DNA from: a virus
DNA: 36,698 bases
Strand: one strand, 5' to 3'
IMG/VR virus record: IMGVR_UViG_3300009128_000063
Location: 1-36,698 of that record
This document shows, piece by piece, positions 1-36,698 of the stretch. Numbering within the stretch: the stretch's first letter is position 1; every line of letters begins with the position of its first letter. The notes beneath the pieces are model-generated. The model had not been told where the DNA came from and did not search any database. It saw nothing but the letters and a program-made list of their open reading frames with translations. The translations under genes were made by a program, and so were the position numbers.

Positions 1-1905
1 GGATTCAATCGCGCCTATAGCACAGAAGGTGATGGACGATTGTCTGGTTTATATATAGCCGCATTTTCCTCTATATATTCGTCACATTCCGAACTTTTGG
101 GCGCTTACGAAAGAAATCAATCCTTTACTAGCAGGGCTTTAAGCGATATAACACATGAAATAGTGTTTGATGGCCTGACGTCCGATGAAAGAAATGATGT
201 AATATCTAAAAGAACATTTGATTTTAATGCTTTGCCCAAATCTAATCGTTTGGAACTTATTGACAGCAATGATGCAATTTATGCAAATAAACCAATTAAA
301 TCTTTAATGGGCAAACAATACAAGTCTGATGGCATAACACACAAGGAAATAGCAGCATATTTTGAAAACCTAACGGCAGACTTTAAAACAGATGCTGATA
401 AAGAACCAGATTTGTCCAAATCATTAAATAAAATATCTTTGACGCTGGCCACTCATAAAAAAGACCCAGACATCTTGTTGCGACTGGAGGAAATACACAA
501 TGAAATAGGCGATAATTCTTCTGCCACTTCAAATGGGAAATTAAAGTTACGACTTGGGAAGAGGCTAAGTTCTGTTGATGTGGCTATCAAGAGAGGCTCA
601 CTTTTAAGACAAGAGAACTTTAGAAACACGAAAGTACGAGATCTAAGAGACAAAAAAATAAATGTTTATAGCCCAGCCCTTGATCTACTTGGCAGTGACA
701 AAATAGAAGGCAAAGATTATATCTATGATGATGAGCTAAACAATTATGAGTATGATAGAGAAAACAACATTTATACGAATTATGGGTATTTCTTCTTTGA
801 CTATGAGAAAGCACTCATTGGTGCATCCAAAATAAGTCACATTTTTGACATGAACAAATTGAAGAATTTATTTGGAATAACTATACCGTATAGCTCTTTC
901 TATTTAGACCGGGCTGTCTTAACAAGACAAGAAACATCTGATACTAACGTTAAGATTATTTCTTATTTCTATACTGATGACGACAATTCTGACTATTACC
1001 CAAAGACTCAGAGAGTAGATATTCAAAACACAGCCAAAGATACTAATGTAGTATTCCGTCCAGATAAATACCTAGGTGCAAACGCTGGCGATGATTTGTT
1101 TGGCTTTACACCCACTAAAAGCAAAATATATCCAATGTTGGTGGTAAGAGATTCATTTTTCTTCACCGATGACTCCATCGTAACAAATTTGCCGAATGAA
1201 TATAAAATAATGTTAATGGAGTATCAAGATCTATACACTGACACAGCTGCCGATAAATACAATGTTTTGTTCCATATACGAGATAATACACCATCTGAGA
1301 TACAAAAAATAATTTCTTCTTACAAGAATTCGCTAGAACAATTGGGCGATTATTTGGAGTTGGCAAAAACAGAGTGCTCAATAAATGATTCTACTGGTGA
1401 CTTTAATGACTTCTTTGAATCATACGCTGTCGCAGAATTTGGAACAACCCCAGATTTGCAACCATGGAACGTTGCAGCTACTGTATACACATTACATACA
1501 GACTTACTATTTGATACTTTTAGGGGAGAGTCGTCGGAAATAATCGATAATATAGCTAACATCATAAAGAACATAAATCCAACGAGCGGAAACATAACAG
1601 AAATCGAAACATTTTATAATTCAATGCAAAAATTATGGGATAATGCTTATGATCCTGACACTGGAGAAGTGATGGAGTTTATGGATGATCGTGAACCATT
1701 TGCTGAGATAGGGGTGGATATAGAGAGAGACCTAAAACGGTGGTCAAAATATAGGGCAAAATATGGTTCAAGCGGTGACGGCGGCGGCGACGACACTGAT
1801 ATAGCAAGCGGTGGCGACTACGACGACGGCACTGACGACTACGATAACGACGACGCTAATGCCGTGACAGATACCACCGCCTCCATCGGTGGCGACACCA
1901 TCTGA
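1..1905 (+). CDS. Large virion-type protein, 5' end cut by window edge
   Basis: The reading frame is open from base 1, so the true start lies upstream of the window. A TTG at 40 exists but nothing favours it as the start. About 634 residues are visible. I do not recognise a family. The chain is mixed alpha/beta in look, rich in Asp, Asn and Tyr, with no signal peptide or membrane segment. The last 45 or so residues (bases about 1770-1900) are a low-complexity Gly/Asp/Thr tail with repeated GGD and DDG/DDY units, and are locally much richer in GGC/GAC than the AT-rich body of the gene. It is followed by other late structural genes in the same direction, so a virion or baseplate-periphery role is inferred from context only. 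Confidence 0.75.
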   Translation, partial: GFNRAYSTEGDGRLSGLYIAAFSSIYSSHSELLGAYERNQSFTSRALSDITHEIVFDGLTSDERNDVISKRTFDFNALPKSNRLELIDSNDAIYANKPIKSLMGKQYKSDGITHKEIAAYFENLTADFKTDADKEPDLSKSLNKISLTLATHKKDPDILLRLEEIHNEIGDNSSATSNGKLKLRLGKRLSSVDVAIKRGSLLRQENFRNTKVRDLRDKKINVYSPALDLLGSDKIEGKDYIYDDELNNYEYDRENNIYTNYGYFFFDYEKALIGASKISHIFDMNKLKNLFGITIPYSSFYLDRAVLTRQETSDTNVKIISYFYTDDDNSDYYPKTQRVDIQNTAKDTNVVFRPDKYLGANAGDDLFGFTPTKSKIYPMLVVRDSFFFTDDSIVTNLPNEYKIMLMEYQDLYTDTAADKYNVLFHIRDNTPSEIQKIISSYKNSLEQLGDYLELAKTECSINDSTGDFNDFFESYAVAEFGTTPDLQPWNVAATVYTLHTDLLFDTFRGESSEIIDNIANIIKNINPTSGNITEIETFYNSMQKLWDNAYDPDTGEVMEFMDDREPFAEIGVDIERDLKRWSKYRAKYGSSGDGGGDDTDIASGGDYDDGTDDYDNDDANAVTDTTASIGGDTI

Positions 1906-1993
1906 TGATCGTGAAGATTATGCTGACCGAGGTTGGAGCTAGTAAAGGAAAATCAGAAATATATTGATATATATGTATTTTTTGAAACTAGGT

Positions 1994-2001
1994 GTTATTT
2001 A
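1994..2001 (+). promoter_or_regulatory. Candidate late-promoter octamer (GTTATTTA variant)
   Basis: GTTATTTA lies 26 bases before the ATG at 2020 and just before the GAGAGGAAC ribosome-binding site. It is a one-to-two-base variant of the ACTATTTA octamer found before several other late units in this window. Promoter function is inference; this is one of the weaker copies. Confidence 0.35.
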
Positions 2002-2019
2002 TTTCGAGAGGAACAAAAA

Positions 2020-2658
2020 ATGGCTTTAAAATTTAATGTAAGTGACATGCGTGACGCTACCAAGTCTGCCAAAAGAGTCAAGAGAACCAGTCGTAATATG
2101 TTGCGCTTGAAACGCAATAGCGAAATTAGGATGTTAGTAGATCAGTCAACCAATCCCTCAGACCCCCAGTCACCTCGTTTGCCATCTATTTCTGCCGAGT
2201 CATATAGATTATTGAGCCAAATCGGCGTATCTTTCGATTTAGATAAAAAAAATAACTTTAGTCTTTTAGAGTGCCAAGAAGCAAACTCTGTTCTTTTGAA
2301 TCCTAATTTGTTAACTGCCAAAAAGGGTTCTACTTCTTCGCGCCCGCGAGTAGTAAAATCTACCTTTAAGGGCAACAATAATCCAATACACCGCAGCGAC
2401 AGCAAGAGATCGGCGTTCAAGGACACTAAGACAACAAATAAACAAGATAATGTGAATGAAGTTATAACAAAACTAGCTGGCACAATATCTAGGATAAATG
2501 CCAGTAAAGAATCTGGTTCCACGTTAAAAGAGTTTAGAGCTACCACAAAGACAACCACAGCCAACCGCAAGCCCGCCACACAAACTAAGAAAAACACAAC
2601 CAACCGCAAGCCCGCCAAACAAACTAAGAAAAACACTAATCGGGCAAAAAATAAATAA
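2020..2658 (+). CDS. Basic protein with Lys/Arg-rich repeat tail
   Basis: A 212-residue protein. The ATG at 2020 is chosen because a good ribosome-binding site (GAGAGGAAC) precedes it; an in-frame ATG at 1933 has none. The N-terminal third is basic (KSAKRVKRTSRN), the middle is ordinary, and the C-terminus carries two copies of a 13-residue repeat around NRKPAxQTKKNT, ending in NRAKNK. No known domain is recognised. The tail resembles generic nucleic-acid-binding basic tails, so packaging or DNA contact is possible but unproven. It contrasts with the strongly acidic tail of the gene just upstream. The stop codon overlaps the next start (TAATG), implying translational coupling. Confidence 0.75.
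   Translation: MALKFNVSDMRDATKSAKRVKRTSRNMLRLKRNSEIRMLVDQSTNPSDPQSPRLPSISAESYRLLSQIGVSFDLDKKNNFSLLECQEANSVLLNPNLLTAKKGSTSSRPRVVKSTFKGNNNPIHRSDSKRSAFKDTKTTNKQDNVNEVITKLAGTISRINASKESGSTLKEFRATTKTTTANRKPATQTKKNTTNRKPAKQTKKNTNRAKNK
2561..2638 (+). repeat. 39-bp tandem repeat, 2 copies, coding basic tail
   Basis: Two near-identical 39-bp units (2561-2599 and 2600-2638) encode two 13-residue copies of the NRKPAxQTKKNT motif. They differ at only a few bases, which suggests a fairly recent in-frame duplication. Confidence 0.85.
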
Positions 2659-3293
2659 TGCCAGACATTATAGATAAAATAATAACAGAAGCAAATGATG
2701 AATATCTATCTGATGATGGGTTTAGTTATGAGGGGCTTTCTATGTCTTCTTATGTAAACTTGTCTACTGGTGTTATAGATATTGCATCCGATATGCCATT
2801 CACGTCGCTAATAGCAGGAAGCCCTCCTGTAACACCTACAGAAGACACATCGTCTTCTACGTCATCGACAGGTGCCCCCAGGCCATCTCGTAGTTATGCC
2901 TCATGTTATATCACGAGAGTGGCGGGATTAGTAGATGGTGATGGAGAAGATATCTTATTATATGCCTCAGTGAACGCTGAAAGGCCATCTATAGAAGATC
3001 CACGAATAGAGGATGCACGAGTCAATGAGTATTATACAGCCCAGCTAGATATAGAATATTCGGCATACGAGAGTAAACACCTTGAGAGCAAAGCACAGTC
3101 TGCCCTTCAAGTATCTACAGTGCTTGATAACACTATTAAAAGATTTATTTCTTCTGCCCTGGAAGAGACTGTTATCTCTAAAGCTATTTTGAGTCACAAA
3201 AAGCTCAAGCAAGATAAGTTAAGCGATGGCAATAAATCAAGTTTATCGCCGAAGACGGAAACTAATAGATTATGTGGAGATGTATCGGAATGA
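2658..3293 (+). CDS. Hypothetical late protein
   Basis: A 211-residue protein starting at the ATG that overlaps the preceding stop (TAATG). I do not recognise it. The sequence has a Ser/Thr/Pro-rich linker near residues 55-80 and a C-terminal half that looks helical. There is no membrane segment or signal peptide. It ends in an ATGA overlap with the next, very large gene, so the two are probably made together. Its position among virion genes suggests a structural or assembly role, by context only. Confidence 0.7.
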   Translation: MPDIIDKIITEANDEYLSDDGFSYEGLSMSSYVNLSTGVIDIASDMPFTSLIAGSPPVTPTEDTSSSTSSTGAPRPSRSYASCYITRVAGLVDGDGEDILLYASVNAERPSIEDPRIEDARVNEYYTAQLDIEYSAYESKHLESKAQSALQVSTVLDNTIKRFISSALEETVISKAILSHKKLKQDKLSDGNKSSLSPKTETNRLCGDVSE

Positions 3294-5773
3294 GCTCTAT
3301 AGAAACAACAATAATAGGAAACTCCTTAATATCTGGTTCGACAGATTTCATCAGGAAAATGGTTGATGGCGGCTGGAAATCATCAGATAGAGAGTTGACG
3401 TTACCTGTGTTAGAATTTACTGCACAACGAGCAGAAGAGCCAGAGTCCTATAAGATATCGAGTGAATTTTCTTCTCTAAAAACAAAATTTGGCTTTGAGG
3501 GAGAACCAACTGATGTTGATTCTTCTACTTTGATAAAGAGCAAGCAGGTACCAATACGAATATATGGCTCTAATTTAGTAAAAGATGACAGACATTGGAA
3601 ATCTATTTTTCTTGGCGGAACCTTTGGAGATTCTGTTTATCAACGACATTTTACAGATGATGTGTTTGATAATTTTATTTTATCGCTCAAGAAACCATAT
3701 CCGGCAGCCAAGGCATCTAAACTGAAACCGATGCACCTAGATGAGATCCAAATATCATATCAATATAATAAATACTTACCTGCTTATCAATTACGTGAGT
3801 CTAACCTTGAATCAGAACTGTTGTCAACTAATCACTATTTTTTAAATGATGTTATGACATATGCGGAAACAGACCGCGAGTCTTATTTTGATTCAGGTGT
3901 GATTAATAGCATCGATATAGATGGCCAAGTTGATGCTATAGAAAATCTAACTAGTTCCATTTTCTTGGACGACAAGAAGCCGCAATACAGATTTACATCT
4001 AATACGTCACAGTGGATTCAAAACAAATTTGAAAATATCCTAATGGACGATAAAGTAATGAATAAGGTGTACCGAGTAGATGAGATAAACTCGGCCAAAA
4101 CTCCACCATACCATATCGATATAAAATTTCCCACCGATAGTCGAGCAAATTTTTATGACTCTATTGTGTCTAATGATTATTCCCCTAGATTCTTGAAGAC
4201 TCTATTTGAAGTTTTTGGTGGCACGTCGGCGGATGTAAAAGTGGACACCACTCCTGCACTTTTGAGTGAAAGGTTATTCACTGCTTCAGACGCTCCACCG
4301 CTAAAGGAAGACAGTATCACTAGTAATGTTGATATGAGGACAATTGATTATCTTTCTTTCTTGGAATATAGCCATGACAATCAAGCCCCATCGGCAGAGA
4401 ATAATATTTTTCTTGGCAAAAAAGATGTCTATCGCAATGCTGCCCAAGATGGCTCAAAGAGTTCTAATAGATTTTTGAACTCGGCAGTATCCTTGTCAAC
4501 TCTAGGAGATGCGGTATCTTTTTTGAACAACATTGAAGTATCGAGTTTAAAAGATATCCTTAGAACATCTGAAATACACTCTGAGACGGTAGCTTACAGA
4601 GTGGAGAAGTCAGATGAGTTCGGGAACATTATTCAAAATTATTGGCTAATGAACATTCTTCAAGAAGAAATAAATTTATTAGACTCACAGGTGAAAGTTG
4701 ACAAGAAGTACACATATGCTGTATATGCTTATAAAATAGTCGTTGGAACCAAACACAGAGTCACTAACCTTTTACTCAGTAACCAAATAGGGTGCGCAGA
4801 TGAAGAAAGTAAAAGTGGATTATTGTTCTATAATGCCTTAGATGAATCAGAGACGTCAGTTGCTTCTTTGTTCGGATCTTCTCCAAGTGACACATTGAGA
4901 AATTCAGGAGATGCTGAAATAACATTCTCCATGAATAAGTTTTTGGCAGATATGTATTTGCAATATGAGCCGTTCGTGAAGCTTGTGGAAGTGCCAATAT
5001 TCTCGAAAGACATTAAAATCACAGATCATCCAGCAGGTGAAATAGAAATAACTCCCTACCAAGTTATGGACAAATCTCACAAAATAGGCTTTGAGATGAG
5101 AATCAAGTCAAGTATCAAGAGCACATTTCCACTTAGTCTCTCAGCAACCGAAGAAACAATCAGAGAAACTTATCTCACATCGAATGACTTAGAGAGTTCA
5201 GATAAATTCTCTAAACAGTCGATCTCACCAACTAAAACTATTAACATATATAGGCTAAAGAAAAAGCCCAACTCTTTGTCAGATTTTGAGGGAAATTTGT
5301 TTAAGACAGTGGACTTAAAAAAAGAAAAAATGAATTTTTACAACACAACTGACTTCTTTGAGACTATAATGAAAGTTAATCAAAAAGAATATTTTCTTTT
5401 TAGAGCAGTTAGTGAACAGAATATAGTTGGTCACATCAGTTTAATATATCAAGCTGAATTGGTAGAAGACGGCGGCTATATATATTCTATCTTCAATACG
5501 CTGTCTGAGGCCGATCTTGACAAGACGCTATTTGCTAATACTTCCAAAATGTTCAAAAATTTACTACAATTTGTCCCACGACTTGAACACTTGGAACTAA
5601 ATACTTCTAAACTGGACTACTCAGAAGAGGCAGCATCCCAAATTGACAATTTAGCCATCGGCAACAGCGAAGATCCAATTTGGGATAAAACTTTCAAAGT
5701 TCGTTTGGTTTCGAACAAGACTGGCAAGAAAATCGATCTTAACATAACTTATGAGTTAGGAAGCGATTATTAA
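3290..5773 (+). CDS. Large hypothetical virion protein (827 aa)
   Basis: I place the start at the ATG at 3290, which forms an ATGA overlap with the previous stop and has GGAG about 11 bases upstream. An in-frame ATG at 3272 is possible but lacks its own site. The 827-residue product is soluble-looking, acidic, rich in Ser, Asp and Phe/Tyr, with no signal peptide or membrane helix and no motif I can name. Size and position in the late block fit a baseplate or neck-associated structural protein. It is followed by a candidate late-promoter octamer, so it probably ends a transcription unit. Confidence 0.75.
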   Translation: MSSIETTIIGNSLISGSTDFIRKMVDGGWKSSDRELTLPVLEFTAQRAEEPESYKISSEFSSLKTKFGFEGEPTDVDSSTLIKSKQVPIRIYGSNLVKDDRHWKSIFLGGTFGDSVYQRHFTDDVFDNFILSLKKPYPAAKASKLKPMHLDEIQISYQYNKYLPAYQLRESNLESELLSTNHYFLNDVMTYAETDRESYFDSGVINSIDIDGQVDAIENLTSSIFLDDKKPQYRFTSNTSQWIQNKFENILMDDKVMNKVYRVDEINSAKTPPYHIDIKFPTDSRANFYDSIVSNDYSPRFLKTLFEVFGGTSADVKVDTTPALLSERLFTASDAPPLKEDSITSNVDMRTIDYLSFLEYSHDNQAPSAENNIFLGKKDVYRNAAQDGSKSSNRFLNSAVSLSTLGDAVSFLNNIEVSSLKDILRTSEIHSETVAYRVEKSDEFGNIIQNYWLMNILQEEINLLDSQVKVDKKYTYAVYAYKIVVGTKHRVTNLLLSNQIGCADEESKSGLLFYNALDESETSVASLFGSSPSDTLRNSGDAEITFSMNKFLADMYLQYEPFVKLVEVPIFSKDIKITDHPAGEIEITPYQVMDKSHKIGFEMRIKSSIKSTFPLSLSATEETIRETYLTSNDLESSDKFSKQSISPTKTINIYRLKKKPNSLSDFEGNLFKTVDLKKEKMNFYNTTDFFETIMKVNQKEYFLFRAVSEQNIVGHISLIYQAELVEDGGYIYSIFNTLSEADLDKTLFANTSKMFKNLLQFVPRLEHLELNTSKLDYSEEAASQIDNLAIGNSEDPIWDKTFKVRLVSNKTGKKIDLNITYELGSDY

Positions 5774-5781
5774 AAAATAAT

Positions 5782-5789
5782 ACTATTTA
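5782..5789 (+). promoter_or_regulatory. Candidate late-promoter octamer ACTATTTA
   Basis: An exact ACTATTTA sits in the short gap after 5773, 27 bases before the ATG at 5809, and is followed by an AGAGAGGAAC ribosome-binding site. The same octamer recurs before other late genes at 20717, 25289, 28029 and 32867. Confidence 0.5.
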
Positions 5790-5808
5790 CACAAAGAGAG
5801 GAACAATA

Positions 5809-6810
5809 ATGGCTTTTTTAGATAACAGTGGCGATATAATTTTAGATGCAGTCTTAACTGACTTAGGACGCCGCAAAATGGCACAGGGAGGATTCTCGGT
5901 TACATCGTTTGCATTAGGCGACGACGAAATTGACTATTCACTATATAACAAAAATCACCCCTCTGGGTCAGCGTATTATGATCTAGAAATTTTACAGACG
6001 CCAGTGTTTGAGGCTTTTACTCAGACCAATGCCGGCATAAACTATGGCCTATTGGCCACAACTGCAGCAGATCTGTTGTATCTCCCAGTATTGAAAACAA
6101 ACGAGAATGGTGTATCCAGTGATGCCATTAAATCAAAAAATAACTTATTTTGGGTGACAGACGAACAAAATGACATAACATCTACAGACTCAATAGGGAC
6201 ATATTTAGACAAATCAGCCAACAGTGTTGAGTATATGTTTGGAAGTACATCAACTACTAAATATATTTTAATTGAGGGTGGGCTAGAGACAACTCAAATT
6301 AAAGCAACGCAAAATAATACTGCCACATATTTGGGCTTCAATGGTTTAGTAGATGAAAAATATTATGTTTATTACGATAGTCGCTTTATTTCATCGGTGG
6401 CTGGCTTGGCAAAAAGCACCTCCACTTTTAATAATGAATCTGGTGGAGCAGGAGAATTATCAGTAATATTTGCCGACAGTGTGGCTGTCTCTATCGATGC
6501 TGGACTGGATCACTATGTGTCTGCACGCATTGGAGGCCAAAACAACAGAGTTTACTATCGTCCGTCAAATACAACAAGCGACACAGATGTGTCGACTATT
6601 TCTGGCCCAAGAGGAACGTTTACAGCTTTGGCCATAACTATTAAGCCCGACTTGGGCTCAGAATATACACTATTTGGTTCAGTGAACTCATCAACAGCAT
6701 TGGTATCAGCTGACCCAGTAGACTATATTGATACTACTATCTATGTGCAAGGAGTGTCTACTTCGGCACAAATTCAGATTCCGGTACGAATCATCAGACG
6801 TACTGCCTAA
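5809..6810 (+). CDS. Conserved marine T4-like phage structural protein
   Basis: A 333-residue protein preceded by a strong AGAGAGGAAC site. Its N-terminus (MAFLDNSGDIILDAVLTDLG, then a KFALGDDEIDY-like stretch) is a pattern I associate with a conserved virion protein of marine T4-like myoviruses, usually given no precise role. The body is Ser/Thr/Gly-rich and beta-like, as expected of a baseplate-periphery or fibre-attachment protein, and the last 30 residues look like a beta-sandwich edge ending in RIIRRTA. It is followed after 18 bases by a pair of related genes. Virion location is well supported; the exact role is not known to me. Confidence 0.75.
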   Translation: MAFLDNSGDIILDAVLTDLGRRKMAQGGFSVTSFALGDDEIDYSLYNKNHPSGSAYYDLEILQTPVFEAFTQTNAGINYGLLATTAADLLYLPVLKTNENGVSSDAIKSKNNLFWVTDEQNDITSTDSIGTYLDKSANSVEYMFGSTSTTKYILIEGGLETTQIKATQNNTATYLGFNGLVDEKYYVYYDSRFISSVAGLAKSTSTFNNESGGAGELSVIFADSVAVSIDAGLDHYVSARIGGQNNRVYYRPSNTTSDTDVSTISGPRGTFTALAITIKPDLGSEYTLFGSVNSSTALVSADPVDYIDTTIYVQGVSTSAQIQIPVRIIRRTA

Positions 6811-6828
6811 AATTTTTGGAGACTAAGA

Positions 6829-7935
6829 ATGGCAATAACAAATTATGAAGCTTTAGACACTTCAGCAGACATAACAACAACGAAGACACTTCTATACGAG
6901 TCAATACCATTGACTGGTGCTATCGTTAGTGGCACTTATGGTGATCTAAATATTAAAAACTACACCCATGGACAATTTCAAAGCATTTATGATTATCCCT
7001 ATTTAAGCTCCTCTGCTAACCATATTTTTGATATTGCTGTTGGATATGACGAGACGTCTGATATGAGTGGCTCATCTAGTACCCAAAACTCAAAAAAGAT
7101 TAATATGTACAATCAAATGTCGCAAGTGCTTTTGGGATACACCGGATCAAATAATACAGTCCGACGCTTTGAGCTTGATCTTACTCTGGACGGAGTTAAA
7201 GAATGTACTGCAGGTTGGTTCTTGAATTTCTCAAGATTGACAACCAAAGATCAAATTAAAAAAGGCTCATTCAGCGTACAATTGGGGACAGCATCTTTTG
7301 ATTCAGGCAACGAGTGGGACAACCCGTTCGCCGATGTAGATGGGAATGCTACTGTTGTAACTATTTCAGATGTTAGTGCATCAGAGACATCATCAACAAC
7401 AAATACTTTCGGTGGCGATTATGGCATTCTCTATTCTGATAGAGCTGGCGACGACGACGCCGTTGGCGTAGTCTTTTATCAAGCAGGTATAGCCTTCTTA
7501 TCAACTGGCTCATTCACGGGCTCTTTTGGCTCAAGTACTGATCTGACCGCCCCATATAACTTTGGATATTATCAAAATGGTGCTCACTATCAATCATTAT
7601 CTCAAACAATGACTGGTTCATCAATTACTGGATCCTGTGATGCGTTCAGAAAGAGAATAAAAAACATCTCATTTAACAATACGACCGAAATTAACTCAAC
7701 TATTTATTTCTGTAGAGTGCCACACAATAAATATAATCACAGTTCTAACCCAACATACTTATCAACCAGTCAGATTAGAGTCAAATCTGTTGCCACAGAT
7801 CCGCCTATATCATACATCACAACTATTGGTCTCTATAATGCAGGTCGCCAACTGATGGCAGTTGCAAAGTTGTCTGAACCTCTTCGTAAAGACCCATCAA
7901 CAGAACTGACTTTACGAGTTAGGTTAGATTATTAG
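6829..7935 (+). CDS. Virion structural protein, paralogue of next gene
   Basis: A 368-residue protein starting at an ATG with GGAG eight bases upstream. It is Ser/Thr/Asn-rich and beta-like. The C-terminal half is clearly related to that of the next gene. Both contain an IKKGxxS segment, a short glycine-rich strand ending in a TGS(F/W) motif, a YxxNPTY motif, and a terminal block (IGLYNAGRQLMAVAKLSEPL here) that aligns with the end of the neighbour. This fits tandem duplication of a baseplate or fibre-like subunit. No signal peptide or membrane segment is present. The precise assembly position cannot be read from the sequence. Confidence 0.75.
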   Translation: MAITNYEALDTSADITTTKTLLYESIPLTGAIVSGTYGDLNIKNYTHGQFQSIYDYPYLSSSANHIFDIAVGYDETSDMSGSSSTQNSKKINMYNQMSQVLLGYTGSNNTVRRFELDLTLDGVKECTAGWFLNFSRLTTKDQIKKGSFSVQLGTASFDSGNEWDNPFADVDGNATVVTISDVSASETSSTTNTFGGDYGILYSDRAGDDDAVGVVFYQAGIAFLSTGSFTGSFGSSTDLTAPYNFGYYQNGAHYQSLSQTMTGSSITGSCDAFRKRIKNISFNNTTEINSTIYFCRVPHNKYNHSSNPTYLSTSQIRVKSVATDPPISYITTIGLYNAGRQLMAVAKLSEPLRKDPSTELTLRVRLDY

Positions 7936-7974
7936 AGCTACGTGCTTGGTTATTTGTGAATAGGAAACAACAAG

Positions 7975-9222
7975 ATGTCTTATAAAAAATTCAATTCAAA
8001 TGACGTTGTTGTTAATACTATGAGAACTCACCCAAAGAGCGAGTTCCTCATTTATGATGGAAGAGTGTATTACAACGATACTCCCCAGATGTCGGGGTCT
8101 TTTACTGACAACACTCTGGGCGTGCCTCCCGGTCACATTAGCCTTTACGAGAACAACATTGATCGAGTGACTGGTTCCAACAATTTAAGCTTTCCGTTTA
8201 TACTCAAAAGTAGCGCCGGAGCAAACTTAAAAACAGTTTCTAGTACTGCCTATTCAAATGGTTTTGTTTATGGAGATCAGATGTCCGATACATATCCGAT
8301 GTCAGCCTCTATAACACGAGAGTTGATGACTAGTCCTGCCACTAGGGCAACTGGAATTGACAAAGACACTGGAACGTCATTCGATACTTCTCCGTTATAT
8401 CGCCACTTCTATTCTTTAAAAAATAGATTAGATTTTTATGGCATAAGAAGTCAACACTATAAAGTGTCATCTTCATACGGAGACAAAAACTCTCAGACTT
8501 TAAATTTAATTTCTATTCCTTCAATTTTTTATGGCTCTAAAATAAAGAAAGGCACTGTATCAATGAAGTGGTACTTCACAGGTTCGCTCATAGGAGAGCT
8601 GGAAGATGTGAAACAGAATGGAGAGCTGATACAAGTGGGACCAACCGGCAGTGCAGGCAGCGGCTCAGTTGCTGGCGTCATTCTCTATGACGAGGGATTT
8701 GTTATTTTAACGGGCTCTTGGGACTTAAATGATGAAACTATACCGCTTATTGCAAACGAGACAACTGCCGTCAAGCCATCATGGTTATATTATGGTGCCG
8801 GCGCTCTTGATGGAGTTACTCAAGCTTCTACCGCTGCTGCCGGAAACACATCAGATTATATGTCAGCATCGTTTAACTTTTCTTTTTCTGGTCACTCAGA
8901 GACTCAAGTTTTGACAATGTTTGCTCATGCTCCTCGTGGAGAAGTAAATTATTCTAATAATCCAACATACGCCAAATACGGCCAAAAACAAGTAGCCAAT
9001 TCATCATCCCAAGTGTACGAGGAAAATCCAAACAGAGAAATAGTAAATATGGCCAGTTCCAGTTGGTCTGAGCATTCTGCGTCTTTTGAACGTCAAGTGT
9101 ATATTTCTCGTGTTGGCATCTACGATGAGAATAAAAACTTAATAGGAGTAGCCACGCTCTCTAATCCTGTCTTGAAAAAAGAAGATCAGGATCTAACCTT
9201 TAAACTTCGGATTGATATATGA
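7975..9222 (+). CDS. Virion structural protein, paralogue of preceding gene
   Basis: A 415-residue protein. An AGGAA site precedes the ATG at 7975. The C-terminal half parallels the preceding gene: IKKGTVSMKW, a VILTGSW strand, NYSNNPTYAKYG, and a terminal IGVATLSNPVLKKEDQDL block ending in LRIDI where the neighbour ends in VRLDY. The N-terminal 150 residues differ and begin MSYKKFNSNDVVVNT, a start I associate with marine T4-like phage virion proteins. Its last codons overlap the start of the resolvase gene (ATGA), so a late structural gene runs directly into a DNA-processing gene without a terminator. Confidence 0.78.
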   Translation: MSYKKFNSNDVVVNTMRTHPKSEFLIYDGRVYYNDTPQMSGSFTDNTLGVPPGHISLYENNIDRVTGSNNLSFPFILKSSAGANLKTVSSTAYSNGFVYGDQMSDTYPMSASITRELMTSPATRATGIDKDTGTSFDTSPLYRHFYSLKNRLDFYGIRSQHYKVSSSYGDKNSQTLNLISIPSIFYGSKIKKGTVSMKWYFTGSLIGELEDVKQNGELIQVGPTGSAGSGSVAGVILYDEGFVILTGSWDLNDETIPLIANETTAVKPSWLYYGAGALDGVTQASTAAAGNTSDYMSASFNFSFSGHSETQVLTMFAHAPRGEVNYSNNPTYAKYGQKQVANSSSQVYEENPNREIVNMASSSWSEHSASFERQVYISRVGIYDENKNLIGVATLSNPVLKKEDQDLTFKLRIDI

Positions 9223-9761
9223 TTCTTGGAATTGACGTGAGCACATCTATAACTGGCTTCGCCGTAATCGATAACGATGGAAAGATAGTTAAATCTTGTG
9301 TCTGTGATTTGCGAAAACATAAAGGCTTTTTCAAAAAGTCTGCAATCATAAATGAATTCATAATGGATCTTTGCGATGAATATTGTCTTGACTGGGAGAA
9401 CAAAGGCATCAATCACATTTACATTGAGGAACCATTTACCTTTTTCAAATCTGGCGGCTCTTCTGCAAAAACAATGGCTGCCCTCCAACGCTTCAATGGA
9501 GTAGTGTCTTGGATGATATATCGGTGTTTTGATATAGAGCCACAGTATGTCGGCGCTACCCAAGCCCGCAAACTTGTTGGCATCAAGGTGCCCCGTGGAG
9601 AGAAAGCAAAAAAGGTTGTTATGGAACATTTACTTTCTACAGACAAACAATTTACAATAGAGAGAACTATTCATGGCAATCCAAAGCCTGAAGCCTTTGA
9701 TAGAGCTGATGCCCTAGTGATTGCTCGTGCTGGACTTGAGTTGGAGAATAAAAAGAGTTGA
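9219..9761 (+). CDS. RuvC-like Holliday junction resolvase (RNase H fold)
   Basis: A 180-residue protein of the RuvC/RNase H-fold resolvase type, which cuts four-way DNA junctions with two metal ions. The expected acidic residues are all visible: Asp6 in GIDVSTSITGFAVID, Glu70/Glu71 in IYIEEP, and Asp161 and Asp164 in FDRADALVIARAG near the C-terminus. Length is close to that of RuvC. The start overlaps the previous stop as ATGA. It opens a block with primase and Mre11-Rad50, so a role in resolving replication or recombination intermediates, or debranching DNA before packaging as T4 endonuclease VII does, is likely. T4 itself uses an unrelated enzyme for that job. Confidence 0.88.
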   Translation: MILGIDVSTSITGFAVIDNDGKIVKSCVCDLRKHKGFFKKSAIINEFIMDLCDEYCLDWENKGINHIYIEEPFTFFKSGGSSAKTMAALQRFNGVVSWMIYRCFDIEPQYVGATQARKLVGIKVPRGEKAKKVVMEHLLSTDKQFTIERTIHGNPKPEAFDRADALVIARAGLELENKKS

Positions 9762-9786
9762 CTTTCGCTGCTTCTTGAGTTATAAT
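9758..9786 (+). promoter_or_regulatory. Sigma-70-type promoter for primase
   Basis: TTGACT (9758-9763), a 17-base spacer, then a perfect TATAAT (9781-9786). The -35 box overlaps the stop codon of the resolvase gene. The expected start point, about seven bases past the -10 box, falls at or beside the primase ATG at 9793, so the message would have almost no leader. Confidence 0.8.
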
Positions 9787-9792
9787 GAAAAC

Positions 9793-10734
9793 ATGAGCAC
9801 AAAAAGCAAACTCAAAATCGTCTCTGCTGTACTAGGCAACCACATTCAAACAAGTAGCGATGAATATTATTTCGCTTGCCCTGTTTGTGATCACCACAAG
9901 CTTAAGTTTGCAGTCAACATCAAGAAAGGCTTATATCATTGTTGGGCTTGTGACTATCGAGGTAGGAAGCTACGCCGCCTCATTCGCAGATTTGGAACAT
10001 TTACACAATTACAGAAATGGGATCAACAGCACGGCAGGACAGATCTTGACCAATTTATCGATCTGTTCTCGGAGTGCCCAAAGGAAGAAGAAAAAGAAAA
10101 GCTCGAACTTCCACCAGAATTTAGAACACTGACAGACAATATGCCTCCTCGAACTGCTGGCCGCGCCCTCCGATATCTACAAGAGAGGGGGTTAACAAAA
10201 GAAGATATTCTTCGCTGGAAGATAGGATTTTGCTTTTCGGGCGAGTATCGTAATCGAATTATTGTCCCATCTTTTGACACTGACGGTGACGTAAATTATT
10301 TTATTGCCCGTTCGAATAGCGGCGACTCGTACAAATATAAGAACCCACGAGCCTCGAAGAATATCATATTTAATGAATTGTATGTCAACTGGAACGAAGA
10401 TTTAATTTTAGTCGAAGGTGTGTTCGACGCAATCGTTGCAGGCAATGCAGTTCCTATTCTCGGCAGCACGCTTCGAACAGACTCTCAGTTATTGCGAAAG
10501 ATAGTTGAAAATGACACTCCTGTTTACATTGCTCTTGATCCCGACGCAAGGAATAAAGAGAATAGAATAATAAAAATGTTGTTAGAATACGACATCGAAT
10601 TGTATAAGATAGATGTTTCGGGATTCGAGGATGTTGGCTCGATGACAAAAGAAGATTTCCAGAAGCGTAAACAAACCGCTAAAATGATAGACAGAGAAAG
10701 TTATCTTCTACTTGATCTATTGTCAGCAATTTAA
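9793..10734 (+). CDS. DnaG-type DNA primase (gp61-like)
   Basis: A 313-residue primase that would make RNA primers for lagging-strand synthesis with a phage helicase. A zinc ribbon sits near the N-terminus (Cys29, Cys32, Cys50, Cys53 in CPVC...CWAC). A basic catalytic segment RNRIIVPSF lies near residue 153, followed by a TOPRIM core with Glu208 in LILVEGVFDA and Asp249/Asp251 in ALDPDA. The size is close to T4 gp61 (342 aa). I choose the ATG at 9793 because it immediately precedes the zinc domain; the frame is open back to 9721 but that part overlaps the resolvase. No ribosome-binding site precedes 9793, and the sigma-70 promoter would start transcription almost on this ATG. Confidence 0.9.
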   Translation: MSTKSKLKIVSAVLGNHIQTSSDEYYFACPVCDHHKLKFAVNIKKGLYHCWACDYRGRKLRRLIRRFGTFTQLQKWDQQHGRTDLDQFIDLFSECPKEEEKEKLELPPEFRTLTDNMPPRTAGRALRYLQERGLTKEDILRWKIGFCFSGEYRNRIIVPSFDTDGDVNYFIARSNSGDSYKYKNPRASKNIIFNELYVNWNEDLILVEGVFDAIVAGNAVPILGSTLRTDSQLLRKIVENDTPVYIALDPDARNKENRIIKMLLEYDIELYKIDVSGFEDVGSMTKEDFQKRKQTAKMIDRESYLLLDLLSAI

Positions 10735-10739
10735 TTTAC

Positions 10740-10768
10740 TTGACAGCCCTGGCTTACTGTGTTATACT
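10740..10768 (+). promoter_or_regulatory. Sigma-70-type promoter for Mre11-Rad50/FtsZ-like operon
   Basis: Perfect TTGACA (10740-10745), a 17-base spacer, then TATACT (10763-10768), just after the primase stop. A start point near 10775 leaves a leader of about 27 bases containing GGAG at 10792-10795, well placed for the ATG at 10802. It should drive the fused nuclease and, through the TAATG overlap, the FtsZ-like gene. Confidence 0.82.
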
Positions 10769-10801
10769 ATAGGTTGGGGTTGTTTCCTCTATGGAGTATG
10801 A

Positions 10802-13800
10802 ATGAGTTATAAAATAGCACACATTAGCGACACACACATCAAGAACCTTAAATACCACCAAGAGTATCGAGAAGTTTTTCAACAGATCTATGAGCGACTT
10901 AGAAAGGAAAAACCAGACTATATTTTACACTTGGGAGATCTAGCACACACAAAGACATCTTTGTCGCCAGAATACTTTGAACTTGCTAGTGACTTCTTGA
11001 AGAACTTGGCAGACATTGCTCCCACCCACTTGATTTGCGGAAATCACGATGGAAATTTAAAAAACAGTAACAGACAAGATGCCATAACGCCAATAGCTCT
11101 AGCCCTTGAACACCCCAACCTCTTTCTTCACAAAAATGCAGGCGAGGTCATTTTAACCAATGACTTGTGTTTAAATGTTTTGTCTGTCTTTGACCGCGAC
11201 AATTGGGTAACACCATCAGATCTATCGAAGATCAACATAGCTCTTTATCATGGCTCAATTGTTGGAAGTCATACAGACAAAGGCTGGATGCTAGAGTCAG
11301 CGGATGATCCAATTACGATCTTTGATGGGCATGATTTTGCTTTCTTGGGTGATATCCATCGCTGTCAGAGCGTAGATGAAGCTGGTCGCTATTGGTATTG
11401 TGGCAGCACAATACAACAAAATCATGGCGAAACTGATGATAAGGGTTTGTTAATTTGGGACATTGACTCAAAGAATGATTGGGACATTACGCCAATTGCT
11501 TTCAAGAACCCAAAACCATTCCTCACAGTTGAGTTGACCCCAAAGGGGCGAATCCCCAAAAACACAGTGTTTGTAAAGGGTTGTCGTCTACGTCTTGTGA
11601 GTAATAACAATTTACCTCTTGATGTGATGCGTAGAGCTATAGATATAGCACGTCACAAGTTTGAACCGGAATCGCTTTCGTTTCTTAATCGTGCTCAAGG
11701 GTCTCGTGGTTCGGTAAATGAAATAATCGATGATGTGGCAGACAACCTGCGAGACATCACAGTCCAAGAAGAACTAATCGATGAATATTTAAAAGATTAT
11801 CAAGTCGATTCCAATACTCTTGAGAGAGTTTATGAGCTCAATAGAAAATATAAACAAGCTGCAGAGTCAGAAGAAGACATCTCTCGCAATGTCAAATGGA
11901 AGTTAAAGACCTTTGAATGGTCAAATCTTTTCAACTATGGCGAAGGAAACAAAATAAATTTTGATAGCCTTGGTGGCATCGTAGGAATATTGGGAAAGAA
12001 CTTCTCAGGAAAATCATCTATTATTGATGGCATCTTATATACAATGTTTAATACAACTTCTAAGAACGAAAGGAAGAACTTAAACATCATCAATCAAAAC
12101 AAAGATGATTGTATGGGCAAGTTAGTTATTGAAATAGACAACAAGACATACACGATTGTCCGTCAATCAGAAAAGTATGTCAAGAAACTAAAAGGCGAAG
12201 AAACTACAGAAGCAAAGACTATAGTCGACTTTGAAGTGTACGATCAAGTCACCAGAGAGATAACTTCTTTAAACGGCACCACACGCAATCAGACCGACGC
12301 AATTATTAGAAAGGTCTTCGGAGCCGTCGAAGATTTTTTGGTCTCTTCTATGGCCAGCCAGCACGGCGCATTGACATTTATCGAAGAGGGTTCAACCCGC
12401 CGTAAAGAGATTATAGCCAAATTCTTGGATTTGGAAATATTTGAGAGAAAATATAAGTTGGCTAAAGAAGATTCTGTGACAGCCAAAGCTCTCTTAAAGA
12501 AGCACTCCGAACGAAACTACGGGGAAGAAATAGGCTTAGCTAAAGAAGAGCTTACAAGTCACAAGAATAAAGTCAACTTGAATAAAAAGGTGTGTACTAC
12601 GCTTAAAAGTAAAGTATCGACATTGACAGAAAGCTTGATAACAATACAATCACAGATTGAGTCTGCCCCTAATGACTATATTGATATCGTCACTTTGAGA
12701 TCAGAGAAGGAAGAAAAGGAAAGAGAAATTCAAACACTGGTTGATGATATTGCTCTCAAGACTGAGATAGCCAACGAGAATGATGAAAAGTTAGTTAAGA
12801 TACAAGAATTTCTGTCCACGTTCAATATAGCCCAACTCGAAGAAGACAACAGACGTTCTGAAGATATCGCAAATGACATTGACAAATTCAATAGTGCCCT
12901 TGAAACTATTGGTCGAAAGTCAAAACTATTAGATGGAATTCCTTGTTCTGATAGTTTTCCTACTTGCAAATTCATCAAAGATGCAAGCATCCATGTCTTA
13001 AACAAAGGGTCAATAGAAAAAGAACTTTCTGATGCAGAGAGCACTCTTGAGGAACTTAATCCAAAACAAGTAACCAAGAGATTATCGCAAGTTAAAAGCA
13101 TTCAAGAAAAAGAGGCATCCTTGAACACCCAGAACTCTAGTTTGCGTCTTGACTGTTCGCGAAGCAAAAATACGAAGATAAGCCTTGAACAAAATCTGAA
13201 AGAAGTAGATTCAAAAATTGAAGTTTATGAACTAAACAAAGAAGCTATTGAGGATTTAGAATCTTTATTGAAGAGTCAAGCTGAATTGGCAGCAGAAATA
13301 GAAGCTGGAAACATCAAGATAGAGAAATGTGATGATGAAACTTTAGAACTTGTGAAGAGCGTCGGCTCTTGCGAACAAAAGATAGAAAACCTCAAAGGGC
13401 TACAGAAAGAAAAAGATGAACTGTCAGACAGCTATACTGCCTATGATCTTTTCTTAAAATGCATGCACCCTAATGGAATAGCATACGACATCATAAAAAA
13501 GAGAGTACCGACATTAAACCAAGAGATAGCTAAGATATTGGCAAATATTGTTGAGTTTGAAGTTTCTTTTGAAAGCTCTGGCAACAAGTTGGATATTTTT
13601 ATCAAGCATCCAAAATATGATGCTCGTCCGCTTGAAATGGGCTCTGGCGCAGAAAAGTCTATAGCCGCAATAGCTATTCGCCTAGCACTATTGAGCGTAT
13701 CTTCATTGCCGGTCAGCAACTTAATGGTTCTTGATGAGCCCGCTACTTCCCTAGATGAAGACAATATGGAAGGCTTTATTCGCATCTTAGAACTAATTAA

Positions 13801-13912
13801 GATGTATTTCGAGCATGTGCTTTTAATTAGTCATCTCGATACTCTCAAAGACTGTGTTGATAAACAGATTGTAATAGATACGATAAAAGGCTTTGCCAAA
13901 GTAAACGAATAA
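10802..13912 (+). CDS. Fused Mre11-Rad50 (gp47-gp46/SbcD-SbcC) nuclease-ATPase
   Basis: One 1036-residue chain joins two proteins that T4 and E. coli make separately. Residues 1-330 are an Mre11/SbcD phosphoesterase with metal motifs D10-T-H12, GDLAH (45-49), GNHD (80-83), YHG (150) and LGDIH (182-186); in the last, Asp stands where many homologues have the first His of GHxH. From about residue 365 a Rad50/SbcC ATPase begins: Walker A GKNFSGKS (398-405), long coiled-coil arms, a hook region with Cys715 and Cys722 in PCSDSFPTC, a signature loop MGSGAEKS (946-953), and Walker B VLDEP with Asp978 and Glu979. The complex resects DNA ends for recombination-dependent replication. It has its own sigma-70 promoter and a GGAG site. 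Confidence 0.92.
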   Translation: MSYKIAHISDTHIKNLKYHQEYREVFQQIYERLRKEKPDYILHLGDLAHTKTSLSPEYFELASDFLKNLADIAPTHLICGNHDGNLKNSNRQDAITPIALALEHPNLFLHKNAGEVILTNDLCLNVLSVFDRDNWVTPSDLSKINIALYHGSIVGSHTDKGWMLESADDPITIFDGHDFAFLGDIHRCQSVDEAGRYWYCGSTIQQNHGETDDKGLLIWDIDSKNDWDITPIAFKNPKPFLTVELTPKGRIPKNTVFVKGCRLRLVSNNNLPLDVMRRAIDIARHKFEPESLSFLNRAQGSRGSVNEIIDDVADNLRDITVQEELIDEYLKDYQVDSNTLERVYELNRKYKQAAESEEDISRNVKWKLKTFEWSNLFNYGEGNKINFDSLGGIVGILGKNFSGKSSIIDGILYTMFNTTSKNERKNLNIINQNKDDCMGKLVIEIDNKTYTIVRQSEKYVKKLKGEETTEAKTIVDFEVYDQVTREITSLNGTTRNQTDAIIRKVFGAVEDFLVSSMASQHGALTFIEEGSTRRKEIIAKFLDLEIFERKYKLAKEDSVTAKALLKKHSERNYGEEIGLAKEELTSHKNKVNLNKKVCTTLKSKVSTLTESLITIQSQIESAPNDYIDIVTLRSEKEEKEREIQTLVDDIALKTEIANENDEKLVKIQEFLSTFNIAQLEEDNRRSEDIANDIDKFNSALETIGRKSKLLDGIPCSDSFPTCKFIKDASIHVLNKGSIEKELSDAESTLEELNPKQVTKRLSQVKSIQEKEASLNTQNSSLRLDCSRSKNTKISLEQNLKEVDSKIEVYELNKEAIEDLESLLKSQAELAAEIEAGNIKIEKCDDETLELVKSVGSCEQKIENLKGLQKEKDELSDSYTAYDLFLKCMHPNGIAYDIIKKRVPTLNQEIAKILANIVEFEVSFESSGNKLDIFIKHPKYDARPLEMGSGAEKSIAAIAIRLALLSVSSLPVSNLMVLDEPATSLDEDNMEGFIRILELIKMYFEHVLLISHLDTLKDCVDKQIVIDTIKGFAKVNE

Positions 13913-15057
13913 TGTCAAACAAAGATAATAAAAATGAATTTGATTTTCTGCCACAAGCAGAACCTACACCAGCATTCCAGCAAGAAAAGGATCACTATCA
14001 CGAAGCAGTTGATGCCGAGGATTTTGGAATGGTTGAAGACTTTGGTCTTCAGATGGAGTTTGCAGATGAAGATCTCCTCCCAGATAACACAGCCCCATCT
14101 TCATTGAATGTGGGCTTTGTTGGCGTTGGCGGCGGCGGTAACAAAATGGTAAACTCATTCATTGAACTTGGTTTTAATAAAACACTCCTTGTCAATACCA
14201 CTGGAAAAGACATCCCGAAGAATACCGCAGAAGAACATGTTGTTCTTATACCAGATAGTGATGGCATCGGCAAAAACGTTGTGTTTGGCAAAGAAGTACT
14301 GTCACAAAACGGCGCAGTCGTCGAAGACGCTCTTAGAATTAAGTTCGGGAAGGTTGATTGGCTTTTTGTTTTTGCAGGCGGTGGTGGCGGAACAGGCTCG
14401 TCTGTGGCCGCACTTCAACCTGTGTTCGAACGTTATCTGAAGACTGTTCAAGCAAGCGGCAAAGTTATCTATGTCGTGTCTTGGCCAACAGCCCAAGAGA
14501 ATCTTAATCCGACTATTGCACGAAACGCATTATCACTTTTAAATGATGTGACTCCATATCCTCATATTGTTGTCGACAACGAAAGACAAACGAGGCTACT
14601 AAGAGGTCGCATTGGCTTGCTTGGGATGTACCCAACAGCAAACACCACTTTCGCGAAAGCGATGGCTCAAATACTAAAACTCTCCACTGAAGATTCACCG
14701 ATCCAAAGTTTTGATTCCAAAGATTTGGAAACTTGTTTGAGCAACGAGGGTAGGGCATTTATTGGCTCTACGATGATTAAAGATCCTAATACAGCGAAAC
14801 TTGGATCGGTGATTCTTCACAATTGTCAGAACCGCTCGGCCTGTCCCCCACCGCGAGGCAAGGCCGCCGCTGGCTCTCTCATATTAGTTGTGTCGGAAGA
14901 GATGGTAGCAGACCCTAGAATAAGTAAGAACATCGAGTCTGCTATTGGATACGTTGGAGGTCGTTGTGAAACGCTCTTCTCTGGCATCTACGTAAGAAAG
15001 AATGTGCCAGGCTTGATAGCTATATTGACCATGAATGGTCTAGAAAAAGGAAATTAA
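13912..15057 (+). CDS. FtsZ/tubulin-family GTPase encoded by phage
   Basis: A 381-residue protein with the whole FtsZ/tubulin motif set in order: T1 GVGGGGNKMV (71-80); T3-like VNTTGKD (94-100); the tubulin signature AGGGGGTGSS (155-164); T5 VVSWPT (188-193); T6 VVDNERQ (220-226, Asn223); and a T7 synergy loop SFDSKD (266-271) keeping both catalytic aspartates (268 and 271) while Ser replaces the usual Asn. Residues 320-375 match the FtsZ C-terminal subdomain. The motifs predict a GTP-binding, polymer-forming, GTP-hydrolysing protein. There is an extra acidic N-terminal segment of about 64 residues, and the chain ends straight after the core, lacking the FtsZ linker and partner-binding tail. 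It is coupled to the nuclease gene (TAATG). Possible roles are a phage cytoskeleton or interference with host division. Confidence 0.88.
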   Translation: MSNKDNKNEFDFLPQAEPTPAFQQEKDHYHEAVDAEDFGMVEDFGLQMEFADEDLLPDNTAPSSLNVGFVGVGGGGNKMVNSFIELGFNKTLLVNTTGKDIPKNTAEEHVVLIPDSDGIGKNVVFGKEVLSQNGAVVEDALRIKFGKVDWLFVFAGGGGGTGSSVAALQPVFERYLKTVQASGKVIYVVSWPTAQENLNPTIARNALSLLNDVTPYPHIVVDNERQTRLLRGRIGLLGMYPTANTTFAKAMAQILKLSTEDSPIQSFDSKDLETCLSNEGRAFIGSTMIKDPNTAKLGSVILHNCQNRSACPPPRGKAAAGSLILVVSEEMVADPRISKNIESAIGYVGGRCETLFSGIYVRKNVPGLIAILTMNGLEKGN

Positions 15058-15060
15058 AAG

Positions 15061-15414
15061 ATGAACATCACTAAGGCAAAGATTAAGAGATTTATTCTAG
15101 AAGAGATGGCAAATGATCCGAACTCTGTGGCTCTATTTGAGTCATTCTTCGACAACGATGACGAATGGGTGGATGTCTTTGGCGACGAAGAGCTTCCCTC
15201 GCGTGGCCGCAATAGTTCTGAGATGGGCAGTGGAATAGAAGCTGATATGACACCAAATAATGAGTTAGAATTAGAAAACATAGTGACACAACTAGTTCAA
15301 GATGAAGGGGTATCGCCCGATGAAGTCTTGAAGATAGTGAACGACGTCTTAGCCGACATTCGTTCAAACCCTGGTATTCCGATTTACGAGGGCAAAAAAA
15401 TAAAACAGGAGTAA
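15061..15414 (+). CDS. Small acidic protein with TKxxxKxxIxEE N-terminus
   Basis: A 117-residue acidic protein that begins three bases after the FtsZ-like stop. I do not recognise a family. Its N-terminal 16 residues (MNITKAKIKRFILEEM) match the start of another small protein at 17324 in the pattern TK-x3-K-x2-I-x-EE, predicted to be an amphipathic helix. The middle is an Asp/Glu/Ser-rich linker and the C-terminal 45 residues look helical. The ribosome-binding signal is weak (AAAGGAAATTAAAAG), so coupling to the upstream gene is likely. Function unknown; a short sorting or docking peptide at the N-terminus is a possibility. Confidence 0.7.
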   Translation: MNITKAKIKRFILEEMANDPNSVALFESFFDNDDEWVDVFGDEELPSRGRNSSEMGSGIEADMTPNNELELENIVTQLVQDEGVSPDEVLKIVNDVLADIRSNPGIPIYEGKKIKQE

Positions 15415-15418
15415 GATA

Positions 15419-15610
15419 ATGGCAAAAGCAATTTTAGACAAATGGGTGGAGAAATTCACCTCACGAAAGCTACTCGTATGGATGACAGCGACCGCTTTAA
15501 TGTTCACAGGTAGTCTGGAAAGCAGCGACTATGTTATCCTGAGTGCAATATACTTAGGTACTCAAGGAGTGATAGACGCGATAGTTCGATTGAGAGGTGG
15601 CAGTGTTTAA
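15419..15610 (+). CDS. Small two-segment membrane protein, holin-like
   Basis: A 63-residue protein with AGGAG seven bases before the ATG. It has a charged start ending in KFTSRK, a hydrophobic segment at about residues 18-33, a short polar turn (ESSD), a second hydrophobic segment around 37-56 (VILSAIYLGTQGVIDAIV), and a basic RLRG end. Size and layout resemble small phage holins or holin-like proteins with a TSRK...GxQGVxDA pattern. Two membrane or coiled-coil proteins follow and overlap it, as in lysis cassettes, but no endolysin is visible in the window. Holin function is inferred, not shown. Confidence 0.7.
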   Translation: MAKAILDKWVEKFTSRKLLVWMTATALMFTGSLESSDYVILSAIYLGTQGVIDAIVRLRGGSV

Positions 15611-15989
15611 ATCAACAGAGATGTTGTTGTTAGCAAAGCAGAATTGGAAAGAGATCACAATCATTGCTCTTTTGCTTTTAGCAATGGGCAAGATGCGATA
15701 TGATTATAGCCAATTAGAAAGTGCATATGAGGCATCACTGGAATCAATGGAAGAGCAGATAAGAGGACTTCAGCACATACATGATGAAGAATTGGCTGCA
15801 CGAGACAAGGCACTAGAATCTTATCGTAAATCATTAGAACTGTTAGAGGAGTCGTACCTAGAGAAACAAAGCGAACTTGAAGATCAGATGAGGTGGAAAA
15901 AAAAGATCTATATTAAAGACTTCACCAAGGACAAAAACAGCATGGCAGATGCAATCATAGACACATACGGTTTTGAATATGTTCCTTAA
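15603..15989 (+). CDS. Membrane-anchored coiled-coil protein, inner-spanin-like
   Basis: A 128-residue protein. I prefer the GTG at 15603, placed five bases after GAGAGG; a GTG at 15597 in the same frame lies inside that site. It overlaps the end of the upstream small membrane protein. One N-terminal hydrophobic helix (about 17-29, ITIIALLLLAMG) is followed by a long charged heptad-like region (35-100), then a short basic C-terminal part. This N-in, C-out topology with a periplasmic coiled coil is that of Rz-type inner spanins. No sequence family is recognised, so the call rests on topology and neighbours. Confidence 0.65.
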   Translation: MFKSTEMLLLAKQNWKEITIIALLLLAMGKMRYDYSQLESAYEASLESMEEQIRGLQHIHDEELAARDKALESYRKSLELLEESYLEKQSELEDQMRWKKKIYIKDFTKDKNSMADAIIDTYGFEYVP

Positions 15990-16395
15990 ACTGCTTTTTT
16001 TATTATCCTTCTCAACACAAGCTGCCACTGGAAAGTTTACAATAATTTCTGAAAACGAACAGGCTCCATTTGAAGGAGCATTGTTCGATATAGAGGCTAC
16101 AGCCACCCTTATCACAGCAAAGCATGAGATCGAATCTAAATGCGACTTGGCTATGGAATACGAACTAGACAAACAGTCAACAGAGTTTCAACTTGAAAAG
16201 GCTAATCTACAAGCTCACCTGATGTCGACCCAGCGAGAACACAACTTACTGACCGAACAAAAAGATAAAGAGATAATGCAACTACGAGAATCGCTAAAGA
16301 AACATTCGCCACGCAATAAGTGGCTTTGGTTTTTTGGCGGCATTGTGACAGGTGGTTCAGTTGCATACTATACCTACGGAGCTATTAATGAGTGA
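15979..16395 (+). CDS. Signal-peptide protein with C-terminal membrane helix
   Basis: A 138-residue protein starting at the ATG at 15979 and overlapping the upstream gene by 11 bases. Residues 1-15 (MFLKLLFLLSFSTQA) read as a signal peptide with a plausible cleavage after Ala15. The centre (about 45-105) is charged and probably coiled coil. Residues about 112-132 (WLWFFGGIVTGGSVAYYTY) are a membrane helix with a GxxxG-like core. There is no lipobox Cys, so it is not a classical outer spanin. Its place next to holin- and spanin-like genes suggests an envelope or lysis role. No family recognised. Confidence 0.65.
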   Translation: MFLKLLFLLSFSTQAATGKFTIISENEQAPFEGALFDIEATATLITAKHEIESKCDLAMEYELDKQSTEFQLEKANLQAHLMSTQREHNLLTEQKDKEIMQLRESLKKHSPRNKWLWFFGGIVTGGSVAYYTYGAINE

Positions 16396-16768
16396 TGATC
16401 TAAATAGGCTTGCCGCAATAGAAAAAGCTATTTCTGAGAAATATGGTGACGAGACTATCCAAAACCCTAAAGCAAATTGGGACGAAGAAAAAGAAAAAGA
16501 ATACCTCAAACAGATGTCAGAATTATACCAAAAGAGCCAGAAAGTGGAAGAGTATAAAGAAAAAATAGACATTAATGGAATAAAGATATCAAAAAAACTA
16601 TTTAAGAGAGAACCTTTGCGAAGTTGCCCAATGTGCAATTCTTTTCCAAGGAAATCTACTGATGATGTATATTTGTTAAAATACGATTGTTGTTTTAAAT
16701 GTTATGTTCAATATGTTGATGGAAGGGAAGAACGCTGGTTAAAAGGATGGAGACCCAACAATGGCTAA
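16388..16768 (+). CDS. Small zinc-ribbon protein conserved in T4-like phages
   Basis: A 126-residue protein. GGAG lies six bases before the ATG at 16388, which overlaps the previous stop. The N-terminal 60 residues are charged and helical. The C-terminal part carries a treble-clef or ribbon-like cysteine set: Cys80/Cys83 (SCPMC) and Cys101/102/105 (CCFKC), followed by YVDGREERWLKGWRP. That ending is one I associate with small uncharacterised proteins of marine T4-like phages. Metal binding is likely; the function is unknown. It runs into the next gene by overlap. Confidence 0.72.
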   Translation: MSDDLNRLAAIEKAISEKYGDETIQNPKANWDEEKEKEYLKQMSELYQKSQKVEEYKEKIDINGIKISKKLFKREPLRSCPMCNSFPRKSTDDVYLLKYDCCFKCYVQYVDGREERWLKGWRPNNG

Positions 16769-17327
16769 AAAGAAAGAAGCACCCACTGTAACAGAAGTCA
16801 TTCAAGGCTTATCGCAGGCAGCTGCCAACGCACATGATGGTGCGCTAAATGAAGATGGAGAGCAACGCAAGATAGGCTTGCGCAGAGAAGAAGGCAACCC
16901 CCTTCTAGATAAGAGAACAATGGATGGCTTCAATGTTCGGTTCTCTGGAAATCAAATGATACTCTCATATCAATCAGAGATTAAATTAAGAGAGGTTCAT
17001 AACAAGGGCTTCGAGGGTGAAGTTGAACAAACCATGTCCGACATCGTTTCTTATTTAAAGAAAGAATGTCGAAAGATAACAGGAAAAACTGCTTCTTTGA
17101 AATTGGAAGGAGAAACAGACGTCAGGGTGGAAAGTATTTCACGAATACGCACTTGGGTCTGTGCAACACAAACTTATATCATTGAGGGCTCTTCTGCTGA
17201 AGCGCTTGCTCAACCTTCAAAAGATAGATTAGAGCCAAGCTGGAAAGCATTTGTAGAACAGGGCGGCTGGCAAGGTAAGCGCCCTAAAAACGATACTCGT
17301 AAAAAGGGCTCAGAGGTAGAAAAATGA
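16761..17327 (+). CDS. Hypothetical protein, conserved-looking (188 aa)
   Basis: A 188-residue protein starting inside the end of the zinc-ribbon gene. The start is lysine-rich (MAKKKEAPT), the centre has alternating strands and helices (FNVRFSGNQMILSYQSEIKL), and a WKAFVEQGGW segment precedes a basic C-terminal tail. No signal peptide, membrane helix or catalytic motif is seen. It ends as ATGA into the following small gene, so these three small genes form one coupled group. Function unknown. Confidence 0.7.
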   Translation: MAKKKEAPTVTEVIQGLSQAAANAHDGALNEDGEQRKIGLRREEGNPLLDKRTMDGFNVRFSGNQMILSYQSEIKLREVHNKGFEGEVEQTMSDIVSYLKKECRKITGKTASLKLEGETDVRVESISRIRTWVCATQTYIIEGSSAEALAQPSKDRLEPSWKAFVEQGGWQGKRPKNDTRKKGSEVEK

Positions 17328-17512
17328 AAACAACAAAATCACAATTAAAACAGATCATAAAAGAAGAGATCTTAGAGGCTCTCACAATTATGAATGATCC
17401 TCATAGTGATCCAGAGCCAAAATTATTTGGAAAGATGGACGCGGGCCTTGCCCTCCCAGACGAACGACGCATCGAGAGTCATTTTCAAGATGATGTTTCC
17501 ACCAATGACTGA
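17324..17512 (+). CDS. Small protein with TKxxxKxxIxEE N-terminus
   Basis: A 62-residue protein starting in an ATGA overlap. Its N-terminus (MKTTKSQLKQIIKEEI) shares the TK-x3-K-x2-I-x-EE pattern with the 117-residue protein at 15061. I associate similar starts with many unrelated proteins of marine phages, where the segment could act as a sorting or binding tag. The rest is short and polar. The frame stops at TGA (17510-17512) but continues open for 25 more codons to TAG at 17590, see the separate entry. Function unknown. Confidence 0.65.
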   Translation: MKTTKSQLKQIIKEEILEALTIMNDPHSDPEPKLFGKMDAGLALPDERRIESHFQDDVSTND

Positions 17513-17590
17513 TTTGGCGAAGAACATGGACAGTTGGGCAAACGCAAGTTCGCAGACAGGATTCGAGATGATGCCAAAATATATAAATAG
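17513..17590 (+). other. In-frame continuation after TGA; possible readthrough or nonsense change
   Basis: Immediately after the TGA of the 62-residue gene the same frame stays open for 25 codons before TAG (17588-17590). The predicted segment starts FGEEHGQLGKRK and ends DDAKIYK, and looks protein-like (charged, helical). An open run of this length is not rare by chance, so the case rests mainly on composition. It could be readthrough, a recent nonsense change or a sequencing error. Confidence 0.35.
17582..17589 (+). promoter_or_regulatory. TATAAATA, matches T4 late-promoter core
   Basis: An exact TATAAATA lies 20 bases before the ATG at 17602. In T4 this is the late -10 element. The implied start point would leave only about seven bases of leader, and the bases also form the last codons of a possible readthrough frame, so the match may be accidental. 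Confidence 0.3.
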
Positions 17591-17601
17591 GGAATTAACA
17601 A

Positions 17602-18003
17602 ATGTCAGAATTTAAATTATATTCATCGGGTTTACAAAATGTAGGCTCATATCAGGTTGCAGGTGTGCCGTATATAACTGGCTCTAATACTCTTGGAGCC
17701 AATGGGGAAGATTGCATCTCTTTTCCAAATGTTACTAAAACAGTGACTGTTATTAATCATACTTCTAATGCGATACGAATTCACTTTAATTCGTCTAGTG
17801 CAGGGCCAATACACTCTGGGTTTCATTATGTTGAATTAGATAGCGACGAAGACTCATATACATTCAATATAAAGTGCAAAGAGATTTATATTTCTGCTCC
17901 TTCGGGTAACTCTGGAGATGCAGAATACCGAGTTGTCGCAGAGCTGACTCATATTCATACTGGTAGAATGTATGACCTAACTGGCTCTGGCTTAACTGAT
18001 TAA
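17602..18003 (+). CDS. Small virion surface/decoration-like protein
   Basis: A 133-residue protein preceded by AGGGAA. The start MSEFKLYSSGLQNVGSYQV and the all-beta, Ser/Gly/Ile-rich body (alternating short strands such as KTVTVINHTSNAIRIHF) are typical of compact beta-sandwich virion proteins. I associate similar sequences with marine T4-like phages. It directly precedes two fibre-like genes, so a decoration or fibre-associated role is likely. No membrane segment or catalytic motif is present. Exact function unknown. Confidence 0.7.
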   Translation: MSEFKLYSSGLQNVGSYQVAGVPYITGSNTLGANGEDCISFPNVTKTVTVINHTSNAIRIHFNSSSAGPIHSGFHYVELDSDEDSYTFNIKCKEIYISAPSGNSGDAEYRVVAELTHIHTGRMYDLTGSGLTD

Positions 18004-18014
18004 GGAGATTAGAT

Positions 18015-19205
18015 ATGGGATTTGGACAAGGCTTTAGGCCCGGTAAGGGTGACACAGCAGGAGATTCGTCGATTGATGGCGATCTATCGGTCACTGGCGA
18101 TACGACACTAGGTAACGCATCTTCTGATGCCACAACAGCACGAGGTAGCTTAGATATCTCTGATGCCGATGGAGCGACTTATGGACTTAAGTTGGCTAGT
18201 ACATTGGTGACTGCAACTGCCGCAGAACTTAACATTCTTGATGGCGTGACTGCAACTGCCGCAGAACTTAATATTCTTGATGGTGTGACTTCAACTGCCG
18301 CAGAACTTAATATTCTTGATGGCGTGACTGCAACTGCCGCAGAGCTTAACTATGTTGATGTCACCACCGCTGGTACTGCTCAGGCTTCTAAAGCTGTTGT
18401 GTTGGACGCTAACAAAAACATTTCTACATTAGGAGCAGTTGGCTGTGGTGCAATCACATCTACTGGCAACATCTCTGGCTCTGGAGATATTTCTTTTGGT
18501 GGCGATTCCTCACTTAAAGTGGGCCCTTATGCGCTTAGCCAAGCTGATATTGGCTTTTTAGACGGTATCACCGCTGGTACTGCTGCAGCTTCTAAAGCTG
18601 TTGTGTTGGACGCTAGCAGCGACGTCACCGGCCTGAGATCTGTCACTGGTTCTGGAAATGCAAAGTTTGATAATTTCCAAGCTTCAACATCTGTTTCGAC
18701 ACCAAGTCTTGTTCTTGGCGGAACTGCTGTATCTTCAACTGCCACAGAGCTTAACTACCTTGGTGGTTTTACTGAAGCCGTTATCGACAAGGGCAGCGAC
18801 TCTTTGGCTTTCTGGGACTCTAATGTGGGGGCAATACGTCGTGAAAGTGTCTCTGATTTCCTTACAGCTGTCGCAGGTGCTGGTATTTCTGTTTCAGGCG
18901 ACCAGCTTGTGGCTGACGGCGGAGGCGCTCCAGCCGCAGTAGTCCATGGCGACACCCTTACTGAAGGTTTCAACTACTTAACTGGCGCTCTTGCTGGTAA
19001 TGCAGAAGTTACACTTCCTGCATCTCCAGCTGCTGGCGATAAAGTACACTTTAAAGCCGCTGGTGGTCTTAGTGATTCAGTTTATGTAGATGTTATGACT
19101 TCTGGTTCACACACAATCGATGGCCAAGATTCCGTTCGACTTGAATCACCTCATGGTGCTATTTCGTTCTTCTATGCTGAAACCAACCTTTGGAAGATCT
19201 GGTAA
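18015..19205 (+). CDS. Fibre-like virion protein with TAAELNxLDGVT repeats
   Basis: A 396-residue protein, GGAG eight bases before the ATG. Residues about 65-116 hold four 13-residue repeats of the form VTATAAELNILDG, a hallmark of phage tail fibre and virion adhesin proteins, plus two later single copies of related segments. A longer unit, TAGTAxASKAVVLDA, occurs twice. The last 80 residues (AGNAEVTLPASPAAGDKV to NLWKIW) form a small beta domain shared with the next fibre-like gene. The protein is very rich in Gly, Ala, Ser and Thr. It is probably a trimeric fibre or surface protein involved in host contact. A strong terminator follows. Confidence 0.8.
   Translation: MGFGQGFRPGKGDTAGDSSIDGDLSVTGDTTLGNASSDATTARGSLDISDADGATYGLKLASTLVTATAAELNILDGVTATAAELNILDGVTSTAAELNILDGVTATAAELNYVDVTTAGTAQASKAVVLDANKNISTLGAVGCGAITSTGNISGSGDISFGGDSSLKVGPYALSQADIGFLDGITAGTAAASKAVVLDASSDVTGLRSVTGSGNAKFDNFQASTSVSTPSLVLGGTAVSSTATELNYLGGFTEAVIDKGSDSLAFWDSNVGAIRRESVSDFLTAVAGAGISVSGDQLVADGGGAPAAVVHGDTLTEGFNYLTGALAGNAEVTLPASPAAGDKVHFKAAGGLSDSVYVDVMTSGSHTIDGQDSVRLESPHGAISFFYAETNLWKIW
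18207..18362 (+). repeat. 39-bp tandem repeat, 4 copies
   Basis: Four 39-bp units begin at 18207, 18246, 18285 and 18324. The first three differ at only a few bases; the fourth diverges at its 3' end. Each encodes one VTATAAELNILDG-type repeat of the fibre-like protein. Confidence 0.92.
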
Positions 19206-19247
19206 TCCAGATTTTATCTTGATTGGCTTGATTGCTTAAACTTTAGG

Positions 19248-19281
19248 TGTCCCCTCCTTGTGAGGGGGCATCTTTTTCTTT
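19248..19281 (+). terminator. Rho-independent terminator
   Basis: A nine-pair stem (TGTCCCCTC with GAGGGGGCA, one G-U pair) closes a five-base loop and is followed by TCTTTTTCTTT. It lies 42 bases after the fibre-like gene and closes that unit. Confidence 0.9.
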
Positions 19282-19327
19282 GCGCCAACGAAACCAACAA
19301 TCTTCGCAGACAAAACAAAATAATAAT

Positions 19328-19334
19328 CTATTTA
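19328..19334 (+). promoter_or_regulatory. Candidate late-promoter motif CTATTTA
   Basis: TCTATTTA lies just after the terminator and 26 bases before the ATG at 19354, with AGAGGT as ribosome-binding site. It is one base from the recurring ACTATTTA octamer. The opposite strand reads TATAAATAG here. Confidence 0.45.
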
Positions 19335-19353
19335 TAGAGAAGAGGTAATAATA

Positions 19354-20688
19354 ATGGCTTATAATGTTCTTAAAGGAAATATACAATTCTCTGGCGACGA
19401 CAACGGCACACTAGAGTGCATGGTCGATAATCACTCCACGCAAGTGATAAACGGACACAAAGAGTTCTCTAATGCAGTATCAGCCAGCGTATTCTGGGAT
19501 ACAACAAATAATAAACAAGTAGCCCCACCAGCAATCACATCTATCACGAGTGACGGCAACAATAGAGTATTGACATCGGACGGCGATGGGACTGCAACTG
19601 CTGAATCTTCAATGACTTACGATGGCACAACTCTGACTGCAACAAATGTAAGCGTATCATACCTTACGGGAGCAGCAGGAGGATTGACCAATATACCAGT
19701 TGACCAGTTTGTGTCAACTATTCCAGCATCGTCTATCGAATACGACCTCGGACTAACATTATCAGGTAATGCTCTAGTTGTTGAGGTGGATAACGGAATT
19801 TCAGTTGGCGAAGACGGCTTGACAATCAACTTGGCATCAAACGAAGGCTTGACACTTTCGGGAAGTTATTTAACACTAGACCCAACAAACATCACTGATG
19901 TAACAAGTGGCGGACAAAACCTTGCTGACAGTGATGTGTTAATCGTAGAGGATGTATCTCATGGCCTAAGAAAGACAACACTCACGAACTTTTATTCGAA
20001 CTACATCTCATCTAAGATTTCCAGCCCAGCTATTACGACATATACCAACTCCACCAACAATAGGCTATTAACTTCTGTAGATGGAACCAGCGTAAATGGT
20101 GAAGCCAATCTTACATTTGACGGTGCACTGCTGACTGTCACAGGAGAGACAGCGACCACAGTTTTGACAGCAACAAGTTTAATATCAGGCTCAGCTGCAG
20201 TTTCTGGATCTTCGTTGTGGGCAGATGGACTGCCCGTCGGCCCAGCAGTAGGACTAACGGGAGAAATTCAACTTAAAGGTAGCAATGGTCTGTTGTGGGC
20301 AGAAGGTGACTTTAGTTATGATATCGGCACTTCCATTTTATCTGTACCAACCATCAAGACCACCACTTCTCTCAATATGTCAGGTTCAGTTGTAAACAGA
20401 ATTCGAACAGTTACTTCAAATCATACAGTTGCTGACACAGATTATACCATACTTGCAGATACTAATTCTGGCAATGTAACTATTTCACTCCCGCCTGCGA
20501 TTGGGATTCATCTTGGTCGGACAATACAGATAAAGAAAATACACTCCAACAATACGCTGTATATAGCCCCATCTGGTTTAGATAATTTAGATGGCGTAAA
20601 CGTGACAGAAAGCATTAGTAATGACAATGCCCTACGAGCTATCCAATCCGATGGCATCAACTGGTGGTACACAGCTAGATACAATTAA
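19354..20688 (+). CDS. Fibre-like virion protein (444 aa)
   Basis: A 444-residue Ser/Thr/Asn/Gly-rich beta protein, with AGAGGT nine bases upstream of the ATG. Paired units around LTSDGDGTATAESSMTYDGTTL and LTSVDGTSVNGEANLTFDGALL resemble the head-domain repeats of phage fibres. The last 80 residues (SGNVTISLPPAIGIHLGRTI to WWYTARYN) align in pattern with the end of the preceding fibre-like protein and look like a terminal receptor-binding or capping domain. It has its own terminator and promoter motif upstream, so it is a separate transcription unit. Tail fibre or virion spike is the likely class. Confidence 0.75.
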   Translation: MAYNVLKGNIQFSGDDNGTLECMVDNHSTQVINGHKEFSNAVSASVFWDTTNNKQVAPPAITSITSDGNNRVLTSDGDGTATAESSMTYDGTTLTATNVSVSYLTGAAGGLTNIPVDQFVSTIPASSIEYDLGLTLSGNALVVEVDNGISVGEDGLTINLASNEGLTLSGSYLTLDPTNITDVTSGGQNLADSDVLIVEDVSHGLRKTTLTNFYSNYISSKISSPAITTYTNSTNNRLLTSVDGTSVNGEANLTFDGALLTVTGETATTVLTATSLISGSAAVSGSSLWADGLPVGPAVGLTGEIQLKGSNGLLWAEGDFSYDIGTSILSVPTIKTTTSLNMSGSVVNRIRTVTSNHTVADTDYTILADTNSGNVTISLPPAIGIHLGRTIQIKKIHSNNTLYIAPSGLDNLDGVNVTESISNDNALRAIQSDGINWWYTARYN

Positions 20689-20716
20689 CAATAATAGTCG
20701 TTTTGTAAGCAAACAC

Positions 20717-20744
20717 ACTATTTATCTGTGAAATACTATTTTTA
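20717..20744 (+). promoter_or_regulatory. Doubled late-promoter-like octamer before scaffold gene
   Basis: An exact ACTATTTA at 20717-20724 is followed 18 bases later by ACTATTTTTA at 20735-20744, just before GGAG and the ATG at 20758. The second copy abuts the ribosome-binding site. Confidence 0.5.
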
Positions 20745-20757
20745 GGAGTTACCTTAG

Positions 20758-21801
20758 ATGTCCAAATTATTAAAAGAGGCTATCGTAGATGCCGAAGCTT
20801 TAAGAGAGGCAGCCTTGATGCATGCAGAAAGAGAAGTCGTTAACAAATATTCGAACGAAGTCCGTGAATCTCTAGAAACAATGTTGGAACAAGATGATAT
20901 GTCTCTGCCATTGGATGACATCACCGATTTGTCTGAAGAGACCATTGATGAAGAAGTGGCAGAAATACCACTGGCAGCAACAGACAATTTCTCAGAAATG
21001 GATGGCCAAAACTTGTCTAACTTTCCATCTGACGGCGACACGACCGAAATTACGCTTGATCTTGGCTCTCTTAGAGAATCAGTTGAAGCCCTAACTTCAG
21101 AGATGGCAGAAGTTGCGGAAGAAATAGAGATCTCTGAAGATGACATAGTAGAAGCAATGTCAACAGAAGAAGAGTTAGAAGAAAATGAAGAAACAAATGA
21201 ATCAATTGACGAAACTATTGAGATCGAAGAAGATGTCAATGAAGAACTTGTTGATTCTATCGCCGAAAGGCTTTCTGTGGAAATGGGTGCAGACTTAAGT
21301 GGCTGGGTTGGACGCAGAGAAGAAGAAATTCGCTACGAAATGGAGAAAGAGATGGCTCACCGCCGAGACTCCGAAGTAGAAAAAGAAATGAAAGACTTGA
21401 AGAAGGCACAAGAAGAGTTAGTTTTCGAAAATAAACAACTCAATGACGCCAATCAAAAGTACAAGACGGCACTTTCAGAAGCGCAAGAAACTTTACAAAC
21501 AGTAAATATTTCAAACGCCCGCCTATTGTACACCAACCGTATTTTGAGAAATTCCTCCTTAAATGAGCGACAAAAAAATAGAATTGTCGAAACAATTTCA
21601 AAAGCGGACTCAGTGGCAGAAGCCAAAACGATCTATGAAACACTTAAAAACGCAGTGCCGGATACACAAATACGTAAACCGAAATCACTGAGTGAAGCAA
21701 TCAGTCGTCCAACTTCAGTCATTCGTGCTACTCGTCATGAGTCAGCACGACCAACAGATACATTCTCTGATAGAATGCGTATGTTGGCCGGCATAAAATA
21801 G
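20758..21801 (+). CDS. Prohead core scaffolding protein (gp22-like)
   Basis: A 347-residue, highly acidic, helical protein. GGAG lies nine bases before the ATG. The first 60 residues are helical, about 60-175 are Glu/Asp-rich, and 185-260 are strongly coiled coil. The C-terminal part contains NISNARLLYTNRILRNSSLN followed by ERQKNRIVE, a block I associate with gp22 scaffolds of T4-like phages. It would form the core on which the capsid assembles and then be degraded by a prohead protease (not seen in this window). It lies 25 bases before the major capsid gene, the usual 22-23 order. Confidence 0.87.
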   Translation: MSKLLKEAIVDAEALREAALMHAEREVVNKYSNEVRESLETMLEQDDMSLPLDDITDLSEETIDEEVAEIPLAATDNFSEMDGQNLSNFPSDGDTTEITLDLGSLRESVEALTSEMAEVAEEIEISEDDIVEAMSTEEELEENEETNESIDETIEIEEDVNEELVDSIAERLSVEMGADLSGWVGRREEEIRYEMEKEMAHRRDSEVEKEMKDLKKAQEELVFENKQLNDANQKYKTALSEAQETLQTVNISNARLLYTNRILRNSSLNERQKNRIVETISKADSVAEAKTIYETLKNAVPDTQIRKPKSLSEAISRPTSVIRATRHESARPTDTFSDRMRMLAGIK

Positions 21802-21826
21802 AAATTAACAATAAAGGAGTATTAAA

Positions 21827-23611
21827 ATGTCAGGAATAATTGAAAGGTTGACCGAAGGTATGGTCAACAGAGATATGCGTGTCGAAGGTCACGCTTTATT
21901 AAACAAATGGGAAAAAACAGGTCTATTAGAGGGCATTACGAGTGATCGTAAACGTCAATCTATGGCTCGTCTCCTAGAAAACCAAGCTAAAGAGCTTCTC
22001 CGTGAGAGTTCCTCAATGGCTGGTGGTGATGTAGAAGGCTTTGCTGCCGTCGCATTCCCAATCGTTCGTCGTGTATTCGCCGGACTTATCGCTAATGATC
22101 TTGTTAGTGTTCAACCAATGAGTCTACCAAGTGGACTTATCTTCTTCCTCGACTTCACAGTTAGTCAAGAAGCAGGTGGTTATACGAGCGCTGAGAGTCG
22201 TTTAGGCTATCAACAAACAAGCTCAATCTATGGTGGTGATAAAGTAGGTTCTGGTATGGTGAGTGGAATTGATCTTTCAAGGAACGTAGGTACCCAGAAC
22301 GGTGGCCCATATTACTTGAACAATGGTTATACTTCAGCAACTGGTTCTTCTACTGCTGACGGTATCACATTGACGCCATTGGTGATCAACTATGGTACTT
22401 TTGGCGATGATGCTGGCATAACCGCTGAAGTGCGCTTTGACGCAGACATGGTTAGCGGTTCTACTGAGGTTGCTCGTGTATCTGTATTAGTATCAGGCTT
22501 GGATCAAGTTGATACAAATGGTCCACAATCTTTTAGTGTCTCTAGTTCTAGCGGACTTGGAGTAGTAGAAAAAAGCGATGGTACTGTTGCTGCTCGTCTA
22601 GTTCGCCGCCAAACTCGTTATAGTGGCTCTGCTACTACTCGTCTTGAGACTGTTTGGATTGGAACTGGTGTCGATGGTGCATACTCAGGTACTGCTGAAG
22701 CTATGAGCATCCAAATCGCCGCTGCTCTTACTTCATCAGCAAACACAGTGTCTTGGGCTCAAACAGATGATTTAACTGCTGCAAGTGCTGTAGGTGCAAT
22801 CGTAGGTCAGGCTGAATGGGGACTTGAAGGCGAAGCCAACATCCCAGAGATCGACATCAAGGTTGACTCAATCGCTATCACAGCGAAGACCAAGAAGTTG
22901 AAAGCGAAATGGACACCGGAACTCGGTCAAGACCTCAATGCTTACCACAACTTGGACGCAGAGGTTGAACTTACTTCAATCCTTTCAGAGCAGATTGCTC
23001 TTGAGATTGACCGTGAGATTCTAGCTGACCTTGTGAACGGTGCAACTGCAGGCACTTACTATTGGGCACGTAGTCCTGGTCTCTTTGTGAACCGTACTAC
23101 AGGTGCAGAAGTAGGCGCTTCTACAAAAGCTCCAGACTTCACAGGTACTGTATCTGAATGGTATGAGACTCTAGTCGAAACCATCAATGATGTATCTGCA
23201 CAAATCCATCGCAAGACTCTCCGAGGCGGAGCTAACTTCATCGTGGTATCACCTGAAGTGGCAAATATCCTTGAGTTTACTGCTGGATTCCGTGGTTCAG
23301 TCACACATGATGACGAGAAGGGCTCAGTAGGAGCAGTCAAAGTTGGAAGCATTTCTAAGAAGTTCGACGTTATCGTTGATCCTTACTTCTTACGCAATGT
23401 TGTTCTGATTGGTCGCAGAGGTTCTAGTTTCCTAGAATCAGGATATGTATACTCACCATACGTACCTCTCCAGACAACACCGACAATCTTCGGACCAGAG
23501 GATTTCGTACCTCGTAAGGGCGTCATGACAAGATATGCCAAGAAAATGGTACGTCCAGATATGTATGGCCTAGTTGTTATTCGAGGAATGATGGGCGAAA
23601 GCGGCTCCTAA
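21827..23611 (+). CDS. Major capsid protein (gp23-like)
   Basis: A 594-residue HK97-fold capsid protein of the T4 gp23 type (521 aa in T4). Matches include the N-terminal LLNKWEKTGLLEGI and LLENQAKELL region, FPIVRRVFAGLIANDLVSVQ at about 77-96 followed by PM (T4 has VRRAIPNLIAFDICGVQPM), and, at about 353-400, KKLKAKWTPELGQDL then AEVELTSILSEQIALEIDRE, which align closely with T4. The C-terminal region with APYVPL-like YSPYVPL and a TRYAKK segment also fits. A variable beta-rich insertion (about 120-340) makes it longer than T4. Well-placed AAAGGAGT precedes the ATG, and codon use is richer in GC-ending codons than in neighbouring genes, as expected for a very highly expressed gene. Confidence 0.95.
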   Translation: MSGIIERLTEGMVNRDMRVEGHALLNKWEKTGLLEGITSDRKRQSMARLLENQAKELLRESSSMAGGDVEGFAAVAFPIVRRVFAGLIANDLVSVQPMSLPSGLIFFLDFTVSQEAGGYTSAESRLGYQQTSSIYGGDKVGSGMVSGIDLSRNVGTQNGGPYYLNNGYTSATGSSTADGITLTPLVINYGTFGDDAGITAEVRFDADMVSGSTEVARVSVLVSGLDQVDTNGPQSFSVSSSSGLGVVEKSDGTVAARLVRRQTRYSGSATTRLETVWIGTGVDGAYSGTAEAMSIQIAAALTSSANTVSWAQTDDLTAASAVGAIVGQAEWGLEGEANIPEIDIKVDSIAITAKTKKLKAKWTPELGQDLNAYHNLDAEVELTSILSEQIALEIDREILADLVNGATAGTYYWARSPGLFVNRTTGAEVGASTKAPDFTGTVSEWYETLVETINDVSAQIHRKTLRGGANFIVVSPEVANILEFTAGFRGSVTHDDEKGSVGAVKVGSISKKFDVIVDPYFLRNVVLIGRRGSSFLESGYVYSPYVPLQTTPTIFGPEDFVPRKGVMTRYAKKMVRPDMYGLVVIRGMMGESGS

Positions 23612-23634
23612 TACCATTTAGAGAGCATTTAAAG

Positions 23635-23670
23635 AGTCCCACTTTCTTCGGAAGGTGGGGCTTTTTTATT
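23635..23670 (+). terminator. Rho-independent terminator with UUCG loop
   Basis: A 12-pair stem (AGTCCCACTTTC with GAAGGTGGGGCT, two G-U pairs) closed by the very stable C-UUCG-G tetraloop and followed by TTTTTTATTT. It lies 24 bases after the major capsid gene and should insulate the homing endonuclease from capsid transcription. Confidence 0.94.
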
Positions 23671-23748
23671 TGGCCTAGTAGTCGAACAACACAGCGAGAC
23701 CCCCAAAATTATCACACAAGCGAAAGTGTTATTACACCCTTTATTCAC

Positions 23749-23777
23749 TTTACAAACTACTTATTGTGTGTTATAAT
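23749..23777 (+). promoter_or_regulatory. Sigma-70-type promoter for homing endonuclease
   Basis: TTTACA (23749-23754), a 17-base spacer, then TATAAT (23772-23777). It is the third near-consensus sigma-70 promoter in the window. The expected start point falls at or beside the ATG at 23784, which opens a 19-codon frame. Confidence 0.78.
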
Positions 23778-23783
23778 AGGTTT

Positions 23784-23843
23784 ATGATGAAAAGACAATT
23801 TATTCAAAGGCTCTTTTCACGAAGGCTGCCACCACCACTATAA
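23784..23843 (+). CDS. Possible 19-residue leader peptide
   Basis: ATG at 23784 opens MMKRQFIQRLFSRRLPPPL and stops at TAA (23841-23843), whose last two bases are the start of the AAGGAG ribosome-binding site of the endonuclease. The Pro-Pro-Pro run next to the stop is a type known to slow ribosomes that lack EF-P help, which would place a ribosome over the downstream site. There is no ribosome-binding site, so expression would need leaderless initiation. The open frame is short enough to be chance. Confidence 0.3.
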   Translation: MMKRQFIQRLFSRRLPPPL

Positions 23844-23852
23844 GGAGAACAA

Positions 23853-25283
23853 GTGACAACTATCTGCGCTATTTGTAATGAAACGCTCAAATCTACACGA
23901 GCACTTGCGACACACCTCCAACACCGTCACAAAATAAAATCAAAAGACTACACCATTAAATACATCCATAACAGCACACAGCCAATGTGTGTAGAGTGCG
24001 GTAGCGAAACCAGATACGTGTCGTTCATGTTCAAGAAGTACTGTAAGTCACATGCGAATCTGGCAGCAGCAGAAGCTGGCAGAATAGGTGGAAAGATTAA
24101 AACAACTTGGAACAAAGGTCACACAAAGGAGACACTAACAAAACTTAGAGAGTGTTCAAGGAAATATACTGGTACCGGAAATCCGTTCCACGGCAAAACA
24201 CACACCTCCACAGCAATAGACAAAATGACAGCAAACAGTCGCATCGATAAAGAGACTTTATTGACGAGACTCAAAGAAAGAGAGAATGATTGGCACTTTG
24301 ATTATACCAACATCGACTACGAATCACGACAAAAGCAATATATCTCTTGTAAATGCCGCAAGTGCAACTCCATTTGTGAGAGAACCCTTCAAACTTTAGA
24401 GCGAGGCAGCCTCTGTCACGAATGTTATCCGATCAATAAATACTCAAAACCAGAACGAGATTTAAGAAAGATCATCGCTGAAACAGGAATTGAAAACTTT
24501 CAGTCCAACACTCGCTCCATCATCACTCCACAAGAGCTCGACATACATTTACCAGAACACAAATTCGCTATTGAGTACAACGGCTTATATTGGCACTCAG
24601 AAGAACGTAAAGGCAAGACATATCATTTTGATAAAACAAACAGCTGCAGAGAACAAGACATTCAACTCTTTCACATCTTCTCAGACGAGTGGCGAGAAAA
24701 GCAAGAGATAATAGAGTCGATGATTCGCCAGCGAATAGGTAAGTCAAATGAGAGAATCTTTGCCCGCAAATGTGTTGCAAGAATCGTGCCAAGAACAGAC
24801 TCAAAAACCTTCTTCAACAAAACTCACATATCGGGCAACACACCCAGCAAGATCACATTTGGCCTATATCACCATGACACTCTCGTGATGGCACTCTCTC
24901 TGCGAACATCTTTCCATCGCAAATACCGAGAAGCAAAGATGATTGAAATTGCTCGCCTTTCATCGGAACTCGACACAATTGTCGTCGGCGGACTTTCAAA
25001 ACTTCTAAAGCAAGCCAAAAAGTGGGCGAGACAAGAAAAATACAATGGCATTCTAACCTATGCCGACAGAAGATTCGGCGAGGGTAAAGGATATTTAAAA
25101 ACAGGCTTCACTCTTATAGGCGAAACCAAAGCAGACTATTGGTATACAGACGGCAGAACTAGATTCAACAGATTTACATATCGTGCTCAACCAAACAAGC
25201 CAGAGAAAGAAGTAGCAAAGGAAGCAGGGGTGTTTAAGATATACGGTTGCGGTTCTAATATTTATGAGATGCTTTTGTCATAG
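23853..25283 (+). CDS. EDxHD/Vsr-type homing endonuclease with zinc fingers and GNAT-like C-terminus
   Basis: A 476-residue free-standing homing endonuclease starting at GTG (23853) six bases after AAGGAG. Domains in order: a C2H2-type finger (Cys5, Cys8, His21, His24 or His26); a second Cys cluster (CVEC and YC, 46-64); a NUMOD3-like segment (WNKGHTKET, then GNPFHGKTHT, 86-118); a Cys-rich zinc part (166-191); and a Vsr-like EDxHD nuclease core (ELDIHLPEHKFAIEYNGLYW at 228-247 followed by His248, then YHFDK and IFSDEW). Residues about 305-445 look like a GNAT-type fold with LTYADRRFGEGKGYLKTGF, often seen attached to such phage nucleases. It probably cuts unoccupied relatives and copies itself by recombination. 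It lies between capsid and neck genes with its own promoter. Confidence 0.85.
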   Translation: MTTICAICNETLKSTRALATHLQHRHKIKSKDYTIKYIHNSTQPMCVECGSETRYVSFMFKKYCKSHANLAAAEAGRIGGKIKTTWNKGHTKETLTKLRECSRKYTGTGNPFHGKTHTSTAIDKMTANSRIDKETLLTRLKERENDWHFDYTNIDYESRQKQYISCKCRKCNSICERTLQTLERGSLCHECYPINKYSKPERDLRKIIAETGIENFQSNTRSIITPQELDIHLPEHKFAIEYNGLYWHSEERKGKTYHFDKTNSCREQDIQLFHIFSDEWREKQEIIESMIRQRIGKSNERIFARKCVARIVPRTDSKTFFNKTHISGNTPSKITFGLYHHDTLVMALSLRTSFHRKYREAKMIEIARLSSELDTIVVGGLSKLLKQAKKWARQEKYNGILTYADRRFGEGKGYLKTGFTLIGETKADYWYTDGRTRFNRFTYRAQPNKPEKEVAKEAGVFKIYGCGSNIYEMLLS

Positions 25284-25288
25284 ACAAA

Positions 25289-25296
25289 ACTATTTA
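25289..25296 (+). promoter_or_regulatory. Candidate late-promoter octamer ACTATTTA
   Basis: An exact ACTATTTA follows the homing endonuclease stop by five bases and lies 38 bases before the ATG at 25327. It would restart late transcription of the neck and tail genes downstream of the insertion. Confidence 0.5.
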
Positions 25297-25326
25297 ATGT
25301 GAAAGAGAGCATAAGGAACCATCATA

Positions 25327-26613
25327 ATGCCAACAAGCTTGTCCCCATCATCAACTACAAACTCAATAATATTACCAGCTACAGGAACCGTAGGAGATGT
25401 TGCAGCCGCTGTTCCATTTGGGATCTATTCAGGCTCTCAAGACTTTCTAAATGGCGCTGCCCTTCAAGTAGATTATGTTTACAAAAAACTTGGCGGCGAC
25501 GTTGTAGACATAGAGATGACTCCATCTAATGTCTATGCTGCATACGAAGAGGCAGTATTAGAATATTCTTATATAATCAATTTACACCAAAGCAAGAATA
25601 TGCTGGGCAGCACCCTTGGCAATGCGACTGGAACGTTTGATCACCTTGGAAACTTTTCTGATGGTGACAGCTTAAGTGGCTCAAATGTAAATTTAAAGTA
25701 CCCTAGATTTAATTACGCACAGGCTCGGAAGGTCGGTGATGGACTGGCCACCATTGGCGGCTACGGTGGCACAGAAAGAATATATTCTGCCTCCTTTGGA
25801 GTGGTTGTAAATCAACAAGATTATGACCTACAGAGTATTATCATTAGTGCATCAGATTCTGGTGTTGATGTCAAGGGTAATGCCGTCCCGTTCTCCGGTG
25901 CTGTTGGAAATAAACGTGTAGTAGTCACTAAGGTTCATTACAAATCTCCTCGTGCTATGTGGCGATTCTACGGCTACTATGGTGGTGTTGGCGTGGTAGG
26001 CAACATGGGAACATATGGCCAATTTGCCGACGACTCTACTTTTGAGGTTGTTCCGACATGGCAAAATAAATTACAAGCTGTCATGTACGAAGATTCCATA
26101 TACACGAGAACATCACATTATGCCTACGAGATTAAAGATAATTTTTTAAGACTATATCCCAATCCTAGCTTTTGGGGCTTCACCGAACAAGATCGTATGT
26201 GGGTAGAATTCTATATTGACGGAGCAAATGCTTGGGACTCCAATGATAGATACGAGGATGGCGTCAATGGAGTGAACAATCTAAACACTATTCCGTTTGA
26301 TAATATTCCGTTTGGAAATATTAACGCTATTGGTAAACAATGGATTAGAAAGTACGCCCTAGCCTTGTGCAAAGAGATGCTGGGTCAGATTCGCGGCAAG
26401 TTTACGACAATACCTATTCCTGGCGAAAGCGTAACACTAAATCACTCAGAGCTTTTGTTACAAGCAAAAGAAGAGCAACAACAACTGCGAGACAAGTTGA
26501 TGGAAATATTAGATTCTGTCACATATAAAGAATTGGCAAAAACAGACTCAGAGATCGCCGAAACGGCAGCAGATCTATTCAAGCACTCCCCTTTGCCAAT
26601 CTTTGTAGGATAA
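25327..26613 (+). CDS. Neck/connector-type virion protein (gp13-like position)
   Basis: A 428-residue protein with an AAGGAACC site before the ATG. It has a Ser/Thr-rich start, a helix around AAYEEAVLEYSYIINLHQSK, a beta-rich centre, and a C-terminal helical part (QWIRKYALALCKEMLGQIRG, then an EEQQQLRDKL coiled stretch) ending SPLPIFVG. Such an adaptor-like helix pair fits head-to-tail connector proteins, and its place between capsid and tail sheath genes is where T4-like phages carry neck proteins. I do not recognise a specific T4 counterpart with certainty; gp13 is the best guess by order. Confidence 0.6.
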   Translation: MPTSLSPSSTTNSIILPATGTVGDVAAAVPFGIYSGSQDFLNGAALQVDYVYKKLGGDVVDIEMTPSNVYAAYEEAVLEYSYIINLHQSKNMLGSTLGNATGTFDHLGNFSDGDSLSGSNVNLKYPRFNYAQARKVGDGLATIGGYGGTERIYSASFGVVVNQQDYDLQSIIISASDSGVDVKGNAVPFSGAVGNKRVVVTKVHYKSPRAMWRFYGYYGGVGVVGNMGTYGQFADDSTFEVVPTWQNKLQAVMYEDSIYTRTSHYAYEIKDNFLRLYPNPSFWGFTEQDRMWVEFYIDGANAWDSNDRYEDGVNGVNNLNTIPFDNIPFGNINAIGKQWIRKYALALCKEMLGQIRGKFTTIPIPGESVTLNHSELLLQAKEEQQQLRDKLMEILDSVTYKELAKTDSEIAETAADLFKHSPLPIFVG

Positions 26614-26617
26614 GAAG

Positions 26618-27109
26618 ATGTCTGATAACGAATGGAAAAGACCAACTGCAGCTCCCCCTCCTTTATTCCTAGGCAAGAAGGAGCGAGACCTTGTAAAACA
26701 AGTTAACGACGAGTTAATTGAAAAGGTCATAGGCCAACAGATATTGTATTACTCTATTGATATTGAGACAACAAAGTTTCATGATCTATATGGTGAAGCA
26801 ATAGAGAAAACATTCTTGTCACCTGTCAGAGTTTTTGCCTTGGTAGAGTTTACTGGTCACACTACTAATTATTTAGAGGGCGCCGGATTAGACAAAGAAA
26901 CAGAAATAAATGTTCACTTTCATAAGCGAAGACTTGAGGATGATCAAAACTTATTTGTAAGAGAAGGCGACTTTGTATTATACGGGGATTATTTTTACGA
27001 GATTGTAAAACTAGCTGAACAGAAGAAATTGTTTGGTCAAGTGGAGCACGGTTTTGAAATATCTGCCCGCTGCCGTAAAGCCAGAAAGGGATTGTTTGAT
27101 GCTACCTGA
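26618..27109 (+). CDS. Head-tail connector/neck protein candidate
   Basis: A 163-residue protein whose ATG lies four bases after the previous stop. The start is Pro-rich, then FLGKKERDLVKQVNDELIEK VIGQ is helical, followed by a beta-barrel-like part (VRVFALVEFTGHT, GDFVLYGDYFYEIV, HGFEISARCRKA). Small beta-barrel proteins at this place are usually head-closure or tail-completion proteins. It overlaps the next gene. No specific T4 homologue is assigned (gp14 is possible by order). Confidence 0.55.
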   Translation: MSDNEWKRPTAAPPPLFLGKKERDLVKQVNDELIEKVIGQQILYYSIDIETTKFHDLYGEAIEKTFLSPVRVFALVEFTGHTTNYLEGAGLDKETEINVHFHKRRLEDDQNLFVREGDFVLYGDYFYEIVKLAEQKKLFGQVEHGFEISARCRKARKGLFDAT

Positions 27110-27977
27110 TAATTTTGATTTTGCCATGTTGCCAGCCGGAATTGATCTGAGGCTTTCTGAGATAGGTATGTTAGCCTCCGATATAGAGAATATTGATAGA
27201 GCTATACAGAAGTGGTTAAGTGAAGACCTAGACTTAAGTACGGTATCAAATGATGGCTTCAAAAAAGTCCCTGTTATTTGGCAAGCTCCAGAGAGAGCAT
27301 TTCAAATTAAACACAATAAAGATTTGCGTGATGATGCTGGTAATTTAAAGCTGCCACTGGTCAGCATCGAGAGAACAGGAATAACAAAAGATCCTGCAAG
27401 AAAAGGCGGGTTCCAAGCCCAAACGTTTTCTGCCAAAAAGAACGGACGAACCGGTCGTATGGTCATAGCTCGCAAAATAGTCGACGACAAGACTCGAAAT
27501 TTCGCTACCGTAGCCGGACCACGCACAAGCATATCAGGATCGATTCAGCGGTGGTCACCACGTGTCAATCGAAAGGTTGTCATCAAAACATTGTCTATTC
27601 CTATACCGATATACATCAATGTAGAATATAAGATATCAATCAAATCAGACTATCAACAGCAAATGAATGATCTTATAGCTCCTTTCCTCGGCAGGACTGG
27701 TCAAATTAATGGATTTGTTATGCGTCAAAGCGGCCATCTATATGAAGGCTTCATAGAACAGGGAATCTCTCACAATAACAACTCAGCCAATCTTGGAGAA
27801 GACGCCAGAGAATTCACATCAGAAGTTAAAATTAGAGTTTTAGGATACTTGGTAGGCGAGGGTTTGAATGATGATCGCCCTATAGTCAAAGTTGAGGAGA
27901 ATATAGTGGAAATCTCATATCCACAAGAGGGAATAATACTGCCAGACTCCGATGGCTTTTACAACTTCACATCCTGA
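27099..27977 (+). CDS. Neck/tail-completion virion protein candidate
   Basis: A 292-residue protein. I place the start at the ATG at 27099, which has AGAAAGGG nine bases upstream and overlaps the previous gene by 11 bases; the frame is open further back but inside that gene. The segments VPVIWQAPERAFQIK and LPLVSIERTGITKDPARKG, then YKISIKSDYQQQMNDLIAPF, are patterns I associate with a conserved virion protein of marine T4-like phages. It sits directly before the tail sheath gene, so a neck or tail-terminator role is likely but unproven. Confidence 0.6.
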   Translation: MLPDNFDFAMLPAGIDLRLSEIGMLASDIENIDRAIQKWLSEDLDLSTVSNDGFKKVPVIWQAPERAFQIKHNKDLRDDAGNLKLPLVSIERTGITKDPARKGGFQAQTFSAKKNGRTGRMVIARKIVDDKTRNFATVAGPRTSISGSIQRWSPRVNRKVVIKTLSIPIPIYINVEYKISIKSDYQQQMNDLIAPFLGRTGQINGFVMRQSGHLYEGFIEQGISHNNNSANLGEDAREFTSEVKIRVLGYLVGEGLNDDRPIVKVEENIVEISYPQEGIILPDSDGFYNFTS

Positions 27978-28028
27978 ACTCACAACTATACTTTCTTTCA
28001 AGCTTCAAAGCCGTTTGAAAATGAAAAT

Positions 28029-28036
28029 ACTATTTA
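28029..28036 (+). promoter_or_regulatory. Candidate late-promoter octamer ACTATTTA
   Basis: An exact ACTATTTA preceded by AAAAT, 58 bases before the tail sheath ATG at 28087, in a 109-base gap. A small hairpin (28004-28019, no T run) lies just upstream of it. Confidence 0.5.
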
Positions 28037-28086
28037 AGGTATGATTGTAAGCACAACTCAACTTATTTTGAAAAGAGGAACATAAT

Positions 28087-31035
28087 ATGGCTATAAAGAA
28101 TTTTAAATTCGTATCTCCTGGAGTATTCATTAATGAAATTGATAACTCAAGGATACCAAAGACTCCGACCGCGATTGGTCCAGTAATTGTAGGACGCTCA
28201 CGTAAAGGTTTAGCTATGCAACCAGCAGTAGTCAGTTCATATGATGAATATACTCAACTGTTTGGCGAAACTGTGCCTGGTAGTGGTGGCGGTGATATTT
28301 ATCGCGATGGTAACTACCAATCTCCCATGTATGGTACGTATGCAGCGAAGGCATTCTTAAGCACCGCACCAGCACCAGTGACTTTTATTCGGCTATTGGG
28401 CCAAGAAACAACAGCAGGAGCAACCGCAGGAGGAGATGCCGCCGCAGGTTGGTCAACTACTAACCTTAATGGTGCCCTAGCAGTAGATGATATCTCAGTA
28501 GGTGGCGCCTATGGGCTATGGATCTTCCCTTCAGGAAGTGGAACTAGTATGGACGAATCACCAGCACAAGCGTTCCCAGGCAGAGATTTAAACTCAGAGG
28601 CTAGTCCATCAGCTGGAGTTTTGGCAGCAGTGTGGTATATGGACTCTGGCTCAATCGAGCTATCTGGATTCAAACGCGGCACTTATGCTGCAGCACATTC
28701 CGCCAGTCGTGGAACTTGTGTGTGTATCGGTTCAGATACCAGTGGAGTATTCACAACTATCCATACGGACTCAGATGGTGTAGAGCATACTGTCAAATTT
28801 AGTCTTGATGATGACTCTGACACTTTTATCCGTAATCGTTTCAACACTAATCCCCAGTTACTAAATGCTTCAGGAACATTTTATCCAAATTCGAAGCCTA
28901 TTTGGCTTGGAGAGACTTTCGAAGAGAACGTTCGTAACTATCTTGATAGTTCTGGAGCGTCTCTTGTTGGGCAAGAAATACAAGGTGCCATCTTTGGTAT
29001 CCAATTGAGTGGCTCAACAACATCGCCAGCATCTGTAAAGCAAGCTTCTCGTGAAGCAGTTGCAGGTTGGTTTATTGGTCAAGATTTGTCTGGCAACGAA
29101 GCAACATACGTGCCACAGAAGATGCCAAAACTATTCCGATTGAAAGGTCGAGGACATGGTGAGTGGTTGCACAAGAACGTCAAAGTTTCTATCGAGAGAA
29201 TTAAAATTTCTTCATCTCGTTCAAACCCATACGGCACGTTCTCTGTTGTGTTGCGACAGTTAGGTGACAATGATAGAAAGACTATTGTCTTGGAGCGATT
29301 TGACCAATGTACTTTAGACCCATCATCTCCGAATTACATTGCAAGAGTAATCGGCGACACTTATCTTAAGTGGAACTCAACACAGCGAAGACTGGAAGAG
29401 TTCGGCACATACAATAATGAATCAAATTATATCTATGTTGAGATGAACTCAGACGTGGACGCAGGAGCCTCCGATGCACTGTTATTGCCATTTGGATATT
29501 TTGGCCCACCAGTGCAGTCATCGATAACAGCCGACGATAACACCGACACAGATATAAACAGCAAATTCGTATCTACTTCGGACAGAATGCCAGCAGGACA
29601 AGTTGCAGGTCGCGACGGAGCATTCTTACTGGGTGCCGGCGGTGCAAAACTGTCAGCCACTTTGCATTGGCCAGTAGACAGATTGCGCCTATCAGCCTCA
29701 GACGGCGGCGGCTCAGATCCAACAGATGCTTACTTTGGTTTGCAGGTTGGGAGAACATCCACTTCAGTGGTTGCTGGGAAGAGCGTTTCAGATTGGCACA
29801 GGTTGCAATATTCAAGTTTCCCCGATGATCCAACATCTACTGGTGAATTAAACCCTTCAGCCATTAGTGGCTTTGACGCTTGGTCGTATGTATTTTCTTT
29901 AGATGACATAGTGACAGACGCTTCAAGCAATTACTTTTATCAATCAGGATCTCGCGCTGGCACAGACTATACAGCTTACAGCTATGAGACTCTATTATCA
30001 GCCGGATATGACAGATTTACTGCACCCTTCTGGGGCGGATTCGATGGTTTCAATATCAAAAACCCAGATCCTCTCTACAACAAGGCAATGTCGTCCACCT
30101 CCACAGAAGACAATAGTTCCGTGTATCACACATACCATAGAGCAATTGACACTGTAGCAGACCCAGAGAGTTTAAATATGAACTTGTTGGCTGTTCCAGG
30201 TTTAACGAACAACGCCCTAACAGAGCACATGATCTCAACGTGCGAAAGTCGTGGAGATGCGCTGGCAGTGGTAGACCTCCCAGACGTCTATATTCCTTCA
30301 CACGAGTCTTACTATAACAGCTTAGACCAGAGAGTGGGCACATCGCCATCAGCAGCCGCCACGGCGCTGAGAAATAGAAGATTGGACTCTAGCTATGGCT
30401 GTACTTTTTACCCTTGGGTACAGACGCAGGACGCCTCCACAGGAGCATCTTTGTGGATACCCCCATCGGTAGCAATGATGGGAGTAATGGCGAGTACTGA
30501 ATCTTCAAATGAAGTTTGGTTTGCACCAGCAGGTTTCAATCGCGGTGGTCTCTCAGACGGGGCAGCAGGAATACCTGTCACAAATGTATCCGAAAGGCTG
30601 ACATCTGACAACCGTGATACCCTATATGAAGCTAGAATTAACCCTATTGCTTCCTTCCCTTCAACGGGACTAGTGGTATTTGGACAGAAGACACTCCAAG
30701 AGCGTCAATCAGCACTAGATAGAATTAACGTGCGCAGGATGGTAATCTTCCTCAAGAAGCAGATTTCAATCTTGTCAAATCAAGTCCTGTTCGAACAAAA
30801 TACTCAAGCCACTTGGAACAGCTTTAAAGCGCTCATCGAGCCACTTTTATCAAACACCTTGACTGGCTACGGAATCACCGATTATAAACTAATCTTGGAC
30901 GAAACAACAACAACGCCAGATTTGATTGATCAGAATATCTTGTATGCTAAGATTATGGTCAAACCGGCAAGAGCAATTGAGTTTATTGCGATTGACTTCT
31001 CAATAACCTCAACAGGGGCGTCTTTTGACGACTAA
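28087..31035 (+). CDS. Tail sheath protein (gp18-like)
   Basis: A 982-residue contractile sheath subunit, longer than T4 gp18 (659 aa). The N-terminus (FVSPGVFINEIDNSRIP, then TAIGPVIVGRSRKGLAMQP and SYDEYTQLFG) is typical of the handshake and core region of sheath proteins. The C-terminal 120 residues (RRMVIFLKKQISILSNQVLF, a FKALIEPLL helix, YAKIMVKPARAIEFIAIDFS) form the conserved inner domain. The extra length lies in the middle, which is Ser/Gly/Asp-rich and variable, as expected for surface-exposed insertions. AAAGAGGAAC precedes the ATG. The tube gene follows, matching the 18-19 order of T4. Confidence 0.93.
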   Translation: MAIKNFKFVSPGVFINEIDNSRIPKTPTAIGPVIVGRSRKGLAMQPAVVSSYDEYTQLFGETVPGSGGGDIYRDGNYQSPMYGTYAAKAFLSTAPAPVTFIRLLGQETTAGATAGGDAAAGWSTTNLNGALAVDDISVGGAYGLWIFPSGSGTSMDESPAQAFPGRDLNSEASPSAGVLAAVWYMDSGSIELSGFKRGTYAAAHSASRGTCVCIGSDTSGVFTTIHTDSDGVEHTVKFSLDDDSDTFIRNRFNTNPQLLNASGTFYPNSKPIWLGETFEENVRNYLDSSGASLVGQEIQGAIFGIQLSGSTTSPASVKQASREAVAGWFIGQDLSGNEATYVPQKMPKLFRLKGRGHGEWLHKNVKVSIERIKISSSRSNPYGTFSVVLRQLGDNDRKTIVLERFDQCTLDPSSPNYIARVIGDTYLKWNSTQRRLEEFGTYNNESNYIYVEMNSDVDAGASDALLLPFGYFGPPVQSSITADDNTDTDINSKFVSTSDRMPAGQVAGRDGAFLLGAGGAKLSATLHWPVDRLRLSASDGGGSDPTDAYFGLQVGRTSTSVVAGKSVSDWHRLQYSSFPDDPTSTGELNPSAISGFDAWSYVFSLDDIVTDASSNYFYQSGSRAGTDYTAYSYETLLSAGYDRFTAPFWGGFDGFNIKNPDPLYNKAMSSTSTEDNSSVYHTYHRAIDTVADPESLNMNLLAVPGLTNNALTEHMISTCESRGDALAVVDLPDVYIPSHESYYNSLDQRVGTSPSAAATALRNRRLDSSYGCTFYPWVQTQDASTGASLWIPPSVAMMGVMASTESSNEVWFAPAGFNRGGLSDGAAGIPVTNVSERLTSDNRDTLYEARINPIASFPSTGLVVFGQKTLQERQSALDRINVRRMVIFLKKQISILSNQVLFEQNTQATWNSFKALIEPLLSNTLTGYGITDYKLILDETTTTPDLIDQNILYAKIMVKPARAIEFIAIDFSITSTGASFDD

Positions 31036-31041
31036 AACCAC

Positions 31042-31060
31042 TGAGGTGTTTTTTACCTCA
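31042..31060 (+). terminator. Weak hairpin between sheath and tube genes
   Basis: TGAGGT and ACCTCA can pair around a seven-base GTTTTTT loop. There is no T run after the stem, so it may be an attenuator or mRNA end-stabilising hairpin rather than a true terminator. Confidence 0.35.
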
Positions 31061-31097
31061 TTACTACTTAATATTAGAATAAAGGAAACTTACAACA

Positions 31098-31703
31098 ATG
31101 GCTGATTTTTGGAGCAGTGATCACATCACGGGTAACATCAAAGACCCTAAAAGAAAATTTAGATTTGCAATTTACATGACAGGCTTAGGAGCAACCGGCG
31201 CAGCTGATACAACTCAAGTTTGGTTTGCTAAGACTGCTACGAAACCTTCGTTTCAAGTAAACGCAGCAGAGCACAAATATTTGAATCATACATTCTATTA
31301 CCCTGGTGCTATCACTTGGCAAGATGTATCAATAACTTTGGTAGATCCACAATCTCCAGATGTAGCGGGAGCAATGGGCGAACTGATGAAAAACACCAAA
31401 TATGCAGTACCTGCATCAGCGGCAGACTTATCTACGATGACAAAATCATCTGCGTCTAGAGCACTAGGTATGATCACCATTGAACAACTAGATGGCGACG
31501 GTAAGCCAGTAGAACAATGGACTCTCAACAACGCATTTATCACAGAGATGAAATTTGGTGACTTGGCATACGGAGATGACGAATTGACAGAATTGTCCCT
31601 AACTCTCAAGTATGATTGGGCAACTTTAGAAGACGCCAGCAGTGCAAAATGGTTTGAGAAGACCACGAGTAAGAAAAAAGAAACTAAAGCCGGATCAGCT
31701 TAA
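31098..31703 (+). CDS. Tail tube protein (gp19-like)
   Basis: A 201-residue protein of the gp19 tube family (163 aa in T4). The ATG follows AAAGGAAAC. It begins with a short N-terminal arm (DFWSSDHITGNIKDPKRKFRF), followed by the beta-sandwich pattern of tube proteins: KPSFQVNAAEHKYLNHTFYY, TWQDVSITLVDP, MITIEQLDGDGKPVEQWTL and LTELSLTLKYDWA. The C-terminus adds a Lys-rich tail. It lies straight after the sheath gene, as in T4. It would stack as hexamers inside the sheath to form the DNA channel. Confidence 0.92.
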   Translation: MADFWSSDHITGNIKDPKRKFRFAIYMTGLGATGAADTTQVWFAKTATKPSFQVNAAEHKYLNHTFYYPGAITWQDVSITLVDPQSPDVAGAMGELMKNTKYAVPASAADLSTMTKSSASRALGMITIEQLDGDGKPVEQWTLNNAFITEMKFGDLAYGDDELTELSLTLKYDWATLEDASSAKWFEKTTSKKKETKAGSA

Positions 31704-31730
31704 AATATTTAAACAACAACGAGGTGTAAA

Positions 31731-32585
31731 TTGAATAGAAATAATGATCGACTGGGGACACAAAACCCAGCATCCGATACTCCCCCCCAACAAGCAGCTG
31801 GAGGTTCAGGAGGATTTTCTTTCGTAGTACCCACAGAATTCGTAGACTTGCCTTCAAATGGTAATCATTACCCAGAAGGTCATGCTCTATATGGACAGGG
31901 CACTATTGAGATTAAACAAATGACGGCAAAAGAAGAAGACATTTTAACTTCTCGCTCTTTGCTGCGAAAAGGGGTAGCACTTGATAGAGTTATTCAAAGT
32001 ATTATTGTAAATAAGACAATAGATGCCTCTACTTTACTGATCGGCGACAGAAATGCGATTGTCATTGCTGCTAGAATCTCAGGTTATGGCCAAGATTATA
32101 GCACGACAGTTAATTGTCCATCTTGTGGAGAATCACAGTCGCACACTTTTGATTTAAGTGAGATTGAGCCATATCAAGGATCAGAGGAAATAGACAAACT
32201 GGGTGCGACCGACAACAACAACGGCACGTTTGACGTCGTTCTACCTAAGACAGAATTAAATATTACACTGCGACTCCTAACTGGCAAAGATGAGAACGCT
32301 TTAGCGGCAGCCTTTCGAGGGAACAAAAAGAAGAAAGACATAGAACATAATGTGACGACTCAGTTGTCAAACATTATAGTGGCCGTAAACGGAGATAGTT
32401 CGAAAGAGGCTCTAAAATATGTATCTGAAAATCTGCCTTCTTTGGACTCTCGATATTTGCGCATGGCTTATCGAGTGTTGGCCCCGAACGTAGATCTATC
32501 TTGTGACTTTGAGTGCGCCTCTTGCGATTATGAGCAAGGAATGGAGGTGCCGCTTAATGCAGACTTTTTTTGGCCTGAGCAATAA
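31731..32585 (+). CDS. Baseplate hub assembly protein (gp26-like)
   Basis: A 284-residue protein of the T4 gp26/baseplate type. Start at TTG (31731), four bases after GAGGTG; no ATG fits better. After a Gln/Gly-rich start come VDLPSNGNHYPEGH, then IKQMTAKEEDILTSRSLLRK and the GDRNAIVIAARISGYGQDY block, which I associate with this family. Two Cys pairs (Cys129/132 and Cys262/265) could bind zinc. In T4-like phages this protein acts with gp51 during hub and tape-measure assembly. Its end carries a seven-T run near the start of an out-of-frame ORF. See the frameshift entry. Confidence 0.85.
   Translation: MNRNNDRLGTQNPASDTPPQQAAGGSGGFSFVVPTEFVDLPSNGNHYPEGHALYGQGTIEIKQMTAKEEDILTSRSLLRKGVALDRVIQSIIVNKTIDASTLLIGDRNAIVIAARISGYGQDYSTTVNCPSCGESQSHTFDLSEIEPYQGSEEIDKLGATDNNNGTFDVVLPKTELNITLRLLTGKDENALAAAFRGNKKKKDIEHNVTTQLSNIIVAVNGDSSKEALKYVSENLPSLDSRYLRMAYRVLAPNVDLSCDFECASCDYEQGMEVPLNADFFWPEQ
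32565..32571 (+). other. Seven-T run, possible +1 frameshift site
   Basis: The last codons of the gp26-like gene read GAC TTT TTT TGG. A Phe tRNA on the second TTT can move forward one base and still pair with TTT, entering the frame of the next small ORF, which is open from before this point to 32811. Phage tail chaperones placed just before the tape measure gene are often made this way, although usually by -1 shifts. Confidence 0.35.
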
Positions 32586-32589
32586 ATAT

Positions 32590-32811
32590 ATGGAAGAAAT
32601 CTATGAACAGTTTTTCTTCCTAAAATATTCGGGAGGCTGGAGTTTCTCAGAGGCATATAACCTCCCTGTAGGGCTCAGAACATGGTTTGTTAAGCGACTC
32701 CTTAAGCAACTTAATGATGAAGCAGAAGCAACAAAGCAGGCTTACTCTGGAAACAATAGGGGCTCACAAACCCTAACGAAGCAAAATCAACCTTCTCGGC
32801 CTAGCGATTAG
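32590..32811 (+). CDS. Small tail-assembly partner (gp51-like position)
   Basis: A 73-residue protein if it starts at the ATG at 32590, four bases after the gp26-like stop. The core MEEIYEQFFFLKYSGGWSFS then EAYNLPVGLRTWFVKRLLKQ is compact and helical with a GGW(S/T)F..A..LPV.LR.WF pattern. I associate it with the small ORF that follows gp26 in T4-like phages and with tail chaperone second halves. No good ribosome-binding site precedes the ATG. It could be made by re-initiation after the gp26-like stop or as a +1 frameshift extension. The frame is open upstream to 32503. A terminator follows. Confidence 0.7.
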   Translation: MEEIYEQFFFLKYSGGWSFSEAYNLPVGLRTWFVKRLLKQLNDEAEATKQAYSGNNRGSQTLTKQNQPSRPSD

Positions 32812-32831
32812 GGCCAAGAACTTTTAAGAAG

Positions 32832-32860
32832 AGCAAAGCGTTATGCTTTGCTTTTTCGTT
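32832..32860 (+). terminator. Rho-independent terminator
   Basis: A perfect eight-pair stem (AGCAAAGC with GCTTTGCT) with a five-base GTTAT loop runs directly into TTTTTCGTT. It separates the gp26/gp51-like pair from the tape measure gene. Confidence 0.9.
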
Positions 32861-32866
32861 TGTAAA

Positions 32867-32874
32867 ACTATTTA
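32867..32874 (+). promoter_or_regulatory. Candidate late-promoter octamer ACTATTTA
   Basis: An exact ACTATTTA lies seven bases after the terminator and 35 bases before the GTG at 32902, as expected for a new transcription unit. Confidence 0.52.
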
Positions 32875-32901
32875 TTTTTGAACTACGGGGAAAGTAAATA
32901 C

Positions 32902-35289
32902 GTGCCACCAGAAGATAACAACGAAAACGATAACTTGGAAGTCTTGAAGAAAATATTAAAAGCAAAAGAATCTATTAACGAGCTGTCTGAAAAGACTGCA
33001 CAACAGTTTGCCAATATGACTAAAAGCTTCTCAACGTTAATGAGCTATCAAGAGAAGATGGAGAAGATAAAAGAACAAGAACTTCTTACTCAAAGGAAGC
33101 TTCTTGATGGCCATGTACTCCAGCTATCAGAAATGAAAGCGCAGGGCTCTATGGACGAAGCCGCCCTACAAGCTTTAGAGGACCAGATCAAGAAACAAGA
33201 AGAGTCGATTGCCCTAGAAGAACACAAAGTGCGTGTTATGAGAGAGTCTGCTGCTGCCGGAAAAGAACTGGGGACAGCGATGACTAGTGCACTACAATCA
33301 CAGTATAAAACAGGTTCAACTGTTATCCCTCTTGTGAAGAAAATAGTACTGGGCTTTCGCGACTGGAAATCTTTGGTAACAAGCCTCGCCATGTCTGCTC
33401 CTACCATGATGGCAAATTTGGTAACAGGAATGGTTGGATTTGCGACTGCTTTGGTTGATGCTGAAGCTGCTTTTCGTCGCACCACTGGAGCCTCAAACGC
33501 ATTTGCCTCTAGTATAAGAGATTCCGCCGCTGAGATGCTGAAATACACTGTATCGCTAGAGGATGTTTCGAAATCTATGACCTCACTACACTCAGGGTTC
33601 ACAGATTTTACTATGCTGGCAAAAGAACAGCGTGATTCCCTTGTGATACTGGGATCCACTTTGGAAAAACTTGGAGTTTCTAACGAAGATTTCACTAAAG
33701 GTATTCAACTGTCAAATAAGGCACTTGGGCAAACGACAAAACAGGCCAGAACAACTCAGAGAGAAATGGTCACTTTCGCGAAAGCGTTGGGAGTAGCCCC
33801 CAAGAAAATGGCAGGCGATTTTGCAAAATCAGGCGATATGTTGGCTAAAATGGGCTCACGTGGAGTCAAATCGTTTAAAGATTTGGCGCATGCGGCCAAG
33901 ATAACTGGTTTTGAGATAGATAAAATTACTCAAATGACAAACAAATTTGATACATTTGAAGGTGCTGCTACCCAAGCAGGAAAATTAAATGCTGCCCTTG
34001 GCGGAAACTTCGTCAATGCAATGGATCTGATGATGTCCACTGATCCAGCAGAAAGATTCGGAATGATACGAGATTCGATACTGGACGCTGGGCTAAGTTT
34101 TGATGACATGAGCTATTATCAAAAGAATTATTATAAAGAGGCTCTTGGGCTTTCAGATGTTGGCGAGCTTGCGATGATGTTATCGGGTGATATGGATTCT
34201 CTTAGTGGTGCAACCAACCAAACCGCAGAAGAATTGATAGCTCTGCAAAAAGAAGCAGAAAAGAATGCCAGCATCTCTGAACGCTGGAATGCAGTTGTCA
34301 ATAGGGCTATCGTTTTTGGCTTAAAATTTGTGCCAATCGTAGAAATGATAGCAGACAACCTTAAGTTGTTGGCGATTGGTATGGCTGTCGCCGCCACCGC
34401 CACCACTGTATTGGGCGTCAAGATCTGGTTTGCTACCAAGGCAAAGCGAGAATACATAAAAGAAACCATAAAATCAGCTGCCGCTATTATTCAGCGCACA
34501 TCAGCACAGGCAGCTGACACAGCAACCACTGGTATATCCACAGCAGCAACAAGAACATCCACTGCCAGAACCAAAGCAAACACAGGGGCAATAAGAACAT
34601 CCACTGCAGCGAAACAAAAAGCAACAAAGGTTTCTAAAGGCTGGAACCTTTCGTTACTGTCCACGGCACTTGCGGCTGTCGCCATAGGTGGAGCCATATA
34701 TTTCGCAGCAACAGGTGTAGGTAACCTCGTCTCGGCATTTAGTGGACTAGGTGAAGCAGCTTGGCCAGCAGTGGCCGGAATTGTAGCCTTTTCGGTTAGT
34801 GTTGGGGCTTTGTTCGGACTATTGATGATGGCCGGCGCTGGTCCTCAAGCTATCGTAATAGGTCTTGCAGTTGGTTTACTGTTGGGAGTTGGTGCTGCGG
34901 CCTGGATGATGGGAGAAGGCGTAGAATCGGCAACAATAGGTCTTGCTGCGATGTTTGACTCGCTAAGTACACTAGGAGGCTTTTCCAAATTAGGTAAAGT
35001 AGCAGCAGAAATAGGAAAGATAGCCGCCGCCGTAAACTCGATAGAGACCAACAAAGCAATCAGCATATCAACTGTTATGAAGACCACAGCTGCTATTGGC
35101 AATGCCAAGCAGGCGGGCTCATCGAATTCTTCCATAAGTGCTTCGCCCAAGCAGGCGGGCTCATCGAATTCTTCCATAAGTGCTTCGCCCAAGTGGAATG
35201 TCAGATTAGTATTAGACGCAACCCAGACAAAACAACTAATTAAAGACGGCGCGACTCAAGTTATGGCAGAGGCCATAGGAGCACAATAA
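32902..35289 (+). CDS. Tape measure protein (gp29-like)
   Basis: A 795-residue tail-length protein. I prefer the GTG at 32902, eleven bases after GGGGAAAG; a TTG at 32878 in frame overlaps the promoter-like T run. It has a long helical N-terminal region with coiled coil (about 15-110, rich in KEQELLTQRKL and EEHKVRVM), alanine-rich helices in the middle, and hydrophobic segments at about 485-510, 585-608 and 623-671 that could line or cross the cell membrane during injection. A perfect 14-residue duplication lies near the C-terminus. Its position after the gp26-like pair is the standard order of chaperone then tape measure. Length relates to tail length in this family. Confidence 0.85.
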   Translation: MPPEDNNENDNLEVLKKILKAKESINELSEKTAQQFANMTKSFSTLMSYQEKMEKIKEQELLTQRKLLDGHVLQLSEMKAQGSMDEAALQALEDQIKKQEESIALEEHKVRVMRESAAAGKELGTAMTSALQSQYKTGSTVIPLVKKIVLGFRDWKSLVTSLAMSAPTMMANLVTGMVGFATALVDAEAAFRRTTGASNAFASSIRDSAAEMLKYTVSLEDVSKSMTSLHSGFTDFTMLAKEQRDSLVILGSTLEKLGVSNEDFTKGIQLSNKALGQTTKQARTTQREMVTFAKALGVAPKKMAGDFAKSGDMLAKMGSRGVKSFKDLAHAAKITGFEIDKITQMTNKFDTFEGAATQAGKLNAALGGNFVNAMDLMMSTDPAERFGMIRDSILDAGLSFDDMSYYQKNYYKEALGLSDVGELAMMLSGDMDSLSGATNQTAEELIALQKEAEKNASISERWNAVVNRAIVFGLKFVPIVEMIADNLKLLAIGMAVAATATTVLGVKIWFATKAKREYIKETIKSAAAIIQRTSAQAADTATTGISTAATRTSTARTKANTGAIRTSTAAKQKATKVSKGWNLSLLSTALAAVAIGGAIYFAATGVGNLVSAFSGLGEAAWPAVAGIVAFSVSVGALFGLLMMAGAGPQAIVIGLAVGLLLGVGAAAWMMGEGVESATIGLAAMFDSLSTLGGFSKLGKVAAEIGKIAAAVNSIETNKAISISTVMKTTAAIGNAKQAGSSNSSISASPKQAGSSNSSISASPKWNVRLVLDATQTKQLIKDGATQVMAEAIGAQ
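35107..35190 (+). repeat. Perfect 42-bp tandem duplication in tape measure gene
   Basis: Two identical 42-bp units (35107-35148 and 35149-35190) each encode KQAGSSNSSISASP. No base differs between copies, which points to a recent event or continuing correction. Confidence 0.95.
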
Positions 35290-35291
35290 TA

Positions 35292-36350
35292 ATGGCAGAT
35301 TTTTACAATGTTTTTAACTCACAGAGGTTTTCAGAAGAAGACGGACCACTTAGTGTATCTGGTGAAGACAACTTGGCTAATGCTGGCCTTGTCATCTCTT
35401 TCGAACATGTCCCGACTGGTAAAAAAGTCTTTTTCAAGGCTTTTATAGTCGCCTATACTGATACTTTCGCTTCTAATTGGAACAGCGAGGTCGTATATGG
35501 TCGAGCAGATCCTATACAGATGTTCAAGAACACTGCCCGCTCGATCACGTTGGCCTTTAAGGCTCCTGCCACAACACAAAGTGAAGCATATGAGAACCTC
35601 GGCAAAACCCAGCTTTTAACACAGTTCTTGTATCCCACTTATAAGAACACTGGCCTATCTCAAACAATAACACAATCCCCATTAGTGAGGATCAAGGTTA
35701 TGAATCTTTTGAGCGATACTTCTGGGATGTCACCCGCAACTGCAGCAAGCATAAAACAATACTTTAAAGACTATAATCATGGCTCCAGCGGAAGAGGTCT
35801 CTTGGGAGCAATACAGAACCTTACAGTAAACCATAATATTGATAATGATTCGGGAGTGATAGAGAAGAAAAAGAAAAAGAAGAATAAAGATGGAGCCTTT
35901 GAGGCATTGTTGCCTAAATTAATTGAAGTTAATCTCACTTTTACTCCAATCCATGAACATCCTCTTGGTTGGAGCCAGGAAGGTCGTTTTGGACAAAGCG
36001 GCCAAGCAAACTCATCAGGAGAATTGTTTCCATATGGTGTCCAAATGGAACACCAAGCATCCACCCACCAAGTATTTCCGCCGCCAGCAAATAATGCGCC
36101 ATCACTAGAGGATGATGGTGCCAAGTCACAGGCAATTCCCGATGCTGAACAGACCCCAGACCAAGCTAATGCACAAGGATCTGAGGCCACCACGACCGGT
36201 AGCCCCTTATTGGACGCCTATTTAAGCAGTCTTCCTGATACCAACGGCGACGGCATAGTGGATGAACCTGCCAACAGGCTACTTGATTTCGACGCTGATC
36301 CGTGGATTGGCATGGATTGGGATGAGATTGGAGGACTTCCAGATGAGTAG
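35292..36350 (+). CDS. Baseplate/tail-tube-cap-type protein with Ca-binding-like motif
   Basis: A 352-residue protein whose ATG lies two bases after the tape measure stop, with TAGGAGCAC as ribosome-binding site. Residues about 45-115 (VFFKAFIVAYTDTFASNWNS, YGRADPIQMFKNTARSITLA, ENLGKTQLLTQFLYP) are a pattern I associate with a virion protein next to the tape measure gene in T4-like marine phages, probably of the baseplate hub or tube cap. A Lys run (EKKKKKKNKDG, about 191-201) sits in a loop. The C-terminal third is a polar linker, followed by DTNGDGIVD (316-324), a dockerin or EF-hand-like calcium loop. It overlaps the next gene. The exact T4 counterpart (gp48 or gp54) is uncertain. Confidence 0.65.
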   Translation: MADFYNVFNSQRFSEEDGPLSVSGEDNLANAGLVISFEHVPTGKKVFFKAFIVAYTDTFASNWNSEVVYGRADPIQMFKNTARSITLAFKAPATTQSEAYENLGKTQLLTQFLYPTYKNTGLSQTITQSPLVRIKVMNLLSDTSGMSPATAASIKQYFKDYNHGSSGRGLLGAIQNLTVNHNIDNDSGVIEKKKKKKNKDGAFEALLPKLIEVNLTFTPIHEHPLGWSQEGRFGQSGQANSSGELFPYGVQMEHQASTHQVFPPPANNAPSLEDDGAKSQAIPDAEQTPDQANAQGSEATTTGSPLLDAYLSSLPDTNGDGIVDEPANRLLDFDADPWIGMDWDEIGGLPDE

Positions 36351-36678
36351 GAATGATAATCGAAAGATCATAACTAGTGATAGTGACGTCCGTCGCCCAA
36401 ATAGAAGAGAACGAGATTTAAAAAAAATACACCACTATGAATCGCCAGTGATGAGAAACCCAACCTCAAGGCAGCGTTCAAGAATAATGTCTACAAAGCA
36501 TATTTGGAAATACGGAGATAGATTGTACAACTTGGCGCATCAATATTACGGCGACGCCCGTTTCTGGTGGGTCATAGCTTGGTGGAATGGATATGGAGTA
36601 GAAGCGGCTATCAAAACCGGTGCCTCTCTTGTGATACCTCTCGATGTTTCAGAAGCATTAAAAGTATTGGAGGGATAG
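36343..36678 (+). CDS. LysM-like baseplate protein (gp53-like)
   Basis: A 111-residue protein. GGAGG lies eight bases before the ATG at 36343, which overlaps the previous stop; the frame is open further back but without a site. The N-terminal half is basic and probably disordered. The C-terminal 60 residues (HIWKYGDRLYNLAHQYYGDA, WWVIAWWNGYGVEAAIKTGA, LVIPLDVSEAL) have the LysM pattern: GDxLxxLAxxYYGDxxxWWxIAxxN and a closing IPxD strand. T4 gp53, a baseplate wedge protein, carries a similar LysM-type region, and this gene sits among baseplate genes. Binding peptidoglycan or simply acting as a structural fold are both possible. Confidence 0.78.
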   Translation: MSRNDNRKIITSDSDVRRPNRRERDLKKIHHYESPVMRNPTSRQRSRIMSTKHIWKYGDRLYNLAHQYYGDARFWWVIAWWNGYGVEAAIKTGASLVIPLDVSEALKVLEG

Positions 36679-36681
36679 GTT

Positions 36682-36698
36682 ATGGCTTTCTACGACGA
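36682..36698 (+). CDS. Start of a further gene, cut by window edge
   Basis: An ATG at 36682 lies eight to ten bases after GGAGGG and four bases after the previous stop. The reading frame begins MAFYD and runs off the window. Too little is visible to name it; by position it is probably another baseplate gene. Confidence 0.55.

Follow-up and report, generated by a model that had tools for sequence, protein, structure and literature searches.

What does a tubulin-like protein do in a phage of the T4 type? The question is raised by a 36,698-nucleotide stretch of viral DNA (IMG/VR record IMGVR_UViG_3300009128_000063; hereafter the window), which contains an intact open reading frame, here named TUB, that encodes 381 amino acids from an ATG start and overlaps the stop codon of the upstream SbcCD gene by one base (TAATG). 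Phage tubulins as such are nothing new; most of what is known of them comes from the nucleus system of phiKZ-type phages, in which they are accessory parts. A third of the known members of that system have no PhuZ (PMC10299810), and when marine jumbo phages were surveyed, the phiKZ-like cluster alone contained tubulin (PMC9123017). Two distinct FtsZ/tubulin types have been described in jumbo phages (Iyer et al., 2021; PMC7824862) and PhuZ homologues in huge phages (Al-Shayeb et al., 2020; PMC7162821), while the text of a survey of the tubulin/FtsZ family contains no viral sequences (PMC9871819) and neither tubulin nor FtsZ comes up in three papers on the Far-T4 phages (PMC4360716; PMC7198788; PMC13037479). 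In the literature searched, which included few subscription papers and no bioRxiv preprints, we did not find the TUB family, its phage lineage, its anatomy or its best-conserved status.

The nucleotide-binding loops claimed in a preliminary description of the locus are all present in TUB (GVGGGGN at residues 71-77, AGGGGGTGSS at 155-164, SWPT at 190-193 and DNERQ at 222-226), as is the T7 loop with both aspartates (SFDSKD, residues 266-271). Profile searches matched TUB significantly to the tubulin/FtsZ superfamily, with 39.6 bits for Pfam Tubulin (PF00091; gathering score 33, E = 9e-10) and 61.4 bits for NCBIfam FtsZ (TIGR00065; E = 9e-17), the equivalog cut-off of which is 295.2 bits. Two members of subfamily B, described below, score 23.4 and 19.8 bits against PF00091, under the cut-off. 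With phmmer, TUB matches solved FtsZ structures at E = 2e-12 and the CetZ structure 3zid at E = 1e-9, the latter over residues 90-374 and thus into the C-terminal subdomain. The G-box GGGTG[ST] and the acidic T7 loop are invariant across 76 homologues, and the two aspartates of the latter, D268 and D271, are found in 76 of 76 aligned sequences, including gp138 of Bacillus phage G. The main features of the locus are listed below.

Features of TUB, of its surroundings in the window and of two genes with the same presence pattern (positions in the window unless a locus is named)
Feature	Position	Strand	Basis or remark
TUB, subfamily A tubulin/FtsZ-superfamily GTPase	13912..15057	+	PF00091, TIGR00065, AF2, structural Z
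TUB N-terminal extension, residues 1-62	13912..14097	+	Residues 1-49 predicted disordered (AF2)
TUB T1 loop VGVGGGGNK, residues 70-78	14119..14145	+	Glycines invariant across A and B
TUB T4 (G-box) AGGGGGTGSS, residues 155-164	14374..14403	+	Alignment
TUB T6 motif DNER, residues 222-225	14575..14586	+	DNE invariant, phage G gp138 included
TUB T7 synergy loop QSFDSKDL, residues 265-272	14704..14727	+	D268 and D271 catalytic-type
TUB C-terminal subdomain, residues ~281-377	14752..15042	+	AF2, structural alignment
RuvC-like resolvase	9219-9761	+	PHROG 159; conserved upstream neighbour
DNA primase	9721-10734	+	PHROG 47; conserved upstream neighbour
Fused SbcD-SbcC (T4 gp47/gp46-type) nuclease	10802..13912	+	PHROG 77, 100
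Small-gene block downstream of TUB, subfamily A	15419..17327	+	Conserved
Gp23-type major capsid protein	21827..23611	+	PHROG 138
AAA_5 ATPase and UvdE UV endonuclease with TUB presence pattern	L159:7018-8100 and L161:17825-18817		

The ends of the protein are distinctive. The last part of the 62-residue acidic N-terminal extension is conserved in both subfamilies; its motif DFGMVEDFGLQME...DEDLLPDNT is kept in subfamily A and altered to DF.FVEAYDD...DERLLPDNT in subfamily B. A loop that contains Cys and Pro and is specific to the family lies at residues 309-317, of which S309 and C311 are invariant. The FtsZ-type C-terminal linker and FtsA/ZipA-binding peptide are not found in TUB, whose last strand is directly followed by the end of the chain, while the FtsZ references in the alignment keep the C-terminal ...[LF]DIPAFLR.

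An initial AF2 model built from 45 near-identical sequences was poor (pLDDT 54) and was replaced once subfamily B had been found. The replacement, built from 76 sequences, has a pLDDT of 87.1 and a pTM of 0.82, with a pLDDT above 90 for 293 residues and disorder only at residues 1-49. It contains the tubulin GTPase core together with H7, the T7 loop and the C-terminal subdomain, and it aligns to TubZ, CetZ and FtsZ up to residues 377-381, in agreement with the FtsZ-like C-terminal subdomain described earlier. Z scores against these three proteins are 26-32 over ~290-312 residues. Among the matches listed, the best are CetZ2 (Z 32.1, 294 residues) and TubZ (4ei7; Z 32.1, 312 residues), and FtsZ, at Z ~28, ranks below both. 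In BFVD, PhuZ shares the fold class (E = 4e-11), and two FtsZ-like proteins from uncultured phages have the same fold with 17-18% identity to TUB. With PF00091 above its cut-off, a complete predicted fold and invariant T7 aspartates, the reading of TUB as a complete FtsZ/tubulin-family GTPase is upheld: by homology and fold TUB is a real member of the superfamily and not a chance resemblance.

With tblastn, no homologue of TUB was detected in 50,697 phage records at E ≤ 1e-5, and at E 10 the sole match was gp138 of Bacillus phage G (E 0.1). In IMG/VR, at least 160 near relatives of the window protein were confirmed, which make up subfamily A; the best 80 of these are 83-86% identical to it. 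Subfamily B was found by a PF00091 profile search of long contigs from related phages; its members are 53-56% identical to the window protein, with at least 104 loci confirmed on contigs of up to 293 kb. A scan with A and B sequences together confirmed at least 345 relatives; all these counts are lower bounds from pattern-seeded scans that favour close relatives. In a tree whose references were confined to six proteins of the FtsZ or FtsZ-like kind, one FtsZ-like protein from a plasmid, gp138 of phage G and PhuZ, a branch (95/99) sets the two subfamilies off from FtsZ (94/93) and gp138 (100/99). The PhuZ branch, at 6 changes per column, is too long for placement, and trees at the depth of this family are provisional. 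TUB founds a phage family of its own, divided into subfamilies A and B. Judged by its sequence, it is not a cellular FtsZ, as it falls below the equivalog cut-off, has no C-terminal peptide and occupies a clade of its own. Two scans of genome contigs for a close cellular relative as its origin, which sense close relatives only, gave pattern matches of which none was confirmed, and the search for a plasmid copy yielded a single chance match (E 0.8).

Beside Gp23, RuvC, primase and SbcCD, the window encodes a tail sheath, a tail tube and a baseplate hub. The nearest named relatives of its Gp23 are those of Flavobacterium phage immuto, Microcystis phage Mel-JY01 and Rhodothermus phage RM378 (40-47%), with a huge metagenomic phage also among the nearest, and the carriers of TUB are therefore placed in the Far-T4 group (Roux et al., 2015; PMC4360716). 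Other Far-T4 phages have been tied to Flavobacteriales in the literature, and, judged from that literature, the samples are probably aquatic. By profile search, TUB is absent from RM378, immuto, Mel-JY01 and the huge metagenomic phage, so that, together with the search of phage records above, the earlier remark that such a protein is not standard for T4-type phages holds. The Mel-JY01 gene that follows SbcCD was considered as a hidden homologue and rejected, since it resembles a DNA methyltransferase. The fused SbcD-SbcC reading frame itself also occurs in many Far-T4 relatives, Mel-JY01 included. Two structural-gene features of the window are recorded in passing: the tail sheath (28087-31035) is 982 amino acids long and its first 600 residues match no sheath profile, and an HNH/homing-type endonuclease (23853-25283) directly follows the major capsid gene.

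Within the carriers, TUB is present as a single copy in seven of seven long subfamily-A contigs (114-196 kb), and all 52 carriers of subfamily A form one clade in the SbcCD tree (100; 0.999 in a second tree of 95 rows). At locus L194, terminase and portal come after SbcCD and TUB is missing. A scan anchored on SbcCD and independent of TUB listed 80 loci, 78 of which have no TUB within 6 kb. Several of the SbcCD loci without an adjacent TUB belong to genomes that have subfamily B elsewhere, so absence next to SbcCD is not absence from the genome. No recognisable TUB was found in 20 other long or medium Far-T4-type contigs, which may be incomplete. TUB is therefore patchy across the Far-T4 phages, yet stable inside the carrier clades. 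For one Far-T4 clade it is a core gene, present once and inherited vertically, rather than an odd accessory. Only the AAA_5 ATPase and the UvdE endonuclease share its pattern of presence, in four of four carriers and none of three non-carriers, which is too small a set of genomes to carry much weight.

The conservation of TUB is high by any of the comparisons made, all of which use best-hit pairs of mechanically called open reading frames at a coverage of at least 60% (40% for the 43-protein set). Between two subfamily-A genomes of 196 and 191 kb (G001 and G002), TUB ranks first among 105 shared proteins with 88.5% identity, against a median of 54% and values of 79% for terminase and 78% for portal. 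When an A genome is compared with a B genome, it is second of 50 (57%, median 33%), and for a pair of B genomes it is seventh of 125 (71%, median 44%). Among the 43 proteins common to four carrier genomes it has the highest mean identity, above capsid, terminase and portal. Divergence among near homologues is 0.61 at 4-fold sites, 0.11 in amino acids and 0.05 at second positions, and the difference between the 4-fold and amino acid values indicates strong purifying selection on a real protein. Such constraint fits a self-assembling protein whose surface is used in self-contacts and would not be expected if the protein were used against the host in an arms race.

The gene order of subfamily A is RuvC, primase, SbcCD, TUB, small genes, TerL and portal. 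SbcCD was recovered at 67 of the best 80 subfamily-A loci, always upstream of TUB and on the same strand, and five genes of the downstream small block, which have no Pfam match, are present in 79-80 of them. The placement of TUB in the recombination module of a T4-type phage, as originally described, thus stands for subfamily A and fails for some members of subfamily B, in which TUB lies beside the major capsid gene. In these phages it adjoins gp23 and a head-tail adaptor, along with a gene that weakly matches the gp15 sheath stabiliser of T4; other B phages have PhoH, a PrkA kinase and a GroEL-like protein around it. In the 267-kb B phage at locus L304, the PrkA serine kinase and the GroEL-like protein (105-2084 and 2406-3773) lie upstream of TUB. 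No neighbour of TUB is conserved in both subfamilies. Its gene surroundings are not alike in A and B, nor constant among B phages, and are thus weak as evidence of cargo. The window itself departs from G001 and G002 downstream of the small genes: the terminase-portal-protease block that follows them in those genomes is missing, and ~4.5 kb with a tail-fibre-like gene (17328-21826) separates the small genes from the capsid gene, which reflects either a rearranged genome or an assembly join.

Upstream motifs also differ between the subfamilies. Counts of the exact T4 late promoter TATAAATA are no more than chance-like, and it was discarded. The motif ACTATTTA is strand-biased, with seven occurrences on the plus strand of the window and none on the minus strand, and with 27/0 and 31/2 in two related genomes. 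Its plus-strand sites in the window, among them 5782, 20717, 25289, 28029 and 32867, are for the most part 11-60 nt ahead of a gene, and several of these genes are structural. Against a background of ~10%, the shorter TATTTA shows enrichment in front of B genes (31/57) and none in front of A genes (8/74). ACTATTTA/TATTTA is a possible late promoter of the Far-T4 clade that would serve the B TUB genes, and the A genes may be expressed by read-through from the replication operon.

PhuZ arranges the infected cell for phiKZ-like phages. For TUB, we consider it moderately probable that the protein is a GTP-driven filament protein that positions phage DNA and/or capsids during lytic infection. In the mechanism that we propose, TUB subunits would bind GTP via T1-T6, the T7 loop of one subunit (D268, D271) would complete the active site of the next, and head-to-tail polymerisation would trigger hydrolysis at the subunit interface and turnover. 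The resulting filaments would arrange the infected cell, placing replicating phage DNA and/or capsids in it without a chimallin shell, and the conserved acidic N-terminal tail, in place of a C-terminal tail, would be the likeliest contact for partners. GTPase activity, polymerisation and dynamics are what we infer from homology and fold, while phage DNA and/or capsids as cargo is a guess. The fold, the invariant loops, the single copy and the strong conservation speak for such filaments, as do the gene order of subfamily A, which ties TUB to DNA processing and packaging, and that of some B phages, which ties it to gp23 and the head-tail adaptor; against them, no dedicated and conserved partner or centromere-like element came to light, and the related long contigs without TUB imply that Far-T4 phages can do without it.

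The alternatives can be weighed against the same observations. TUB might instead strike at host division by co-assembling with or poisoning host FtsZ, with the cell staying undivided or large during infection. FtsZ is the nearest cellular profile by sequence (TIGR00065, E = 9e-17; PDB FtsZ, 2e-12), and unrelated small phage proteins do target it, such as Hdi of T5 (PMC10714956) and Kil of lambda (PMC3961180). However, phages usually employ small inhibitors for this purpose, TUB is only ~25% identical to E. coli FtsZ and falls in a separate clade of the tree, and a decoy should diversify with its host, yet TUB is the most conserved shared protein. We consider this role unlikely. Of the three roles offered in the preliminary description, a filament that positions DNA or particles is thus the one favoured, and action on host division finds little support because TUB evolves more slowly than the capsid protein and does not have the FtsZ C-terminal peptide. 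TubZ binds TubR through a C-terminal extension. TUB, which ends after its last strand, has no such extension, has no gene conserved beside it in both A and B and, in subfamily A, sits with primase, SbcCD, TerL and portal, which are lytic functions; it is therefore quite improbable that it is a TubZ-type partition motor for an extrachromosomal phage genome in a pseudolysogenic or carrier state, even though TubZ is a joint-best structural match (4ei7) and performs that task for plasmids and for a phage. Jumbo-phage tubulins have been discussed in relation to pseudolysogeny (Iyer et al., 2021; PMC7824862).

The B copies that lie beside gp23 and a head-tail adaptor, the possible late promoter motif upstream of B genes and the position of A copies upstream of TerL and portal could instead point to a non-motor assembly factor, either a GTPase that acts as a scaffold or a protein associated with the virion, that takes part in head morphogenesis or packaging. 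The catalytic loops for nucleotide-driven polymerisation are nevertheless all intact, and subfamily A is encoded in a replication operon without the late-type motif, which leaves this role about as improbable as partition. To our knowledge, every characterised member of the superfamily that has T6, H7, T7 and the C-terminal subdomain polymerises. These elements are present in TUB and missing in FtsZl1, in the discussion of which it was suggested that some FtsZ-like families may not polymerise (PMC2875224). We thus regard it as highly improbable that TUB is a GTPase switch or enzyme without functional filaments, while noting that its polymerisation is itself something that we infer.

Returning to a positioning filament as the preferred role, a key question is whether it would act within a phage nucleus. 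In phmmer searches with two chimallins, no match was found at E 0.01 in the window, G001, G002, G016 or G018, a comparison of sequences that could miss a diverged shell, and no PhuZ was detected by sequence in the same five. A phiKZ-type nucleus in the TUB carriers is accordingly not indicated by these searches. More tentatively, in a proposal that is a little more apt to fail than to hold, a tubulin cytoskeleton may be the hallmark of one major clade of uncultured Far-T4 phages (~190-290 kb) without detectable chimallin, in which filaments alone would organise replication and capsid assembly as an independently evolved spindle. What gives the proposal its interest is that TUB is the best-conserved shared protein of a T4-type group that includes jumbo-sized members and has no detectable chimallin. 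If this is true, the "phage spindle" would be separable from the "phage nucleus", TUB would serve as a sensitive marker by which uncultured Far-T4 phages can be recognised, and the tubulin/FtsZ tree would gain a deep branch of viral proteins.

Among known systems, gp138 of Bacillus phage G, a "putative FtsZ-like cell division protein", is also phage-encoded and aligns with TUB over 235 residues (23% identity, E = 5e-16), with which it shares the DNE[RK] and FDxxDL motifs. Unlike TUB, it has no N-terminal extension, a different C-terminal part and the T1 loop GEGG, and it belongs to another phage lineage and a separate branch of the tree. A protein 66% identical to gp138 is encoded on a 175-kb uncultured viral contig (L176:4995-6119). 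PhuZ of the Chimalliviridae (phiKZ, 201phi2-1) is, like TUB, a tubulin of large myoviruses with the same fold class, but the two have no usable sequence similarity (hhalign probability 0.4%), and TUB differs in its T4-type rather than phiKZ-type phages, in having no C-terminal tail and in the lack of a detected chimallin. TubZ of Bacillus plasmids and a clostridial phage is a joint-best fold match with 16-19% identity; in contrast to it, TUB has no C-terminal extension and no neighbour conserved between A and B. The other joint-best fold match, archaeal CetZ (~20% identity), is cellular, and TUB is set apart from it by its own N-terminal tail and Cys/Pro loop. Bacterial FtsZ is the best sequence profile match and has the same T-loops and two T7 aspartates, whereas TUB, at ~25% identity, has no linker or C-terminal peptide, lies outside a division cluster and forms its own clade. 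Finally, in FtsZl1 the T6-H7 region is diverged or missing and the C-terminal domain is unrelated (PMC2875224), while TUB has T6, H7, T7 and a C-terminal subdomain of the tubulin type.
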